Below are positions 1-64,000 of a DNA stretch of 64,000 nt, one piece after another. Numbering within the stretch: position 1 is the stretch's first letter; each line of letters starts with the position of its first letter. The position numbers were made by a program, and so were the translations under genes. The notes beneath the pieces are model-generated. The model was not told the origin of the DNA and did no database searches. It saw nothing but the letters and a program-made list of their open reading frames with translations. This stretch comes from an uncultured Ruminococcus sp. (GTDB taxonomy: Bacteria > Bacillota > Clostridia > Oscillospirales > Ruminococcaceae), in contig CADCFQ010000006.1 in assembly GCA_902800795.1 (NCBI GenBank), forward strand, positions 1-64,000. The letters are read 5' to 3'.

Positions 1-1557
1 GACGGCGACAACCTGACTCTGAACCTCGATGCGAATATACAGTATATCCTGGAAAAAGAGCTGCAGGCTGCCTATGAGCTGAACCAGCCGACGGACAGGA
101 TCTGCGGCATCATCATGAACCCGAAGACCGGTGCGGTGCTGGCTATGGCTACCTGCTACAGCTATGACCCCAACGTTCCGGGAAGAGTGACAGACGAAGC
201 TGCGGCGGCAGAGCTTGCGAACCTTGACGAGAACAGTGAAGCTTATCACGACAAGGCTCTTGCAGAATGGAGCGTCCAGTGGAAGAACAAGGCGATCTCC
301 GAGATCTATAATCCGGGTTCGGTATTCAAGGTCATCGTGGGTGCTTCGGCGCTTGAAGAGAAGGCCATTTCGCTTAGCGACACCTTCACCTGCGGAACGG
401 CCATAACCGTCGAGGACACAACGTTCCACTGCTGGTCGGATGTGGACCACGGCGCACAGGACCTGCCCCTTGCGATGCTCAACTCCTGTAACCCTGTTTT
501 CGTACAGATAGGACAGAAGCTGGGAGACGAAAAGTTTGACCAGTATTTCAGCGCCTTCGGTTTCAGGGAGCTGACAGGCATAGACCTCCCCGGAGAGGTA
601 AACTCCATAAACCTTATGCTCCAGGACTACGGCCCTGTAGAGCTTGCGTCCAGCTCCTTCGGACAGACCAACAAGGTAACGCCTATCCAGATGATAACCG
701 CTTACAGCGCCTGCGTAAACGGCGGATATCTGGTGACGCCCCAGGTGGTGGACACGATAACCGATTCAAACGGCAACGTTGTAAAAAAATCGGAAACGAT
801 AGTGAAAAGACAGGTCATCTCCGAGGACACCTCGGCGACCATGAGAGAGATACTCAAGGGCGTTGTTGAAGGACAGCCTGATTCAAACTGCCACATCAAG
901 GGCTACAGCATCGGCGGAAAGTCGGGAACCTCCCAGAAGCTGGACGAGGACCCGGACGGCGAGACCTACGTTTCGTCCTACTGCGCTTTCGCTCCTGCCG
1001 AGGACCCCGAGATAATAATGCTCGTTATGGTAGACCACCCCACGGGCGAGAAATTCTACGGAAGCCAGGTGGCGGCGCCTATCTGCGTTAATGTTCTCAG
1101 CGATGTTCTTCCCTACATCGGTGTGTTCCCTGAATATACCGAGGAAGAGCTGGCAGAGCTTGCGGTGAGCGTTCCGAATGTCACCTATACCGATGTGAAG
1201 GACGCACAGAAGACCATAACCGACCTCGGCCTTGAGGCTAAGGTGGTGGGTACCGGCGATACCGTTGTTGCACAGGTGCCTGCTTCGACCCAGATAGAGA
1301 GAGGCGGTCAGGTGGTCCTCTACACCGACGAGGATTACCAGTATGATATGGTGACAGTGCCCTCGCTCCAGGGACTTACCAAGGAGCAGGCAAAGCAGAC
1401 CCTTGCGGAATACGGGCTCAACCTTACGGTACTGGGCTTTCCCGATGAGGCCGGTGCGCTGGCTCAGGAGGATCAGAGCGTTGAAGCCGGAAGGAGCGTT
1501 CCTATGGGAACAGCGGTGGAGGTCACCTTTGCTACCGAAACGGTGGGCTCACAGTAA
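1..1557 (+). CDS. Class B penicillin-binding protein with two PASTA domains (SpoVD/FtsI type), 5' truncated by the window
   Basis: This is the C-terminal part of a D,D-transpeptidase that cross-links peptidoglycan outside the membrane; the reading frame is open from base 1, so the gene starts upstream. Counting from the first codon, the transpeptidase motifs are SVFK (SxxK, residue ~107), SCN (~162) and KSGT (~307). Two PASTA domains follow (~394-450 and ~451-515), the layout of SpoVD and PBP2x-like FtsI. murE starts 32 bases downstream, so this is the usual ftsI/spoVD slot of a dcw cluster. Whether it serves vegetative division or sporulation cannot be told from this fragment. Confidence 0.93.
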   Translation, partial: DGDNLTLNLDANIQYILEKELQAAYELNQPTDRICGIIMNPKTGAVLAMATCYSYDPNVPGRVTDEAAAAELANLDENSEAYHDKALAEWSVQWKNKAISEIYNPGSVFKVIVGASALEEKAISLSDTFTCGTAITVEDTTFHCWSDVDHGAQDLPLAMLNSCNPVFVQIGQKLGDEKFDQYFSAFGFRELTGIDLPGEVNSINLMLQDYGPVELASSSFGQTNKVTPIQMITAYSACVNGGYLVTPQVVDTITDSNGNVVKKSETIVKRQVISEDTSATMREILKGVVEGQPDSNCHIKGYSIGGKSGTSQKLDEDPDGETYVSSYCAFAPAEDPEIIMLVMVDHPTGEKFYGSQVAAPICVNVLSDVLPYIGVFPEYTEEELAELAVSVPNVTYTDVKDAQKTITDLGLEAKVVGTGDTVVAQVPASTQIERGGQVVLYTDEDYQYDMVTVPSLQGLTKEQAKQTLAEYGLNLTVLGFPDEAGALAQEDQSVEAGRSVPMGTAVEVTFATETVGSQ

Positions 1558-1589
1558 GACAATAAACATCAAGGAGGGGCGCCCCCGGG

Positions 1590-3053
1590 GTGCCGCAAAG
1601 AGAAATGAAGCTATATGAACTGATAAAGGATATTGCAAAGACCGATCTTGAAAACATCGAGATAACGGGAATTACCAGCGATAACAGAAAACAGGTGACA
1701 AAGGGCTCGATGTTCGTCTGTATCAAGGGCAACACCTTTGACGGGCACAGCGCCGCAAAGCAAATGATCGAAAAGGGCTGCTCGGTGATCGTCTGCGAGA
1801 GAGACCTGGGTCTTGACTGTCAGGTTATCGTCGGGGACACGAGAGAGGCCTATGTAAGGCTTTGTGCTGCGTGGTTCGGCCACCCGGAAAAGGAGCTGAG
1901 CTTTATCGGCGTAACCGGAACCAACGGCAAGACCACGATAACCACTGTTGTCAAGAAGGTCCTTTCCGAGCTTGGCTGCAAGGTGGGGCTTATAGGCACC
2001 TGCCAGAACGAGATAGGCAGCGCCGTTTATCCCACGGACAGGACAACGCCGGAGCCTTATGACCTCTATGAGCTGCTGAGAAGGATGGCTGACGAGAAAT
2101 GCGACTATGTGGTAATGGAAGCGTCCTCGCAGGGTCTTGAGCAGAAGAGACTCACAGGCTGCCATTACAAGGTAGGTATATTTACTAACCTTACCCAGGA
2201 TCATCTGGATGTCCACGGAAGCATGGAGAACTATTATCAGGCAAAGAAGATACTGTTCTCTATCTCGGACAACGCTATAATAAATATCGACGACGAATAC
2301 GGAAGACGCTATCTTGAAGAGATAGAGATCCCTGCAAAGACCTATTCCTGCTGTGCCAAGGCTGACTTCATGGCAGAGGATATCCTGCTTTCGGCAAGCG
2401 GAGTCAAGTATGTTTTCAACGACGGCAAGAGAAAGCACAATGTCTGCTTCAGGATGCCGGGTCTGTTCAATGTTTCAAACTCCCTTGCGGTCATCGCCTG
2501 CTGCGAGACGCTGGGCTACCGTCCCGAGGATGTGATAAAGCTTCTGGCAAACATCGGCGGCGTAAGAGGAAGAGCGGAGATAGTCCCCACAGGAAGAGAC
2601 TTTACCGTGATCTGCGACTATGCTCATACTCCGGACGCACTTGTAAACGTGCTTTCGGCGATAAAGGAGAGTGCTAAGGGCAAGGTCAAGTGTCTGTTCG
2701 GCTGCGGCGGAAACAGAGACGCAGCAAAGAGACCCCTTATGGCAGCGGCTGCTGCCGACAATGCGGACTTTCTTGTAGTCACCTCGGATAACCCGAGAAA
2801 CGAGGTCCCCGAGGATATCATCAAGGACGTTTTAAAAGGCCTTGAAGGAAAGAACACACCCTATGTTACGATAACGGACAGACGTGAGGCTATACACTGG
2901 GCTGTCCACAATGCAGAGAAAGACGATATCATAGTTCTCGCCGGCAAGGGCCACGAGGATTATCAGATACTGGCAGGCGGCGTAAAGATACATTTTGACG
3001 AGAGAGAAGTCGTTGCCGATGCTCTGGAGGAGCTTAAAAAACAGGGCAGATAA
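1590..3053 (+). CDS. murE: UDP-N-acetylmuramoyl-L-alanyl-D-glutamate--2,6-diaminopimelate ligase
   Basis: Cytoplasmic Mur ligase that adds the third amino acid to the peptidoglycan stem peptide with ATP. The ATP loop is GVTGTNGKTT (residues ~107-116). The substrate motif is DNPR (~400-403), the signature of enzymes that take meso-diaminopimelate rather than lysine, so the wall should be DAP-type. I chose the GTG at 1590 because the AAGGAGGGG at 1571-1579 sits about 10 bases before it. The ATG at 1605 would give the usual MKLYEL start but is 25 bases from that site. Length (487 aa) is normal. It lies between the PBP and murF in one transcription unit. Confidence 0.95.
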   Translation: MPQREMKLYELIKDIAKTDLENIEITGITSDNRKQVTKGSMFVCIKGNTFDGHSAAKQMIEKGCSVIVCERDLGLDCQVIVGDTREAYVRLCAAWFGHPEKELSFIGVTGTNGKTTITTVVKKVLSELGCKVGLIGTCQNEIGSAVYPTDRTTPEPYDLYELLRRMADEKCDYVVMEASSQGLEQKRLTGCHYKVGIFTNLTQDHLDVHGSMENYYQAKKILFSISDNAIINIDDEYGRRYLEEIEIPAKTYSCCAKADFMAEDILLSASGVKYVFNDGKRKHNVCFRMPGLFNVSNSLAVIACCETLGYRPEDVIKLLANIGGVRGRAEIVPTGRDFTVICDYAHTPDALVNVLSAIKESAKGKVKCLFGCGGNRDAAKRPLMAAAAADNADFLVVTSDNPRNEVPEDIIKDVLKGLEGKNTPYVTITDRREAIHWAVHNAEKDDIIVLAGKGHEDYQILAGGVKIHFDEREVVADALEELKKQGR

Positions 3054-3081
3054 CAGAATGAAGAACGGAGCTTAACAGGCT

Positions 3082-4446
3082 ATGGAAAAGATGACGTTAC
3101 AGGAGATAATTGAAGCGGTCCACGGAAGCTACGGCTATCCGGCCGATGTGCAGATAAGCGAGATATCTACCGACACAAGGACGATAAGCGAGGGCTCTGT
3201 GTTCGTGGCACTGAAGGGCGCGAACTTTGACGGCCACGAATATGCCGCAAAGGCTATGGAGCTTGGAGCAGAGGCGGTGATCACCGAAAGACCCGTGGAG
3301 GGTGCGAAGTGTATAATAGTTGACTCCACCGCTCAGGCGCTTCTTGATGCGGCAGGCTATTACAGGTCGAAGTTTGCGCTGAAGCTTGTGGGCGTTACAG
3401 GCAGTGTGGGAAAGACCACCACCAAGGATATGACGGCCTGCGTTTTGTCACAGCGCTTCAAGACCCTGAAGACCCAGGGAAATCTCAATAACGAGATAGG
3501 TATGCCAAAGACCCTGTTCGGCCTTGACAAAAGCTATGAGGCGGCTGTCATCGAGATGGGTATGAACCATAAGGGCGAGATATCCCATATGTCCATGAGC
3601 GCAAGGCCGGATATGGCGCTGATAACAAATATCGGTGTTTCTCATATCGAGAACCTGGGCTCCCAGGAAGGCATACTCAATGCAAAGCTCGAGATGCTGG
3701 ACGGCATGGCTTACGATGCGCCCCTTGTTCTTTCAAGAGACGACAAGCTCCTGTATTCTTTGAAGGGCAAGCTTGAAAGGCCCCTTATCTATTATTCGCT
3801 TTCAAAGAAAGACTGCGATGTTTATGCGAGCGATGTAAAGCTTGCGGCGGCAGGCAGTGAGTTTGATATAAATTCCGGCGACAGGAAGATACACGCTGTG
3901 CTCTCCTGTCCCGGTGAGCACAATGTGAGAAATGCTCTTGCGGCTTTCTGTGTGGGCACACAGCTTGGCATGGAGCCCGAGGAGATAGTTTCGGGGCTGG
4001 CAGCCTTCAGGCCCGAAGGACTAAGGCAGAACATCATCGTAAAAGACGGTGTTACTTATATAGTGGACTGCTACAATGCAGCTCCCGATTCGATGAAGGC
4101 GGCGCTTTCGCTGCTGGAGAATGCCGACATCAGCGGCAGACGCTTCTGTGTTCTGGCGGATATGCTGGAGCTTGGAAAGAACTCGAAGACCTATCACAAA
4201 AACGTGGGCGAGCTTGTGCCGTCCTCGAAGGCGGATAAGCTTCTGACCTTCGGTGAGTTTGCGCCCTGCTATATAGCAGGGGCCGTGAAGAAAGGCTTCG
4301 ATGAGGCTTCCTGTGAACATTTTGAAACAAGAGAGGAGCTGGCGCAAAGGCTTGAAAGCGAGCTTCGTGAGGGAGACTGTGTTCTCCTCAAGGGAAGCAG
4401 AGGCATGAAGCTTGAAGAGGTCTTCAAGGCTCTGACCGAAAAGTGA
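3082..4446 (+). CDS. murF: UDP-N-acetylmuramoyl-tripeptide--D-alanyl-D-alanine ligase
   Basis: Cytoplasmic Mur ligase that joins D-Ala-D-Ala to the UDP-MurNAc tripeptide, completing the pentapeptide precursor. The ATP-binding loop GVTGSVGKTTTK lies at residues ~104-115. The N-terminal SxDTR-like stretch (STDTRTISEGSVFVALKG) and the 454-residue length fit the family. It starts 28 bases after murE, and its TGA overlaps the ATG of the next gene, so the two are translationally coupled. Confidence 0.95.
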   Translation: MEKMTLQEIIEAVHGSYGYPADVQISEISTDTRTISEGSVFVALKGANFDGHEYAAKAMELGAEAVITERPVEGAKCIIVDSTAQALLDAAGYYRSKFALKLVGVTGSVGKTTTKDMTACVLSQRFKTLKTQGNLNNEIGMPKTLFGLDKSYEAAVIEMGMNHKGEISHMSMSARPDMALITNIGVSHIENLGSQEGILNAKLEMLDGMAYDAPLVLSRDDKLLYSLKGKLERPLIYYSLSKKDCDVYASDVKLAAAGSEFDINSGDRKIHAVLSCPGEHNVRNALAAFCVGTQLGMEPEEIVSGLAAFRPEGLRQNIIVKDGVTYIVDCYNAAPDSMKAALSLLENADISGRRFCVLADMLELGKNSKTYHKNVGELVPSSKADKLLTFGEFAPCYIAGAVKKGFDEASCEHFETREELAQRLESELREGDCVLLKGSRGMKLEEVFKALTEK

Positions 4447-5477
4447 TGGACTTTGCGGCAAGCTGTGTTGTTATAGCGGTGGGTCTCTTCGCCGGAGCTT
4501 TGCTCGGTCGGATACTCATACCTTATTTCAGAAAGCTGAAAACAGGAAAGTTTGAACCGGTCATAGGTGACCGCAGCAAGCAGGACGGCTCGGAGCCGAA
4601 GCTTGGCGGCGCTGTGATATTTGCTTCTTTCATCCTGGCGATAACGGCGGCAACGGCGTTTTTTACAGCGAGAAACGACATAGGGGCTGATCTGAGGCTC
4701 ATATTCACTTCGGCGGCGTCAGCAGGCATAATGTGTGCTCTCGGCGCCTATGAGGACATTCTCTCCGACAGAGGAGCGAATGTGGGAATGAAGCCGGCTT
4801 ACAAGATCGCCTGCCGGTTCGTTGTTATCATCGCAGTTCTTGCGGTGCTGCGACTCTTCGGGAGAACAAGGACAGGGTGGCTTCTGCCTTTTCATTTAGG
4901 CTATCTGGAGCTTGGGTATCTTTACTATCCGCTGACAGCTTTGCTCGGAACGCTTTTTATAAGCGCTGTATGCGTCTGTGACTGTCCGGGAGGAAGAACA
5001 AAGCTTGGCATCGACGGCCTTTGTCCGGCGGTGATGATGCTGTTCTTTATGGGGATAACGACGGGGCTCACATCAACAGGCCTTCATCCTGAGGCACAGG
5101 TGTTGGCGGCAGCTTCAATGTCGGCGGCAGGAGGGTTCCTGTTCTGGGGGCTCTGCCCGTCAAAGCTATACCTCGGCGAGAGCGGAGCACTGACGCTGGG
5201 GACGCTGGCTGTAATGTGTGCGGTCTGCGCCGATGCGGAGCTGATCCTTTTGATCGGCGGAGGCGTGGTGCTCATAGACGGCATCAGCGCTCTGCTCCAG
5301 TTCATAGTTTTCAAAACGACAAAAAACCTTCTTATGAAGGGTTACACGCTTCATGAGCACCTTAAGATCAAGGGGCTGGGAGCATATACGATAATAGGGC
5401 TGTTTTCAGCCGTATCGGTGCTTTTTTCGGCACTGCTTATTTGGTATTTGATCTATACGGCAAAGTTTTTGCCTTGA
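4446..5477 (+). CDS. Divergent MraY-like phospho-MurNAc-pentapeptide transferase homologue
   Basis: Multi-pass membrane protein of the MraY/WecA superfamily in the mraY position. MraY normally transfers phospho-MurNAc-pentapeptide to undecaprenyl phosphate, forming lipid I. The fold signature is visible (PKLGG near residue 55, GIDGL 188-192, GESG 244-247), but catalytic motifs are altered. The DD pair before the conserved basic loop reads YED (102-104). The NLTDGLDGL block reads RTKLGIDGL, so its first Asp is gone. MGDTG reads LGESG, and HHHFE reads HEHLK (303-307). ATG 4446 overlaps the murF stop (TGATG). It may be a divergent working enzyme or a paralogue, with a standard mraY elsewhere. 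Confidence 0.7.
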   Translation: MDFAASCVVIAVGLFAGALLGRILIPYFRKLKTGKFEPVIGDRSKQDGSEPKLGGAVIFASFILAITAATAFFTARNDIGADLRLIFTSAASAGIMCALGAYEDILSDRGANVGMKPAYKIACRFVVIIAVLAVLRLFGRTRTGWLLPFHLGYLELGYLYYPLTALLGTLFISAVCVCDCPGGRTKLGIDGLCPAVMMLFFMGITTGLTSTGLHPEAQVLAAASMSAAGGFLFWGLCPSKLYLGESGALTLGTLAVMCAVCADAELILLIGGGVVLIDGISALLQFIVFKTTKNLLMKGYTLHEHLKIKGLGAYTIIGLFSAVSVLFSALLIWYLIYTAKFLP

Positions 5478-5500
5478 AGATCAGGTCTGGAGGATAGATC

Positions 5501-6805
5501 TTGGAAACAAACGAGACAATAAGAGAAAATCAGATCGTCTACAGCCGGCCCGGAAGGATCAGGCACAGACGGTATACAAAAAAGAAAAAATGGAATTTCA
5601 GATTTATTCTAAGCGAGATAGATAAGCCGTTTCTGGTGATAGTTATGGTCTTATTGAGCTTCGGTCTGATAATGATGTTCTCGGCAAGCTATGCCTGGGG
5701 AATAAGCGATTTCGGCGACGGCTACTACTACATCAAAAAGCAGATGATCTCGGCGGGGCTGGGCGTTGTGATAATGATGGCGGTGTCGTTCCTGGACTAC
5801 CACTTCTTCGTAAGTTCCCGTGTTGCCATAGGCGCCCTTCTGGGTATGGTGGCCATAAACATCTATACGGGGCTCTTCGGCTTTGAGATAGCCGGAGCGA
5901 GACGATGGATAATGATAGGAAGCATCAACTTCCAGCCGTCGGAGCTTCTGAAGATCGCTTTCATAATGATGTTCGCATATCTTGTGGCTCACAACTACGA
6001 TATGTTTGAAAAGAGCTGGAAAAACTGCATCATACCTTTTGCGGTGGTCATGGGACTGGTCTTCGGCGTTCTTGTGCTGCAGAGACATATGTCTGCGGTA
6101 ATGCTGGTGGCTATCATCGGTCTTAGTATGATGTTTGTCAGCGGTATGCCGAAAAAGACTTTCTGGAAGTTTATCATAGTCTGCGGTGTGCTGGGGACCT
6201 TGTACCTTGTCTACAAGATAACGGCTGGCTCAGGATTCAGCTACATCACCGACAGAATAGAGAGCTGGCGCAACCCCACCTCCGACCCCGGCGACGCCAC
6301 CTATCAGACCTATGAGTCGCTGCTGGCCATAGGCTCCGGCGGCTGGTTCGGTCTCGGCTTCGGCGAATCGAGACAGAAGTATATGTATCTGCCCGAGTCG
6401 CAGAACGACTTCGTTTTCTCGATAGTCTGCGAGGAGCTGGGCTTTGTGGGCGCTATGGTGGTAGTGCTGCTGTTTGCGCTGTTTATACTGAGAGGCTTCT
6501 ATATAGCTTCACGCTGCCGTGACAAAGCAGGAATGCTGCTGGCAGCAGGAATAACGATACAGATAGGTTCGCAGGCGTTTTTCAATATAATGGTTGCCTG
6601 CAACGCTTTCCCGAACACGGGTATATCCCTTCCGTTTTTCAGCTACGGAGGAACGGCGCTGCTGATACAGTTGGCCGAGATGGGTATACTCCTCAACATC
6701 TCCCGTCAGGCTTCACGTCTCAGGGATAAGCCCAAAGAGGATGACGACGATGATGACGAGGAAGAGGACATTCCCGAGACTGAACCTGTTATAGTTCAGG
6801 AATAG
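5501..6805 (+). CDS. ftsW: SEDS-family lipid II polymerase FtsW
   Basis: Polytopic SEDS glycosyltransferase that polymerises lipid II at the septum together with a class B PBP. About ten membrane segments follow a basic N-terminus of ~45 residues. Family stretches include FSASYAWG near the first membrane helix, RRWIMIGSINFQPSEL in the middle and NTGISLPFFSYGG near the end. The start is TTG 5501, chosen for the CTGGAGG at 5487-5493 seven bases ahead. The tail is an unusual run of Asp/Glu (~410-425), likely cytoplasmic. It sits between the MraY-like gene and murG as in other dcw clusters. RodA is the alternative, but the location favours FtsW. Confidence 0.9.
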   Translation: METNETIRENQIVYSRPGRIRHRRYTKKKKWNFRFILSEIDKPFLVIVMVLLSFGLIMMFSASYAWGISDFGDGYYYIKKQMISAGLGVVIMMAVSFLDYHFFVSSRVAIGALLGMVAINIYTGLFGFEIAGARRWIMIGSINFQPSELLKIAFIMMFAYLVAHNYDMFEKSWKNCIIPFAVVMGLVFGVLVLQRHMSAVMLVAIIGLSMMFVSGMPKKTFWKFIIVCGVLGTLYLVYKITAGSGFSYITDRIESWRNPTSDPGDATYQTYESLLAIGSGGWFGLGFGESRQKYMYLPESQNDFVFSIVCEELGFVGAMVVVLLFALFILRGFYIASRCRDKAGMLLAAGITIQIGSQAFFNIMVACNAFPNTGISLPFFSYGGTALLIQLAEMGILLNISRQASRLRDKPKEDDDDDDEEEDIPETEPVIVQE

Positions 6806-6849
6806 GACAGGGGATAAAGAAGAGTAAAATATGAAAGGTGCGTAAAGTG

Positions 6850-7974
6850 ATGCTGAGAGTTCTTCTCGCAGGCGGCGGCACGGCAGGTCATGTAAATCCT
6901 GCGCTGGCTATAGCCGAGATAATAAAAAAGAACCGTCCCGATGCGGTTATCGCCTTTGCCGGCAACCCCGACAAGCTGGAGGCAAAGCTCGTCCCCAAGG
7001 CAGGGTATGAGTTTTATCCCATCAGGATAGAGGGCTTTCAGCGAAGGCTGAGCGCAGAGAATATAAAACGAAACTTCCATGCGGCTGCTTGTCTGGCAAG
7101 ATCGGGAAGCAGAGCTAAAGCGATAATAAAAGAGTTTGCCCCGAACCTTGTGGTTGGCACCGGCGGATATGTTTCGGGACCTGTGGTCAGGGCAGCCGCT
7201 AAGATGGGCATAAAGACTGCTATCCACGAGCAGAACGCTTTTCCCGGAGTTACCAACAAGCTCCTGGCCAAGGAGGTCGACGAGGTGATGGTGACCGTGG
7301 GGGAAGCTAAGAAGTATTTCCCCGAAAAGGCGCATATAACTGTTACGGGCCTGCCTGTCAGAGGCGCTTTCAACACGATGTCGAAGGCTGAGGCAAAAAA
7401 ACAGCTGGGCTTTGATGAGAATGAGGTCTGTGTGCTTTCCACCGGCGGAAGCCTTGGAGCACTGACTATAAATGAAAAGGTCGCAGCGCTCCTGCGATGG
7501 TATCAGGACAACGATGTAAAGGTGAACCACGTTCACTCCTACGGCACTTATAAAGAGTATAAGGACTTTATCTACAAGCTGGAGCAGAGCGGGGTGCGCA
7601 TAAGCGAGAACCCGAGACTTATAATCAAAGACTATATCAATATGCCTGTGGCAATGGCGGCAGCCGACCTTGTTATCTCAAGATGCGGCGCTGCATCCCT
7701 GGCAGAGCTTGAGGCGGTAGGCAGAGCAGCAGTGCTCATACCCTCGCCCCACGTTGCGGAGAACCACCAGTATTATAACGGTATGGTGCTCCAGAATGCC
7801 GGGGCTGCCACCGTTATCGAGGAGAAGGATCTTACTGATGAGCTCTTCATCAAAACGGTAAGAGGGTATATCGAGGACAGGCAGAAGCTTGAAGAGAGCG
7901 CAAAGAATGCGAGATCTCTCCATGTTGAGGATACACAGGACAGGATATTCTCGGTACTAGAGAAGCTTGTCTGA
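6850..7974 (+). CDS. murG: UDP-N-acetylglucosamine--undecaprenyl-diphospho-MurNAc-pentapeptide GlcNAc transferase
   Basis: Membrane-associated GT28 enzyme that adds GlcNAc to lipid I, giving lipid II. The N-terminal loop GGGTAGHVNPA (family GGGTGGH) and the C-terminal SRCGAASLAELEAVG donor-site block are present. The start is uncertain. ATG 6850 gives MLRVLLAGGG as in most MurG proteins. GTG 6847 or GTG 6838 are in frame, but 6838 overlaps the likely Shine-Dalgarno GAAAGG (6833-6838). Length is normal. Confidence 0.94.
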   Translation: MLRVLLAGGGTAGHVNPALAIAEIIKKNRPDAVIAFAGNPDKLEAKLVPKAGYEFYPIRIEGFQRRLSAENIKRNFHAAACLARSGSRAKAIIKEFAPNLVVGTGGYVSGPVVRAAAKMGIKTAIHEQNAFPGVTNKLLAKEVDEVMVTVGEAKKYFPEKAHITVTGLPVRGAFNTMSKAEAKKQLGFDENEVCVLSTGGSLGALTINEKVAALLRWYQDNDVKVNHVHSYGTYKEYKDFIYKLEQSGVRISENPRLIIKDYINMPVAMAAADLVISRCGAASLAELEAVGRAAVLIPSPHVAENHQYYNGMVLQNAGAATVIEEKDLTDELFIKTVRGYIEDRQKLEESAKNARSLHVEDTQDRIFSVLEKLV

Positions 7975-8001
7975 AAATAATCGCATAAGGATTGTGAAAG
8001 A

Positions 8002-8931
8002 ATGGATAATCAGTACAGAAGATATAATAAGAGAGGCTCGATGGACAGCATCAGCACTCCTGATACCGAGAAGATCGTTAATCTCAGCGACCCTGATTTC
8101 GGTAAGATCAACGATATCAACTCCAAGGCCGATAAGATATTTATCGGAGATAAAAGAGTGCGCACTGACCGTTTTGACAGGGCGACAAAGTCTTATGACG
8201 ACATAAATCTCCACACCGCAGAGGAGCTGGAGCAGAAGCGCCGTGAGGAAGAAAAGGATATCCTTAAATATGCCGCAACGCCCCCGAAAATGGCCGCTAC
8301 CGGTCTTAACAGGGGAACGAAGCTTGGCAATTCCTATGTCAGAAAGGGTACGATAGTAAAGTGGGCTGTGATCTTTGTGGCGGCGCTGCTTATAATCGTA
8401 CTGTTCTTCCCGCCGTTTTTCTCCTCCGAGACAAAGCTCAGCGGCGTAAGGCTCGATGACGACCCCTTCGAGGGAATGGGTCTTACGGATTTCAAGACCT
8501 ATGCTCTTTCAAATTATTCGGTATATAACGAGAAAGCCTTCTCCTCCGAGGACCCTAAGAACTACAGGGTGGTCGACCTTGTGTTCACCATAAGGAACCC
8601 CTCTCCGCTGGAGATGAGGATACCTCAGTATGATATTTTCAGAGTGCCCGATGAATACAAGGATGCCGTATGCTATGCCACCTCCTGGAAGAAGAACTCC
8701 GACGGCAAGGTGATAGGCGACACTGTTCCCGGTTTTTCGAGCGCTGATGTTACCATAAGAGTCATGGTCAACGTTACCGATATGACGGACAGCGATTTTG
8801 ACGACTGCATAAGCTCTATGATTATTTCTACATCCGGAGCAGAAAAGAAGCTGACAAAGTCTACATACATCCCGTGTATCCCGGCGTTTATGCCTGTTTC
8901 AAATAATATCGACATAAGCCTGACCGAGTGA
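8002..8931 (+). CDS. Unknown single-pass membrane protein in the dcw cluster
   Basis: I do not recognise this 309-residue protein. About 115 charged residues come first, including a stretch of Glu/Lys/Arg. One membrane helix follows (WAVIFVAALLIIVLFF, ~122-140), then an outer domain of ~165 residues. The outer domain looks like a beta-rich fold, with phrases such as VDLVFTIRNPSPLEMRIP that recall FxLD-type or NEAT-like sandwich proteins, but no named family is certain. By topology it is type II (N-terminus inside). Its place between murG and murA suggests a role in wall synthesis or division. That link rests on position alone. Confidence 0.75.
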   Translation: MDNQYRRYNKRGSMDSISTPDTEKIVNLSDPDFGKINDINSKADKIFIGDKRVRTDRFDRATKSYDDINLHTAEELEQKRREEEKDILKYAATPPKMAATGLNRGTKLGNSYVRKGTIVKWAVIFVAALLIIVLFFPPFFSSETKLSGVRLDDDPFEGMGLTDFKTYALSNYSVYNEKAFSSEDPKNYRVVDLVFTIRNPSPLEMRIPQYDIFRVPDEYKDAVCYATSWKKNSDGKVIGDTVPGFSSADVTIRVMVNVTDMTDSDFDDCISSMIISTSGAEKKLTKSTYIPCIPAFMPVSNNIDISLTE

Positions 8932-8990
8932 TTCACGCAGGGAGCTGTTTTTGCATAAGATAAGTCATAACGCAACAGGGAGTGACTCTT

Positions 8991-10250
8991 ATGCAGAGGC
9001 TTATTATAAAGGGCGGAAAACGGCTCGGCGGCGAGCTGACCGTTCAGGGCGCAAAAAACAGCGCTTTGCCGATACTTGCAGCCTGTGTGCTGGCAAGCGG
9101 TGAGGTAAGGCTTTCAAACATACCTGCTCTTTCGGACGTTTATGCGGCCATAAGGATAATGAACAGTCTCGGAGTGAAAACGAGGTTTTCAAACGGCGTG
9201 GTCACAGCGGACGCATCCGATATATCTCAGGTGAGCGTCGAGGAAGAGCTTATGCGCCGTATGCGCTCCTCCATAGTTTTTCTGGGGGCGGTGCTGGCAA
9301 GGACCGGCGAGTGCAGGCTGTCCTTCCCGGGCGGCTGTGAGCTGGGACCAAGACCCATAGATATGCACCTCAGGGCGCTAAGGCAGATGGGTGTGGTCAT
9401 AAATGAAAAACACGGCGAGCTTATCTGTGAGAGCCCTCACGGTATAAGAGGCGCTGTTATAAATCTGCCGTTCCCGTCTGTGGGAGCGACCGAGAACATA
9501 ATGCTGTGTGCGGCGCTTGCCGAAGGCGAGACGGTTATAAACAATGCTGCAAGAGAACCCGAGATAGATGACCTGGGGCGCTTTCTTAACAAGATGGGAG
9601 CAAGGGTCATCGGCGGCTCATCGGGAACGGTGAGGATAAAGGGCGTTAAAAAGCTCCATGGCTGTGAATACAGCGTTATGCCCGACCGCATCTGTGCGGC
9701 GACCTTTATGTCGGCGGCCGCAGCGGCAGGGGGCGAGATAGTTTTAAACGGCGCAAGAGCCGCAGACCTGGGGGCTGTCAACGAGGTCTTCAGGCAGGCC
9801 GGATGTATTGTCGGCGAGGACAGGGACAGGATCTTTTTCAGCGCCCGGACACCGCCTAGGGCTGTCAGAAACATAACGACGCTGCCTTATCCGGGCTTCC
9901 CGACGGACGCACAGGCGCCGGTGATGGCTATGCTTTGCAAAGCTAAGGGAACGAGCGTTGTAACGGAGACGATTTTTTCGAGCCGCTTTCGCCATGTGGA
10001 TGAGTTGGCGAGAATGGGCGCAGACATAAAGACCGAAGGCAGGACCGCCGTGATCACGGGGGCAGATAAGCTTTACGGCGCAAGCGTTGTGGCTCCGGAT
10101 CTTAGAGGCGGAGCGGCGCTGGTGTGTGCGGCTCTGGCGGCAGACGGCGAGAGCTGCGTGTCGAATGTGGAGCTTATAGACAGAGGCTATGAGAGGATAG
10201 AAAAAACATTTGCCGCACTGGGTGCGGATATAAAAAGAGAAAACCGGTAA
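8991..10250 (+). CDS. murA: UDP-N-acetylglucosamine 1-carboxyvinyltransferase
   Basis: Cytoplasmic enzyme that transfers enolpyruvate from PEP to UDP-GlcNAc, the first committed step of peptidoglycan synthesis and the fosfomycin target. The substrate loop QGAKNSALPIL is near the N-terminus. The catalytic Cys is in PGGCELGPRPIDMHL (~residue 112-126), so it should be fosfomycin-sensitive by that residue. ATG 8991 is preferred because AGGGAG (8978-8982) precedes it by ~8 bases; GTG 8982 overlaps that site. A murA inside the dcw cluster is common in Clostridia. Confidence 0.94.
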   Translation: MQRLIIKGGKRLGGELTVQGAKNSALPILAACVLASGEVRLSNIPALSDVYAAIRIMNSLGVKTRFSNGVVTADASDISQVSVEEELMRRMRSSIVFLGAVLARTGECRLSFPGGCELGPRPIDMHLRALRQMGVVINEKHGELICESPHGIRGAVINLPFPSVGATENIMLCAALAEGETVINNAAREPEIDDLGRFLNKMGARVIGGSSGTVRIKGVKKLHGCEYSVMPDRICAATFMSAAAAAGGEIVLNGARAADLGAVNEVFRQAGCIVGEDRDRIFFSARTPPRAVRNITTLPYPGFPTDAQAPVMAMLCKAKGTSVVTETIFSSRFRHVDELARMGADIKTEGRTAVITGADKLYGASVVAPDLRGGAALVCAALAADGESCVSNVELIDRGYERIEKTFAALGADIKRENR

Positions 10251-10262
10251 GGAAAGGTAAAA

Positions 10263-11396
10263 ATGAGCGAGATCATAAACGAGAACGAACAGAACACAGA
10301 AGAGATAGGCGATGAAGAGCTGCTGGAATATGCGGAGAGCCTGAAAACGGCAAAGCTGCGCAACCTTTATATAATAAGCATTTTTATAGTGCTGGCTATG
10401 CTGCTTATTGCCTGTCTTGTGTTCTTTTTTAATATAAAGACTATCGAGGTAAGAGGCGTTACCCTTTACGGCGATGAGCAGATACAGATAGTCGGCGGAG
10501 TCCAGTCGGGACAGAACCTTATAAGGCTGGATACGGATACGGTGGAGAAAAGGCTCAAGGATAACCTTGTGTATGTTGAGGAAGCAAAGGTGGAGCAGAA
10601 GTTCCCCTCGACCCTTGTGATAACCGTGACCGAGGCTGAAAAGGCTGTGGATATCGAGGAGAACGGCGCTTATTATGTGGTGTCGTCCTCGGGAAAGATG
10701 CTGGAAAGATCGAACCCGAAGCCCACAGGCAATATCCCCGTGATAACAGGGTTCGAGCTCAAAAGCACAGAGCCCGGACAGGAGCTTGAATCAAAGGATT
10801 CGCTCAAGACGGATATCTTAAGCGAGCTTTTGCAGTATATTAGTGAGCTCCATTTTAAAAAGGTAACATATATCGATATGAAGGACAGAGCCGACATAAA
10901 GATACTCTATGACAACAGGATAGAGATAAAGCTCGGAAGCTCGGTGGATATAGAAAATAAGCTGACAGGCATAAAGGCTGTGATAGATGCCCAGAAGCCC
11001 GGATATGAGGGAACTATCATCTATAACAGCGTTGACAGCGGTATATCCGCTATCGCCAAGGAGAAGGGCTCTGTCTCCGAGATAGACCACGGAACAGCAG
11101 GCGATAAGAATAAGGACACAGAGCAAAATGATGCTCAGGATGAACAGAATAACGGCGAAGCTCAGGATAACGGTACCCAGGATCAGTGGACAGATCAGGG
11201 CGGCGACGAGCAGTATCCGGCTGACAACAACACCGACGGCTGGACGGATAACGGCCAGAACGGCACTGATAACGGTCAGACAGGAACAGACACCTGGACG
11301 GACGACGGGACCTGGCAGGACAACGGCGAAGCACAGTACTGGCAGGGTCAGGGAGACGCCGGCTGGATACCTGACGGCGGCGGCCAGGCGTGGTAG
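10263..11396 (+). CDS. divIB: Cell division protein FtsQ/DivIB with a long polar C-terminal tail
   Basis: Bitopic division protein that links the septal synthase to the FtsL/FtsB complex. A short acidic cytoplasmic part precedes one membrane helix (~38-60). A POTRA domain follows (IKTIEVRGVTLYGDEQ onward, ~60-130) and then the FtsQ beta domain (to ~265). The last ~110 residues are low complexity, rich in Asn, Gln, Asp, Gly, Thr and Trp with repeated DNGQ/WTD phrases. This tail is longer than usual and probably disordered outside the cell. The gene follows murA by 12 bases and ends the wall-synthesis part of the operon. Confidence 0.9.
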   Translation: MSEIINENEQNTEEIGDEELLEYAESLKTAKLRNLYIISIFIVLAMLLIACLVFFFNIKTIEVRGVTLYGDEQIQIVGGVQSGQNLIRLDTDTVEKRLKDNLVYVEEAKVEQKFPSTLVITVTEAEKAVDIEENGAYYVVSSSGKMLERSNPKPTGNIPVITGFELKSTEPGQELESKDSLKTDILSELLQYISELHFKKVTYIDMKDRADIKILYDNRIEIKLGSSVDIENKLTGIKAVIDAQKPGYEGTIIYNSVDSGISAIAKEKGSVSEIDHGTAGDKNKDTEQNDAQDEQNNGEAQDNGTQDQWTDQGGDEQYPADNNTDGWTDNGQNGTDNGQTGTDTWTDDGTWQDNGEAQYWQGQGDAGWIPDGGGQAW

Positions 11397-11492
11397 CTGC
11401 GGCGAAGTTGTGTAAAATGTACAAATTTTCGGTCAGATAAAGTCGATATATGAATAATTGATAAAATTTTTATCATAAGACCATGTTATCTC

Positions 11493-11529
11493 TTTACATT
11501 TTGACGAAAGTGTGATAATATATTATTGT
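11493..11529 (+). promoter_or_regulatory. Candidate sigma-A promoter(s) before ftsZ in a 240-base AT-rich gap
   Basis: The gap 11397-11636 is AT-rich. Two overlapping candidates are TTTACA (11493-11498) with TAATAT (11516-11521), and TTGACG (11501-11506) with TATTGT (11524-11529), both with 17-base spacers. Neither -10 is perfect. ftsZ has a strong AGGGAGGACG ribosome site at 11621-11630. Confidence 0.4.
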
Positions 11530-11636
11530 ATCTCATTATGCGCCTTTGCGCAAAAAAAGGGCGAAAATGGGGCTGAAGAGACGATTGTCTAACATATATA
11601 GAGGACGTAAATACGTTTTTAGGGAGGACGTTTGTT

Positions 11637-12767
11637 ATGAGTTATGAGTTTGTAGAAGAGCCCGTTATCGGCGCAAAGATCAAAGTCATCGGTGTCGGCG
11701 GCGGCGGCGGAAACGCACTTAACTGTATCGCAGAAGCAGGTATCGAAGGAAATGTTGAGTACATAGCTATCAACACTGATATCCAGGCACTCAAGAAGTC
11801 CAGCGCTACCAGACAGATCCAGATCGGTGCAAAGCTGACCCACGGACTCGGCGCAGGTGCAAAGCCCGAGATCGGTGAGGCATCCGCTCAGGAGAGCAGA
11901 GATGAGATCGCAGAGGCTATCGCTGATGCAGACATGGTATTCATCACCGCAGGTATGGGCGGCGGAACCGGAACAGGAGCAGCTCCTGTTGTTGCCGAGA
12001 TCGCACAGTCCCTCGACAAGCTCACCATCGCAGTTGTTACAAAGCCCTTCAAGTTTGAGGGCGCAAGAAAGATGGAGAGGGCAGAGAAGGGTATCGAGGC
12101 TCTTACCAATAATGTAGATGCTCTTATCGTTATCCCCAACCAGAACCTTATCACAAATGAAATGCGTCTTACGATGAGACAGTCTTATGCTATCGCTGAT
12201 GATGTGCTCAAGACTGACGTAATCGCTATCGCTGAGATAATCACAAGACACGATGATATCAACGTTGACTTTGCTGATGTTACAACTATCCTGAAGAATG
12301 CCGGCAGAGCACACATCGCTCTTGGCCACGGCGAGGGCAAGGATAAGGTCAACGACATTATCAGCCAGGTAGTTGCTTCCGATCTTCTGGAAACATCTAT
12401 CACAGGCGCAAGAAGACTTATCGTAAATGTAACGATGAGCGAGGATCTGCTTATCAGCGATATGGACGAGCTGACAGCCGCTATTGCCGATGCTGCTGAC
12501 GAGGGTGCAGAGATCATCTTCGGTAACGGAACCAATCCCGATGCTAAGGACAGCATGGATGTTACCGTTATCGCTGCTGATTTCATCGACAGACCCGACC
12601 AGGCCGGTCAGGCTCCTTTCATCCCCAGCTTTGCACAGAGCGTTCCCACAGCTAAGAAGCCCGAGGACGCAAAGGCAGATGCAGAGGCTATGCACAGAGC
12701 AGGAGTCAAGGCTGCTGACAACCCGAATTACTATGATGATATTTTTAATATCTTCAAGAACAAGTAA
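11637..12767 (+). CDS. ftsZ: Cell division GTPase FtsZ
   Basis: Tubulin homologue that forms the Z-ring. The GTP-binding stretch GVGGGGGNALN is at the N-terminus, the tubulin signature GGGTGTGAAP lies at ~108-117, and the T7 loop NVDFADVTTIL at ~210-220. The linker is short, and the conserved C-terminal peptide is replaced by YYDDIFNIFKNK, which differs from the usual DIPxFLR type. Its codon usage is visibly more biased than its neighbours, as expected for high expression. It has its own upstream gap and a strong terminator, so it is probably transcribed partly on its own. Confidence 0.97.
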   Translation: MSYEFVEEPVIGAKIKVIGVGGGGGNALNCIAEAGIEGNVEYIAINTDIQALKKSSATRQIQIGAKLTHGLGAGAKPEIGEASAQESRDEIAEAIADADMVFITAGMGGGTGTGAAPVVAEIAQSLDKLTIAVVTKPFKFEGARKMERAEKGIEALTNNVDALIVIPNQNLITNEMRLTMRQSYAIADDVLKTDVIAIAEIITRHDDINVDFADVTTILKNAGRAHIALGHGEGKDKVNDIISQVVASDLLETSITGARRLIVNVTMSEDLLISDMDELTAAIADAADEGAEIIFGNGTNPDAKDSMDVTVIAADFIDRPDQAGQAPFIPSFAQSVPTAKKPEDAKADAEAMHRAGVKAADNPNYYDDIFNIFKNK

Positions 12768-12782
12768 TTTCCATTGAACCAT

Positions 12783-12816
12783 AAGGCGGATCCAGGAAAC
12801 CAGGGTCCGCCTTTAT
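12783..12816 (+). terminator. Intrinsic terminator after ftsZ
   Basis: An 11-bp stem (AAGGCGGATCC at 12783-12793 with GGGTCCGCCTT at 12803-12813, one G-T pair) is followed by TTTATT. The remaining bases to the divIVA promoter at 13028 are AT-rich, and I see no gene in them. Confidence 0.85.
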
Positions 12817-13027
12817 TAAAAAATGCGGCAGTAAACGTTTTCAGAAAAGAAAACAACATTTCACGAAAAATAATAAAAAAACAGAAAGATTTTCGTGAAA
12901 ACCTCTTGAATTTTGGTTTGATTTTTGATATAATAATAATGGTCGGTAACAGCGATTGTCATGTTGAATAAATTTTTTTAACAAATTTGTACGGAATAAT
13001 GAAATTTAGTAAAACTGCTCAATCCTG

Positions 13028-13056
13028 TTGAAAAATATAATCTTTTATAGTATAAT
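13028..13056 (+). promoter_or_regulatory. Sigma-A promoter of divIVA
   Basis: TTGAAA (13028-13033), a 17-base spacer and TATAAT (13051-13056), 34 bases before the start codon, with a GGAGGG ribosome site between. Confidence 0.8.
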
Positions 13057-13089
13057 TGTATTAGTATAAAAACTCTGGAGGGAATTGCT

Positions 13090-14139
13090 ATGGCAAGTAA
13101 CGGATATTTAAGGACAGTAAGAGTCGGCGGCTTTGATAAGCAGGACGTTCTGGCTTATGTTGACGATCTTACTTCAAAGATCTATAACCTTGAGAACAAG
13201 GTGAAGGATCAGGAGGAGACCATCGAGCGTCTTGAAAAGCAGAGCGAGGGCCAGCAGGGCGATTTTGAAGGCAAGGCAGAGCTTGAGGCTATGATCGAGA
13301 GCGCCAATGCAAAGCTTGAGACCGCTAATAATAAGGTTGCAGAGCTCATGGGCAACACCGACAGCATGAAGGTGAGGATAGCCGATTATGAGCAGCAGGT
13401 GATCGAGAAGGATTCCGAGATCGAGAAGCAGAAGCAGGAGATCGAGGATCTTAAGGAAAAGCTCGAGCAGGCTGAGGCAAACGCAGGTTCCGCTTCGGCT
13501 ACACCTAATTTCGATATAGGAAGCGTGTTCATCGAGGCACAGAATACGGCTAACAAGGTCGTTGCTGAGGCTAAGAAGGCAGCTAAGCAGATGGAAGACG
13601 AGACCAAGCAGATGCAGGATCAGATCATTGCAGACGCTAACGCACAGGCACAGAAGACTGTCAGCGATGCTCAGGCAAGAGCAAACGAGGACAGAGCAGC
13701 TGCTGATGCTTATGTAACTTCTACCAAGGCTGAGGCTGATGAGTATGCTACCGCTAAGAGAGCAGACGCTGACGCTTATGCTCAGGAGCAGACACTTGAA
13801 GCAGATCAGTATGCTGAGGAGACCAAGAGCAAGGCTGATGCTGATGCAGCAGCTGTTAAGGCTGAGGCTAAGAAGCACGCTGATGATGTTAACTTCGAGG
13901 CAAGAAAAGAAGCAGAGCAGATCGTTAACAAGGCTAAGAACGACGCTAAGACTATCAGAGAGGAATCTGCTGATATCAGAAACAAGGTGAAGACTCAGTT
14001 CACATCCCTCAATGATACAGTTCAGCAGCTTGTTACAACTCTTAATGATCTCTATGGAAACAGCATAGGTGCTGTAAACAATGCTAGAGATCTTATAGAT
14101 GACGGTCTTAACATGGTCGAAGAGGCTGAGAAGGAATAA
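13090..14139 (+). CDS. divIVA: DivIVA-domain coiled-coil protein
   Basis: Cytoplasmic curvature-sensing scaffold of poles and septa. The N-terminal lipid-binding domain is seen in VGGFDKQDVLAYVDDLTSKI (~11-30), then a predicted coiled coil to ~130. The middle (~150-285) is an Ala/Lys/Asp/Glu-rich coiled coil with imperfect repeats of the type AEADEYA/ADADAYA. The end resembles the C-terminus of DivIVA-domain proteins in Clostridia. At 349 residues it is longer than Bacillus DivIVA because of this middle part. It has its own promoter, and the next gene starts three bases after its stop. Confidence 0.85.
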   Translation: MASNGYLRTVRVGGFDKQDVLAYVDDLTSKIYNLENKVKDQEETIERLEKQSEGQQGDFEGKAELEAMIESANAKLETANNKVAELMGNTDSMKVRIADYEQQVIEKDSEIEKQKQEIEDLKEKLEQAEANAGSASATPNFDIGSVFIEAQNTANKVVAEAKKAAKQMEDETKQMQDQIIADANAQAQKTVSDAQARANEDRAAADAYVTSTKAEADEYATAKRADADAYAQEQTLEADQYAEETKSKADADAAAVKAEAKKHADDVNFEARKEAEQIVNKAKNDAKTIREESADIRNKVKTQFTSLNDTVQQLVTTLNDLYGNSIGAVNNARDLIDDGLNMVEEAEKE

Positions 14140-14142
14140 ACA

Positions 14143-14697
14143 GTGGCTGATATAAGAAAGATCAATGCGCAGGAGCTTGGGGCGATAAGCCCTGAGCTCC
14201 GCTGTGGTGATAAGATATTGCTGAGCGGCACCGTTTATACTGCAAGAGACGCCGCTCATAAGAGGTTTGCAGCGCTGCTCGATGAGGGCAAGCAGCTGCC
14301 TATACCGCTTGAGGGAGCGGTGATATACTATGCCGGTCCTACACCTGCGCCCGAGGGCAGGCCGATAGGCTCCTGCGGCCCGACGACGGCAGGAAGAATG
14401 GACAGGTTTGCTCCAAGGCTCCTGGATCTGGGGCTTGCCGGGATGATAGGAAAGGGCGAACGCTCGAAGGAGGTAAGGGACGCCGTTGTCAGGAACAAGG
14501 CGATATATCTCTGTGCTGTCGGCGGCGCCGGTGCGCTTGCCTGCAAGTGTATAACTTCCTGCGAGGTAGTGGCTTTTGACGATCTCGGCTGCGAGTCGGT
14601 GAAAAAGCTGACTGTCAAGGATTTTCCTCTGGTGGTGGCAGATGACTGCTATGGCGGGGATATCTTTGAGAGCGGAAGAGCAGAGTATAGAAAATGA
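14143..14697 (+). CDS. Class I fumarase/tartrate dehydratase beta subunit-like protein, without an adjacent alpha subunit
   Basis: Fe-S hydro-lyase beta domain of the FumA/TtdB family, recognisable from LRCGDKILLSGTVYTARDAAH (split here as family start), the GPTPAPEGRPIGSCGPTT block (~65-85) and the ACKCIT loop. In two-subunit class I fumarases this part binds substrate, while the alpha subunit carries the [4Fe-4S] cluster and joins it in the cytoplasm. No alpha subunit lies nearby. GTG 14143 follows AAGGA at 14131-14135 and lies three bases after divIVA, so it should be co-transcribed with it. At 184 residues it is a normal beta subunit. Confidence 0.85.
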   Translation: MADIRKINAQELGAISPELRCGDKILLSGTVYTARDAAHKRFAALLDEGKQLPIPLEGAVIYYAGPTPAPEGRPIGSCGPTTAGRMDRFAPRLLDLGLAGMIGKGERSKEVRDAVVRNKAIYLCAVGGAGALACKCITSCEVVAFDDLGCESVKKLTVKDFPLVVADDCYGGDIFESGRAEYRK

Positions 14698-14705
14698 TAT
14701 TTATA

Positions 14706-14733
14706 AAACGGCCGGGAGACCCCGGCTGTTTTT
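14706..14733 (+). terminator. Intrinsic terminator after the fumarase-like gene
   Basis: An 11-bp stem (14706-14716 with 14721-14731, GC-rich core GGCCGGG/CCCGGCT) with a 4-base loop and a run of T at the end. It closes the divIVA operon. Confidence 0.88.
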
Positions 14734-14869
14734 GGTATATGAAGGCTTAGATCACGTAATGACGGCAGTTTGCAATATTTGACTTTTGTTAAATATCACA
14801 AAGAAAACAGACGCAAACTGTGGTATGTTACAAATATTCGGAAATGTATGGGACAAAGTCGGAATTTGC

Positions 14870-14898
14870 TTGACTTTTGTTGAACGTGGTGATATCAT
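14870..14898 (+). promoter_or_regulatory. Candidate sigma-A promoter of the SigH-like gene
   Basis: TTGACT (14870-14875), 17 bases, TATCAT (14893-14898). A second TTGAC occurs at 14778-14782 upstream but has no good -10. Confidence 0.6.
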
Positions 14899-14930
14899 AA
14901 TTATATGAGTTTGTGTTCTGACGGCGGAGG

Positions 14931-15497
14931 TTGGCGAAGAATTTGAACGGCAAAAATCACATTTCAGTTTCTAAGCTTTCCGATGAAGAGCTTGCTGCAG
15001 TGTCGGAAGTGGATACGGATCCCCTGGGCGAGATAGTAAGGCGCTATCTGCCTGCGGTGAGATATATGGCGTCTGCTTATCCGGCATCGGTCAGAGATGA
15101 CCTGGTCCAGGAGGGCATTATTGCGCTGCTCGGGGCGGTCAAGAGCTTTTCGGCTGATAAGAATGCAAAATTTTCGACTTATGCGGCTGTTTGTATAAAA
15201 AACAGGATGCTTTCTGCGCTTGGACGCAACACCCCGATAAGCGAGGATGAGGCTGATCTTGAGGAGCTTGTTTATCAGGACGAGGATCACCCCGAGGAGA
15301 TCGTTATCGAAAAGGAGAAGACCGAGGAGCTCTACGGCAGGGTGGAGTCGGAGCTTTCCGAGATGGAGTGGAGCGTATTCAGGCTTTTTGTCGGCGGTAT
15401 GAGCTATGGACAGATAGCGAAGATACTGGGGCTTAATGAAAAGTCGGTAGACAACGCCATAAGGCGGGCGAGAAGCAAGCTGAAGAATATACTTTAG
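14931..15497 (+). CDS. Sigma-70 family factor resembling SigH (stage 0 sporulation/post-exponential)
   Basis: RNA polymerase sigma factor of 188 residues. Region 2 is clear (DDLVQEGIIALLGAVKSF and the KFSTYA stretch, ~60-100). Region 4 is a helix-turn-helix (MSYGQIAKILGLNEKSVDNA, ~155-175). Length and motifs fit the SigH group, which directs early sporulation or competence genes in Firmicutes. The start is doubtful. TTG 14931 directly abuts the GGCGGAGG at 14923-14930, so the in-frame TTG 14943, twelve bases after that site, may be the real start. Confidence 0.82.
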   Translation: MAKNLNGKNHISVSKLSDEELAAVSEVDTDPLGEIVRRYLPAVRYMASAYPASVRDDLVQEGIIALLGAVKSFSADKNAKFSTYAAVCIKNRMLSALGRNTPISEDEADLEELVYQDEDHPEEIVIEKEKTEELYGRVESELSEMEWSVFRLFVGGMSYGQIAKILGLNEKSVDNAIRRARSKLKNIL

Positions 15498-15595
15498 CGG
15501 CAGATACGGTCCGGTGCTCACAGAGCAAAGGTATGCAGGCTTGTCGGTGCAAATCCGGCCCGGGCAAAAAAGATATTTCAAAAAGAGGTAAAGTT

Positions 15596-15877
15596 ATGTA
15601 CGAAGACAAGACACTGGTATGCAAGGAATGCGGAAACGAGTTTGTATTTACAGCAGGAGAGCAGGAGTTCTATGCTGAGAAAGGATTTGTAAACGAGCCC
15701 CAGAGATGCAAGGCTTGCAGAGATGCCAGAAAGGCAGCAAGCAGAGCAGAGAGACAGACCTATACAGCAGTTTGTGCTGCTTGCGGCGGAGAGGCTGTTA
15801 TCCCATTCAAGCCCAGAGAGGACCGTCCTGTATACTGCAGCGAGTGTTTCGCTAAGATGAAAGAGCAGGATCAGTAA
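15596..15877 (+). CDS. Small double zinc-ribbon protein
   Basis: A 93-residue protein with two cysteine pairs in each half: CKECG (~9-13) with CKAC (~38-41), and CAAC (~60-63) with CSEC (~81-84). The phrases EFVFTAGEQEFYAEKGF and NEPQRC are those of a conserved zinc-binding family found next to many clostridial genes and also called a CxxC zinc-ribbon protein. Function is unknown. The ATG at 15596 follows AGAGG (15584-15588) and starts at the conserved MYEDKTL. The 98-base gap from the SigH-like gene allows either co-transcription or a separate start. Confidence 0.85.
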   Translation: MYEDKTLVCKECGNEFVFTAGEQEFYAEKGFVNEPQRCKACRDARKAASRAERQTYTAVCAACGGEAVIPFKPREDRPVYCSECFAKMKEQDQ

Positions 15878-15886
15878 TATGCTGCT

Positions 15887-15917
15887 AAAGAGCTGCCTTT
15901 TGCGGGCGGCTCTTTTT
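15887..15917 (+). terminator. Intrinsic terminator after the zinc-ribbon gene
   Basis: AAAGAGCTGCC (15887-15897) pairs with GGCGGCTCTTT (15905-15915) with one imperfect pair, followed by T residues. Confidence 0.85.
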
Positions 15918-15942
15918 GTTTTGGTTGTTCACAGTTTTGCTA

Positions 15943-15971
15943 TTGATATTTTTTGAAGAATAGTGTATAAT
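15943..15971 (+). promoter_or_regulatory. Sigma-A promoter of the DUF1858 gene
   Basis: TTGATA (15943-15948), 17-base spacer, TATAAT (15966-15971), ~84 bases before the start codon. Confidence 0.78.
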
Positions 15972-16054
15972 ATCAGCAGGCTATATTATAGTTTGAGCCC
16001 AGCAGATATTTGCCGGGCTGTCAAAGCAGTTATAAAGCTGAAGGAGGAATAACA

Positions 16055-16258
16055 ATGGCTTTTGTTGTAACTAAGGATACAGTCATCGGCGACATCGTAG
16101 ACGCTGATGAGAATACTGCGCCCTACTTCATGGAAATGGGAATGCATTGTCTTGGCTGCCCCGCTTCAAGAGGCGAGACAGTTGAGGAGGCTTGCTTTGT
16201 TCACGGTGTTGATCCCGATGAGCTGATAGCTAAGCTCAATGCTCATTTTGCAGGGTAA
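16055..16258 (+). CDS. DUF1858 domain protein (hybrid-cluster-associated redox disulfide domain)
   Basis: A 67-residue protein that is a single DUF1858 domain: TKDTVIGDIVDADENTAPYF, then MGMHCLGCPASRGETVEEAC. The CLGC pair is the presumed redox disulfide or metal site of the family. The domain is often fused to or found near hybrid-cluster and redox proteins, but neither lies here. ATG 16055 follows a near-perfect AAGGAGGAAT (16041-16050). It has its own promoter and terminator, so it is a single-gene transcript. Confidence 0.88.
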   Translation: MAFVVTKDTVIGDIVDADENTAPYFMEMGMHCLGCPASRGETVEEACFVHGVDPDELIAKLNAHFAG

Positions 16259-16269
16259 GCGATCCTGAC

Positions 16270-16300
16270 GCCGCAGTGTGTTTACTGCGGCTTTTTCTTT
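16270..16300 (+). terminator. Intrinsic terminator after the DUF1858 gene
   Basis: GCCGCAGT (16270-16277) pairs perfectly with ACTGCGGC (16284-16291), followed by TTTTTCTTT. Confidence 0.92.
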
Positions 16301-16330
16301 AGGGGGGGTGAGTATACGGACATCAGACTT

Positions 16331-17002
16331 TTGCTTTGTGCGTCTCTGGTCGAGGGCAGGAAAGTGTGCGATATAGGCACCGACCACGGATATCTTCCGT
16401 GCTATCTGGTGTCAAACGGCAAATGTGACAGCGCCCTTGCCTGTGATATCGGCGAGAAGCCGCTTTCCCAGGCGAGAGAGCATATAAAGGCGCAGGGGCT
16501 TGAAGACAGGATAAAGACGGTCCTCAGCGACGGCCTTGACAGCGTGGAACTTGAAGGGGTAACGGACATCGTTCTTGCCGGGATGGGCGGCGAGCTGATA
16601 GCGGACATCCTGTCACGCTGCGAGAGGATAAAGGACGGCTCGGTCAATATCATAATGCAGCCTATGACAAAGAGCGAGTTTCTGAGACAGTGGCTCTATG
16701 ACAACGGCTTTGCCGTTACGGATGAGCAGGCCTGCATATCCGGACGCTTTGCTTACAGCGTTATGTCGGGGCGCTTTAACAGGAAGCCTGAGTATGTCTG
16801 CGATGAGGATCATCTGCATTTCGGGCTGGTGAGCGATAAGACCGCCGAGGGCAGAGAGTATATACTAAGGCGCTGTGAAAGCCTTGAAAGAGCGGCAAAG
16901 GGAATGACCGGCTCACAGGATAAAAAAGCAAGCGGCGAGAGGCTGCTGGAGATAGTATATAATAAGAGAAAAGAGGTCGGGGAAAATGGCAAAGGTCAAT
17001 GA
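16331..17002 (+). CDS. trmK: tRNA (adenine(22)-N1)-methyltransferase
   Basis: SAM-dependent Rossmann methyltransferase that methylates A22 of tRNA. The SAM motif VCDIGTDHGYLP is near the N-terminus, and the family phrases VLAGMGGELIADIL and MQPMTKSEFLRQWLYDNGF are present. The partner order trmK then nif3/yqfO is typical of Firmicutes. The start is a problem. TTG 16331 has no ribosome site at a suitable distance, and family-like residues (DIRLLLCASLVEG) extend upstream to ~16319, where the frame has no ATG, GTG or TTG after the G-rich site at 16301-16308. An unusual start, or a length error in the seven-G run there, is possible. Confidence 0.88.
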   Translation: MLCASLVEGRKVCDIGTDHGYLPCYLVSNGKCDSALACDIGEKPLSQAREHIKAQGLEDRIKTVLSDGLDSVELEGVTDIVLAGMGGELIADILSRCERIKDGSVNIIMQPMTKSEFLRQWLYDNGFAVTDEQACISGRFAYSVMSGRFNRKPEYVCDEDHLHFGLVSDKTAEGREYILRRCESLERAAKGMTGSQDKKASGERLLEIVYNKRKEVGENGKGQ

Positions 17003-17747
17003 TATTTATGCGTTTATCAATTCGATAGCTCCTTACTCACTTCAGGAGAGCTATGACAACAGCGGAAAGAACGTGATCTTCGGCGACAGGGAGGTCAATA
17101 ATGTTCTTCTGGCTCTGGACATAACAAACGAGATCCTGGACGAGGCCATTGAGAAGAACGCTGACCTTATAATAACACATCACCCTGTGATCTTCAAGGG
17201 GCTTAAGACCCTTGACAGCGAAAGCATAGCTGTAAAGCTTTGTATGAACGGTATATCTGCGATCTCTGCTCATACGAATTTTGACAGCGCACTTATGAAC
17301 GATGTGCTGTGTACTGTGCTGGGCTTTTTCCCGAGCGACCCGCTGACGGTGGACAATAACAACCCCGTGGGAAAGATCTGCGAGCTGGACAGACCTATTA
17401 CTGCTGCCGAGCTTGCAAAGCAGGTGAAGAGAAATCTCGGCAACACTGTGGTAAGATATATCGACACAGGCAAGCCCATAACAAAGGTGGCTGTCTGCGG
17501 CGGAAGCGGCGGAAGCTTTATGAAGGCCGCCCTCAGAAAAGGCTGCGAAGCCTATATAACCGGCGATGTGAAGCACGATGTGTTCGTGGACGCTCATAAC
17601 GCAGGGCTCTGTGTTATGGATGCCGGACATTTTCACACCGAGAACATCTTCTGTGAATATATGAAGGAACAGCTGGAAGAGGCTTTTGAAGATGTCTGCT
17701 TTATGGTGGCCGAGAACAACATAGACATTTTAAGCTACGAGATATAA
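16986..17747 (+). CDS. Nif3-like dinuclear metal-centre protein (YqfO/GTP cyclohydrolase I type 2 family)
   Basis: A 253-residue member of the Nif3 family with the metal-binding signature ITHHPVIFKGLKTL (~62-75) and a C-terminal DAGHFHTEN motif with the remaining ligands. The fold is a toroidal hexamer with two metals per subunit, and its cellular role is not settled. It overlaps trmK by 17 bases, matching the yqfN-yqfO pair of Bacillus. The Nif3-inserted middle domain of longer homologues is absent. Confidence 0.9.
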   Translation: MAKVNDIYAFINSIAPYSLQESYDNSGKNVIFGDREVNNVLLALDITNEILDEAIEKNADLIITHHPVIFKGLKTLDSESIAVKLCMNGISAISAHTNFDSALMNDVLCTVLGFFPSDPLTVDNNNPVGKICELDRPITAAELAKQVKRNLGNTVVRYIDTGKPITKVAVCGGSGGSFMKAALRKGCEAYITGDVKHDVFVDAHNAGLCVMDAGHFHTENIFCEYMKEQLEEAFEDVCFMVAENNIDILSYEI

Positions 17748-17776
17748 AATATACAGCAAATGAAAGGAAACAAAAA

Positions 17777-19543
17777 ATGGCACTGGACGGAATATATCTG
17801 AGCCTGATAAGAAAGGAGCTTGGCTGCCTTATAGACGGGCGGATAGACAAGATCTATCAGCCTTCGAGGGAAGAGCTTCTTATCACTGTCAGGGGAAGAG
17901 AGGGCGCAAAAAAACTGCTTATAAGCACGGGCTCGGGCTCGCCGAGAGTCCATATAACCCGTGCAGAGATAGATAACCCGAAAACTCCGCCTATGTTCTG
18001 TATGCTTATGAGAAAAAGGCTGTCGGGAGCAAGGCTAACCGATATCAGACAGGACGGCTTTGAAAGGATACTCTACTTCGACCTGGACACAACGGACGAG
18101 ATGGGCGACAGGTGTGAGCTTACCTTAGCAGCAGAGATAATGGGCAGGCGCTCGAATCTTATACTTTATACAAAGCAGGATGAAAAGATAATCGACAGCA
18201 TCAAGCGCATAGGTCAGGAGACCTCGAACAGGCTGGTGCTGCCGGGCGTTATCTATGAAAGGCCCCCAAGAGAGGACAGGCTGGATATACTCAGCTGTGA
18301 CTATGCAGAGCTTGAACAGCGTCTGAAAGCCTGCGGCGACAAGCGCCTTTCAAAGGCGATAATGCTTAGCTGTGAGGGTATCTCGCCTGTGTTTGCGGAC
18401 GAGATAGAGAGCGAAGCGTCTCTCGGCGGTGAGCTGACAGCGGCCGGGCTGGACGCTGATTCGATGAAGCGGATAGAAGCATACCTTGACAGGATAAGAG
18501 CACAGGTGAGAGCCGGCGAGAACCGCTTCACAGTCCTCAAGGACACCGACGGAAGATTAAGAGATTTCTGCTTCTGCGATATAGAGCACTTCGGTCCGCT
18601 TATGGAGAGAAGCTATTACACCTCGCCGGGAGAGCTGCTTGACAGCTTCTATTCCCAGAGGGATACTCTCTCACGGACAAAGCAGCGTGCAGGTGACCTT
18701 TTCCGTCACCTGACCACCCTTATAGACAGGACAAAGCGCCGTGTCAAGAACCAGCGCCTGGAGCTTGAAGAGTGCGCCGACAGGGACCAGCTAAGGATAA
18801 AGGGCGACCTTATAATGGCTAACCTTTATGCGATAGAAAAGGGCGCCGGGTCGGTAAGGCTTGTGAACTTCTATGACGAGAGCTCTCCCGAGGTGGAGAT
18901 AAAGCTTGATAAGCGCCAAAGCCCCACACAGAACGCTCAGAAATACTATAAGGAATATAAGAAGCTGGACACCGCTCAGAAGATGCTCACAAGCCTTATC
19001 AAAGAGGGCGAGGAGGAAACGCTCTATCTTGAGTCGGTCTATGATGCGCTGACAAGAGCCACCACCGAGGGCGAGCTTGACGAGCTGAAGACCGAGCTCT
19101 GGGAGCAGGGCTATATCAGGAAGGGCAGACAGAAGGGCAAGCCTGCAAAGGCGGCGGCCCCCATAAGGTTCATCTCCTCGGACGGCTATGAGATAAGGGT
19201 GGGCCGCAACAACAAGCAGAACGACCTTCTCACCTGCAAACAGAGCGAGAAAAATGACCTGTGGCTCCACACAAAGGATATAACCGGGAGCCATGTTATA
19301 GTCAGCTGTTCACAGCTGGGAGGGGAGTTCCCCCCTGACAGGACAGTCGAGGAGGCGGCCGTTATCGCCGCCTGTCACTCCAGCGCCGCAGACTCTTCAC
19401 GCTGTGATGTGGACTACACCTTCATAAAGAACGTTAAAAAGCCCAACGGCGCAAAGCCGGGCATGGTGATATTTGTAAACAACTACACTATCACAGTAAA
19501 GCCTGACCGTGAGCTCTGTGATAAGCTGAGGGCGGATAAATAG
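17777..19543 (+). CDS. rqcH: Ribosome quality control factor RqcH (NFACT family, fibronectin-binding-like)
   Basis: Binds stalled 50S subunits and directs C-terminal alanine tailing of incomplete chains. The NFACT-N domain begins MALDGIYLSLIRKEL; a coiled coil lies at ~285-430. The NFACT-R domain near the end has ISSDGYEIRVGRNNKQND and WLHTKDITGSHVIV, the family hallmarks. At 588 residues it is full length. The start ATG 17777 lies 29 bases after the nif3 stop with GAAAGGAAA ahead. Older annotation calls such proteins fibronectin-binding, which is likely secondary. Confidence 0.92.
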   Translation: MALDGIYLSLIRKELGCLIDGRIDKIYQPSREELLITVRGREGAKKLLISTGSGSPRVHITRAEIDNPKTPPMFCMLMRKRLSGARLTDIRQDGFERILYFDLDTTDEMGDRCELTLAAEIMGRRSNLILYTKQDEKIIDSIKRIGQETSNRLVLPGVIYERPPREDRLDILSCDYAELEQRLKACGDKRLSKAIMLSCEGISPVFADEIESEASLGGELTAAGLDADSMKRIEAYLDRIRAQVRAGENRFTVLKDTDGRLRDFCFCDIEHFGPLMERSYYTSPGELLDSFYSQRDTLSRTKQRAGDLFRHLTTLIDRTKRRVKNQRLELEECADRDQLRIKGDLIMANLYAIEKGAGSVRLVNFYDESSPEVEIKLDKRQSPTQNAQKYYKEYKKLDTAQKMLTSLIKEGEEETLYLESVYDALTRATTEGELDELKTELWEQGYIRKGRQKGKPAKAAAPIRFISSDGYEIRVGRNNKQNDLLTCKQSEKNDLWLHTKDITGSHVIVSCSQLGGEFPPDRTVEEAAVIAACHSSAADSSRCDVDYTFIKNVKKPNGAKPGMVIFVNNYTITVKPDRELCDKLRADK

Positions 19544-19544
19544 G

Positions 19545-19580
19545 AAAAAACAGCACGTCGTTTGTTGACGTGCTGCTTTT
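19545..19580. terminator. Bidirectional terminator between rqcH and the anti-sigma gene
   Basis: CAGCACGTC (19551-19559) pairs with GACGTGCTG (19567-19575), with AAAAAA before and TTTTT after, serving both converging units. Confidence 0.9.
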
Positions 19581-19585
19581 TGATT

Positions 19586-20806
19586 TCAGAAGCTATCCTG
19601 CACTTTGCTGATTTTCCAGCTTCCGCCTTCAAGGGTCGCTGACACCACCGCCTTGCCGAGCAGTGCGCCGCCCCTGGCCTTGAACGGAGCGTCAAAGTCG
19701 AATGAAGTCTCGGTCATATTGTAGATGCTCAAGCCGTCATCGACCCATTCATCATAGAATGCCTCTGTGGTGTGGTCAAAGAGCGTATAAAGCTTTCCGT
19801 TATGGTCCCTGTAAAACTCGTCGACCAGCTTTGAGTAGCTGCTGAGTGCAGAGCCTGTCAGCTTTGAGCTTAAATATGCTTTTATCTCGGCGGTGGACGA
19901 AAACCGGCTGTCTGTCACAGCGATATATCTTGCGTTCTCAGAAGCGGCAGATACGGGCTCAAAGTTTTCGTCATAAACAACGGAGTAATCCGTATCCAGC
20001 AAGCCATTGCTGATAAACTCGGTGTATTTCAGATCTTCTCTGAGCGACTTTGCTGCCGCTTCGATCTTATCAACGAATTCGTCCGGGAGATCACCTGTGC
20101 GGTGCTCGCCGGTATCCTTTTTGTCATCCGTTTCGTTGTTATTATTGTCGTTTTTGTCATCCGTTTCGTTGTTATTATTGTCGTTTTTGTCAGTCTGATT
20201 TTCCGGCTCTGTCTGCTGCTCGTTGTTATCCTGCGTGTCATCAGTGTCATTATCGGTCGTATCCTCATAGATCGTTATGATCTCTGGCTGAGGTTCTGTG
20301 TCCGGCTTTGAGCTTTCGGCCTTGCTCTCGGTTTTCGGGCTTTTTTCTTCCGAGTCTGCCGATGACTGTTTGTTTTTATCATCGGGTCTGCTGCTCTCGG
20401 CTTCCGGGCTTTGGTCGGTCTCGGAGGACGTGTCGTCCTCTGAGGTTATTTTTTCGGCTGTGGCAAAGGACGATGTAACAAGGTCGGAGCTGTTTATTCG
20501 CTCGCTTGTCTTATTGTCTTTCAGTGCAAGCATAACGCCCGAAACGCCAAGCACCACTATAAGGCAGGCGGCAGCCGAAACGACGGGCATAAACCGCCTT
20601 ACTTTTATACCCGCATAATGAGTGTTCACGGGGGGGGCCTGCGGTGCTATATCCACAGTCCCTGCCCGCTCCATCTGTCTCAGCTTTTCCATTGAAGCCG
20701 CAAACATATCTTCCTTTTTTTCTTTAGGGATATGTGTCTTCTTTGCAAGCTGCTCCATAGTTTTTTCGTCAGCATTGTCAAATATATCAAATCCTGTTCT
20801 TTTCAT
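19586..20806 (-). CDS. Membrane anti-sigma factor-like protein with a repeated acidic linker
   Basis: A 406-residue protein encoded 13 bases downstream of an ECF sigma gene, so a role in holding that sigma factor is likely. The cytoplasmic N-terminus (~1-75) is followed by one membrane helix (ACLIVVLGVSGVMLAL, ~80-97). A long Ser/Asp/Glu/Asn-rich linker (~100-255) comes next, then an outer domain (~260-406). The linker holds two tandem copies of an 11-residue unit NDNNNNETDDK. No zinc-binding HxxxCxxC motif is visible, so it is not a ZAS-type anti-sigma. The CAT at 20804-20806 is preceded (reverse strand) by AAGGAGGGAG. Confidence 0.75.
   Translation of the reverse strand: MKRTGFDIFDNADEKTMEQLAKKTHIPKEKKEDMFAASMEKLRQMERAGTVDIAPQAPPVNTHYAGIKVRRFMPVVSAAACLIVVLGVSGVMLALKDNKTSERINSSDLVTSSFATAEKITSEDDTSSETDQSPEAESSRPDDKNKQSSADSEEKSPKTESKAESSKPDTEPQPEIITIYEDTTDNDTDDTQDNNEQQTEPENQTDKNDNNNNETDDKNDNNNNETDDKKDTGEHRTGDLPDEFVDKIEAAAKSLREDLKYTEFISNGLLDTDYSVVYDENFEPVSAASENARYIAVTDSRFSSTAEIKAYLSSKLTGSALSSYSKLVDEFYRDHNGKLYTLFDHTTEAFYDEWVDDGLSIYNMTETSFDFDAPFKARGGALLGKAVVSATLEGGSWKISKVQDSF
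20119..20184. repeat. Two tandem copies of a 33-bp unit inside the anti-sigma linker
   Basis: Two identical in-frame 33-bp units encode Asn/Asp/Glu/Thr-rich 11-mers. Copy number could change by slippage without breaking the frame. Confidence 0.85.
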
Positions 20807-20819
20807 TGTGCTCCCTCCT

Positions 20820-21380
20820 TCAAAGTGTGCAGCCGTCTTTCTCAAGTGCTTTTTTCAGCCGTTTGAGAGCTCTTGCGCTCCTCATTCTCACAGCTGAGGG
20901 CCTCATTCCAAGCTCCTTTGCTATTTCAGCAGAGGTGCGGTCATAATAATAGCGCTGAGTGACAATGGTGGAATCAGGCTCTCCAAGTTCATTTATCCGC
21001 TTCATCAGCAGAGTACGCATCTGTTCTTCTTCTGTCTGCTGCTCGACATTCATCCCGTCTGCAATGCTTATGAGCTCTTCGGGATCGTCGTCTTCTCTCA
21101 GCTGCCTTCTCGCAAGAGCATGGTATCTGTTTATAGCTCTGCGTCCGGCCACTGTCGAGATGAACCCCTTTATATCACGCTCGTCACCGCTCTTTGAAAG
21201 GGTAAAGAATACCTCCGCAAAAACGTCGCTGACACACTCTTCAATGTCCTCGACAGATGCTGTGCCTCTGAGCTTAGAGAAAATGACAGTATAAACATAT
21301 TTATAATACTCCTCATACACTGTTCTGCACGTCTTCTCCGTATCCACAGCGTATGCCTGCGAGAATTGTTTTCCTGTCAT
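20820..21380 (-). CDS. ECF-type RNA polymerase sigma factor
   Basis: A 186-residue sigma-70 family protein. Region 2 is at ~18-85 (VYEEYYKYVYTVIFSKL, then EECVSDVFAEVFF). Region 4 has a helix-turn-helix (YYYDRTSAEIAKELGMRPSA, ~140-160). No region 3 separates them, as in ECF factors. I chose ATG 21380 because GAAGGAG lies 8 bases ahead on the reverse strand. The partner membrane protein follows by 13 bases, so the pair is probably a stress-sensing switch; the signal is unknown. Confidence 0.88.
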   Translation of the reverse strand: MTGKQFSQAYAVDTEKTCRTVYEEYYKYVYTVIFSKLRGTASVEDIEECVSDVFAEVFFTLSKSGDERDIKGFISTVAGRRAINRYHALARRQLREDDDPEELISIADGMNVEQQTEEEQMRTLLMKRINELGEPDSTIVTQRYYYDRTSAEIAKELGMRPSAVRMRSARALKRLKKALEKDGCTL

Positions 21381-21461
21381 TATGACCACTCCTTCCTGTA
21401 AAAAGACTGCGCCGCTGCCTTTCATAAAAAACATTCAAAGCAAAGAGCGAAACTGTCACAC

Positions 21462-21498
21462 AAAAAAGAAAAGACCCGAAACCAAAGCGGTTCGGGTC
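21462..21498 (-). terminator. Intrinsic terminator of the small acidic protein gene
   Basis: GACCCGAAACC (21473-21483) pairs with GGTTCGGGTC (21489-21498) with one bulged base; the A-rich run 21462-21472 gives the T tail on the reverse strand. Confidence 0.82.
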
Positions 21499-21512
21499 TC
21501 AGATCACTTGAT

Positions 21513-21782
21513 TCAGGCGTCGGTCTCCTCAACTGCCTCTTCGATCTTGTCAAGAGCCTCTTCTGCGCTCTCTTCAACAGCATCAGCAGCTTCAGCAACA
21601 GCCTCGCCTGCTTCCTCTGCACACTCAGCAGCCTGATCGCACTCTACGCACTCATCGAAATCATCATCGAGGTCTTCGTAGTCATAATTCTCGAGCTCTC
21701 TCTTTTTCTTAAGAGCATATACTGCAGCAGCACCTGCTCCAACTATTCCGACAGCTGCGGCAACCTTTAAAGCCTTTCCCAT
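21513..21782 (-). CDS. Small membrane-anchored acidic protein, unknown function
   Basis: An 89-residue protein. A hydrophobic N-terminus (ALKVAAAVGIVGAGAAAVYAL, ~4-24) is followed by KKKR and then a very acidic tail of Glu, Asp and Ala with two Cys (CVEC). The positive-inside rule puts the acidic tail in the cytoplasm, although a signal peptide is possible. I do not recognise a family. It has its own good promoter and terminator and a strong AAGGAGTG ribosome site, which argues that it is a real gene. Confidence 0.75.
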   Translation of the reverse strand: MGKALKVAAAVGIVGAGAAAVYALKKKRELENYDYEDLDDDFDECVECDQAAECAEEAGEAVAEAADAVEESAEEALDKIEEAVEETDA

Positions 21783-21842
21783 GATAAATACACTCCTTCT
21801 TTTAAATTTTTACACCCTGAATGTTGTTTCAAGATTGACATA

Positions 21843-21871
21843 AGTATAACACATTTATAAATAAAAATCAA
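21843..21871 (-). promoter_or_regulatory. Sigma-A promoter of the small acidic protein
   Basis: On the reverse strand TTGATT (21871-21866), a 17-base spacer ending in TGT (extended -10) and TATACT (21848-21843). Confidence 0.78.
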
Positions 21872-22015
21872 GTCTTTAATCAATTTTCCCAAAAATTTAT
21901 ATGTTATGCACAAATATTTACCTTATTGTTTGGAATGACGAATAATATAACAGTTTGTTAAAATATAACATTGCCGCCGCTATCTGCCCCGGATCCAAAA
22001 CATTCGGAGGCTGTG

Positions 22016-22044
22016 TTGATTTTTGTCGTTTTATATGATATACT
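22016..22044 (+). promoter_or_regulatory. Promoter reading into the 116-bp repeats and potABCD
   Basis: TTGATT (22016-22021), a 17-base spacer ending in TGA (extended -10) and TATACT (22039-22044). The start point would fall at the first palindrome, giving a leader of about 300 bases. The last repeat junction also creates a TATAAT at 22271-22276, but without a recognisable -35. Confidence 0.55.
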
Positions 22045-22268
22045 GAATGCAAAGCATTCAGTATATTTCTATCTTAAAGCCCTCGCAGATACGTGTCACT
22101 GCGTGCCACTCCCTGCGTATCGGGTAATTATATCACAACGCTTCGCTTATGTGATATACTGAATGCAAAGCATTCAGTATATTTCTATCTTAATGCCCTC
22201 GCAGATACGTGTCACTGCGTGCCACTCCCTGTGTATCGGGCAATTATATCACAACGCTTCGCTTATGT
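22037..22268 (+). repeat. Two tandem copies of a 116-bp hairpin-rich unit upstream of potA
   Basis: Units 22037-22152 and 22153-22268 differ at only a few bases. Each contains a perfect hairpin with 13-base arms (ATATACTGAATGC and its complement) around AAA. A GATACG...CGTATC pair follows, then ATATCAC...GTGATAT. The last pair spans the unit junction. The rest of the gap 21783-22352 is AT-rich with no gene. A further perfect palindrome, CCGCTTTATAAAGCGG, lies at 22291-22306. The unit looks like a small repetitive element or a structured leader. Confidence 0.9.
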
Positions 22269-22352
22269 GATATAATAAACTCACTTTGTACCGCTTTATA
22301 AAGCGGAAAAATCGTGATCGGCTGAAAGCCGGGATAAGGGGATGGTTTACAG

Positions 22353-23417
22353 ATGGAGAATATCATATCTTTGAAGGACATCATCGTGGAGTTCGACGGT
22401 GAAAGGGTACTCAAGCAGATAAGCCTTGATATAAAGGACAAGGAGTTCGTAACGCTTCTGGGCCCTTCGGGCTGCGGAAAGACAACGACCTTGCGTATAA
22501 TAGCAGGCTTTATCGAGCCTGACAGCGGCGACGTGATGTTTGAGGGGAAGAGGATAAACTCCCTGCCGCCCCACAAAAGAAACGTAAACACCGTGTTCCA
22601 GCGCTATGCGCTGTTTCCTCACCTGAATGTTTTCGAGAATATCGCCTTTGGCCTCCGGGTCAAAAAGGTGCCTGAAAAGGAGATAGTTTCAAGAGTGGGC
22701 GAGATGCTTGATCTTGTAAATCTGCGGGGCTTTGAGAAAAGGAGCGTCCAGCGCCTTTCGGGCGGTCAGCAGCAGAGGGTTGCTATCGCAAGGGCGCTGG
22801 TAAACAAGCCCAAGGTGCTGCTGCTGGACGAGCCCTTGGGAGCGCTTGACCTGAAGCTGAGAAAGGGGATGCAGACAGAGCTTCGCCGCATACAGAAGCA
22901 GCTGGAGCTGACCTTTGTCTATGTTACCCGCGACCAGGAAGAAGCCCTGACTATGAGCGACACTGTTGTCGTTATGAACAACGGCAGGATCCAGCAGATA
23001 GGTTCGCCTACGGACATTTACAACGAGCCTGTGAACGCCTTTGTGGCGGACTTTATAGGCGAGAGCAACATAATAAACGGCTGTATGCCGAGAGACTGCG
23101 TGGTGGAGTTTACCGGCAAGCAGTTCGACTGTGTGGACAAGGGCTTTTCGCCCAACGAGACAGTGGATGTTGTCATAAGGCCGGAGGACATAAAGGTCAT
23201 CCCGGCGAAGGACGCTAAGCTCACCGGTATAGTTGAGTCTGTTGTGTTCAAGGGTGTCCACTACGAGATGATAGTTGACGGCGTGGACTATAAATGGACC
23301 ATCCATTCCACCAAGGACGAGCCTGTGGGCTCCATGATAGGAATGGACGTTGACCCCTTTGATATACACATTATGAAAAAGACAAAGGAGGGTGCAGAAA
23401 AAGCTTATGAAGACTAG
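22353..23417 (+). CDS. potA: Spermidine/putrescine ABC transporter ATPase PotA, with Arg at the H-loop
   Basis: ATP-binding subunit of a polyamine importer, acting on the inner face with PotB and PotC. Walker [10 protein letters not shown] (~40-48), signature LSGGQQQR (~135-142) and Walker [12 protein letters not shown] are standard. The C-terminal TOBE-like domain (~240-354) fits PotA. The switch (H-loop) block reads YVTRDQEEA where the family has THDQEEA: the codon at 22928-22930 is CGC (Arg), not CAC (His). That His is normally needed for ATP hydrolysis. Length is normal and all neighbours are intact. Its stop overlaps potB. Confidence 0.92.
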
Positions 23418-24213
23418 GATAATGGCTGCGCCCTATCTTGTGTGGATGAGCGTGTTCATCGTTGTACCGCTCCTGATGGTCGCTTATTTTGCCGTGACCA
23501 CAGACAAGGGGACATTCACCGTCAGCTACCTTGCCGATGTGGGGCAGTATACTAATATTTTTGTGCGCTCTATCTGGCTGTCGGTAATAGCTACGGCTAT
23601 CTGTCTGGTGCTGGCTTACCCTCTGGCGTTCATGCTCTCGAGGATGAAAAAACACCACCAGGGCACAATGCTGATGATAATCATGCTGCCTATGTGGATG
23701 AACTTCCTGCTGAGGACATACGCCTGGATGACCCTTCTGGGAAACAACGGAATAATAAACTATCTGCTGGGGCTTGTCGGCCTTGGCCCTTACAAGCTTA
23801 TAAACACCTCCGGCGCTGTGGTGCTGGGGATGGTCTATAACTATCTGCCGTTCATGATACTGCCGCTGTATTCTGTGATGGAAAAGATAGACAGGAGCGT
23901 AATAGAGGCGGCAAGCGACCTTGGAAGCGATCCCAGGTCGGTGCTTCTGCGAGTTATAATCCCTCTTAGTCTGCCGGGAGTATACTCGGGTATCACTATG
24001 GTGTTTGTGCCCTGTATCTCCACCTTCATCATTTCAAGGATGCTGGGCGGCGGCTCGAACCTGCTTATAGGCGACCTTATCGAGATGCAGTTTCTCGGAA
24101 ACTCATACAACCCCCACCTCGGTGCTGCTATATCGCTGGTGCTTATGGCGATAGTCCTTGTCATCATGACCGTGATGAACCAGTTCAGCCCCGATGACCA
24201 GGTGCTGATATAG
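23407..24213 (+). CDS. potB: Spermidine/putrescine ABC transporter permease PotB
   Basis: Integral membrane permease with about six helices and the EAA-type cytoplasmic loop ([24 protein letters not shown], split here by family) that contacts PotA. ATG 23407 overlaps the end of potA by 11 bases. GTG 23392 is in frame but lies inside the AAAGGAGGG ribosome site. Order and length match potABCD operons. Confidence 0.9.
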
Positions 24214-24224
24214 GGGGTGCGGCT

Positions 24225-25025
24225 ATGAAGAGATTTGGAAAGATATATACGGCACTTATCCTTATGTTTCTCTATGTGCCGATATTCGTTCTTATAGTTT
24301 TCTCGTTCAACGAGACAAAGAGCAGGACGGTCTACACAGGCTTTACTCTCAGGTGGTATACAAAGCTGTTCCATAACAGCGTTATAATGGATTCGCTGGT
24401 AAACACCATAATCATCGCTGTCTGTGCGAGCATCCTTTCAACGGTGCTGGGGACCTTTGCGGCCATAGGCATCCACCGCATGAGAAAGGTGCCGAAGGCC
24501 CTTGTTATGAATGCGACAAACATCCCTATCATAAACCCCGAGATAGTAACGGGCGTTTCGCTGATGCTCCTGTTTGTGTTCTTTGCCGCAAGGATGAAAT
24601 TCGAGTTCGGCTTTATGACACTGCTGATAGCCCACATAACCTTTGATGTGCCTTACGTCATCCTGAACATAATGCCGAAGTTCAGACAGATGGACCCCCA
24701 CCTTTACGAGGCGGCTGTGGACCTCGGGTGCAGCCCTATGAGCGCCTTTCGCAAGGTGGTGCTGCCCGAGATAATGCCGGGTGTTGTCAGCGGCTTTCTA
24801 ATGGCGTTCACCTATTCGCTGGATGACTTTGTGGTCAGCTATTTCACCTCGGGCTCGACCTCTCAGACGCTGCCTATAACTATCTATTCGATGACCAGAC
24901 GAAAGGTGTCTCCCGAGATAAACGCTTTGTCGGCGCTTATCTTTGTGGTGGTGCTGGTAATGCTGATGATAAAGAATACGGTAGATAAGCGTTCGGCAAA
25001 AGCTAAGGGCGGTGAGCGTTTATGA
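24225..25025 (+). CDS. potC: Spermidine/putrescine ABC transporter permease PotC
   Basis: Second permease, 266 residues and about six helices. The EAA loop is LYEAAVDLGCSPMSAFRKVV. The conserved ending AFTYSLDDFVVSYF is typical of PotC. It begins 11 bases after potB, and its stop overlaps the potD start as ATGA. Confidence 0.92.
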   Translation: MKRFGKIYTALILMFLYVPIFVLIVFSFNETKSRTVYTGFTLRWYTKLFHNSVIMDSLVNTIIIAVCASILSTVLGTFAAIGIHRMRKVPKALVMNATNIPIINPEIVTGVSLMLLFVFFAARMKFEFGFMTLLIAHITFDVPYVILNIMPKFRQMDPHLYEAAVDLGCSPMSAFRKVVLPEIMPGVVSGFLMAFTYSLDDFVVSYFTSGSTSQTLPITIYSMTRRKVSPEINALSALIFVVVLVMLMIKNTVDKRSAKAKGGERL

Positions 25026-26302
25026 GAGGGACAAGACGCTTTGCGCTGTCGCTTCTGTGCGGAGCGCTTATGATAAACTGCTGTGGCTGTGCTTCTTCAA
25101 AAAAGAGCCGGACCGTCAAGGCTGGCTATGACAAGGACGATCCACAGACTGTTACGGTGGAGGACAAGGATTACTATACACGGTTCAAGGGACAGAACAA
25201 GTCTATAAACGTGTATAACTGGGGAGAATATGTGGCGGACGGCTCGGAGGAGGGTATGCTCGACACCAACAAGGAGTTTGAAGAGCTGACAGGCATAAAG
25301 ATAAACTATACGAACTTTGCGACAAACGAAGAGCTTTATGCAAAGCTCAAAGGCGGAGCCGCTTCATATGATGTTATCATCCCGTCCGACTATATGATAA
25401 GCAGGCTGATAAAAGAGGGGCTCCTTCGCAAGGTGGATATGCAGAACATCCCTAACAGCAAGTACATCATGGACAGCTTCAAAGGACTGGAATATGATCC
25501 CGAGGACGAGTATTCCGTGGCCTACACCTGGGGCACTGTGGGGATAATCTACAACAAGGACCTTGTTGGGATAGAGGAAGAGGATATCGACTGGGATATA
25601 CTGTGGAACGAGGATTATAAGGATCAGATACTGATGTTTGATAATCCCCGTGATGCCTTTGCCATAGCGGAGCTTATCCTCGGCTATTCGATAAACACCG
25701 AGGACCCTGATGAGCTAAGAGCAGCCGCAGCCAAGCTTACCGAGCAGAAGCCCCTTGTCCAGGGCTATGTCATGGACGAGATATTTGATAAAATGGGCGG
25801 CGGCGAGGCATTGCTTGCGCCATATTACGCCGGCGACGCTCTTATGATAATGGACGACAACGAGGATCTTACCTTTGCTGTGCCAAAGAGCGGCACCAAC
25901 CTTTTTGTGGATGCTATGTGCATACCGAGCTCCTCCCGGGAGCCGGAGCTTGCAGAGATGTATATAAACTTTATGTGCGAGCCGGATGTGGCCTATGCGA
26001 ACATCGACTACATCAAGTATTCTACCCCTCACAGTGCGGCCTATGAGATGCTGGACGACGAGGTGAAAAACAGCAAGATATCCTACCCGGATGACAAGTT
26101 CATAAAGGAGAAGACAACGGTCTTCACAAACCTTACTCCCGAAGCGGCAAAGCAGATGCAGGACCTGTGGACGGAGATGAAGTCCGCCGAGGACAAGAAT
26201 TCCAACCGCTGGTTCGTGCCGCTGTTTCTGATCATCTGTTTTGCTATCATCATCGTGGTGCTGATAAGGCGTCATATCAAAGCAAAGCGTGATATTTTCT
26301 GA
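25022..26302 (+). CDS. potD: Spermidine/putrescine-binding protein PotD with a C-terminal membrane anchor
   Basis: Extracellular polyamine-binding protein of the importer. The N-terminus has a signal with a Cys cluster (INCCGCASS, ~18-26) that may be lipid-modified, although the box is a poor match. The binding domain begins at INVYNWGEYV (~60) and contains the aromatic and acidic residues of PotD, such as YTWGTVGIIYNK. Unlike usual PotD proteins it ends in a membrane helix (FVPLFLIICFAIIIVVLI, ~400-417) followed by RRHIKAKR, so it may be fixed at both ends. At 426 residues it is ~70 longer than typical. Confidence 0.9.
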   Translation: MRGTRRFALSLLCGALMINCCGCASSKKSRTVKAGYDKDDPQTVTVEDKDYYTRFKGQNKSINVYNWGEYVADGSEEGMLDTNKEFEELTGIKINYTNFATNEELYAKLKGGAASYDVIIPSDYMISRLIKEGLLRKVDMQNIPNSKYIMDSFKGLEYDPEDEYSVAYTWGTVGIIYNKDLVGIEEEDIDWDILWNEDYKDQILMFDNPRDAFAIAELILGYSINTEDPDELRAAAAKLTEQKPLVQGYVMDEIFDKMGGGEALLAPYYAGDALMIMDDNEDLTFAVPKSGTNLFVDAMCIPSSSREPELAEMYINFMCEPDVAYANIDYIKYSTPHSAAYEMLDDEVKNSKISYPDDKFIKEKTTVFTNLTPEAAKQMQDLWTEMKSAEDKNSNRWFVPLFLIICFAIIIVVLIRRHIKAKRDIF

Positions 26303-26343
26303 AAAAAAAGAGCACTCCTTTCTGTTATCACAGAGGAGTGCTC
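26302..26343. terminator. Terminator between potD and the M15 peptidase gene
   Basis: GAGCACTCC (26310-26318) pairs with GGAGTGCTC (26335-26343), extended by inner pairs. The A run at 26303-26309 makes it strong for the reverse-strand gene; the forward T tail is weak. Confidence 0.82.
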
Positions 26344-26352
26344 GTGTTTGTG

Positions 26353-27852
26353 TTAATAGCTGTACTTTGAAGTTATCCCGAGATACTCTTCAAGGCAGAG
26401 ACCGCTGTCATAAACCTTCTTTGCAAGATCCTTGCCCAGGTATCTTACGTGCCACGACTCATACTTGTAGCCTGTTATGTTCTGCTTGTTCTTGGGATAT
26501 CTCACGATAAAGCCGTACTTCCAGCAGTTGTTGGCTATCCACTTTGCTTCGGCGGTGTTGTCGAACCAGCTGGATGCGTAGTTTATATCGAACGCAAGTC
26601 CTGTCTGGTGTTCGCTGTGTCCGGGTCTTGCCGAATAGGTATCGGCGGCGGCCTTTCCGTCACGGGCACAGTAGTTATTATACAGCACTCTCTGTGTTTC
26701 ATAGGAGCGGAAGCCAGAGCATATCCAGAGGGAGTACCCGTCCCTTGCGGCGGCGTTTTTCATCTGAATGAATGCGTTGTAGGTCTCATCTGTCAGCTTT
26801 CCGGGGTTATAGGAAGCCGGCAGGGGATAGGTCTTGTTTGCGATAAGGATGCCGTTTACATAGGTGATGCCGTTTTTGACAACTATCGTGTTGCGGTCGG
26901 TCTTTACTGTCAGAATGTTCGACAGCCAGCCCAGGTGCTCTTTTTTATAGTCGTCCAGCTTGCAGGCACGGATGACGAACTTGTAGTTCGTGTTATAGTT
27001 GAGCCCTGTCACTGTGTAGGTGTTGGTAACAGGCTTGGCTATCCTGTGCCACTTGCCGTCGCTCATCATCTGGTATACGATGTAGTTTGTGCAGGCCAGC
27101 TTGTTCCACACAAGGGTTATAGAGGTGCCGTTCTTCTTTGAGGAGCGAAGTCCGGACACTGTGTCGGGACAGGTGGCTGTCCTCAGCTGGTCGGAATAAG
27201 CTCCGTAGAGATAGTTGCCGTTCGCAGTCCTGCGGTATGCCCTGACCACAAAATGCCTCCTCCATGAGGGCTCGAGCCCTGTAACATTATAGGTGTTCGC
27301 TGTGGTCTTGGCCACCTCTTTATAGCCGTCGGAGTATTTGAGATATACCGAGTATCCGTCACAGTTAGAGAGCTTGTCCCAGCAAAGCTTTATGGAACGC
27401 TCTTTTGTCTCTGCCGCATAAAGCCCGGTCACCTTTCCCAGCGACGGAGCCGAACGGGAGACCGTTGTCATATCGGACATATACCTTATCCCGTCTTCTT
27501 CTTTATAGGCCTTCACCCCGAACAGCGATGCTTCCCAGGGGATATCCGTAAGGGTACAGCTAAGATCGGAAGTCTCGGCTTTCTGCTGCCATTTGCTGCT
27601 CACGCAGGCAAACACCAGATATCCGTCAGCCCCTGTGCTTTTGCTCCAGCTAAGTTTTACCGGCTTGCCGCTTCGTGACGCTGTCACCTTGCTGACCTTG
27701 TTGACCGTCACATCCGGCGTTACCACCGGAGCCTGCGAGGAAGTATCCTCCCCCTGCGCATAGCAGACCGACGTCATACAGACAGCTGTCACCGATATTA
27801 GCGCCGCAGCTATCAGGCCTTTGAGTGTTTTCTTTATTATCCTTTTCTCCAT
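26353..27852 (-). CDS. Secreted D,D-carboxypeptidase (M15/VanY type) with three FnIII-like domains
   Basis: Zinc peptidase that trims D-Ala from wall peptides. Signal peptide residues 1-32, then three fibronectin type III-like domains (~50-140, ~145-235, ~237-330), each with a conserved W and YxVY or similar core. The M15B catalytic domain (~345-495) shows SGFRSYETQ, the zinc motif HQTGLAFDI and WHVRYLG. All zinc ligands are present. The start CAT 27850-27852 has GGAGGTGA ahead on the reverse strand. It lies alone between two terminator or promoter regions and may act with the dcw products in wall remodelling. Confidence 0.9.
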   Translation of the reverse strand: MEKRIIKKTLKGLIAAALISVTAVCMTSVCYAQGEDTSSQAPVVTPDVTVNKVSKVTASRSGKPVKLSWSKSTGADGYLVFACVSSKWQQKAETSDLSCTLTDIPWEASLFGVKAYKEEDGIRYMSDMTTVSRSAPSLGKVTGLYAAETKERSIKLCWDKLSNCDGYSVYLKYSDGYKEVAKTTANTYNVTGLEPSWRRHFVVRAYRRTANGNYLYGAYSDQLRTATCPDTVSGLRSSKKNGTSITLVWNKLACTNYIVYQMMSDGKWHRIAKPVTNTYTVTGLNYNTNYKFVIRACKLDDYKKEHLGWLSNILTVKTDRNTIVVKNGITYVNGILIANKTYPLPASYNPGKLTDETYNAFIQMKNAAARDGYSLWICSGFRSYETQRVLYNNYCARDGKAAADTYSARPGHSEHQTGLAFDINYASSWFDNTAEAKWIANNCWKYGFIVRYPKNKQNITGYKYESWHVRYLGKDLAKKVYDSGLCLEEYLGITSKYSY

Positions 27853-27888
27853 AAATATCACCTCCGTGATACATATCTTCCCAAAATG

Positions 27889-27917
27889 ATTATAACACAT
27901 TTTCAAACGTTTTGTAA
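27889..27917 (-). promoter_or_regulatory. Promoter of the M15 peptidase gene
   Basis: Reverse strand: TTACAA (27917-27912), 17-base spacer ending TGT, TATAAT (27894-27889). Confidence 0.65.
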
Positions 27918-28022
27918 AGTATTATTTCAAACAAACTTGACGCCGAAAACATGGTATTTTGAACAATGAAAAAGGGGATCCTGACTTGTTTTGGAAAAGT
28001 GTGCGGAGTATTGTTGGAACTC

Positions 28023-28051
28023 TTGACAAAACGGGCTTGTGGGTGTAAAAT
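28023..28051 (+). promoter_or_regulatory. Strong sigma-A promoter of the transcobalamin-like/ECF operon
   Basis: TTGACA (28023-28028), 17-base spacer, TAAAAT (28046-28051). Only ~37 bases separate the expected start point from the ATG at 28095, so there is no room for a cobalamin riboswitch in this leader. Confidence 0.85.
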
Positions 28052-28094
28052 ATAGTAAGTTGGTATGAACTGACGTGAAAGGAGTTAGAATATT

Positions 28095-29144
28095 ATGAAA
28101 AAATTATCAGCAATAGCAGCAGCTTTCGCTGTATCTCTGGCAGCAATACCTTTCTGCGTATTCGCAGAGAGCGCAGAAAGCTGTGATGTTTATGTTACCA
28201 TCACAAACGGCGAGCACAAGATAGTTATGGAAGAGGTCACAGTTACCGATACAGACGGTGACGGTGCACTTACAGTTTCAGATGCCCTTTACAATGCACA
28301 TGAGGAGTTTTATGACGGCGGTGCAGAAGCAGGCTATGCGACCGAGATGACCAAGTGGGGACTCTCGCTGACAAAGCTCTGGGGCGTTGTCAACGGCGGA
28401 AGCTATGGTTATTATTTAAATAACCAGATGTGCTGGAGCCTTACAGATACCGTAGCAGACGGAGATTATCTTTCGGCTTTTGTATATACCGACACCAAGA
28501 CCTTCTCTGATGCCTATTCATTCTTCGATGCTAATACCCTTGATGTTGCTTCGGGCAGCGATTTTGATGTGACACTCAAAAAGATGGTTTTCAATTCGGA
28601 CGGAAACGCTGTAGCTGTTCCTCTCGAGGGCGCTGTTATCACCATTGACGGCGAAGCTACCGATATAAAGACAGATGCAAACGGCAAGGCTACTATCCCC
28701 ACATCCAAGGCAGGCTCCTTCGTTATCAGCGCAGCTTCTGCAACTGAAACTCTGGTACCTCCTGCAATGATAGTAAATGTACTTGGCAGCAGCGATGAAT
28801 CAAGCATCGCTGATTCGAGCAGCCCCAGCAGCGAGAACGAGACAGATATCATCCCGATAGAGGAAGACTCCAGCGCTTCTGATTCACAGACAGACAGCAA
28901 GAATGATGACAGCAGCAAGAAGAGCGATTCCAAGAGCGACTCCTCAGCTTCCTCTTCTTCCGACAAGACCGCAGGCGCATCCAAGACCACAACGACCACA
29001 GGCGGCACAGGTGCGGCAGCAGCAGCTTCCGGCGCAGACGCAGAGGCAGCAGCAACAGGTTCCAGCTCTCTGGCACTTATGATCGCAGGTGTTGCTTCTC
29101 TGGCAGCGGCTGCAGTGGCTGCAAACAAAAAGAAGAATGGTTAA
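28095..29144 (+). CDS. Secreted, membrane-anchored protein with a DUF4430/transcobalamin beta-like domain
   Basis: A 349-residue surface protein. Signal peptide ~1-24. Residues ~29-135 resemble the DUF4430 domain (the beta domain of transcobalamin and intrinsic factor): a VSDALYNA helix, then WGVVNGGSYGYYLN and VADGDYLSAFVY. Next is a carboxypeptidase-regulatory-like sandwich (GAVITIDGEATDIKTDANGK, ~175-225), then a Ser/Asp/Lys linker (~228-320). A C-terminal membrane helix ends in NKKKNG. No LPxTG is seen. First gene of the operon; the next gene overlaps by 8 bases. A ligand-capture role is inferred from the partners; cobalamin is the leading candidate. Confidence 0.8.
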   Translation: MKKLSAIAAAFAVSLAAIPFCVFAESAESCDVYVTITNGEHKIVMEEVTVTDTDGDGALTVSDALYNAHEEFYDGGAEAGYATEMTKWGLSLTKLWGVVNGGSYGYYLNNQMCWSLTDTVADGDYLSAFVYTDTKTFSDAYSFFDANTLDVASGSDFDVTLKKMVFNSDGNAVAVPLEGAVITIDGEATDIKTDANGKATIPTSKAGSFVISAASATETLVPPAMIVNVLGSSDESSIADSSSPSSENETDIIPIEEDSSASDSQTDSKNDDSSKKSDSKSDSSASSSSDKTAGASKTTTTTGGTGAAAAASGADAEAAATGSSSLALMIAGVASLAAAAVAANKKKNG

Positions 29145-30759
29145 GCGTGCATCAGCTCTGCTTGGCGCCTTAACTGCAATAGCGATGACAGTCGGGAGCC
29201 TCGTGCTCCCGACTTTTGCTAGTGAGACTATCCCCGAGGTGATAGACAGTGCAGTAAGCCTGCGTGTCGGCTCGGCAGACAGGCAGAGTATACAGACCTT
29301 TGCGGATGAACAGCTGGCGCAGGGTATCGGCGGCGATGCCGAATGGTATGCGATGATATTCTCCCAGTATTACGATGTCGACCTCGGTGAGTATGCTAAG
29401 GCGCTTGAGGACTACGTTTCGGCTAACGAGACCCCGTCGGCGGTGACAAAGGAGAAGTTTGCGCTGGCTCTTATCTGTGCGGGAAAGGACAGCAGCTTTA
29501 TTACCGACACCCTCACGGATTGCGTTGGCGAGCAGGGAATAATGAGCTATGTGTTCGGGCTGCATATTTTAAACAACGGCTTTGAAGCCCCGGGAGTTTC
29601 GGCGCAGAGCGTGGCGGCAGAGATACTCTCGATGCAGCTTGCCGACGGAGGCTGGGCAGTTATGGGAGAGTTTGGCGACCCGGATGTCACCTCGATGACT
29701 CTTCAGGCGCTGGCGCCCCTTTGTGATGACGCTGATGTTTCGGCGGCCTGTGACAGAGCCCTTGGATACCTTAGCGGCGCCCAGCTCGAAAGCGGCGGCT
29801 ATATGAGCATGGGAGCCGAAAATTGCGAGAGCACGGCACAGGTGCTTTGTGCGCTGTCCTCTCTCGGGATAGACTGTGAGAACGATGAGCGCTTTATCAA
29901 GGGCGGCAAGACCGTTATAGATGCGGTGATGGAATACCGCCTTGAGGACGGGTCTTTCTCTCACATAAAGGGCGAGGGGATGAACGAGACCGCTACCTTT
30001 GAGGTGGCTTATGCCCTTGTGGGCTATGAGCGGATGAAAAACGGCAGCACGCCGTTTTATGTGTTCGACTCCTGCCAGGAGTCACCTGTGCCAAAACCGG
30101 CAAAAGAAGATGTGTCATCAGCTGTAAGCACATCTTCATCCGTCAGCGGGAGCAAGGCAGACAGCGCAACCGATAAGGGTGTGGGCTATAAGGGCATCGC
30201 CATAGGTGCTGTTATTGCGGCGGCTCTTATCATTTGCGGTGTGCTCACGGCCCTTGGCAAAAGGAGTATCAAGAACTACGTTTTCATAGCCATTGTCGCA
30301 GCGGCGCTCTGCTTAGCGATAGGGTTTACGGATATAAAGAGCGAAAAGGAATACTACTCTGATACGTCGTCCGCATCAGCCAAAGTCACGGGAGAAGTGA
30401 CGATGACTATCCGCTGTGACACGGTGGCAGGAGAGAACTCCTGTGCGCCTGATGACGGCGTTATACTAAAAGACACAAAGTTTGATCTTCACGAGGGCGA
30501 CACCGCCTATGATCTGCTTGTGACGGCGGCGAAGAAGAACAACATCCGCCTGGACACAAAGGGCGGCGCCAGCGTTTATGTCTCCGGGATAAACGGGCTC
30601 TACGAATTTGATTTCGGCGAGCTCTCGGGCTGGGTATACCATGTCAACGGCATAAGCGCATCGGTGGGCAGCTCGGCTTATGAGCTTGAAGACGGCGACA
30701 GAGTCGAGTGGCTTTATACAAGAAATATCGAGAGGGATCTTTCCAGCGAACAGAGGTGA
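29137..30759 (+). CDS. Transcobalamin-like surface protein: alpha-toroid plus DUF4430 domain
   Basis: A 540-residue protein whose domain set matches eukaryotic cobalamin carriers. Signal ~1-30. A helical toroid of prenyltransferase/terpene-cyclase-like repeats follows (~35-290; phrases LADGGWAVMGEFGDPDVTS and LESGGYMSMGAENCEST). A Ser-rich linker leads to two membrane helices (~348-366 and ~373-390). A DUF4430 domain ends the protein (~435-530; DLLVTAAKKNN, GWVYHVNG, LEDGDRVEWLY). Topology puts both globular domains outside. The ATG at 29137 overlaps the previous gene. With the ECF genes that follow, I infer capture and hand-over of a corrinoid; this is untested. Confidence 0.82.
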   Translation: MVKRASALLGALTAIAMTVGSLVLPTFASETIPEVIDSAVSLRVGSADRQSIQTFADEQLAQGIGGDAEWYAMIFSQYYDVDLGEYAKALEDYVSANETPSAVTKEKFALALICAGKDSSFITDTLTDCVGEQGIMSYVFGLHILNNGFEAPGVSAQSVAAEILSMQLADGGWAVMGEFGDPDVTSMTLQALAPLCDDADVSAACDRALGYLSGAQLESGGYMSMGAENCESTAQVLCALSSLGIDCENDERFIKGGKTVIDAVMEYRLEDGSFSHIKGEGMNETATFEVAYALVGYERMKNGSTPFYVFDSCQESPVPKPAKEDVSSAVSTSSSVSGSKADSATDKGVGYKGIAIGAVIAAALIICGVLTALGKRSIKNYVFIAIVAAALCLAIGFTDIKSEKEYYSDTSSASAKVTGEVTMTIRCDTVAGENSCAPDDGVILKDTKFDLHEGDTAYDLLVTAAKKNNIRLDTKGGASVYVSGINGLYEFDFGELSGWVYHVNGISASVGSSAYELEDGDRVEWLYTRNIERDLSSEQR

Positions 30760-30760
30760 G

Positions 30761-31642
30761 ATGATGAGACGGATAAGGGATATGCACCCGCTTTCGGTGA
30801 CGGTGTTTTTTGTGTGCGTCACCATGCTGGCCATGAGCGTTTCTCACCCTGCCGTAACAGCGGCTTCGCTGGTGCTGTCAATGCTGCTGTTCACAGTTTT
30901 AAAAGGCGCTAAAAGCATAAGAACGCATATCCTCATCCTGATCTTCTTTATCATCTTCACTCTTATAAACCCGGTGATCTCACACAAGGGCTCGACTGTC
31001 CTGTTCATGGTCAATGACACGCCCGTTACTCTGGAATCCCTGCTTTACGGTCTCAATGCCGCAGCAGGACTGTGTTCGGTGTTTTACTGGGTGTTCTCGT
31101 TCTCGGCTGTCATGGACAGCGAAAGGATGCTTTGCGTGTTCGGGCTCATATCGCCCAGAGCCGCCCTGGTGGCGTCCTGCTCGATAAGGTATCTGACTCT
31201 GATAAAGGCCCAGTACCGCAGAACGAAGCTTTCAATGAGGGCTATAGGCCTTTACACCGACGGTAACATAATTGACCTTATCAGAGGGAATATGAGGGTA
31301 TTCTCCTCGGTGATAGGCTGGGCGCTGGAAAACGGCATAGCCACCGCCGACAGTATGGCGGCAAGAGGCTGCGGCAGCACAAAGCGAACCGCTTTTTCTG
31401 TGAAAAAGTTCCGCTTAGGAGACGGCATTTTTATGGCGGCTGCGCTGATGCTTTCAGCGCTGTGTGTCGCCTGTTCGGCGCTGGGGAGCCTTAAGATAAC
31501 ATTCTATCCCAAGACCGTTCTGGCTCCTGCCGATGCGGCAGGCTTTATCGGGATAGCATCATTCATCCTGCTGGCGGTGATGCCGTCGGCGATAGAAACG
31601 GGGGTTAAGCTGAAATGGCGGCGATCGATGTCAGAGGTCTGA
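30761..31642 (+). CDS. ECF transporter transmembrane component EcfT
   Basis: Energy-coupling membrane subunit (CbiQ/EcfT family) of about 293 residues that links the ATPases to the substrate-binding S component. Several membrane helices are followed by the coupling helices. The second coupling motif is intact (MAARGCGS, ~199-206), while the first reads RAIG (~159) instead of ARG. Either ATG 30761 or ATG 30764 may be used; AGAGG (30752-30756) precedes both. The stop lies inside the next gene (28-base overlap). Confidence 0.88.
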   Translation: MMRRIRDMHPLSVTVFFVCVTMLAMSVSHPAVTAASLVLSMLLFTVLKGAKSIRTHILILIFFIIFTLINPVISHKGSTVLFMVNDTPVTLESLLYGLNAAAGLCSVFYWVFSFSAVMDSERMLCVFGLISPRAALVASCSIRYLTLIKAQYRRTKLSMRAIGLYTDGNIIDLIRGNMRVFSSVIGWALENGIATADSMAARGCGSTKRTAFSVKKFRLGDGIFMAAALMLSALCVACSALGSLKITFYPKTVLAPADAAGFIGIASFILLAVMPSAIETGVKLKWRRSMSEV

Positions 31643-33234
31643 CCTTTAAATATCCGCTTTGCGAAAAGGCGGCGATAGAGGATATAAGCTTCACTGCTGC
31701 CGAGGGCGAGACGATGCTTGTCTGCGGCGAGGGCGGCAGCGGAAAGTCAACTCTTCTGCGCTGTTTAAAACGTGAGCTTATCCCGAACGGCGAGCTTTCG
31801 GGAAAAGTCCTGATAGCAGGAAAGGACAGAGACACCCTGGAGCCCGGAGAGAGCGCTTGTCTTGTGGGCTTTGTGGGTCAGGACTGCGAGCAGCAGATGG
31901 TGACCGACAAGGTGTGGCACGAGCTTGCTTTCGGGCCTGAAAGCATAGGCCTTGACAAGAACACGATAGCGGTTAGGGTCGCAGAAACGGCGGCATACTT
32001 CGGTATCTACGACAAGCTCTCGAAGCCCACGGCTTCGCTTTCCGGCGGAGAAAAACAGCTTCTGACCCTTGCGTCAGTTATGATAATGCAGCCCCGTGTG
32101 CTGCTCCTGGACGAGCCCTGTTCACAGCTGGATCCGCTGGCGTCAAGACAGCTTGCCGAGACAGTGGCAAGGCTCTGCCGTGAGCAGGCGGTAACGGTGA
32201 TGATAGCCGAGCACAGGTTCGAGCACATCCTGCCCTTTGCCGACAGGGTGATGAGGCTGGAAAAGGGAAGGCTGTCTTTCTGTGAGAACAGATCAGAGGC
32301 GCTTAAAAGAGCAGCTGAGGACGAGGCTCTTCTTCGGGCTATGCCGGCACCCGTGAGGATTTTTTCCGGCCTTTCGGGAGAGGGCGAGTGCCCCTGTGAT
32401 ACCGCAGGAGCAAGGCGCTTTGTGAGAGAGACTTTTGACAACAGCGTGAGAAGCCTCGAAATTGATGAAAAGGCACTTTCCGCAAATAAAGCGCTGGAGC
32501 TTAAAAACGTGACTTTCCGCTATGAGCGTGAGGGCAAAGACATTATCGACGGGCTTGACCTTGAGGTGAGCGAGGGCGAGTGTTTAGCGCTCCTTGGCGC
32601 TAACGGTTCGGGCAAATCCACGGCGCTGGGGCTTATCTCGGGAGCGCTTAAAGCCCAGACGGGAAGCATACGCATATTCGGCAAAAAGCTAAAGGATTAT
32701 AAGAACAATTCCCTTTATCAGGGCACGCTTTCGATGCTGCCCCAGGATGTGACGGCGCTTTTTACGCAAAACAGCGTAAAAGAGGAGCTTGAAGCTTCTC
32801 ATATAACAGAGATACCCTTCGGGCTGGAAAAGCTCTTGGAGCGCCACCCTTATGATCTTTCCGGCGGCGAGAGACAGCTTCTTGCTCTTGCAAAGGTTCT
32901 GGCAAGAGAGCCGAAGATCCTTTTGCTGGACGAGCCCACAAAGAGCCTTGATGCCGCAAGCACAGACCGGCTTTGTGAGATCATACGGAGTCTGAAGCAA
33001 AAGGGTATGACCGTTCTTACGGTCAGCCACGACACGGAGTTCTGCGCCGAGGTGTCGGACAGGTGTGCGGTGTTTTTCTCGGGCAGGCTCAGCGAGCCCG
33101 CTGCGACAATCAAGGTACTGGGCGAGAACCGTTACTTCACAACAGCTTCGAGCCTTATAACAAGAGACCGCTATGACGGTGCGCTCACCGTGGAGGACAC
33201 GGTGAGGATATGTAACATGAACAGGAGACTGTGA
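31615..33234 (+). CDS. ECF transporter duplicated ATPase (EcfA-EcfA' fusion)
   Basis: Two ABC ATPase domains in one 539-residue chain. Domain 1: Walker A GEGGSGKST (~37-45), LSGGEKQ (~142), Walker B VLLLDEP (~161). Domain 2: Walker A GANGSGKST (~328), LSGGERQ (~415), Walker B ILLLDEP (~434). Both sites keep catalytic Glu and H-loop His (AEHRF, SHDTE). Predicted cobalamin-type ECF systems of Firmicutes are known for such duplicated ATPases, which supports the substrate inference. It overlaps ecfT. Confidence 0.93.
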   Translation: MAAIDVRGLTFKYPLCEKAAIEDISFTAAEGETMLVCGEGGSGKSTLLRCLKRELIPNGELSGKVLIAGKDRDTLEPGESACLVGFVGQDCEQQMVTDKVWHELAFGPESIGLDKNTIAVRVAETAAYFGIYDKLSKPTASLSGGEKQLLTLASVMIMQPRVLLLDEPCSQLDPLASRQLAETVARLCREQAVTVMIAEHRFEHILPFADRVMRLEKGRLSFCENRSEALKRAAEDEALLRAMPAPVRIFSGLSGEGECPCDTAGARRFVRETFDNSVRSLEIDEKALSANKALELKNVTFRYEREGKDIIDGLDLEVSEGECLALLGANGSGKSTALGLISGALKAQTGSIRIFGKKLKDYKNNSLYQGTLSMLPQDVTALFTQNSVKEELEASHITEIPFGLEKLLERHPYDLSGGERQLLALAKVLAREPKILLLDEPTKSLDAASTDRLCEIIRSLKQKGMTVLTVSHDTEFCAEVSDRCAVFFSGRLSEPAATIKVLGENRYFTTASSLITRDRYDGALTVEDTVRICNMNRRL

Positions 33235-33267
33235 CCCTGAAAAAGACCGGAGGAAAGGAGACAGCCT

Positions 33268-33951
33268 ATGGCGGCAACACGACTTCGCTTCAAAGAAGTG
33301 CTGAAATATATAGCCGTGCTGGCGTTCATACCTGCCATTGCGGCGGCGGGGTCGCTGGTGTTCGATGAGCAGCGCCACATTCTTGTGTCGCTGGCTGTGG
33401 CGGCTGCGGCTCTCGGGGTGTTTTTCCTGGGCTATGAGAAAAAACAGGTCGGTACTCGCCGTCTTGTTGTTACAGCGATAATGACATCCCTTTGCCTGTT
33501 CGGGCGGTTTATCCCGGTCATAAAGCCGGTGGCGGCGCTGGTCATCCTCACTGGGGTCTATCTTGGCTGTGAAACGGGCTTTCTCACCGGTGCGCTGACA
33601 GCGCTCATCTCAAACTTCTGGTTCGGCCAGGGCCCCTGGACAGCTTTTATGATGTTAGCACTGGGTCTTGTGGGCTTTTTCTCGGGAGCGCTCTCAAAGG
33701 TGCTTATAAAAAACAGACCCCTCCTGATAGTCTTCGGAGCGGTCTGCGGAGCAGCCTATTCGATGATAATGGATGTCTGGACGGTGCTGTGGTATGCAAA
33801 GGGCTTCAGCCCGAAGCTTTATCTTGCGGCTGTGGGTACCAGCATCCCATATCTTCTGAGCTACTGTGTTTCAAATGTTGTGTTCCTCGTTATCCTTTCA
33901 AAGCCCGTTGGCGATAAGCTTATGCGTGTGAAGATAAAATACGGAGTGTAA
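33268..33951 (+). CDS. ECF transporter substrate-binding S component (possible cobalamin type)
   Basis: A 227-residue membrane protein with about seven helices. The block SLCLFGRFIPVIKPVAALVI and the SNFWFGQGPWTAFMMLALGLVGF stretch belong to an S-component family which, as I recall, includes the predicted cobalamin transporter CbrT. It binds the vitamin in the membrane and docks on EcfT. It closes a complete T-A-S set behind two surface proteins. AGGAAAGGAG (33250-33259) lies ahead of the ATG. The substrate assignment is inference. Confidence 0.82.
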   Translation: MAATRLRFKEVLKYIAVLAFIPAIAAAGSLVFDEQRHILVSLAVAAAALGVFFLGYEKKQVGTRRLVVTAIMTSLCLFGRFIPVIKPVAALVILTGVYLGCETGFLTGALTALISNFWFGQGPWTAFMMLALGLVGFFSGALSKVLIKNRPLLIVFGAVCGAAYSMIMDVWTVLWYAKGFSPKLYLAAVGTSIPYLLSYCVSNVVFLVILSKPVGDKLMRVKIKYGV

Positions 33952-33967
33952 GTAATGAATAATGAAG

Positions 33968-34083
33968 AATGAACAGTGAATAATGAATAATTATGGTATC
34001 GTCCTGCGGACGATGATATTTTAAATCATCGCCGAAGGCGATACCTTTTTTATTTATTCTTTCTCCAGTATTCACTGTTCATT
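33968..34083. repeat. 116-bp foldback (MITE-like) element with 15-bp terminal inverted repeats
   Basis: AATGAACAGTGAATA (33968-33982) and its perfect complement (34069-34083) bound the element. Inside, GGTATCG...CGATACC arms enclose two small GC hairpins (TCCTGCGGA, GCCGAAGGC) and a central ATATTTTAAAT. The GATACC arm is followed by TTTTTTATTT, so it can also end ecfS transcription. Its unusual codon-free, AT-rich flanks (AATGAATAATGAA) are typical of short palindromic elements in Oscillospiraceae. Confidence 0.85.
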
Positions 34084-34107
34084 GAGCAGGCGCTTCGTTG
34101 AGAAATA

Positions 34108-34146
34108 AAAAGGCACTCTTATCAGTTTCGTGACAAAAGTGCCTTT
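34108..34146 (-). terminator. Terminator of the reverse-strand glycosyltransferase unit
   Basis: AAAGGCACT (near 34108-34116) pairs with AGTGCCTTT (34138-34146), with A residues before it giving the reverse-strand T tail. Confidence 0.75.
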
Positions 34147-34180
34147 AAAAAGCTATATTTTCTGCGCCTGCGTGTGTGTT

Positions 34181-35608
34181 TCATATTAATGCGAACAGAC
34201 ACATAAAGCTTATCAGATATCGTATCCTTGCTTCCCAGATGAGGAGAAACAGTGTGAGCCCCATAAGCGTCAGGCGAAGCACAAAGGAACTCTTTGCCGC
34301 TTCTTCGTTTTTGCAGGCGATAAAAAAGCGCTGGAGCGTAAAAAACATAAGGGCGTACCAGGTTATGAAGGCTATCGAATACCACACACGGCTCTTTAAA
34401 AAGCCCTTCATATAGTGGCCTATCATAAAGGCGCCGTCACGCCAGCTGTAGCTAAGCTTGAATGCAAAGTGCTCGGCTATGCCCATAGCGCCCTGTTCGT
34501 GAAGCTTGTGGTCGAGCCTTTTCATGTCTGCGTTTGCCTTTGCTTCATAGCCCGTGAACGACTTTGTGTAGTAGAAGTCCTCGGGGTTGTAGCCGCCGTT
34601 GCCGTCGGCGCTCATCATCACCCAGTGGACAGGGGGAAAGCGCTTGGCTTCAAGCTCGTCCTTGTCAAGGTCAAGCACCTGTGTGCAGACAAAGGAGATA
34701 AGCATAGCTCCTGCAGCGAACACCGCAAGGAAAACTCCCAGCTGTGCGGCCAGTTTTTTTATCGGCCTTACCGTTATCACGCTGTCTATAACAGCTGCCG
34801 CCGCAAAGATTATGGGAGTGGACTTTATCCGGAATCCCACACTTAGCAGAAGAGCGCTAAGGGCCAGCAGGATAAATCTTTTCTTTCCCTGTTCGTTTCT
34901 CTGTCTCAGCCACAGATAAACGGCTCCCGTGAGCCAGGGCATCGCCATTGTGTCGGTGTAGTATATCACCGCATAGCTTATGAGAGGAGTGAACAGCACC
35001 GCTCTTATGCAGCACACAGCCGCTTTCTGACTGCCGTAAAGGAGCTTTGCACAGAGACAGGTGATAACAAAGGACAGGTCAAGTCCCAGGGTGTTCACAA
35101 AGATGGGGAGTATCCCCTTTATCTCTCCGAAGAGAAGCAGCTCCAGCTTATAAAGGCCGCTTACCATAACAAGCAGTGTGTGGTTGTTGGGGTAAACATA
35201 GAAATAGCTTCTGTGGTGCTCCGGCAGCCCCTCATGCAGGTGAGCCGACCCTTGGGTGACAAGGTTTTTTGCTGCCGTTTCGATATAGGAAAGGTCATGG
35301 AGCTTATCCACATCGCAGATGTAGATAAGAACTATCTGTGCCACAAGAATGAATATCAGTCCGCCGATCATCGTGCGGCGAAAGACCGTTTCGGGGTCGG
35401 AGCTTTTTTCTATGCGCTTTTGCAGTATGTAAAGCCCGTAGGCAAGGACTGCGCCGCCCGCAGCACAGGAAAGTATTCCCAGAGCAACGACGGCCGGGTG
35501 AAAGTTTGCAAGGCCCACTGCGTGATCCCAGGCTCCCCACACCGCAACGATAATAACAAGAGCGAATACCGCCAGGTATATCCTGTCGGTTATTTTGCGA
35601 AACACCAT
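34181..35608 (-). CDS. GT-C fold membrane glycosyltransferase (PMT/GT39-like)
   Basis: A 475-residue polytopic protein with at least ten membrane helices. The first outer loop holds an acidic motif (DVDKLHDLSYIETAAKNL, ~98-115) and HHRSYFYVYPNNHT, as in dolichol/undecaprenyl-phosphate-sugar dependent mannosyltransferases. A second outer region (~320-390) is rich in Asp, Tyr and Lys. It likely moves a lipid-linked sugar onto a surface glycan or protein; donor and acceptor are unknown. It starts one base after the alaX stop, so the two share a transcript despite unrelated roles. Confidence 0.75.
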   Translation of the reverse strand: MVFRKITDRIYLAVFALVIIVAVWGAWDHAVGLANFHPAVVALGILSCAAGGAVLAYGLYILQKRIEKSSDPETVFRRTMIGGLIFILVAQIVLIYICDVDKLHDLSYIETAAKNLVTQGSAHLHEGLPEHHRSYFYVYPNNHTLLVMVSGLYKLELLLFGEIKGILPIFVNTLGLDLSFVITCLCAKLLYGSQKAAVCCIRAVLFTPLISYAVIYYTDTMAMPWLTGAVYLWLRQRNEQGKKRFILLALSALLLSVGFRIKSTPIIFAAAAVIDSVITVRPIKKLAAQLGVFLAVFAAGAMLISFVCTQVLDLDKDELEAKRFPPVHWVMMSADGNGGYNPEDFYYTKSFTGYEAKANADMKRLDHKLHEQGAMGIAEHFAFKLSYSWRDGAFMIGHYMKGFLKSRVWYSIAFITWYALMFFTLQRFFIACKNEEAAKSSFVLRLTLMGLTLFLLIWEARIRYLISFMCLFALI

Positions 35609-35609
35609 A

Positions 35610-36758
35610 TCAGAGCGTCCCGAAGAGCTTTTCTATAGTTTCTCTGTCGGCGCCTGCGCTGCCCTGTATCATCTGGTCCGAGCCGCCGCCCCGGCCGTTA
35701 AGAGCGGCATTGATCTCCTTGGACTTTGCCCTGAGGGGCAGAGTTTTTGAAGCGATGATGTAGCTGTAGCCCTCGCCCTCTTCACAGAAAACTCCTGCGG
35801 CGCCGTCGGTAAGCTCAACTGCCTTGTTGGCAACAGCTCTCATAGCGTCCCTGCCTATGCCTTTAACAAATACGGTAAAGCTCTTTCCGGACTCGTTTTT
35901 GAGGGAAGCGATTATCTCCTGTGCCTTTTTGTTTTCAATGTCGGTGAGCTTTTTCTTCAGCTCGCTGTTCTCGGCCATAAGCTTCTCGACAAACCCCGTT
36001 ACCTTTTCGGGCTTCGAGGACAGCAGTCTGCAAAGAGCCGACACAGTGTCCATCCTGTCTTTGATAACATCGAAAGCGTCAAGGCCGCAGAGAATGTGTA
36101 CCCTTGTGCCGCCCTTGTAGCTCTCGGCAGAGAGCACACGAACTATGCCGATCTTTCCGGTGGAGGAAAGGTGAGGCGCACAGCAGGCACAGCGGTCGAT
36201 ACCCTCGATAGTAACTATCCTGACGTTCTCCGTCATCTCCAGCTTGCTGCGGTACTGCATTGAGGAAAGGGTCTCGCTGTCGGGATAGGATATGGTTATA
36301 GCGACATCCCGTGCTATGGCTTCGTTGGCTCTTTTTTCACAAAGCGCCAGCTGCTCGTCGGTGATGACACCGTTCAGGTCAAGGGTCACTTCGCTGGAGC
36401 CCAGGTGGAAGCCCACGTTCTCATATCCCAGCATCTCGTGGATGAAGCCCATAAGAAGATGCTCTCCCGAATGGTTCTGCATCCTTCTTAGCCTTATATC
36501 AGCATCGACCCTTCCGTGAACGCTCTCGCCCACAGCAAGGGCGCTGTCACACCTGTGGATGACCTCGCCGTTTTTCTCCACAGTGTCGGTCACCTTTGCG
36601 CTGCCAAGAGTTCCCACATCTCCGGGCTGTCCGCCGCCTTCGGGAAAGAAGGCTGTTTTGTCAAGGATGACCTCATATCCCTTTTTTGTCTGTTCACACG
36701 ATACGACCACCGCATCAAATTCCATAAGTGCGCCGTCGTCAAAAAGCTTCTTCGTCAT
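35610..36758 (-). CDS. Alanyl-tRNA editing protein AlaX (long form with DHHA1 domain)
   Basis: Trans-editing enzyme that hydrolyses mischarged Ser- or Gly-tRNA(Ala). The N-terminal editing core has FFPEGGGQPGD (~37-47) and the zinc-site HSGEHLL (~96-102) with CACCAPHL (~191-198). A coiled coil (~260-290) leads to a DHHA1 domain ending in GRGGGSDQMIQGSA (~355-368). At 382 residues it matches the long AlaX type seen as a free-standing protein in Firmicutes. The start is ATG 36758; AGAAGGAGAAAG lies ahead on the reverse strand. Confidence 0.92.
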   Translation of the reverse strand: MTKKLFDDGALMEFDAVVVSCEQTKKGYEVILDKTAFFPEGGGQPGDVGTLGSAKVTDTVEKNGEVIHRCDSALAVGESVHGRVDADIRLRRMQNHSGEHLLMGFIHEMLGYENVGFHLGSSEVTLDLNGVITDEQLALCEKRANEAIARDVAITISYPDSETLSSMQYRSKLEMTENVRIVTIEGIDRCACCAPHLSSTGKIGIVRVLSAESYKGGTRVHILCGLDAFDVIKDRMDTVSALCRLLSSKPEKVTGFVEKLMAENSELKKKLTDIENKKAQEIIASLKNESGKSFTVFVKGIGRDAMRAVANKAVELTDGAAGVFCEEGEGYSYIIASKTLPLRAKSKEINAALNGRGGGSDQMIQGSAGADRETIEKLFGTL

Positions 36759-36854
36759 TTTACTTTCTCCTTCTGATTATTTCAGCCCATCGCAAGCAGG
36801 GAGGTATATGCTCTCCCGTGTATTACGACAGCCGTATCATAAAAAGCCAAAACA

Positions 36855-36878
36855 CTCTGCCCGTCTGACCGGGCAGAG
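36855..36878. terminator. Terminator after the DUF6171-type gene
   Basis: CTCTGCCCG (36855-36863) pairs perfectly with CGGGCAGAG (36870-36878). Flanking A (left) and T (right) runs let it work in both directions; the reverse-strand operon ends here. Confidence 0.85.
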
Positions 36879-36903
36879 CTTTTCATTAGTTGCCTATACT
36901 ATA

Positions 36904-37164
36904 TTACAGCGTGGGCCCCCATTTGTCAATAGGGCAGTGAGTTTTTTGCTTCAGGGCTCTCAGCTCCACATAGCAGCCGCACTGGCGGCACATAGCGTTT
37001 GCAAGCTCCTCACAGCTGCGGCAGATATCCAGCCGTTCGCTGTAGACCTCATCGCTGACCCTTGCGTCTGGCGGCACTGTTTTGATGTAGTCCTTGAGAC
37101 TCTGCATATATTCATCAAAGTCAAGGTCATCCAGCAGGCAGCGCCTGCATATCTTTTTGTCCAT
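36904..37164 (-). CDS. Small cysteine-rich protein (DUF6171-like)
   Basis: An 86-residue protein with cysteine pairs CRRC (~6-9), CRSC (~48-51), CRQCGC (~58-63) and a late Cys in HCPIDKW. The pattern suggests a zinc-binding or redox fold. It resembles the clostridial DUF6171 family from memory; function is unknown. It starts one base after the pspC stop and is the last gene of the PadR-led operon, just before a strong terminator. Confidence 0.78.
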   Translation of the reverse strand: MDKKICRRCLLDDLDFDEYMQSLKDYIKTVPPDARVSDEVYSERLDICRSCEELANAMCRQCGCYVELRALKQKTHCPIDKWGPTL

Positions 37165-37165
37165 A

Positions 37166-37345
37166 TCAGATCTCGGGGACAAGAATGCAGGCAGCTATAT
37201 AAGCGATAACGCCTGTTCCTGTGCAGCCAAGGATTATAGCCCCTAGTCTTACAACGTTCACGTCGATGTCAAAATAAGCCGCAAGCCCGTTGCAGACACC
37301 TGCGATCATTTTTCCCTGCTTTATCCTGTATAATTTCTTCTGCAT
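37166..37345 (-). CDS. PspC-domain membrane protein
   Basis: A 59-residue PspC domain: KLYRIKQGKMIAGVCNGLAAYFDID (split by family), then one hydrophobic helix ending in CILVPEI. PspC proteins sense or resist envelope stress at the membrane. The true start is CAT 37343-37345 with GGAGGTAA ahead on the reverse strand. A longer open frame upstream is antisense noise over the DUF4097 gene. Part of the PadR operon. Confidence 0.9.
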   Translation of the reverse strand: MQKKLYRIKQGKMIAGVCNGLAAYFDIDVNVVRLGAIILGCTGTGVIAYIAACILVPEI

Positions 37346-37361
37346 TATAGTTACCTCCGTT

Positions 37362-38183
37362 TTATCTGAATTTAAAATCAATGTCTCCCATTCCGACATC
37401 ACACTTGAATCTGATGCCGTCTGTGTTGTTGCTTCCCGAGCCGGAAACGTCTGCGCCCTTGATATAGTAATCAGACCTGTTACCGTCAAGCTCAAAGTCG
37501 TATTCGCACATACCGCCGTCAAAGCTGCTCTCGCCGGTAATGGAACCGGAGTAGTCAAGGTCGCTCATGCCGATATCGAAGCTGCACATATTGAAGGTGC
37601 AGTCCTTGAAGTCGATATCGCTCATACCGCATTCTATCTCTGCGCTGTCTGAAGCTGTGCAGGAATTGAGCACAACTTCGCTCATACCGGTCTCGATACG
37701 GAGCTTCTTGCAATCAAGGTCATAAACATCCGCTTCGCCAAGCCCGAACTCCATTCTTATGGAGGAATACTCCTTCTTAGGAACAAGGATGGTTATCTTC
37801 GGGTTTGTCTTTTTGTTGCCGATATAAGCAAACGCAATGTTTCTTACATTGTCTTTTTCGTCTCCGTAAACATAGAGCCTGCCTTTTTCTGTGCGGCAGT
37901 TCAGGTCATAGGGTATATCCTTGGCTTCTACACTTATTTTATTATCATCTGTGGCCTTTATCTCTATCTCTGCTGCGCCTATCTCAAAGTCCAGCTCTGT
38001 TATCTCGTCGGCATCAAATGTCTTTTCGGCGGAATACTTCTTGACATATTTGTCAAGTCCGCCTTTGCCTATGAGGATGATTCCGGCAGTGAGCATAACA
38101 GCTCCCACTATCAGGAAAACAACGGATGTCCTCAGAAAGAAATTCGGTCTTTTTACATCGCCTGCTGCATCATAATTCGGCAT
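37362..38183 (-). CDS. DUF4097-family membrane-anchored beta-repeat protein
   Basis: A 273-residue protein with one N-terminal helix (VVFLIVGAVMLTAGIILIG, ~21-39). An outer beta-helix-like domain follows in which short strands repeat with phrases such as EIEIKATDD, SSIRMEFGLGEAD, IETGMSEVVLN and GMSDIDFKDC. This is the putative-adhesin DUF4097 family that often follows PadR and DUF1700 genes. Four Cys near the middle may form disulfides. Its start overlaps the preceding small gene by 14 bases. Confidence 0.87.
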   Translation of the reverse strand: MPNYDAAGDVKRPNFFLRTSVVFLIVGAVMLTAGIILIGKGGLDKYVKKYSAEKTFDADEITELDFEIGAAEIEIKATDDNKISVEAKDIPYDLNCRTEKGRLYVYGDEKDNVRNIAFAYIGNKKTNPKITILVPKKEYSSIRMEFGLGEADVYDLDCKKLRIETGMSEVVLNSCTASDSAEIECGMSDIDFKDCTFNMCSFDIGMSDLDYSGSITGESSFDGGMCEYDFELDGNRSDYYIKGADVSGSGSNNTDGIRFKCDVGMGDIDFKFR

Positions 38184-38355
38184 CGTTGTTTACCTCCTTT
38201 TTCTTTCTCCTGCCAAAGAAGCGTATCACCTTTATTATCCCATACACCACTGTGACTCCGCCCAGCAAAAAGCCTGCAAGAAGGCTGCTGAGCACGTTCT
38301 TTTTCTTTGAGACCTTTTCCTCGCTTACGCTTACTGTGTTCTCTGTGCTGTTCAT
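38170..38355 (-). CDS. Small membrane protein of the PadR operon
   Basis: A 61-residue protein with a charged start, one hydrophobic segment (LLAGFLLGGVTVVYGIIKVI, ~25-44) and a basic RRKKK end. No family recognised. It overlaps both neighbours (4 bases with DUF1700, 14 with DUF4097), which supports real, coupled translation. Confidence 0.75.
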   Translation of the reverse strand: MNSTENTVSVSEEKVSKKKNVLSSLLAGFLLGGVTVVYGIIKVIRFFGRRKKKEVNNDAEL

Positions 38356-38981
38356 GCTCTCACCCCCGATAACAGATTATTCAAAGCTGAAGATACTGTG
38401 GATGCGGCCCATTTAACGAACCTTATAACAAGTCTTATCAGCGGAACGAAGATAACTCCGCAAAGGCCGAACATCAGAAATCCTGCGCCGGTAAGAGCAA
38501 GACCCACCGGGGGAACAGTGAACAGGTCTCTTATGCCCTCGATAAGAAGCGCTATGCCTGCAGCGCCGAGCCCCAGCACAGCTGCTCCGAGTCCCACGAT
38601 GATACCGAATGCCGCAGCGACCAGTCCGAAAGCAACGCCTCCCCACACAGGGATAGTTACCACCAGTATGATGAGCAGCAGCATTTTATTTCTTCTCGCC
38701 TGGTCGTCAGCTGCGTTATTGTAATACTGGTCCTGCCGGTTCTGGCCGCCGACAAAGGCTGCCTCCATCTGAAAGCTTCCCGGGTTCCCGGTAAAGGTGC
38801 CGTTCTCGGCAAGTATCTTGCTTCCCAGCTCGGAAGGGCTTCCCAGCCTTTGATATTCTTCCGGTGTGCTGTCCATTATAAAATCGCCGTAAAAGCTCAT
38901 AGCCTCTTCAATGTCCTCTGTGCTCATGCCGTTCTGGAATAGATACTGTCTGAGCGCTACCAAGTATTCAGATCTGTCCAT
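38352..38981 (-). CDS. DUF1700-family membrane protein
   Basis: A 209-residue protein. The N-terminal helical domain (YLVALRQYLFQNGMSTEDIEEAM and SFYGDFI, ~5-35; LGSPSELGSKIL, ~46-57) is the DUF1700 signature. A Gly/Asn/Gln linker leads to about four membrane helices (~100-190). DUF1700 proteins are encoded beside PadR regulators and DUF4097 proteins and are thought to act in envelope stress responses. It overlaps padR by 14 bases. Confidence 0.88.
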   Translation of the reverse strand: MDRSEYLVALRQYLFQNGMSTEDIEEAMSFYGDFIMDSTPEEYQRLGSPSELGSKILAENGTFTGNPGSFQMEAAFVGGQNRQDQYYNNAADDQARRNKMLLLIILVVTIPVWGGVAFGLVAAAFGIIVGLGAAVLGLGAAGIALLIEGIRDLFTVPPVGLALTGAGFLMFGLCGVIFVPLIRLVIRFVKWAASTVSSALNNLLSGVRA

Positions 38982-39300
38982 AATGACTTTCCCCCCTGTT
39001 GTTTAATATCATCTCTACGCTTTGTTTATGCTCTTCCCAATCTCGTCTAAGGCCTCTGAGAGCGACCTTCCCGTTTTCCGTTATGTGGTAATACCTTCTG
39101 TTTCGTCCCATATACTCTTTATCGTATGACTCCAGCAGGCCGTTTTTCATCAGCCGCCTGAGCACAGGATAAAGGGTGGACTCCGAAACGGGAGCACAGT
39201 CTCTTATGTTTTTTGTCAGCTCATACCCATAGGTATCCGACCGCTCCACTACCGAAAGCACAAGGCTGTCAAGCAGCTGAGCACTCAGCGGGAACCCCAT
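38968..39300 (-). CDS. PadR-family transcriptional regulator
   Basis: A 110-residue winged-helix repressor of the small PadR-s2 type: LLDSLVLSVVERSDTYGYELTKNI (split by family), then SESTLYPVLRRLMKNGLLES and the wing RNRRYYHIT. The C-terminal helix (WEEHKQSVEMIL) makes the dimer. The start CAT 39298-39300 has GGAGAG ahead on the reverse strand. It heads its operon, and a palindrome lies over its own promoter, so self-repression is likely. Confidence 0.92.
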   Translation of the reverse strand: MGFPLSAQLLDSLVLSVVERSDTYGYELTKNIRDCAPVSESTLYPVLRRLMKNGLLESYDKEYMGRNRRYYHITENGKVALRGLRRDWEEHKQSVEMILNNRGESHYGQI

Positions 39301-39328
39301 AACATCATCTCTCCTTTCGTGTTCAATA

Positions 39329-39371
39329 ATATTATATGACATATAATATCACACGATATAAAGTTTGTCAA
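39329..39371 (-). promoter_or_regulatory. PadR operon promoter with an overlapping 21-bp palindromic operator
   Basis: Reverse strand: TTGACA (39371-39366), 17-base spacer, TATTAT (39348-39343). The -10 lies inside a perfect palindrome with arms ATATTATAT (39329-39337) and ATATAATAT (39341-39349) around GAC. The remainder of the divergent gap 39301-39609 is AT-rich without a gene. Confidence 0.8.
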
Positions 39372-39544
39372 CCCCTTTTCAAAAATTTTATTATTTAACT
39401 TTTTGTCTTTTAGACATCGACAGTGCCGGGATTTTGTCCCGAGAACATAGCCTGGCTTTTGTGTATATTATTATCTGAAAACGTGCCTGTTCTGACAGCC
39501 GTATCACTGAAAAACAGTTTTTCAAGCTGATCGGGTAAAATGGC

Positions 39545-39573
39545 TTTACTTTTTTTATATATTATGCTATACT
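39545..39573 (+). promoter_or_regulatory. Extended -10 promoter of the ABC-F gene
   Basis: TTTACT (39545-39550), 17-base spacer ending TGC, TATACT (39568-39573). Confidence 0.7.
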
Positions 39574-39609
39574 GATTGTGTATGCAAAAAACAGGTTAGG
39601 AGAGTTAAA

Positions 39610-41226
39610 ATGATAACAGTAAGTAATGTAAGCCTTTCGTTCGGAGGTCAGCTCCTTTTTAAAGATGTTGACCTCAAATTCACCAACGGTAACTGCTACG
39701 GGATCATCGGCGCAAACGGCGCAGGTAAGTCCACTTTTCTGAGGATACTCAACGGCGAGCTTGAACCCACCACAGGCGAGGTGTTCATCTCAAAGGAGGA
39801 CAGGCTGTCCGTCCTCAGACAGGACCACTTCGCTTTCGATGAGTACAATGTGCTCGATACCGTTATAATGGGAAACAAGCGCCTTTATGATATTATGCAG
39901 GAGAAGGACGCCCTTTATGCAAAGGAGGACTTCACCGAGGAGGACGGCGACAGAGCAGGCGTGCTTGAAGCAGAGTTTGCCGAGCTCAACGGCTGGGAGG
40001 CCGAAGCTGACGCATCAAAGCTTCTTCAGGGTCTGGGTCTTCCCGAGGATATCCTTTATTCCCAGATGTCCTCTCTTTCCGGTAACGAGAAGGTCAAGGT
40101 CCTGCTGGCACAGGCTCTCTTCGGCAATCCCGATATCATAATGCTCGACGAGCCTACCAACCACCTGGACATCGACGCTATCCGCTGGCTGGAGGACTTC
40201 CTTGCTGACTACTTCGGAACTGTCCTTGTGGTATCCCACGACAGACACTTCCTCAATAATGTCTGCACTCATATAGTAGATATCGACTATACCAAGATAA
40301 AGATGTATGTCGGAAACTATGAGTTCTGGTATGAGTCTTCACAGCTGATGCAGAGACTTATGAAGAACCAGCAGAAGAAAAACGAAGACAAGATAAAAGA
40401 GCTCCAGGAGTTTATAAACCGCTTCTCGGCAAACAAGTCGAAGTCCCGTCAGGCAACGGCGAGAAGAAAGCTCCTTGATAAGATAAGCCTGGAGGAGATC
40501 CCGGCGTCTTCGAGAAAGTATCCCTTTGTACAGTTCACGATGGACCGTGACCTCGGAAAGGACATCCTTAAAGTAAACGGCGTTTCAAAGACCGTCGACG
40601 GGGTCAAGCTTCTCAACAACGTTTCCTTCACACTTTCAAGGACCGACAAGGTGGCCTTCATCTCCGAGAACGAGCAGGCTGTAACAGCTCTGTTCAAGAT
40701 ACTCGCCGAGGAAGAGGAGCCGGATGAGGGAAGCATAAAGTGGGGAGTGTCCACTTCACGCTCCTATTTCCCCGTGGACAACTCGAAGTATTTCAACGGC
40801 CACACCGAGTCGATAGTTGATTGGATAAGACCCTATTCCCAGTCCGAGGTAACAGACACCTATTTAAGAGGTTTCCTCGGAAAAATGCTTTTCTCGGGAG
40901 ACGAGATATACAAGCCTGTCGAGGTCCTTTCCGGAGGCGAGAAGGTAAGATGTATGTTCTCGAGGATGATGCTGTTCGGCTCCAACGTTATCATGCTTGA
41001 CAGACCCACCAACCACCTTGACCTGGAGTCGATAACGGCTGTGAACAACGCTATGGTGGATTTCAAGGGCGTAGTTATCTTTGCGTCCCACGACCACGAG
41101 ATAGTCCAGACGGTGGCCAACCGTGTGATAGAGATAACCCCTGACGGCTGCATCGACAGGATGGGCACCTATGATGAGTTCCTTGACTGGAGAAGAGAAC
41201 ACGGAATGAGGTCATTTATAGAATGA
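39610..41226 (+). CDS. ABC-F ATPase (YbiT-like) with one degenerate ATP site
   Basis: Soluble ribosome-associated ABC-F protein of 538 residues with two ATPase domains and the charged inter-domain linker (~245-300). Domain 1 has Walker A GANGAGKST and Walker B IIMLDEPTNHLD, but its signature reads LSGNEK. Domain 2 has a good signature LSGGEK, but Walker A is replaced by ISENEQAVT (no Lys) and Walker B reads LDRPTNHLD (catalytic Glu to Arg). The two composite sites are therefore one intact and one degenerate. Family members regulate translation or give antibiotic protection; which applies here is open. The next gene overlaps by four bases. Confidence 0.9.
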   Translation: MITVSNVSLSFGGQLLFKDVDLKFTNGNCYGIIGANGAGKSTFLRILNGELEPTTGEVFISKEDRLSVLRQDHFAFDEYNVLDTVIMGNKRLYDIMQEKDALYAKEDFTEEDGDRAGVLEAEFAELNGWEAEADASKLLQGLGLPEDILYSQMSSLSGNEKVKVLLAQALFGNPDIIMLDEPTNHLDIDAIRWLEDFLADYFGTVLVVSHDRHFLNNVCTHIVDIDYTKIKMYVGNYEFWYESSQLMQRLMKNQQKKNEDKIKELQEFINRFSANKSKSRQATARRKLLDKISLEEIPASSRKYPFVQFTMDRDLGKDILKVNGVSKTVDGVKLLNNVSFTLSRTDKVAFISENEQAVTALFKILAEEEEPDEGSIKWGVSTSRSYFPVDNSKYFNGHTESIVDWIRPYSQSEVTDTYLRGFLGKMLFSGDEIYKPVEVLSGGEKVRCMFSRMMLFGSNVIMLDRPTNHLDLESITAVNNAMVDFKGVVIFASHDHEIVQTVANRVIEITPDGCIDRMGTYDEFLDWRREHGMRSFIE

Positions 41227-41663
41227 GCCGCAAAAACTACAGCAATATAACCGTCCGCCCTTATGAAGAGCAGGACCTGGAAAAAATAACGGCGATATGG
41301 AACGAGAGCTTTGGCAGTAAGCTTTCCCCGGAGCAAGCAGCGAGCTTCTTTTCGGCGCAGATATACTGCGGTGCGGCTGAATTTAAAGGAGAGGTGTCGG
41401 GAGTCTATATCCTGCGCTCAGGCAGCAGCGGCACGGTGGCAAAGGCTGTGTATGCTGTTGCAAAGGCTGTGAGAGGAAAGGGTGTCGGCCGTGTTATGGC
41501 CGAGCATTCGCTGTTCATAGCAAAGAGAAAGGGCTTCACCGTGCTGGAGCTTGAAAACGTGGCCGCTTCAAACAGAGCGGCGCTGGCTCTGTATAATAAG
41601 CTCGGATTTGAGAGCAAGAACACAGACGATGAGGGCAGGATAGTTTTCTGTCACAGGCTCTGA
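41223..41663 (+). CDS. GNAT-family N-acetyltransferase
   Basis: A 146-residue GNAT fold. The acetyl-CoA loop is VRGKGVGRVMAEHS (RxxGxG type, ~79-92), preceded by the expected strand AVYAVAKAV and followed by ENVAASNRAALALYNKLGF, the conserved motif of RimI-like enzymes. Substrate unknown. The ATGA overlap with the ABC-F gene implies coupling. Confidence 0.88.
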   Translation: MSRKNYSNITVRPYEEQDLEKITAIWNESFGSKLSPEQAASFFSAQIYCGAAEFKGEVSGVYILRSGSSGTVAKAVYAVAKAVRGKGVGRVMAEHSLFIAKRKGFTVLELENVAASNRAALALYNKLGFESKNTDDEGRIVFCHRL

Positions 41664-41685
41664 GAAATGATATGGAGGAATAAAG

Positions 41686-43197
41686 ATGTTAAAGCCTGCA
41701 AGTATTTTCAGCAATGATATGGTGCTGCAAAGAGACAAGAACATAGCTGTCTGGGGCAGGGGCGAGAACGGCCGCACGGTCAGCGTAAGCATAAACGGCG
41801 TCAGCCGCAGGGGCATTGTCAGGGACGGCGAGTGGAATGTAACGCTTCCGCCTATGGCTGCCGGCGGCGACTATGAGATGACCGTGACAGACGGCACCGA
41901 CACCGTGACATTTTACCGTGTTGCGATCGGCGAGGTGTGGCTCTGCGGCGGACAGTCGAATATGGAGCTGGAGCTCCAGAACGCAAAGGGCGGCAAGGAG
42001 ATACTCGAGACCCTGACGCCTGACTGCGGAGTAAGATTTTATTACACCCAGAAAAACGGATATAAGAACGAAAAGTTTTATCACGATGAAGAGAACTCCG
42101 CCTGGTCACAGGCTGGCAGGGAGCAGTCAAGAGCCTGGAGCGCCGTCGGCTTCCACTTTGGCGTGAAGCTGGCAAAGGAGCTGGGAGTGACCGTTGGTCT
42201 TATCGGCTGCAACTGGGGCGGCACCTCGGCAAGCGCCTGGGTGGACAGGCAGACTCTTGAAGCCGACAGCAGGATAAGAAGCTACATAGATGAATATGAC
42301 GAGAAGATAAAGGGCAAGTCTCTGGAGGAGCAGGCAAAGGAGTACTCCGAATATGAGGAGTATGACCGCAAGTGGAACGAGAGATCAGCCGAGGTCTATA
42401 AGAACGAGCCCGGAGCTTCCTGGGACAGAGTCCAGGAGCTTTGCGGCAAAAACCTGTGGCCGGGACCCATGTGTGAACTCAATCCCTTCCGCCCTGCCGG
42501 ACTTTTTGACACCATGCTCATGCGTGTGTGCCCCTATACCCTAAGAGGGTTCCTCTATTATCAGGGCGAGTCTGACGACCACAAGCCCGACAGCTATTAT
42601 GAACTGTTCTCGGCGCTTATAAAGCTCTGGAGAACAAAATGGGGAGATGACGACCTTCCGTTCGTGCTCACTCAGCTGCCGATGTTCAAGTATAAAAACG
42701 ACCCCGATTACAAGCACTGGGCTAAGATCCGTTCGGCACAGGACAGGGCTTTCAGAACAGTGAAAAACACAGGCATGGCAGTGATCCTTGACTGCGGCGA
42801 GCTTGACAACATCCACCCGACAGACAAAAAGCCGGTGGGCGAAAGGCTTTGTCTCCAGGCCGAGAGCCTGGTCTACGGTATGGATGTGGACGCCTTCGGG
42901 CCTATGCTCGAGAGAGCTGTTTTCGATGGCGGCAAGGCAGTGCTGACACTGAAATATAACGACGGGCTTGAGATAAGAGGCGACGGCTCGGGCTTTGAGC
43001 TGGCAGGCGAGGACGGCGAGTTCAAAGCGGCAAAGGCAGAGATAAGTGACGGCAGGGTCATCCTTGTCAGCGATGAGGTCAGCGAGCCTGTGTATGCGGC
43101 TTACTGCTGGACAAACTACGGTGAAGTGAATGTCTATAACAAAGCAGGCATACCCCTTGCGCCGTTCAACACATATACCGAGAGGCACAGGAGGTAA
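41686..43197 (+). CDS. SGNH esterase, sialate O-acetylesterase-like, cytoplasmic
   Basis: A 503-residue carbohydrate esterase. An N-terminal Ig-like sandwich (~1-80) precedes the SGNH core: Ser in GEVWLCGGQSNME (~84-96), Asn in GCNWGGTSASAW, and the catalytic Asp-His in DNIHPTDKKPVGERL (~363-377). A C-terminal beta domain follows. The family removes O-acetyl groups from sugars such as sialic acid or xylan. No signal peptide is visible, so it likely acts on imported oligosaccharides. Ribosome site GGAGG precedes ATG 41686. Confidence 0.87.
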   Translation: MLKPASIFSNDMVLQRDKNIAVWGRGENGRTVSVSINGVSRRGIVRDGEWNVTLPPMAAGGDYEMTVTDGTDTVTFYRVAIGEVWLCGGQSNMELELQNAKGGKEILETLTPDCGVRFYYTQKNGYKNEKFYHDEENSAWSQAGREQSRAWSAVGFHFGVKLAKELGVTVGLIGCNWGGTSASAWVDRQTLEADSRIRSYIDEYDEKIKGKSLEEQAKEYSEYEEYDRKWNERSAEVYKNEPGASWDRVQELCGKNLWPGPMCELNPFRPAGLFDTMLMRVCPYTLRGFLYYQGESDDHKPDSYYELFSALIKLWRTKWGDDDLPFVLTQLPMFKYKNDPDYKHWAKIRSAQDRAFRTVKNTGMAVILDCGELDNIHPTDKKPVGERLCLQAESLVYGMDVDAFGPMLERAVFDGGKAVLTLKYNDGLEIRGDGSGFELAGEDGEFKAAKAEISDGRVILVSDEVSEPVYAAYCWTNYGEVNVYNKAGIPLAPFNTYTERHRR

Positions 43198-43199
43198 GA

Positions 43200-43799
43200 A
43201 TGGAAGTCTGGGATGTTTTTTCGCCGTTTTATGATGCGGCGGAAACGATATATAACAAGGCCGTTTACCAAAACACCGGCAAGAGAGTGGCCGCCGAGAT
43301 AGACGAGGGCGACACAGTTCTCGAGTGCGCCTGCGGCACAGGCTCTATCACAAGGTTTATAGCTCCGAAGTGCAGGCTCCTTGTGGCAACGGATATGTCG
43401 AAGGGTATGCTTTGCGAAGCGCAGAAAAACTGTGACAACCTTGATAACGTCAGGTTCAGGTATGCCGACATAATGCACATAAACTGCCGTGACGAGCGCT
43501 TTGACAAGGTGGTGGCAGGAAACGTTATCCACCTGCTGGACGACTCCTACGGAGCGGTCAGAGAGCTTCTGCGTGTATGCAAAACAGGCGGCAAGGTCAT
43601 TATCCCCACCTATGTGAATGCCGAAAAATCTTCCGGCAGCGTGGCTGCTGATGCGCTAAGGGTCGTTGGTGTGGATTTCAAAAAGGAATTTACCTATGAG
43701 AGCTACAAACAGTTCTTTGCTGACGGCGGATTTGAAGCCGGGTTTGATATAGTAAACGGCAGGATGCCGTGTGCGATAGCGATAATAGAAAAGAAATAA
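43200..43799 (+). CDS. Class I SAM-dependent methyltransferase
   Basis: A 199-residue UbiE/small-molecule type methyltransferase. Motif I is VLECACGTGSITRF (~39-52), followed by the acidic end of strand 2 (VATDMSKGML) and motif III around GNVIHLLDD. Substrate unknown. It begins two bases after the esterase stop, with AGGAGGTAAG overlapping that stop. Confidence 0.88.
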   Translation: MEVWDVFSPFYDAAETIYNKAVYQNTGKRVAAEIDEGDTVLECACGTGSITRFIAPKCRLLVATDMSKGMLCEAQKNCDNLDNVRFRYADIMHINCRDERFDKVVAGNVIHLLDDSYGAVRELLRVCKTGGKVIIPTYVNAEKSSGSVAADALRVVGVDFKKEFTYESYKQFFADGGFEAGFDIVNGRMPCAIAIIEKK

Positions 43800-43828
43800 A
43801 GCCTTATGGCAGATTGGGGTCAGAAAAA

Positions 43829-46800
43829 ATGAATGATATCCTGCGTATCGAAGCGGTCTTTGCAAAAACCTTCGGGCTTGGCGATGCTGTGAGCCATGTG
43901 CCCGTGATAAGGGACATGACTGTCACAAACACAAGTGCTGAGGAGTGTACGGGTCTGGAGCTCAGGCTTCATTTTGACCCGGCCTTTGCTCAGGATGTGA
44001 CCCTGCCCGTTACGGCGGTTGGGGCCGGCGAGACCCTGAGAGTGACTCCCGTGGAGCTTTGCATAGATGCGATGATGCTCTCAAAGCTCACCGAGAACAC
44101 CCCGGCAAGGCTTTTTGCAAGCGTTTGGAGGGGAGAGGAGGCTCTTTGCCGCCAGCAGGAGGAGATAGACCTTATGCCTGCAAACCTCTGGTGCGGCACC
44201 GGGAAGCTCCCCGAGACTGTCTGCACCTTTGTAACTCCGGATGCGGCGAGCGTAAAGCAGATACTTGACAGCGCCTCCGCCCTTATGCAGCAGTGGACGG
44301 GAGATTCACGCTTTCTCGGATATCAGACCCAGGATATAAATAACGTAAAGCAGCAGGCAGGAGCTATCTTTGAAGCCATTAAGGCTATGAAGCCCGGCTA
44401 TGTCAATCCGCCGGTGAGCTTTGCCCAGCCGGTGGCTGTGCGTTCGGCGGATGTTCTGTGTGCCGAGGGCAAGGGCACCTGTCTTGACCTTTCGCTGCTC
44501 TATGCTTCCTGTCTCGAAGCGGCAGGCCTTGCTCCGCTGGTGATCTTTTTGGAGGGTCACGTTATAGCCGGCGTGTGGCTGGAGGAGCAGACCTTTGCAG
44601 ACTGCGTGAATGACGATGAGACCGCTATACAGAAGCGCCTTGCCGACCAGGCAGAGGAGATACTCTGTGTTGAGTGTACCGATATGGTGGGCGGCAGGAG
44701 CATAGCCTTTGACACCAGCGTCGAGAACGGAAAAAGACATTTCTTCTCGAATGACAGGTTCGATGTCTGCGTGGATGTAAGGCGTTCGAGAGCCGGCGGT
44801 ATCGGTTCGGGAGCCGCAGCCGCAAAGGAGGGGATGAAGATAACCGTCTCCGACGCTCTTTCGGCAGGTGCGCCGAAGGCTATCGGAATGGAAAAGATAG
44901 GCGTTGCAAAAGGCGAGAGGGAAATGGGACGTGAAAAGGTGTGGGAGCGAAAGCTTCTCGATCTCACACTGCGCAACTCCCTTCTTAATTTCAGGGCGAC
45001 CAAGAACACCCTGCGCCTTGTCTGCTCGGACCTTGCAAAGCTTGAAGACACAGTGTGGAACGAGAAGGACCTTCTTGTGTGCGAGGCTCCGTCGGGGCTC
45101 ATCGCCTCCGCAGACAGCAGGGACATCGAAGCGGTCGTTGACAGCGGCCTTGTACAAAACATCAGTGAGCAGGAGCTTGCAAGCGGAAGGGTAAGGAGCT
45201 TTGCGTCCCCGTCAGAGCTTGACCGCACCCTGAAGAGCATTTACCGCTCGGCCAAGACCTCTCTTGAAGACAACGGCGCAAACACGCTGTTCCTGGCTCT
45301 CGGTTTTCTCAAATGGTATGAATCGGACGTATCTCAGAAAGCGAGATATGCGCCCTTGATACTTGTGCCTGTAGACCTTGTGAAGAGCATAAGGAACCAC
45401 GGCTATGTGATAAGGACCCGTCAGGAAGACCCCCAGGTCAACATCACTTTACTTGAATATTTAAGGCAGGATCACGGCATAGACATAACAGGCCTTGATC
45501 CTCTGCCCCAGGACGAGAACGGAGTGGACACAGCGCTTGTGTTCAATACCGTGCGTCAGGCTATAATGGACAAGAGCCGCTGGAACATCCTCGATCTTGC
45601 ATATCTGGGACTGTTCTCCTTCGGCCAGTTCGTTATGTGGAACGACCTCAGATCCCGTCTTGATGAGCTGATGGAGAACCATGTGGTGCGCAGCCTTATC
45701 GAGGCGAAGCTGATGTGGCAGCCAAAGGAGCAGACCGTAACTGCCGAAAACAGCGACCGCACTGTGTCTATGGCGGATGTTGCCGTTCCGATGATAGCAG
45801 ACTCTTCCCAGCTGTCCGCTGTGGTCATGGCTTCAAAGGGCGAGAGCTTTGTGCTCCACGGACCTCCCGGAACCGGCAAGAGCCAGACTATCACAAATAT
45901 GATCGCAAATGCGCTCTATCAGGGCAAGTCGGTGCTTTTTGCGGCCGAGAAGATGGCGGCGCTGAGCGTTGTTAAAAAGAGGCTCGCAGGGATAGGGCTT
46001 GACCCGTTCTGCCTGGAGCTTCACTCGAACAAGACAAACAAGAGCGTTGTGCTCTCACAGCTGGAAAAGGCTCTCGAGGTAGGCAGGATAAAGCCTGCCG
46101 CAGACTATGAGCAGACGGCTGCGAAGTGTGAGGAGCTCAAGGGTGAGCTCAACCATATAATGGACGCTCTCCACGACCCGAGAAAATGCGGCGTGTCCCT
46201 TTATGATTCTATCGGCATATTCCGTGAGAACCTTGGATTCAAGGACGTGCTGACTCTTGACGATGCCTTTCTGGCATCTCTTGATGCCGCCGGCCTTGAA
46301 AAGGCGCTGGAGCTTACGGACAAGTATGCTTCCGCCGCAGAGGAGATAGGCGTTTTTGTCGGGCATCCCTATAAGGCTTATAACGGTCTCAATTACTCTA
46401 TCGAGCTTCGTGACAGCTTTGCTAAGGATTGCCGTGACACGGTGGCTCTTGCTGCCGCTGCTGCAAACGGTCTCTCTCTGCTGGGACAGACGATGAATGT
46501 GACAGGCACCGACAGAAAGACCGCCGAGGGTCTTTGCGGTGTTGCCGAGGCATCCGCTGTGGGCGGTGCGGCTCTTGAAGGGCTGATACTTAATGCAGAT
46601 ATCGAAAGCCTTTGCGCAGCCCTGGAGGGGCTTTGCCGGAAAGGCGAGGAGCTCAGCTCTCAGAAGGCTCAGGTGCTGGCTGATTATGAAAAGGGCATCT
46701 TTGACTATGATTGTCAGACCGCCAGAAGAGCATATAAGGAGGCAAGCGCCAAGTGGTTCCTGGGTCGTTATTTCGGCGTCAAGAAATGCGTGAGCGCTCT

Positions 46801-49525
46801 TTCGGCCTATTCAAACAAGGCAATAACTAAGCAGAACATAGGCGCCGAGCTTGACAGGCTCTGTGTTGTTAACGATATAAGACAGGAGATAGCGGCAGCA
46901 CCGGCTCCGGCGGTCACTGCGGCAGGCGCCCTCTGGCAGGGCGAGAACACCGACTGGGCAGCTTTAAGAGCCGCAGTTTCAAAATCGAAGCTGCTGGATC
47001 AGGCCTATAAGGATCTGGGTCAGGCGCCCTCTCAGGGTCTGCCGGCCTATTCCGAGCAGACCGTCCGTGCCGCACAGGATATCCGTGCGTTCACGGCTTC
47101 CTGCGACAAGCTTTCAAATGAATACAGAGCCGACCTCTCCGAGGCCGAGACCTCTGCAAGCTGGATAAACGATGTTAAGACCACCCTTGATGTCTTTGCC
47201 GCTAACCTTACGGATATGCGTGAGAAGGTCATCTTCAACCAGTGCGAGACTCAGCTTCGTGAATTCGGACTTGCAGGCGTATGCGCAGCATACAGGACGG
47301 GCAGGGTCCTGCCCTCACAGCTAAGAGGGTGTCTCCTCTGTGCTGTCCATTATCAGCTGGCGCTGTCCTATATAAGAGAGGATCAGAGGCTCTGCTCTTT
47401 CAGCGGCAAGCAGGCCGAGGACATTATCGCAAGGTTCTCCGAGGTCACCGAGACTTATCGCACGCTGACTGTTACACAGCTCGTTTCAAAGCTGTCGGCT
47501 AACATCCCCAGCGCTGTCGGCGGCTCCGCCGCATCCTCGGAGATAGGCATACTCAAAAAAGCCATAAAGAACAACGGCCGTATGCTGTCCATAAGACGGC
47601 TCTTCGAGCAGATACCCACCCTGCTTCGCAGGCTCTGCCCGTGTATGCTTATGAGCCCCATATCGGTGGCGCAGTATATAGACCCTGCGTTCCCGAAGTT
47701 TGACCTTGTCATCTTCGACGAGGCTTCACAGCTGCCCACAAGCGAAGCTGTGGGAACTATCGCCAGGGGCCAGAACGTTATTGTGGTGGGCGACCCGAAA
47801 CAGCTGCCGCCCACAAGCTTCTTCAAGTCGGACAAGACCGACGAGGACAATCCCGAGCAGGACGACCTGGAGAGCCTGCTTGACGACTGCCTTGCTCTTT
47901 CTATGCCCCAGGAGTACCTCAAATGGCATTACCGTTCAAAGCATGAGAGCCTTATCGCTTTCTCAAATATGAAGTATTATGACAACAAGCTCTACACCTT
48001 CCCGTCGCCCGGCGACATGGTGTCCCAGGTCAAGCTCATCCAGCTTGAAGGAAGCTATGACAAGGGCGGTACCAAACAGAACCGTGCCGAGGCCGAGGCT
48101 GTTGTGGCCGAGATAATGAGGAGGCTAAGGGACGAGAAGCTAAGAAACGACAGCATAGGCGTTGTTACCTTCTCCCTTGCCCAGCAGAACCTTATCCAGG
48201 ATCTTCTCGAGGACGAGTTTGCGGCTGATCCCGATATTGCGGAGTTCGATGCGCAGTCCAAGGAGCCTGTGTTTGTAAAGAACCTTGAAAACGTTCAGGG
48301 CGACGAGCGTGACGTTATCCTGTTCTCGATAGGCTACGGCCCCGACAAGGAGGGCAGGGTGTCTATGAACTTCGGCCCGCTCAACCGTGAGGGCGGCTGG
48401 AGAAGACTCAACGTAGCGGTCACAAGATCGAAGAAGGAAATGATGATCTTCTCCGTTCTCAGACCCGAGCAGATAGACCTTTCGAGAACAAGATCCCAGG
48501 GCGCAGAGGGACTGCGTGCATTCCTGGAGTTTGCCCAGAGGGGCAAGAACGCTGCTGCTGCCGACAGATCGGAAAAGTCTGCGGATACGCTGGTCAATGA
48601 GATCGCTGACAGGATCAGGGAGCTTGGCTATGATTGCAGCTGTTCTATCGGTGCGTCCGAGTACAGGCTGGATATAGGCGTCGTGGATCCGGATGACCCC
48701 GAGAAGTATATGCTTGGAATAATGCTGGACGGCAGGAACTGCCGTAAAGCGCCTTCCGCAAAGGACAGGTTCGTTTCCCAGCCTTCTGTTCTGGAAGGCC
48801 TTGGCTGGAGACTTCTGAGAGTGTGGACCCTTGACTGGTTCGATGACCCGGAGAGAGTCATGGCACAGATAAAGGAAGCTATCGCCAATGCGAAAAAGCC
48901 TGTTGAAAAGGCAGAGACCCAGGCGGCAGCCCCTGTTTTCGAGCAGGCGGAGCCTGCGGCAATGGGCTCGGCTGCCATAAGCTATCGCTGTGCTGATATC
49001 GGGATCCTCGGAAATATGCAGGACTTCTATCTTGAAAAGAATGAAAAAGCGACTCTTGACTGTATGCGTGATATTCTCCTTGCAGAAGCGCCCATCGAGA
49101 GAGGGCTGTTTATGAAGAGAGTGTTCGCAGCCTGGGGCATCGCAAGATCGACCCAGAAGGCAGAGGTGCGCTTTGCGAGCCTTATGTCGAAGCTGGACAA
49201 GCAGATAACCGCTGACAGCGAGAATGCTTTCCTCTGGGGAGAGGGTATGGACACGAGCTGTATGTCCTATTACCGTACACCTACTGCCGAGGTCACACGG
49301 AGCATCGAGGAGATAGCTTCCCAGGAGATCATCTGCGCTATGCTGGAGGTGCTGGACGAGCAGCTGGGTCTTGATGAGAGCGACCTTATCCGTGAGACAG
49401 CCAAGAAGCTGGGATTTCCAAGGATAACCGCAGCTATCGAGAACACCGTGCGTTTTGCTGTTGAAAAGGCTATGGCAGACGGACGGATCACCGAGCAGGA
49501 CAACCGGAAGATCGTAAGATGCTGA
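43829..49525 (+). CDS. Giant DUF4011 / SF1 helicase / Vsr-like nuclease / DUF3320 protein, probable phage defence
   Basis: A 1,898-residue multidomain protein. The N-terminal sandwich (~1-120) is followed by a transglutaminase-like core (~150-300; CLDLSLLYASCLEAAG and the His of LEGHVIAGVW). DUF4011 starts at KLLDLTLRNSLLNF (~370). The SF1 helicase has Walker A GPPGTGKSQT (~677), Walker B IFDEASQLP (~1295), VVGDPKQLPP (~1319), QGDERDV (~1489) and VAVTRSKKE (~1530). A restriction-endonuclease-like, Vsr-type domain lies at ~1588-1670, then DUF3320 (~1724-1890). As I recall, the Hhe defence system has this DUF4011-helicase-Vsr order. It lies in otherwise housekeeping DNA; ATG 43829 has only a weak ribosome site. 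Confidence 0.88.
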   Translation: MNDILRIEAVFAKTFGLGDAVSHVPVIRDMTVTNTSAEECTGLELRLHFDPAFAQDVTLPVTAVGAGETLRVTPVELCIDAMMLSKLTENTPARLFASVWRGEEALCRQQEEIDLMPANLWCGTGKLPETVCTFVTPDAASVKQILDSASALMQQWTGDSRFLGYQTQDINNVKQQAGAIFEAIKAMKPGYVNPPVSFAQPVAVRSADVLCAEGKGTCLDLSLLYASCLEAAGLAPLVIFLEGHVIAGVWLEEQTFADCVNDDETAIQKRLADQAEEILCVECTDMVGGRSIAFDTSVENGKRHFFSNDRFDVCVDVRRSRAGGIGSGAAAAKEGMKITVSDALSAGAPKAIGMEKIGVAKGEREMGREKVWERKLLDLTLRNSLLNFRATKNTLRLVCSDLAKLEDTVWNEKDLLVCEAPSGLIASADSRDIEAVVDSGLVQNISEQELASGRVRSFASPSELDRTLKSIYRSAKTSLEDNGANTLFLALGFLKWYESDVSQKARYAPLILVPVDLVKSIRNHGYVIRTRQEDPQVNITLLEYLRQDHGIDITGLDPLPQDENGVDTALVFNTVRQAIMDKSRWNILDLAYLGLFSFGQFVMWNDLRSRLDELMENHVVRSLIEAKLMWQPKEQTVTAENSDRTVSMADVAVPMIADSSQLSAVVMASKGESFVLHGPPGTGKSQTITNMIANALYQGKSVLFAAEKMAALSVVKKRLAGIGLDPFCLELHSNKTNKSVVLSQLEKALEVGRIKPAADYEQTAAKCEELKGELNHIMDALHDPRKCGVSLYDSIGIFRENLGFKDVLTLDDAFLASLDAAGLEKALELTDKYASAAEEIGVFVGHPYKAYNGLNYSIELRDSFAKDCRDTVALAAAAANGLSLLGQTMNVTGTDRKTAEGLCGVAEASAVGGAALEGLILNADIESLCAALEGLCRKGEELSSQKAQVLADYEKGIFDYDCQTARRAYKEASAKWFLGRYFGVKKCVSALSAYSNKAITKQNIGAELDRLCVVNDIRQEIAAAPAPAVTAAGALWQGENTDWAALRAAVSKSKLLDQAYKDLGQAPSQGLPAYSEQTVRAAQDIRAFTASCDKLSNEYRADLSEAETSASWINDVKTTLDVFAANLTDMREKVIFNQCETQLREFGLAGVCAAYRTGRVLPSQLRGCLLCAVHYQLALSYIREDQRLCSFSGKQAEDIIARFSEVTETYRTLTVTQLVSKLSANIPSAVGGSAASSEIGILKKAIKNNGRMLSIRRLFEQIPTLLRRLCPCMLMSPISVAQYIDPAFPKFDLVIFDEASQLPTSEAVGTIARGQNVIVVGDPKQLPPTSFFKSDKTDEDNPEQDDLESLLDDCLALSMPQEYLKWHYRSKHESLIAFSNMKYYDNKLYTFPSPGDMVSQVKLIQLEGSYDKGGTKQNRAEAEAVVAEIMRRLRDEKLRNDSIGVVTFSLAQQNLIQDLLEDEFAADPDIAEFDAQSKEPVFVKNLENVQGDERDVILFSIGYGPDKEGRVSMNFGPLNREGGWRRLNVAVTRSKKEMMIFSVLRPEQIDLSRTRSQGAEGLRAFLEFAQRGKNAAAADRSEKSADTLVNEIADRIRELGYDCSCSIGASEYRLDIGVVDPDDPEKYMLGIMLDGRNCRKAPSAKDRFVSQPSVLEGLGWRLLRVWTLDWFDDPERVMAQIKEAIANAKKPVEKAETQAAAPVFEQAEPAAMGSAAISYRCADIGILGNMQDFYLEKNEKATLDCMRDILLAEAPIERGLFMKRVFAAWGIARSTQKAEVRFASLMSKLDKQITADSENAFLWGEGMDTSCMSYYRTPTAEVTRSIEEIASQEIICAMLEVLDEQLGLDESDLIRETAKKLGFPRITAAIENTVRFAVEKAMADGRITEQDNRKIVRC

Positions 49526-49639
49526 TCATCTGCGGCTTTAATGCAGGCGTATAGAGATAAGACTAGCTGCAAAAGAATTAAAAGCCAAAACCAGGCTCAG
49601 CCCCGAGCCGGACAAAGCCCTGACCCAGCACAAAGCCGT

Positions 49640-49695
49640 GGGCGAGGGAATTGGGTGCAGGTGCACGCACCTGCGTGCACGCACCTGCCTCGCCC
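49640..49695. repeat. GC-rich nested hairpin after the helicase gene
   Basis: GGGCGAGG (49640-49647) pairs with CCTCGCCC (49688-49695). Inside, GCAGGTGC (49657-49664) can pair with either of two GCACCTGC copies (49667-49674, 49681-49688), giving two alternative folds. There is no T run, so it is not an ordinary terminator. The rest of 49526-49702 has no gene. Confidence 0.75.
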
Positions 49696-49702
49696 CTGGG
49701 AC

Positions 49703-49731
49703 TTGCAATTTTGGGGATTATGGTGTATAAT
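49703..49731 (+). promoter_or_regulatory. Promoter of nfnAB
   Basis: TTGCAA (49703-49708), 17-base spacer, TATAAT (49726-49731), ~87 bases before the start codon. Confidence 0.75.
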
Positions 49732-49817
49732 AGAAAAGATAAGCTGATAGTTTCGTGCTTTAAAGGGGCAGAAATGTCCCTTTGGTACTGATATACTTTT
49801 AGTGTGGAGGAACTTTT

Positions 49818-50654
49818 ATGTTTCGTATTGTAAGGAAAGAAAGATTAAACCAGGCCGTCGTTCTGTTCGAGATCGAAGCGCCGTTCATTGCGGCAAAGGC
49901 AAGGGCAGGACAGTTCGTTATCGTGAGAGCCAACGAGCAGGGCGAGCGTGTGCCGTTCACCATAGCGGATTATGATGCCGAAAGGGGCACTATCACTATC
50001 ATAATCCAGGTCATCGGCGGAACGACCATGGAGCTTGACAGGCTGGGTGTCGGCGACTGCATCAAAGATGTTGCAGGCCCTCTGGGTGTGGCTACCGAAT
50101 ACGGCGATGCCAAGAGAGTTGCCGTTGTAGGCGGCGGTGTCGGCTGTGCCATAGCTTATCCCCAGGCAAAGGAGCTGACAAAGCTGGGCGCCGAGGTGGA
50201 TATGATAGCAGGCTTCAGGAACAAGGATATCATCATCCTTGAAAACGAGATGAGAGCAGTTTCAAAGGAGCTTCATATCTGCACAGATGACGGTTCCTAC
50301 GGAACCAAGGGCTTTGTTACCGACAAGCTGGAGGAGCTTTTCAATTTGGGAAAGAAGTTTGATCTTGTCATTGCTATCGGCCCTGTTATAATGATGAAAT
50401 TTATATGCGCTGTAACAAAGAAATACGGGATAAAGACCATCGTGTCCCTTAATCCCATTATGATAGACGGCACAGGTATGTGCGGATGCTGCCGTGTAAC
50501 TGTGGGCGGCAAGGTAAGATATGCCTGCGTTGAGGGCCCGGATTTTGACGGCCACCAGGTGGATTTTGACGAGCTTATCCGCCGCAACGGCGCATATAAA
50601 GAGCATGAGAAGGATCACGTTTGCAGACTTACGGGAGGTGTGAGAAATGGCTGA
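49818..50654 (+). CDS. nfnA: NADH-dependent ferredoxin:NADP+ oxidoreductase subunit A (NfnA/SudB)
   Basis: FAD- and NAD-binding small subunit of the electron-bifurcating transhydrogenase that couples ferredoxin, NADH and NADPH in anaerobes. The FAD domain has VPFTIADYD (~54-62), the nucleotide loop is VAVVGGGVGCAIAYP (~101-115), and the [2Fe-2S] ligands are in MCGCCRVTVGGKVRYACVEG (~221-240). GGAGG precedes ATG 49818. It overlaps nfnB by 8 bases. Sulfide dehydrogenase SudB or a glutamate-synthase partner are older names for the same family. Confidence 0.92.
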   Translation: MFRIVRKERLNQAVVLFEIEAPFIAAKARAGQFVIVRANEQGERVPFTIADYDAERGTITIIIQVIGGTTMELDRLGVGDCIKDVAGPLGVATEYGDAKRVAVVGGGVGCAIAYPQAKELTKLGAEVDMIAGFRNKDIIILENEMRAVSKELHICTDDGSYGTKGFVTDKLEELFNLGKKFDLVIAIGPVIMMKFICAVTKKYGIKTIVSLNPIMIDGTGMCGCCRVTVGGKVRYACVEGPDFDGHQVDFDELIRRNGAYKEHEKDHVCRLTGGVRNG

Positions 50655-52032
50655 TATGAGCCTGAAGAAGACTCCCGTTGCCGAGCAGGACCCAAAGGTG
50701 AGAGCAAGAAACTTCGATGAGGTCACTCTCGGATACACAGCCGAGCAGGCTATGCAGGAAGCCGAGCGCTGCCTTAACTGCAAGAACAGACCCTGTATGC
50801 AGGGCTGCCCCGTTGGGGTGAGGATACCCGAGTTTATAGAGAAGGTCCGTGAGGGAGACTTTGCGGCCGCTTATGATATCATAAAGTCAACGAACTCTCT
50901 GCCGGCTGTCTGCGGAAGAGTCTGCCCCCAGGAAAACCAGTGCGAGGGCAAATGCGTCAGGGGCATAAAGGGCGAGCCTGTCGGTATAGGCAGACTCGAG
51001 CGCTTCTGCGCTGACTATATGGCAGATAAACAGGTACAGACTGAAAAGCCCGAGCCCAACGGCCATAAGGCTGCTGTTATAGGCGCAGGCCCTTCGGGAC
51101 TCACCTGTGCCGGCGACCTTGCTAAGCTTGGCTATGACGTTACAGTGTTTGAAGCTTTCCATACCGCAGGCGGTGTGCTTTCCTACGGCATTCCTGAATT
51201 CAGGCTGCCCAAGGCTATCGTTGCCGCAGAGGTGGAGAACCTTAAAAAAGCAGGCGTCAAGATAATGACAGATATGGTAATAGGCAAGGTGTTCTCCATA
51301 GACGAGCTTTATGACAAGGGCTATGAGGCCGTGTTTATTGGCTCGGGAGCAGGACTTCCCAGGTTTATGGGAATAGAGGGCGAGACCCTTGTGGGTGTTT
51401 ATTCGGCAAACGAATATCTTACAAGGATAAACCTGATGAAGGCCTATAAGGACGACCACCCCACACCGATAAAGAACAGCCGAAGTGTGGCTGTTGTGGG
51501 CGGCGGAAATGTTGCTATGGACGCTGCAAGGTCGGCTATGAGACTTGGCGCTGAGCACGTTTATATTGTCTACAGGCGCTCGATGGAAGAGCTCCCTGCT
51601 AGAAGGGAAGAGGTAAACCACGCTGTTGAAGAGGGCGTAGAGTTTCTTACCCTCAGAAATCCAAAGGCCGTTATCGGTGACGATGAGGGCAGGGTCAGAG
51701 CACTCGAGTGCATCGAGATGAAGCTGGGCGAGCCTGACGAGAGCGGAAGAAGAAAGCCCGAAGCTGTGGAAGGCTCCGAGTTCGAGCTTGAATGTGACAC
51801 TGTTATCATGGCGCTGGGAACATCTCCGAACCCCATGCTAAGAGCGACTACCCCCGGTCTTGACACGGACAGGAGAGGCTGCCTTGTGGTGGACGAGAAC
51901 GAGATGACCACCAAGGACGGCGTTTTTGCCGGCGGCGACGCTGTCACCGGAGCGGCTACGGTCATCCTTGCAATGGGTGCCGGAAAGAAGGCAGCGCAGT
52001 CGATAGATGCCTATATAAAGGGCAAAGAATGA
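50647..52032 (+). CDS. nfnB: NADH-dependent ferredoxin:NADP+ oxidoreductase subunit B (NfnB, GltA-like)
   Basis: Large subunit of 461 residues with two [4Fe-4S] sites and the bifurcating FAD. Cys motifs are CLNCKNRPCMQGCP (~42-55) and CGRVCPQENQCEGKC (~91-105). FAD loop GAGPSGLTCAGDLAKLGYD (~142-160) and NADPH loop VVGGGNVAMDAARSA (~285-299) are clear. It is homologous to the small subunit of glutamate synthase; with nfnA next to it and no gltB present, the Nfn role is favoured. Confidence 0.93.
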   Translation: MADMSLKKTPVAEQDPKVRARNFDEVTLGYTAEQAMQEAERCLNCKNRPCMQGCPVGVRIPEFIEKVREGDFAAAYDIIKSTNSLPAVCGRVCPQENQCEGKCVRGIKGEPVGIGRLERFCADYMADKQVQTEKPEPNGHKAAVIGAGPSGLTCAGDLAKLGYDVTVFEAFHTAGGVLSYGIPEFRLPKAIVAAEVENLKKAGVKIMTDMVIGKVFSIDELYDKGYEAVFIGSGAGLPRFMGIEGETLVGVYSANEYLTRINLMKAYKDDHPTPIKNSRSVAVVGGGNVAMDAARSAMRLGAEHVYIVYRRSMEELPARREEVNHAVEEGVEFLTLRNPKAVIGDDEGRVRALECIEMKLGEPDESGRRKPEAVEGSEFELECDTVIMALGTSPNPMLRATTPGLDTDRRGCLVVDENEMTTKDGVFAGGDAVTGAATVILAMGAGKKAAQSIDAYIKGKE

Positions 52033-52049
52033 AATTTTTGTAAAACCCC

Positions 52050-52078
52050 TTGCATAAGACGGACAAATCTGTTATACT
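52050..52078 (+). promoter_or_regulatory. Promoter of yajC
   Basis: TTGCAT (52050-52055), 17-base spacer, TATACT (52073-52078). Confidence 0.72.
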
Positions 52079-52125
52079 AGGTTTGTTGTTAGTGTTTTTT
52101 CAAATAATGAAAGAAGGAATTTAAA

Positions 52126-52437
52126 ATGGATCTTACAGTTTTTGCAGCCCAGCAGGCTTCTGCAGGCCAGCTGGCTATGACATTCCTGCCTCTGGTGCTC
52201 ATCCTTGCGGTGTTCTATTTCATCATCATCAGACCCCAGAGAAAACAGGAAAAGCAGGACGCTCAGATGAGAGACAATCTCGAGATCGGCGATGAGGTCG
52301 TTACAAACGGCGGTATCGTAGGCATCGTGTTCCAGATCAAGGAGGACACAGTTGTTATCGAGACCGGCGGAGACCGCAGCAAGATCAGAGTAAAGAAGTG
52401 GGCTATCGCCAAGAACGAGACGGTTCACGACGACTAA
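52126..52437 (+). CDS. yajC: Preprotein translocase accessory subunit YajC
   Basis: A 103-residue protein with one membrane helix (TFLPLVLILAVFYFIIIRPQRKQEKQ, split by family; ~20-42) and the conserved cytoplasmic part DNLEIGDEVVTNGGIVGIV. YajC associates with SecDF; no secDF follows here. It has its own promoter and terminator, so it is monocistronic. Confidence 0.93.
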   Translation: MDLTVFAAQQASAGQLAMTFLPLVLILAVFYFIIIRPQRKQEKQDAQMRDNLEIGDEVVTNGGIVGIVFQIKEDTVVIETGGDRSKIRVKKWAIAKNETVHDD

Positions 52438-52453
52438 GAAGACAAGCGAAAAA

Positions 52454-52485
52454 CGGCGTATCTATGATGATGCGCCGCTTTTTTT
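52454..52485 (+). terminator. Intrinsic terminator after yajC
   Basis: CGGCGTATC (52454-52462) pairs with GATGCGCCG (52469-52477) with one G-T pair; seven T follow. Confidence 0.9.
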
Positions 52486-52721
52486 GCGCCAAATGGTGTG
52501 CTCTGTGGGGATGGGTGTTGTCATTATGTTGAAATGCGAGTGCAAAATTTGGGCAGAATGATAAATAACAGAGAAAATTTTCGTAAACTGTTGGCTTTTT
52601 GAGGGTTTTGTGCTATAATTACATTGGTTTGTTTTGTACTGTTTGAGGGGATAGTGTGCCCTCAAGCTGATAAAAGCGCCGGCGCAGAAGGCTGCGCTGT
52701 CAGATGATGCAGGGCGATAGA

Positions 52722-53504
52722 ATGAAGAATTATGATAATGATAAAAAGAATAACGATAAGGGCCGTGACGGCCTCCAGCTGATAGTCGGACGAAACCCCG
52801 TTACAGAGGCGCTCAAATCCGGAAAGCTCATCGATACGGTTTTCGTTGATCCTGACGCAAAGGGGTCGATAGCCAACATTGTGAGGCTTGCCAAGCAGAA
52901 CGGTATCGTGGTAAAACAGGCAAGGGGCGAAAAGCTCGACCGGATGTCCGCAGGGGCTTCACACCAGGGCGTTGCAGCTATGGTGGCCTGCGCCGAGTAT
53001 TCCACAGTGGAGAAGATGCTGGAGGATGCGGCTGCAAAAGGGGAGGATCCTTTCCTCATCATCTGTGACGAGATAGAGGACCCCCATAACCTTGGCGCTA
53101 TAATCAGGACTGCCGAAACAGCAGGCGCTCACGGGGTGATAATCCCGGAGAGGAGAAGCGCTTCCCTCAATGCCACGGTCTATAAGACCTCGGCAGGTGC
53201 GGTGAGCTGGATGCCTGTCGCAAGGGTGAAGAACTTAGCGGCCTGTATAGATGACCTTAAAAAGCAGGGCGTCTGGATCTACGGGACAGACGGCTCCGGC
53301 GAGGATTACAGGAGCGTTTCCATGAAAGGAGCCATGGCACTGGTAGTCGGGTCCGAGGGCTTCGGTATGGGACGGCTTATAAAGGACAAATGTGATTTTC
53401 TTCTAAGTCTGCCGATGAAAGGCAGGATAAATTCTCTCAATGCCTCGGTTGCCGCAGGGATATTTATGTATGAAGCGGTGAGACAGAGACAGGAGCAGGG
53501 CTGA
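52722..53504 (+). CDS. rlmB: TrmH/SpoU-family RNA 2'-O-methyltransferase (RlmB-like)
   Basis: SPOUT-fold methyltransferase, most like the enzyme for 23S rRNA G2251. The N-terminal substrate domain starts GLQLIVGRNPVTEAL. The knot motifs are EDPHNLGAIIRTAETAGAHGV (split), ALVVGSEGFGMGRLIKD and SLPMKGRINSLNASVAAGI. ATG 52722 follows AGGGCG at a 6-7 base distance; in-frame ATGs at 52704 and 52707 have poorer sites. The target RNA position is assumed from family. Confidence 0.85.
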   Translation: MKNYDNDKKNNDKGRDGLQLIVGRNPVTEALKSGKLIDTVFVDPDAKGSIANIVRLAKQNGIVVKQARGEKLDRMSAGASHQGVAAMVACAEYSTVEKMLEDAAAKGEDPFLIICDEIEDPHNLGAIIRTAETAGAHGVIIPERRSASLNATVYKTSAGAVSWMPVARVKNLAACIDDLKKQGVWIYGTDGSGEDYRSVSMKGAMALVVGSEGFGMGRLIKDKCDFLLSLPMKGRINSLNASVAAGIFMYEAVRQRQEQG

Positions 53505-53541
53505 AGGCTCTGCTTTGAATCAGCGAAAGGAGAGGTCTTAA

Positions 53542-56160
53542 ATGGCGGATAGATTCAATAAGAATATTACCGACGATGATGAGATCTATGACGATAACAG
53601 TGATTTTGCCCAGGGCGCAGAAGCGACCCCGGCCAAGCGCATCATAGCCGAAGTGTTTGCCGACGGCAGTGATGACGAGGGCTATGAGCAGAACACCGAT
53701 TTCAGCAAGGTGCTGGCGGATATCGACAAGGCTTTCCCCGAAAAGAGCAGCGATCTGCCCAGGATAGAAAAGCCTGTGATACCCGATGTGTCTTCGGCAG
53801 AAAAGAAAGCTCCCAGCGCTTCCGATGAGATACTCAGAAACCTTCACAAGGCAGAAAAGCCGGAGGCTCCGGCGCCTGTTATCAAGACTGACAGCGATGT
53901 TTCGGACGATATACTCAAGAGCCTTGAGAGCCTGTCCCAGGACACCTCGGCAAAGCTTTCACAGGTCCAGGACGCACAGCCCGAGCCCCCGAAGGAAGAG
54001 GACCAGGCTGTGGGCGGCGAGAACATCGAGGATGTTTTGAAAAAGCTTGATGATATGACATCTTCCGAGCAGGAGGATGAAGACAACGCCGATATGATAA
54101 CAGATATCGCAAGCAAGAGGGGCGTTTCTCATACTCCCGAGATATCGCCTAAGCCTGTCAGCAGAAAGAGCTTTTCACAGGTGGCTCACGGTCTGACAGG
54201 AAAGATAATCCCAAAGACCGAGGAGATAGACAGACCCGTTCTCCCGGATAACGCAAGCTTCGAGCAGAAGAGCGACTTCGTTGAGAAGAGCAGGCGCAAG
54301 AAGGTGGAGAACTTTGTGCTGGACTCCGAGAAAGAAGAGGAGCAGGCACTGGAGGAGCTTGAAAGAGTCGAGGAGGAAGAGCGCAGGACAGGAAGAAGAC
54401 TCCACAATATGGAGGAGTTCAAGCGCTTTGAGGACGCACCGAAGGCTCTTGCAGATATACTGGAGATCAAGAACAACCTCTTTATCCGCCTGTGTATCCT
54501 TATGTTCACAAGCATAGCTTCGCTGTTCATCACCCTGGCCAACGACCTGGACTGGCCCATAATCAAGACCTTTGACAGGACAATAAGCCCTTCGGCTTAC
54601 GTCTTTACAAATACGATACTGGGGCTTATATCCATAGCCGTGGCATATAATGTTATGGTCAAGGGTATCAAGAACCTGTTCATCCACAAGCCCGACTGTG
54701 ACTCGCTGGCGGCGCTGTCCATATTCTCGGCGGTCATCGTGGGAATAGTCACGCTGTTCGAGCCTGACTCCGTGAGAAACAGCTTCTATCACGTTTTCAC
54801 CGGTATCGCTATACTGGGGCTTATGGTGAATACCATGGGCAAGTTTATGATTATCAGGCGCACAGAGCGCAATTTCAGATATGTAGCCGGTGACTTCGAG
54901 CGCTATGCTGTCAAGAACATAAGCGACGAGGAAACAGCCGAGAACTTCACAAGAGGTATGACAGAGACCGCTCCAAAGATAGCGACACTCAGAAAGACCG
55001 AGTTTGTGGACGGCTTTGTAAGAAACAGCTACACCCCCGATGTTTCGGATGACTATGCCAACAGGATGAGCTATCCTATACTGATAGCTGCGATAATCAT
55101 CGCTGTTCTGTCCATCTTCTTTGATAAGGGAGCACAGAACAAGACCGAGAAGCTTTTTGTTGCACTTGCCGCTTTCTCGGGTGTTATATCCATGTGTGCG
55201 TCTATCGCTTCTATGCTGATAGTAAATGTTCCGCTTGCAAGAGCTACAAAGAAGTATCTCCAGTATTCTTCCGTGATGCTGGGCTACTCCTCGGTAAAGG
55301 ATTTTGCTGATACCAATACCGTTCTTGCTGACGCTTCACAGCTTTTCCCCGAGGGAATGGTGGAGCTTGCAAACCTGAAGATAATGTCTACAGTCTCTAT
55401 CGAGGACTGTATCCTTAATGCCGCAAGCCTTGCCTGCCAGGCGGGAAGCGTGCTCAAGCCCACATTCTATAAGATGCTCAGAGGCAAGACCGAGCTGCTT
55501 TATCCTGTGGAGAGCTATATCTACGAGGACGGAATGGGACTTTCGGGCTGGATAGACAACAGACGTGTGCTGCTTGGCTCGAGAGAGCTTATGGAGAACC
55601 ACTCCATCGACGGCCTGCCCACTATCGGCAAGGAGAAGGAGTATGCCGGACAGAACACTGTCATCTATCTTTCTATCTCCGGTATCGTTACAGCTATGTT
55701 CTCCGTTTCGGTAAGCAGCGGACTGGCAGTAACAAGATGGATGCAGGAGCTGGAAAAAGAGGGCATCTCCATAGTTGTAAGGTCTGTGGACGGCTTTATA
55801 AACAAGGAGTTTCTCGCTGATACCTTCGGCGTTTCGCCTGACAGCATAAGGCTCCTGCCTTTCAGATATAACGAGACCTATGAGGAGGAGACAGGATATG
55901 CTCCCAGAGAGCAGTCTTCCATGCTTTGCAGCGGAAGGTTCCCGTCCCTTGCTATGCTCGTTATCGGCGCAAAGAGACTTAGCTTCTCCACAAAGCTTGG
56001 CGCTGCCGTTCTTTCAAGTGCAGCGGCTCTGGGTGCTGTGATCTGTGCGATAATGATGCTCACAGGCTCCTTCGTCCAGATAACGGCTACCTTCGCACTG
56101 GTATACAATCTTGCAGTCACAGCGTGTGCGCTGCTGGTTCAGCATATCAAGAGGTTCTGA
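53542..56160 (+). CDS. Degenerate P1B-type ATPase-fold membrane protein with a long disordered N-terminus
   Basis: An 872-residue protein. Residues ~1-310 are acidic and disordered, with three similar short helices (DEILRNLHK, DDILKSLES, EDVLKKLDD). Then come eight membrane helices in the 4+2+2 order of heavy-metal P-type ATPases. Loop 4-5 is where the A domain should be. The TM3 start PDCDSLAAL recalls family MDTLVAL. TM6 has VP in place of CPC. The phosphorylation block reads VLADASQLFPEG (594-605) instead of DKTGT, TGD reads SVDG, but GMGLSG of the N domain remains. I infer a pseudo-pump with a scaffold or regulatory role; family name unknown. Confidence 0.7.
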   Translation: MADRFNKNITDDDEIYDDNSDFAQGAEATPAKRIIAEVFADGSDDEGYEQNTDFSKVLADIDKAFPEKSSDLPRIEKPVIPDVSSAEKKAPSASDEILRNLHKAEKPEAPAPVIKTDSDVSDDILKSLESLSQDTSAKLSQVQDAQPEPPKEEDQAVGGENIEDVLKKLDDMTSSEQEDEDNADMITDIASKRGVSHTPEISPKPVSRKSFSQVAHGLTGKIIPKTEEIDRPVLPDNASFEQKSDFVEKSRRKKVENFVLDSEKEEEQALEELERVEEEERRTGRRLHNMEEFKRFEDAPKALADILEIKNNLFIRLCILMFTSIASLFITLANDLDWPIIKTFDRTISPSAYVFTNTILGLISIAVAYNVMVKGIKNLFIHKPDCDSLAALSIFSAVIVGIVTLFEPDSVRNSFYHVFTGIAILGLMVNTMGKFMIIRRTERNFRYVAGDFERYAVKNISDEETAENFTRGMTETAPKIATLRKTEFVDGFVRNSYTPDVSDDYANRMSYPILIAAIIIAVLSIFFDKGAQNKTEKLFVALAAFSGVISMCASIASMLIVNVPLARATKKYLQYSSVMLGYSSVKDFADTNTVLADASQLFPEGMVELANLKIMSTVSIEDCILNAASLACQAGSVLKPTFYKMLRGKTELLYPVESYIYEDGMGLSGWIDNRRVLLGSRELMENHSIDGLPTIGKEKEYAGQNTVIYLSISGIVTAMFSVSVSSGLAVTRWMQELEKEGISIVVRSVDGFINKEFLADTFGVSPDSIRLLPFRYNETYEEETGYAPREQSSMLCSGRFPSLAMLVIGAKRLSFSTKLGAAVLSSAAALGAVICAIMMLTGSFVQITATFALVYNLAVTACALLVQHIKRF

Positions 56161-56180
56161 TAAGAAAGGAATGAACATAA

Positions 56181-56318
56181 ATGGCTAACAACAATAAAAA
56201 GGCTTATGCTCCCGTCGAGCAGAAAAAGCCTATGATAATGAGGATAATCGTGCTTGCGCTTGTTGCAGTGCTGGTGCTGGGTCTTATTATCGGAACAGTG
56301 GTAAACGGCATTGGTTAA
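56181..56318 (+). CDS. 45-residue single-helix membrane protein
   Basis: ATG 56181 to TAA 56318. A basic start (NNNKKAYAPVEQKKPM) leads into one membrane helix (IIVLALVAVLVLGLIIGTVV). AAAGGA (56165-56170) lies ten bases ahead. It sits 20 bases after the pseudo-ATPase gene and overlaps ung by 8 bases, so it is likely translated in the same message. It could be a small partner of the upstream membrane protein; that is a guess from position. Confidence 0.65.
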   Translation: MANNNKKAYAPVEQKKPMIMRIIVLALVAVLVLGLIIGTVVNGIG

Positions 56319-56985
56319 TATAGGCAACAGCTGGGACAAGCTGCTGGCGGACCAGTTTTCGGCGCCGTATTATCTGCAGCTCAGGGAGTTTCTCAAATAT
56401 GAGTATTCCCATTACAAGGTCTATCCGGATATGTATGACATCTTCAATGCTTTGAAGTATACGCCTTACGAGAACGTCAAGGCGGTCATCATCGGCCAGG
56501 ACCCATATCATAATGAGGGTCAGGCTCACGGGCTTTGCTTCTCTGTCAAGAGGGGCGTAAAGCCGCCTCCATCTTTGGTCAACATCTTTAAGGAGATGAA
56601 TGCAGACATAGGCGCAAGGATGCCTGATTGCGGAGAGCTGACAGGCTGGGCAAGACAGGGCGTGCTTATGCTCAACAGTGTCCTCACTGTCCGTGAGAAT
56701 GCACCTAACTCCCATAAAAACAAGGGTTGGGAGCAGCTGACCGATGCGGTGATAACAAAGCTCAACGGCCGTGAAAAGCCCATAGCTTTTATCCTTTGGG
56801 GAGCAAACGCAAAGGCTAAAAGACCGCTGATAACGAATCCGGCTCACGCTGTTTTTACAGCGGCTCACCCGTCGCCGCTGTCTGCTCATAACGGGTTCTT
56901 CGGATGCAGACACTTTTCAAAGGTGAACGCTTTTCTTGCCGCAAACGGCATAGAGCCCATAGACTGGGAAAAAACAACAGAATGA
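56311..56985 (+). CDS. ung: Uracil-DNA glycosylase (family 1)
   Basis: Base-excision enzyme that removes uracil from DNA. The water-activating motif GQDPYHNEGQAHGLCFSV lies at ~62-79 and the leucine-loop HPSPLSAHNGFFGCRHF at ~188-204. The TTG start at 56311 is supported by the conserved opening (M)VNIGNSWD. It overlaps the small membrane gene and has no strong ribosome site, suggesting coupling. Confidence 0.94.
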   Translation: MVNIGNSWDKLLADQFSAPYYLQLREFLKYEYSHYKVYPDMYDIFNALKYTPYENVKAVIIGQDPYHNEGQAHGLCFSVKRGVKPPPSLVNIFKEMNADIGARMPDCGELTGWARQGVLMLNSVLTVRENAPNSHKNKGWEQLTDAVITKLNGREKPIAFILWGANAKAKRPLITNPAHAVFTAAHPSPLSAHNGFFGCRHFSKVNAFLAANGIEPIDWEKTTE

Positions 56986-56989
56986 GATT

Positions 56990-57018
56990 TGCCCCGAAAC
57001 TGAGCTTCGGGGCATTTT
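56990..57018 (+). terminator. Intrinsic terminator after ung
   Basis: TGCCCCGAA (56990-56998) pairs with TTCGGGGCA (57006-57014), followed by TTTT. Confidence 0.88.
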
Positions 57019-57036
57019 AAAACGGAGGTCATATTT

Positions 57037-57837
57037 ATGAAAAACAGTTTAAAGGCCGCTGTTGCGGCAACGCTTCTTGTGGCAGCAACGGCAGTGATAG
57101 CCGGCTGCGCTTCAAAGGACAGCGACAAGAGCTCCGAGCAGGACGCAAAGAGCGAAAGCTCCAAGGCTGCGGTCTCCGAGCCGGAGCCTCTTCCCCAGAG
57201 AGAGTATAAGGATCCGTCCGAATACGGCAAGGTGATAGCCCTCACCTTTGATGACGGCCCCTCGACTACCACCTCGCTGGTGCTTGACAAGCTGGAGGAG
57301 CACGGCGCTGTGGGAACGTTTTTCCTTATCGGAGACAATATCACCGATGACAAGACAGACACAGTAAGACGGGCTGTCAGTCTTGGCTGTGAGATAGAGA
57401 ACCACTCGAAGACCCACAGCGATATGACAAAGCTTTCCGAGGACGAGATAAAAGCGGAGATAGAATACACAAGCTCGAAGATAACCGAGATAACCGGCCG
57501 TGAGCCAAAGTTCTTCCGTCCGCCTTATATCAGCACCAACGATACCATGTATACAGCTATCGAGCCCACCTTTATCTGCGGCTATGGCTGTAACGACTAT
57601 GACAACAAAGTCGAGGCGGAGACAAGGGTAGAGAAGACTATTGCCCAGGCAAAGGACGGCGCAATAATCTTGCTCCACGATTCCGAGGGGAATATAAAGA
57701 CTGTCCAGGCGCTGGATCAGATCCTGACGGAGCTTGAAGCGCAGGGCTATGAATTTGTCACAGTGGGAGAGCTGTTCCACGCCAAGGGCGTAGAGCCCCA
57801 GGACTATACGATGTACAGCGAGGTAAACGCAGAGTAA
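57037..57837 (+). CDS. Lipoprotein polysaccharide deacetylase (CE4 family)
   Basis: A 266-residue surface enzyme expected to remove N-acetyl groups from peptidoglycan or another glycan. The lipobox is VIAGC (Cys ~24). A polar linker leads to the CE4 (NodB) domain with TFDDGPS (~70-76), the metal pair HSKTHSD (~118-124), RPPY (~160-163) and ILLHD (~206-210). All five motifs are intact. GGAGGT precedes the ATG. It is the last gene before the break described at 57.9 kb. Confidence 0.92.
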   Translation: MKNSLKAAVAATLLVAATAVIAGCASKDSDKSSEQDAKSESSKAAVSEPEPLPQREYKDPSEYGKVIALTFDDGPSTTTSLVLDKLEEHGAVGTFFLIGDNITDDKTDTVRRAVSLGCEIENHSKTHSDMTKLSEDEIKAEIEYTSSKITEITGREPKFFRPPYISTNDTMYTAIEPTFICGYGCNDYDNKVEAETRVEKTIAQAKDGAIILLHDSEGNIKTVQALDQILTELEAQGYEFVTVGELFHAKGVEPQDYTMYSEVNAE

Positions 57838-57865
57838 TGAGTGAAGTGACCGAAAGGAGCAGGCT

Positions 57866-57955
57866 TTGACCAAGATACTATTCGTCTGCCACGGGAATAT
57901 CTGTGTCAGTTCTCGTAAACGCCGTATTTACGGGGGTTCAAGGCATTCCAAATAG
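57866..57955 (+). pseudogene. 5' remnant of a low-molecular-weight protein tyrosine phosphatase gene
   Basis: TTG 57866 with GAAAGGAGC ahead reads MTKILFVCHGNIC, the exact start of LMW-PTP proteins including the beginning of the CX5R active site. After codon 13 (57904) the homology stops: the expected RSPMAE is replaced by VSSRKRRIY and a TAG follows at 57953. The gene normally encodes ~150 residues. The rest is not found in the next 6 kb, so it has been cut, probably by insertion of the DNA to the right. Confidence 0.75.
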
Positions 57956-58087
57956 GACTTTACCACCGATTTACCATTAAAAATGACCCGAACTTGCGTA
58001 CATTTTATCGGACAGTTAAAACCTGCGCGGCAGAACTGCCGATGCCCTATGGCAATAATTATCATCAAGTAAGTGAACAAAGATTAT
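57905..58087. other. Probable left junction of an inserted accessory segment
   Basis: Directly after the phosphatase remnant lies non-coding DNA with AAACGCCGTATTTACGGGGG, a palindromic stretch (CCGTATTTACGG) of the kind seen beside integrase attachment sites. No integrase gene is visible on this side. GC content falls sharply from here, and the genes to the right differ in character from those to the left. I infer an attachment junction; the partner end is outside the window. Confidence 0.45.
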
Positions 58088-58127
58088 GCCCCTTGCTGTT
58101 GAGAGTGACAGCAGGGGGCAGTTTTTT
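58088..58127 (+). terminator. Hairpin-T terminator left of the AlbA-type regulator
   Basis: GCCCCTTGCTGT (58088-58099) pairs with ACAGCAGGGGGC (58108-58119), followed by TTTTTT. A near copy lies at 59767-59804, so the regulator gene is bracketed by the same structure. Confidence 0.82.
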
Positions 58128-58148
58128 CGATTTGAAATATTGACTTGA

Positions 58149-58280
58149 TTTTTAAAAACTCGACTTAAAAATTTAAAATTCAGCTTGATAATTTGAAATC
58201 CGACAGTATATTTTAAAATTATCCTCGAAAACTTTTAAATTTTGGAGTGAAGATTTAAAATTTCTCTTGACAAATTTAAA
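58149..58280 (+). repeat. Seven phased TTTAAA-core repeats upstream of the AlbA-type regulator
   Basis: Core centres fall at about 58153, 58174, 58194, 58214, 58236, 58256 and 58277, giving spacings of 21, 20, 20, 22, 20 and 21 bases. That is two helical turns, so all face one side of the DNA. The best copies read AATTTAAAATT, often after CTTGA or TCGA. The last copy lies between the -35 and -10 of the promoter. This looks like a cooperative operator. Confidence 0.8.
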
Positions 58281-58295
58281 ATCAGAGAGTATAAT
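58267..58295 (+). promoter_or_regulatory. Perfect consensus sigma-A promoter of the AlbA-type regulator
   Basis: TTGACA (58267-58272), 17-base spacer, TATAAT (58290-58295). It would be very strong unless repressed, and the seventh operator repeat is in its spacer. AGGAGGTG follows at 58306-58313. Confidence 0.92.
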
Positions 58296-58321
58296 TTATA
58301 ATAACAGGAGGTGCGATTTAA

Positions 58322-59755
58322 ATGTATGAGCAGGATCTGATAACACTTGTTAAAAAAATACAGAATACAAAAGCTGAATTTCAAACTGTTGAAGTTAAGC
58401 GTTGCCAAAGCGGAATAACCGAAAAACTATACGACACCTTATCCAGCTTCTCGAATCAAGATGACGGTGGAGTTATTGTTTTTGGTTTATATGAAAAAAA
58501 CGGATTTGAGATCACAGGCGTGAATGACGTTCAGCTTCTTCAAAAGCGAGTAACAGAACAATGCGAGCAGATGGAGCCTGTCGTTCGTGCAGTTTTCACG
58601 GTTGTGGAGATCGACGGTAAAAATATAGTTTCCGCAGAGATACCGCCTGTTGATATAACAAAACGTCCCTGCTTTTACAAAGGGAAAGGACGCATCAAAG
58701 GCTCATATATCAGGGTCGGTGAAGCAGATCAGCCAATGAGTGAGTATGAAGTTTACAGCTATGAAGCATACCGTGAAAAATACAAGGATGAAATACGGGA
58801 AGTTGACCGCGCTGAAATGTCCTCACTTGACGAAAACAAGCTTGCAGATTACCTGCTGAAGCTGAAGCTCAACAAGAAAAACCTCGCAAGACTTGACGAT
58901 GATAAAATTCTTGAACTTATGAGTATGCAAAAGAATGGGCATCCCACTCTTGCCGCTGAACTTCTTTTTGGATTGTATCCCCAGGCTTATTTTCCGCAGC
59001 TCGGAATAATTGCCGTTTCCGTTCCCGGAACGGAAGTCGGGGAGACCGACTCCGACGGATCACGCTTCATTGACAACCAACGGATAGAAGGAACTTTGCC
59101 GGAGATACTTGATGAAGCGCTGCAGTTTGTCAGAAAAAATACAAAGACCAGAACTATTATTGATCCGGATACCGGCAAGCGGCGTGACCGCTCCGATTAC
59201 CCGACGAACTCCGTCCGCGAAGCAATATTAAATGCACTTGTTCACCGTGATTACAGCATTCATACCGAAGGTATGCCGATTCAGCTGAAGATTTTTTCAG
59301 ACAGACTTGAGCTATCCAACCCGGGAGGACTGTACGGAAGGCTGACAATAAACGAGCTTGGAAAAGTCCAGCCGGATACAAGAAACCCTGTGATCGCAAA
59401 TGCACTTGAAGTTCTGAACATTACAGAAAACCGCTATTCCGGGATACCGACTATACGCAGAGAATTAAAGGAATACGGGCTTCCCGAACCGGAATTCACT
59501 GATTTTCGCGGGGAATTCAAAGTCGTTTTTCGTTTGCAGGACGGCAGCCCAAAAGCTGGCGCAGATGATCAGACAGCAAGAATACTTGACTTCTGCCGTA
59601 CCCCTCGGTCACGCAAAGAGCTTGCTGCATTTATCGGGCTTTCCTCTGTTAATTATGCGATCAACAAATATATCCGACCTTTGATCGACAGTGGAAAAAT
59701 AGGTTTGACCGAACCGAAGAAGTCAAGTCCGAATCAAAAATATTATACTTTATAA
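58322..59755 (+). CDS. Schlafen AlbA_2 / GHKL-ATPase transcriptional regulator-like protein
   Basis: A 477-residue protein of the group often labelled ATP-binding or RecG-related transcriptional regulator. The N-terminal AlbA_2 domain (~15-130) has ESQ-like VEVKRC and the LSSFSNQDDGGVIVFGL block. A HATPase_c_4-like domain (~260-400) has VREAILNALVHRDYS (Asn motif), RLELSNPGGL and ENRYSGIPTIRREL. A C-terminal winged helix (~420-477) likely binds DNA. Such genes are common in mobile and defence islands. The phased repeats over its promoter suggest that it controls itself. Base composition is lower in GC than the left of the window. Confidence 0.87.
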   Translation: MYEQDLITLVKKIQNTKAEFQTVEVKRCQSGITEKLYDTLSSFSNQDDGGVIVFGLYEKNGFEITGVNDVQLLQKRVTEQCEQMEPVVRAVFTVVEIDGKNIVSAEIPPVDITKRPCFYKGKGRIKGSYIRVGEADQPMSEYEVYSYEAYREKYKDEIREVDRAEMSSLDENKLADYLLKLKLNKKNLARLDDDKILELMSMQKNGHPTLAAELLFGLYPQAYFPQLGIIAVSVPGTEVGETDSDGSRFIDNQRIEGTLPEILDEALQFVRKNTKTRTIIDPDTGKRRDRSDYPTNSVREAILNALVHRDYSIHTEGMPIQLKIFSDRLELSNPGGLYGRLTINELGKVQPDTRNPVIANALEVLNITENRYSGIPTIRRELKEYGLPEPEFTDFRGEFKVVFRLQDGSPKAGADDQTARILDFCRTPRSRKELAAFIGLSSVNYAINKYIRPLIDSGKIGLTEPKKSSPNQKYYTL

Positions 59756-59766
59756 GACAGAATATC

Positions 59767-59804
59767 GCCCTCTGCTGTCAAGTGTGACAGCAGGGGGCAG
59801 TTTT
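59767..59804 (+). terminator. Terminator after the AlbA-type regulator
   Basis: GCCCTCTGCTGTCA (59767-59780) pairs with TGACAGCAGGGGGC (59785-59798), then TTTT. It is nearly the same as the hairpin at 58088-58127. Confidence 0.85.
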
Positions 59805-59886
59805 GTTCCCTTCTTCATTGAAAACTTGTGTGAGATTTGATTTTAGTTTTCAACAGGTTGTTGGCTCCGGAAAATCAAATCTGTTA

Positions 59887-60202
59887 TTTTATCAACGGTT
59901 TTATCTTCACTTTTTTATCGTCACGCCTTTATCGACGCTTTTTATCAACGGTGACGAAAAAAACGTTGATAAAAAGCGTTGATAATATTTGAACTGTCGC
60001 AAACAATGCACCAGTTAATTTAAGTGAAAAAATGAAATTGCTTCAGTTGTTGTAATATCTGCAACATTTGAAGCAATGAGTTATTGGTTTAGTAAATTTA
60101 AATCTACAATTTACAAAGTTTTTTATCGTCACATTTATCGTCACATTTTTATCGACAGTGACGATAAAAAGCGTCGATAAATCTTTATTATGTGACGATA
60201 AA
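59887..60202. repeat. Iteron-like field of TTTATCGWCRC repeats in a 450-base gap
   Basis: About a dozen copies of TTTATC(G/A)(T/A)C(A/G) occur in two clusters. Cluster 1 (59887-59986) has five direct and two inverted copies, including a 20-base arm hairpin (59931-59950 with 59964-59983, one G-T pair). Cluster 2 (60121-60202) has three direct (60122, 60134, 60147) and three inverted (60158, 60171, 60192) copies. Between them (59987-60120) is AT-rich DNA with no gene. The gap separates convergent genes, so these are not obvious promoter operators. They may bind a replication, partition or recombination protein. Confidence 0.8.
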
Positions 60203-60205
60203 TAA

Positions 60206-61252
60206 TCACTTCACCCGATAATAAAACGTCCCCTTGCCAACGCCCTCTCTTTTTATATCTCCGGACTGCACCAGCTTCCGCAGGGAGCCCTCAACAGAAC
60301 TGAGGCTCAAAGACGGGCAAAGCTCAATAATATCCTGCTTGGTAAACTTTCCGATCTTAGTCAGGGTCGCTTTTCTGACGATCTCAACAGCAGGCAGCTT
60401 TTCCCAGACAATGGAAAATCTGTCCTCAAAATCCTTGTATGCCGCCAAGATCGTACCAAGCAGATACTTGATAAAAGGAACAACATCTTCGCTGCCCTCA
60501 TGCCAGCCGTCCTGCGAACGCCGAAGAGCGTTATAGTATAAGTCCTTGTTTTTTGCAATCTTTGCTTCCAGAGAGATATATTTACCGACATTAAAACCGC
60601 TGCGGTACAGGAGCAGCGTAGTGAGCAGCCTGCTCATTCTTCCATTGCCGTCATTAAATGGGTGTATGCACAAAAAATCGTGGATAAATATCGGAATGAT
60701 GATAAGCGGCTCGACCTCAAAATTGCCGATGACACGGGAGTATTCCTCGCATATCTTTTCAAGTGCGTCGGGCGTTTCAAAAGGCGCAAGCGGAGTAAAA
60801 ACAGTCTCCGTATGACCGTCGGGATAGGTCGCACTGATATAATTCTGCACCGTCTTCGTCTGCCCTGCAAGAGGATTGTTCATATGGCTGTAAAGCATCT
60901 TGTGGAGCTGCAAGATATAATTTTTTGTTATCGGGATAGCGTCAAAGCTTTCGTGTATGACGTTCAGAACATCACGATAGCCTGCGATCTCTTGCTCATC
61001 ACGGTTCCGGGGAGTGGTCTTCTCCTCGACCAGCTGCCGTATGCGAGTATTGGTCGTAACGATCCCCTCGATAGCGTTGGATGCTTCTGTGCTTTGTATT
61101 TTTGCGATCTCCACAAGCTTTTCCAGCTCATGCGGCTTTTGCTTCAGATAAAGCTCCTGCTTTCCGGCATACTTGTAAACTGCCGCAACCAGACCAAGTA
61201 TCTCCGAATCCCATTTTTGATCTTTGATCGCTGAATAATTAAAAGTTCTCAT
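60206..61252 (-). CDS. Fic-family AMP-transferase-like protein with N-terminal inhibitory motif
   Basis: A 348-residue Fic protein. The catalytic loop HPFNDGNGRMSR (~199-210) matches the full HxFx(D/E)GNGRxxR motif, so adenylylation of a target is expected. The inhibitory helix motif (S/T)xxxE(G/N) is present near the N-terminus as SNAIEG (~57-62), which should hold the enzyme off (class II). A C-terminal winged helix (~285-348) could bind DNA. I chose ATG 61252; the GTG at 61264 has a worse site. It has its own promoter and operator-like repeat. Fic proteins act in toxin, regulatory or stress roles. Confidence 0.9.
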   Translation of the reverse strand: MRTFNYSAIKDQKWDSEILGLVAAVYKYAGKQELYLKQKPHELEKLVEIAKIQSTEASNAIEGIVTTNTRIRQLVEEKTTPRNRDEQEIAGYRDVLNVIHESFDAIPITKNYILQLHKMLYSHMNNPLAGQTKTVQNYISATYPDGHTETVFTPLAPFETPDALEKICEEYSRVIGNFEVEPLIIIPIFIHDFLCIHPFNDGNGRMSRLLTTLLLYRSGFNVGKYISLEAKIAKNKDLYYNALRRSQDGWHEGSEDVVPFIKYLLGTILAAYKDFEDRFSIVWEKLPAVEIVRKATLTKIGKFTKQDIIELCPSLSLSSVEGSLRKLVQSGDIKREGVGKGTFYYRVK

Positions 61253-61271
61253 GCCCTTATCCACCTGCTCT

Positions 61272-61309
61272 TTCCCTTAAATTATAGCAGGTTTTAAGGG
61301 AAAAGTCAA
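61272..61309 (-). promoter_or_regulatory. Promoter of the fic gene with a 10-bp inverted-repeat operator
   Basis: Reverse strand: TTGACT (61309-61304), 17-base spacer, TATAAT (61286-61281). TTCCCTTAAA (61272-61281) and its exact complement (61293-61302) flank the -10, ideal for a dimeric repressor, possibly the winged helix of Fic itself. Confidence 0.85.
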
Positions 61310-61419
61310 GAAGGGAAGGGGGAATATCAATAAGCATTTAATGAGAGGCTTTATTTATATGACTGTGCAGAAAGCGTTGTAATCAGTATTATATTATATC
61401 GTGTTGAGAAAAGCCGACT

Positions 61420-61436
61420 GCCGTCGGGGTGACGGC
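61420..61436. other. GC hairpin at the distal end of the CRISPR array
   Basis: GCCGTC (61420-61425) and GACGGC (61431-61436) form a small stem 12 bases from the first repeat. On the reverse strand it is followed by CTTTTC, so it may end transcription of the array; that is a weak call. The rest of 61310-61448 is AT-rich without a gene. Confidence 0.4.
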
Positions 61437-61448
61437 GGGAGGTTTTTG

Positions 61449-64000
61449 GATTCAATCCACGCCCCCCATACGGGAGGCGACCAGCGGACTCAGCTGCATA
61501 TTATGACCGCAGTCTTATTTCAATCCACGCCCCCCCATACGGGAGGCGACATAAATTAAAGACAAATCTTGTTCTTTTGAAGCTATTTCAATCCACGCCC
61601 CCCATACGGGAGGCGACCGACAAGCCGTATGTGACTATGGAGGTCAGAGGAAAATTTCAATCCACGCCCCCCATACGGGAGGCGACCTGCGGTTATCCAT
61701 GATCTCAGGCCAATTGATATTGCATTTCAATCCACGCCCCCCATACGGGAGGCGACCATTTTTGACTTAATGGGGGACAGGGACATAAAGCCATTTCAAT
61801 CCACGCCCCCCATACGGGAGGCGACAGAAAACGCACACAGAGGCAAAGTCAGCGATGACGATTTCAATCCACGCCCCCCATACGGGAGGCGACGACTTGA
61901 CAGGCATAGGAGCAACCGAGACGGAAAAAATTTCAATCCACGCCCCCATACGGGAGGCGACTCACGTCCTTTAAGTTTAGGCCGTAGTGATAATAATTTC
62001 AATCCACGCCCCCATACGGGAGGCGACTAAAAGCGCCCTAGGCGCTCCGCGCCCTGTGATATTTCAATCCACGCCCCCATACGGGAGGCGACCGATAACA
62101 AGACGGTGGACAGGCCAAATTATAGCACCATTTCAATCCACGCCCCCATACGGGAGGCGACTTGGTCATCGCCGTCCACACGGAAGAGAAAACCATTTCA
62201 ATCCACGCCCCCATACGGGAGGCGACATCAAGCAGCTTGTCTTCTCCGAAAATAGTAATATTTCAATCCACCCCCCCATACGGGAGGCGACGAACGTAAA
62301 ACAAAAGTGGCAAATGTGCCAAAAAAATTTCAATCCACGCCCCCATACGGGAGGCGACGCAGGCTCAAGATAATGCTGCTGCGATCTTAAAGATTTCAAT
62401 CCACGCCCCCATACGGGAGGCGACCTGTAGAGGACACTACAGAGATTGAGCGTCTGAAATTTCAATCCACGCCCCCATACGGGAGGCGACCCGGCTCCTT
62501 CGAGCAGGCGCAGCGAGATATCCAATTTCAATCCACGCCCCCATACGGGAGGCGACAGCCACTTGTGAAAAGTACCCCACGTCCTAAAGCCATTTCAATC
62601 CACGCCCCCATACGGGAGGCGACCAGCTCTCTTCCCACCTGAGAAGTCACGAGAATTATTTCAATCCACGCCCCCATACGGGAGGCGACGAAAAATACGC
62701 TTTGCTACTGCTCAGACAGACAGAATTTCAATCCACGCCCCCATACGGGAGGCGACGCTCCCTGTATTTCTTCATCGAGAACACCTATCATAATTTCAAT
62801 CCACGCCCCCATACGGGAGGCGACCTGCGCAATTGTCGCAGACGGTGGCACAAGCAAATTTCAATCCACGCCCCCATACGGGAGGCGACAATGGTGCGGC
62901 GGCTATACCTCTTGACATTGACATTTCAATCCACGCCCCCCATACGGGAGGCGACCTCTGTACTCGGCTTCACCATAGACGGGAGTGCTATTTCAATCCA
63001 CGCCCCCCATACGGGAGGCGACAAGATGAGATCAATGGAACGATCGAAGACTTTATATTTCAATCCACGCCCCCCATACGGGAGGCGACTGTTTTGAGCG
63101 TGTGTGTTCATCGCTTTGAGAAATTTCAATCCACGCCCCCCATACGGGAGGCGACTCTGCAAAGCTGATGTAATTTCTTTCGTATAGATCATTTCAATCC
63201 ACGCCCCCCATACGGGAGGCGACGTGTCTCGTTTAACATCATCGAAAGGACGGGATGATTTCAATCCACGCCCCCCATACGGGAGGCGACAACAGTTTAT
63301 GGCAGGAGTCGCTATGGAGGTGGAATTTCAATCCACGCCCCCCATACGGGAGGCGACAGGACGTGAACAAGCGCTCACAGGTAACAAGCGAAATTTCAAT
63401 CCACGCCCCCCATACGGGAGGCGACTGATAAAGTGCTTAAATACTTTAATCTTAAAGAATTTCAATCCACGCCCCCCATACGGGAGGCGACCGGATATAC
63501 GATAGGCTCAAACGGCATCATTATCGAATTTCAATCCACGCCCCCCATACGGGAGGCGACGCAAATGCCATGTCTATGTTGATACATTCAAGAACAAATT
63601 TCAATCCACGCCCCCCATACGGGAGGCGACAAGAGCCTTCATGCGATCGTCAGAATCGATGCTCCATTTCAATCCACGCCCCCCATACGGGAGGCGACGG
63701 TTTTGTGTGGAGATACTTGAAAATGACAAATCAATTTCAATCCACGCCCCCCATACGGGAGGCGACAAACTATTGCAGGCCTAGGCAAAACAGCGTTGGT
63801 TATTTCAATCCACGCCCCCCATACGGGAGGCGACAAATGGTAAAGTTTTCGGTAACGGCAAAATTGGAATTTCAATCCACGCCCCCCATACGGGAGGCGA
63901 CGTGTGGACAGTACCCTTGATGCACTTACAGGAGTTATTTCAATCCACGCCCCCCATACGGGAGGCGACTCAGAGCGGTTCAGGAGATGCTTTCGATGCA
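61449..64000 (-). CRISPR. Type I-C CRISPR array, 38 repeats, runs off the right edge
   Basis: Repeats of 33 bases begin ATTTCAATCCACGCC and end GGGAGGCGAC, with 33-37-base spacers: 37 complete spacers and a cut one from 63970. The complement starts GTCGCCTCCC and ends GTGGATTGAAAT, the type I-C form, with an 8-bp stem around GTAT. That sets transcription on the reverse strand, with the leader beyond 64000. The leftmost repeat (61449-61481) starts with GA instead of AT, as expected at a trailer end. C-tract length varies: 6 in most, 7 in repeat 2 (61517-61550), 5 in repeats 8-22 (61930-62889). Repeat 13 has ACCCC for ACGCC. No cas genes are in view. Confidence 0.97.

What the first reader, a model, noticed from the sequence alone, without database searches (positions are those of the whole stretch)
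28095..33951. Two transcobalamin-like surface proteins in one operon with a complete ECF transporter
The first gene has a DUF4430-like domain. The second combines an alpha-toroid and a DUF4430 domain, the same pair that makes up eukaryotic transcobalamin and intrinsic factor. Overlapping ecfT, a duplicated ecfA and an S component resembling the predicted cobalamin type follow. Together this suggests a Gram-positive corrinoid scavenging system in which membrane-anchored carriers catch the vitamin and pass it to the S component. The sequence shows the domains and operon; the ligand is inference.
Basis: partly seen in the sequence, partly recalled or inferred. Interest (0 to 1): 0.85.

Follow-up and report, generated by a model that had tools for sequence, protein, structure and literature searches.

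The report
Bacterial intrinsic-factor-like B12 capture operon
A Ruminococcus-like bacterium carries one operon that joins two surface proteins, predicted to be membrane-anchored and to fold like the mammalian vitamin B12 carriers transcobalamin and intrinsic factor, to an ECF transporter whose substrate-binding part is related to a proven B12 importer, so the cell likely uses it to catch and import B12.

Summary
The operon (28095-33951) encodes P1 (predicted transcobalamin-beta-like domain, Ig-like domain, C-terminal helix), P2 (alpha-toroid, hairpin, DUF4430), a T protein, a fused double ATPase and an S component. The P2 model's first 15 PDB matches are all transcobalamin, intrinsic factor or haptocorrin. 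The S profile's best PDB match is CbrT, the proven B12 S component (E 3.8e-21). Of 40 homologous loci in the same family, 20 carry a cobalamin riboswitch upstream on the operon's strand; no other vitamin riboswitch was found there. Some relatives fuse S to DUF4430, keep only P2 and S, have a beta-propeller instead of the toroid, or add cbiD. The genome has a MetH but no detected CbiC or FecCD permease. Weak points: no riboswitch in the window; P1 is recognised by fold only; the toroid alone resembles terpene cyclases more; hand-over is inferred. Not wholly new: a DUF4430 lipoprotein of Lacticaseibacillus was already labelled as part of a putative cobalamin ECF transporter. The toroid-bearing, intrinsic-factor-like form is the new variant.

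The parts
28023..28051 (+). promoter-like site TTGACA-17-TAAAAT; the leader to the P1 ATG would be under 45 bases, too short for a cobalamin aptamer of about 190 positions
   Evidence: consensus scan only; 5 promoter-like sites found in the stretch against a mean of 4.5 in shuffles
28095..29144 (+). P1: surface protein with transcobalamin-beta-like domain (residues about 28-138), Ig-like domain (about 139-232), Ser-rich stalk, C-terminal helix (329-348, low model confidence) read as a membrane anchor
28176..28508 (+). P1 beta-type domain matching haptocorrin and transcobalamin beta domains
29137..30759 (+). P2: toroid + helical hairpin + DUF4430 protein
29221..30048 (+). P2 alpha-toroid (model residues 29-304)
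30187..30327 (+). P2 helical hairpin (helices 351-372 and 378-397), read here as two membrane helices that leave both flanking domains outside
   Evidence: secondary structure; the membrane reading is inference from the residues
30496..30720 (+). P2 DUF4430 domain (transcobalamin beta-type)
   Evidence: E 2.7e-17; the only DUF4430 match in the genome
30761..31642 (+). ECF T component, divergent (CbiQ family E 0.0022, below cut-off)
31615..33234 (+). Two ECF ATPase domains fused in one gene
   Evidence: ABC_tran, 2 stretches; ECF_ATPase_1 E 6.8e-85, below that model's cut-off
33268..33951 (+). S component, CbrT-like
   Evidence: family profile against 6fnp_A, CbrT, E 3.8e-21
33997..34042 (+). 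Two terminator-like hairpins after the last gene
   Evidence: stems 33997-34015 and 34028-34042; 11 sites found against 6.6 in shuffles

Best explanation
The operon likely encodes a Gram-positive vitamin B12 (corrinoid) capture and import system in which two surface proteins predicted to fold like transcobalamin would catch the vitamin and pass it to a CbrT-like ECF transporter. Shown here: the gene order, the DUF4430 domain, the fold matches of the predicted models, the CbrT relationship of S, the cobalamin riboswitches before half of the homologous operons examined, and the absence from the genome of CbiC and FecCD. Inferred: P1 stands on a stalk and catches corrinoid with a lone beta-type domain; P2, held in the membrane by a helical hairpin, closes its toroid and DUF4430 domain over the corrinoid as transcobalamin does; P2 then releases it to S, which is driven by the T protein and double ATPase; the B12 serves MetH. 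The exact corrinoid (cobalamin, pseudocobalamin, cobinamide) is open.
Confidence: 0.8

Rival explanations
1. The system takes up a corrinoid precursor or a particular cobamide (cobinamide, cobyrinate, pseudocobalamin) rather than cobalamin itself, with carriers tuned to that form.
For: CbrT also transports cobinamide (PMC5997447, passages); one relative's operon continues with cbiD and a chelatase-like gene (L073) and another with a CbiA/CobB/AAA_26-type P-loop protein (L068), so some hosts may process corrinoids further.
Against: The window's genome shows no CbiC and one B12-binding protein, a MetH, so a complete cobamide is the simplest need. Later salvage genes (CobU, CobS, CobT) were not searched.
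Confidence: 0.25
2. The ECF transporter imports another vitamin (riboflavin or folate type) and the surface proteins are unrelated wall proteins.
For: Pfam's top, sub-cut-off match for S is ECF-ribofla_trS (E 8.1e-6); five relatives' S proteins scanned score weakly with folate or riboflavin S models, the window's with none at E<=0.01.
Against: The S profile finds CbrT at 3.8e-21; apart from 4hzu_S (2.7e-4) no other transporter chain appears up to E 10. Riboswitches in the 40 homologous loci are cobalamin types only, with no FMN, TPP or THF type; one T-box in L069 lies on the other strand.
Confidence: 0.04
3. The toroid and DUF4430 proteins are not carriers that feed S but receptors or adhesins that strip B12 from other carriers or bind the wall, while S takes free B12 by itself.
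For: P1 has an Ig-like domain and a stalk like surface adhesins; P1 is seen in 8 of 40 loci, 10 of 40 show no DUF4430 and 16 of 40 no toroid; CbrT with its ECF module alone rescued E. coli growth (PMC5997447, passages).
Against: 14 DUF4430 hits away from any S lie within 700 bases of a cobalamin riboswitch; S is fused to DUF4430 in L074; P2 stays with S even where T and ATPase are absent (L041, L042).
Confidence: 0.15

Closest known systems
ECF-CbrT of Lactobacillus delbrueckii (PDB 6FNP)
   Same: S component related by profile (E 3.8e-21); ECF importer; predicted partly because BtuCDF is lacking in the hosts (PMC5997447, passages), as FecCD is here
   Different: CbrT shares one general ECF module with other S components; its cluster is nrdJ-cbrS-cbrT-pduO (the passages do not say what CbrS is). 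Here T and a fused double ATPase sit in the operon, with two carrier-like proteins
DUF4430 lipoprotein of Lacticaseibacillus rhamnosus (LGG_02295 / LRHMDP2_2713)
   Same: DUF4430 protein labelled additional lipoprotein component of putative cobalamin ECF transporter, gene near rtpR (PMC9963975, passages): the nearest prior link between DUF4430 and cobalamin ECF transport that I saw
   Different: Called of unknown function in that paper's text; no toroid or transcobalamin comparison in the passages seen. I infer, untested, that it is the CbrS of the CbrT cluster
Transcobalamin, intrinsic factor, haptocorrin of mammals
   Same: Predicted toroid plus beta domain, first 15 PDB matches; DUF4430 is found in TCN proteins (PMC4350170, one passage)
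   Different: No sequence-level match to the PDB chains; the bacterial protein carries a helical hairpin between the domains and sits with a transporter; the domains are in separate genes in many relatives
BtuG and BtuH of Bacteroides
   Same: Surface B12 binders serving a B12 transporter; BtuG is a beta-propeller (PMC6977713, passage), and four loci here have a propeller-like protein beside DUF4430 and no toroid
   Different: Gram-negative systems with BtuB; other folds. [quoted passage not shown]
CbrTUV / CbrUVT
   Same: Named as a B12 transporter beside BtuBCDF (PMC6593275, table passage) and as an ECF transporter (PMC6722938, passage); probably the same kind of transporter core
   Different: The 2009 paper that I recall as its source was not held, so I could not test the match of U and V to T and the double ATPase; no carrier proteins are named in the passages seen

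Membership tests
ECF transporter with its own module | T component, two ATPases and S component together | tested here: met
   T is divergent (CbiQ family E 0.0022, below cut-off). A separate canonical EcfA/EcfT exists on contig C17
CbrT-type S component | Sequence relationship to CbrT over the membrane core | tested here: met
   profile positions 55-227 to 6fnp_A residues 4-177, E 3.8e-21
CbrT-type S component | High-affinity binding and transport of cobalamin | not testable with these tools
   no assay possible
Transcobalamin / intrinsic factor / haptocorrin | alpha6/alpha6 toroid plus beta domain in one chain | tested here: met
   (predicted model; pTM 0.61)
Transcobalamin / intrinsic factor / haptocorrin | Sequence relationship detectable to the solved animal carriers | tested here: not met
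   Searches (E<=1; E<=5): no animal carrier listed; so it is not filed as a member of that family, only as working like it
Transcobalamin / intrinsic factor / haptocorrin | Binds cobalamin between the two domains | not testable with these tools
   no ligand docking or assay available
DUF4430 (PF14478) | Match over the curated cut-off | tested here: met
   P2: 63.4 bits against 23.8. P1: no match at E<=1, so P1 is not filed here
Cobalamin riboswitch regulon | Cobalamin aptamer in the operon leader | tested here: not met
   not in the window nor RF00174 in its genome; met in 20 of 40 homologous loci
BtuCDF importer | FecCD-type permease | tested here: not met
   none in the genome

The most novel reading that the evidence does not exclude
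Clostridia hold a broad class of modular B12 catchers in which a DUF4430 domain pairs with either an intrinsic-factor-like toroid or a beta-propeller and feeds CbrT-type transporters, and the animal B12 carriers (intrinsic factor, transcobalamin, haptocorrin) descend from, or share an ancestor with, such bacterial surface proteins.
Probability: 0.4. Interest if true: 0.9.

Novelty: new variant of a known kind. Interest (0 to 1): 0.72.

Why it matters
How Gram-positive gut and rumen bacteria take up B12 is poorly known: one survey found known B12 transporters in nearly half of the auxotroph variants and called the identification of B12 transport systems in many gut genomes an open problem (PMC6593275, passage). 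This operon gives a concrete, testable route, with carriers that look like the host's own B12 proteins and so might compete with them for the vitamin. It would also help to assign a function to DUF4430, found here in 73 of 148 genomes of one family, with matches to the P2 profile (toroid or DUF4430 part) in 116 of 291 genomes of the class, and bears on where animal B12 carriers come from.

Tried and rejected
Degenerate riboswitch in the window leader: rejected; the permissive scan of 27700-28300 gave only unrelated weak matches, and a promoter-like site at 28023-28051 leaves too short a leader.

Sequence proof of kinship with animal carriers: the P2 profile and the DUF4430 profile reached none; the P1 profile had no PDB match at E<=1. 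Plain Foldseek for P1 lists no transcobalamin in its top 50; the second-look aligner does. P1 against DUF4430 by profile comparison: not significant.

Co-occurrence with B12 enzymes as a test: not informative, as nearly every genome in the family has one.

Riboflavin or folate uptake: considered because of weak family hits, rejected.

Literature: DUF4430 occurs in 6 papers of the library; I saw passages of three (PMC4350170, PMC9963975, PMC9801417) and only the listing for the other three. Transcobalamin-like + ECF transporter + bacteria: 0 papers. Searches listed no title or abstract start on toroid-bearing or transcobalamin-like bacterial proteins beside an ECF transporter. The library lacks preprints and most subscription papers, and the 2009 ECF survey was not held.

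Rows dropped: three of the 45 match rows were left out (two weak hits at E about 1e-4 in G069 and G077, and the second piece of one G116 match), leaving 42. The 90 listed DUF4430 rows and the 150 listed riboswitch rows were used; one search says that more riboswitch rows exist, so counts are lower bounds. In one search the 150 listed P2-profile rows were set against those riboswitch rows that lie in the same genomes (39 rows; the list is cut at 150). Neighbourhoods were fetched for 40 of 43 genomes: G000 is the window, G059 ends at a contig edge, G077 was the weak hit. A riboswitch in G094 lies 1.7 kb before the stretch fetched as L045, on the same strand; it is not in the 20 of 40. Alignments used part of the hits listed: 60 of 120 for A1, 51 of 120 for A2, 21 of 120 plus 13 loci for A3.
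Full report
WHAT IS THERE. Five genes lie head to tail on the + strand at 28095-33951: P1 (349 aa), P2 (540 aa from 29137), ecfT (293 aa from 30761), a fused double ATPase (539 aa) and S (227 aa). P1 and P2 overlap by 8 bases, P2 and ecfT are 1 base apart, ecfT and the ATPase overlap by 28, and S follows after 33. A promoter-like site lies at 28023-28051 and terminator-like hairpins at 33997-34042 (consensus matches, barely above shuffles for promoters). P2 has DUF4430 at 2.7e-17.

THE CARRIERS. The predicted P2 (mean pLDDT 83.2, pTM 0.61) has a toroid at 29-304, a low-confidence linker, a helical hairpin at 351-397 and a beta domain at about 412-530. In the PDB its first 15 Foldseek matches are all transcobalamin, intrinsic factor or haptocorrin. 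By the second aligner, intrinsic factor aligns over 346 of 378 residues across both domains, while terpene cyclases score higher on the toroid alone. The predicted P1 (mean pLDDT 75.9) has a domain at 28-138 whose first 11 matches are haptocorrin and transcobalamin, including an isolated beta domain bound to cyanocobalamin (5np4), then a Ruminococcus gnavus protein labelled putative metal-binding (3u7z, rank 12), and an Ig-like domain at about 139-232. Plain Foldseek did not rank transcobalamin in its top 50 for P1, and the sequence link between P1 and DUF4430 is not significant. P1 ends in a low-confidence helix; 20 of 52 aligned rows carry P-x-T-G within the last 60 residues (sortase reading recalled), the window's P1 does not.

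THE TRANSPORTER. The S-family profile reaches CbrT of L. delbrueckii (6fnp_A) at 3.8e-21; the next is 4hzu_S at 2.7e-4, and up to E 10 only four antibody chains follow. PMC5997447 (passages) gives 6FNP as ECF-CbrT, a transporter of cobalamin and cobinamide. The genome has a second, canonical T protein beside an EcfA elsewhere, so this T and double ATPase look dedicated (inference).

THE HOMOLOGUES. S has matches in 43 of 148 genomes of the family. In 40 neighbourhoods, DUF4430 is found in 30, the toroid in 24, and P1 in 8; several are cut by contig ends. Six (L036-L040, L046) have exactly the window's order. Rfam scans of all 40 found a cobalamin riboswitch in 20 (19 RF00174; 1 AdoCbl-II in L037, at 36.8 bits just over its 36.5 cut-off), each upstream on the operon's strand (in L062 and L070 it overlaps the longest reading of the first gene), in 19 genera by the labels; the only other hits were tRNAs and one T-box on the other strand. 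A uniform spread would give about 0.3 RF00174 (from 150 listed riboswitches and a mean genome of 2.3 Mb). L003-L005 have none. Across the 148 genomes, 36 of 90 DUF4430 hits lie within 8 kb downstream of a listed RF00174 on the same strand, against 0 of 90 for the flipped strand and 0 of 90 for the wrong side; 14 of the 52 DUF4430 hits away from S lie within 700 bases of a riboswitch. In the class-wide sample, 9 of 150 listed P2-profile rows (6 of 82 genomes listed) lie within 8 kb downstream of a listed riboswitch, 0 and 0 in the controls; both lists are cut at 150 rows, so this is a lower bound. DUF4430 thus tends to sit under cobalamin control with or without this transporter.

VARIANTS THAT SPEAK. 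L074 encodes S and DUF4430 in one 626-aa frame. L041 and L042 keep P2 and S side by side without T or ATPase in the stretch held; L041 is a short contig, L042 is not. L057, L058, L069 and L073 have a beta-propeller-like protein beside DUF4430 and no toroid, which recalls BtuG of Bacteroides, a B12-binding propeller (PMC6977713, passage). L073 goes on with CbiD and a ChlI/VWA chelatase-like protein; L068 with a CbiA/CobB/AAA_26-type P-loop protein; L050 has a homocysteine methyltransferase and L051 a corrinoid protein close by. I chose the 20 neighbour proteins scanned by eye; the rest of the neighbours were not scanned.

THE CELL. The window's genome (97% complete) has one B12-binding (PF02310) match, in an 808-aa frame with the MetH domains; the 620 aa held match the metH model at 2.6e-119, below its full-length cut-off. 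It has no CbiC, no FecCD permease and so no BtuC, no RF00174 and a single DUF4430, the one in P2. By these tests this operon is its visible B12 route; other importer types were not searched. B12 use is near universal in the family (131 of 148), so this is consistent rather than discriminating.

HOW IT LIKELY WORKS. P1 on its stalk and P2 at the membrane would catch corrinoid; P2's two outer domains would close on it as in transcobalamin, and hand it to S, which the T protein and the double ATPase would drive to release it inside. The fold, family and regulation steps are shown at the level of prediction and comparison; binding, anchoring and hand-over are inferred.

KNOWN OR NEW. The transporter core is of a known kind: CbrT is proven, CbrUVT is listed as a B12 transporter for gut genomes (PMC6593275, table passage), and CbrV, CbrU, CbrT are called an ECF transporter (PMC6722938, passage). 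A DUF4430 protein has also been tied to it before: in L. rhamnosus, LGG_02295 is a DUF4430 protein encoded near rtpR, and the same gene (LRHMDP2_2713) is labelled additional lipoprotein component of putative cobalamin ECF transporter (PMC9963975, passages). A btuH homologue near an ECF-like cobamide transporter is noted for Eubacterium siraeum (PMC8941943, passage). What I did not find described (searches; no preprints held) is the toroid plus DUF4430 protein with the intrinsic-factor arrangement, P1, or the propeller exchange. I recall that InterPro labels DUF4430 transcobalamin-like; no call shows it. I rate it a new variant of a known kind.

Noticed in passing
L057, L058, L069, L073: In homologous operons a beta-propeller-like protein (PQQ_2) lies beside DUF4430 with no toroid, behind a cobalamin riboswitch: a possible BtuG-like partner exchange.
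   Followed up: partly
L074:3374-5254: One open frame fuses an ECF S component with a DUF4430 domain.
   Followed up: partly
L041 and L042: P2 and S are adjacent without the T protein and ATPase, suggesting that they use a shared ECF module.
   Followed up: partly
148 family genomes: 14 of 52 DUF4430 hits away from any S component sit within 700 bases of a cobalamin riboswitch, many in short open frames.
   Followed up: partly
window 43769-49525: A 1918-aa protein with DUF4011, helicase and MTES_1575 nuclease domains, strong match to the PADLOC candidate defence family PDC-S37.
   Followed up: no
window 58322-59755: A Schlafen/AlbA_2 plus HATPase_c_4 protein that also matches PADLOC pAgo-type models over part of their length.
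   Followed up: no
window 22353-26302: ABC ATPase with TOBE domain, two permeases and a solute-binding protein, like a spermidine/putrescine-type importer (type recalled, not tested), just upstream.
   Followed up: no
window 26353-27906: D-Ala-D-Ala carboxypeptidase (VanY) with a fibronectin type III domain, divergent from the operon.
   Followed up: no
[not shown]
   Followed up: no
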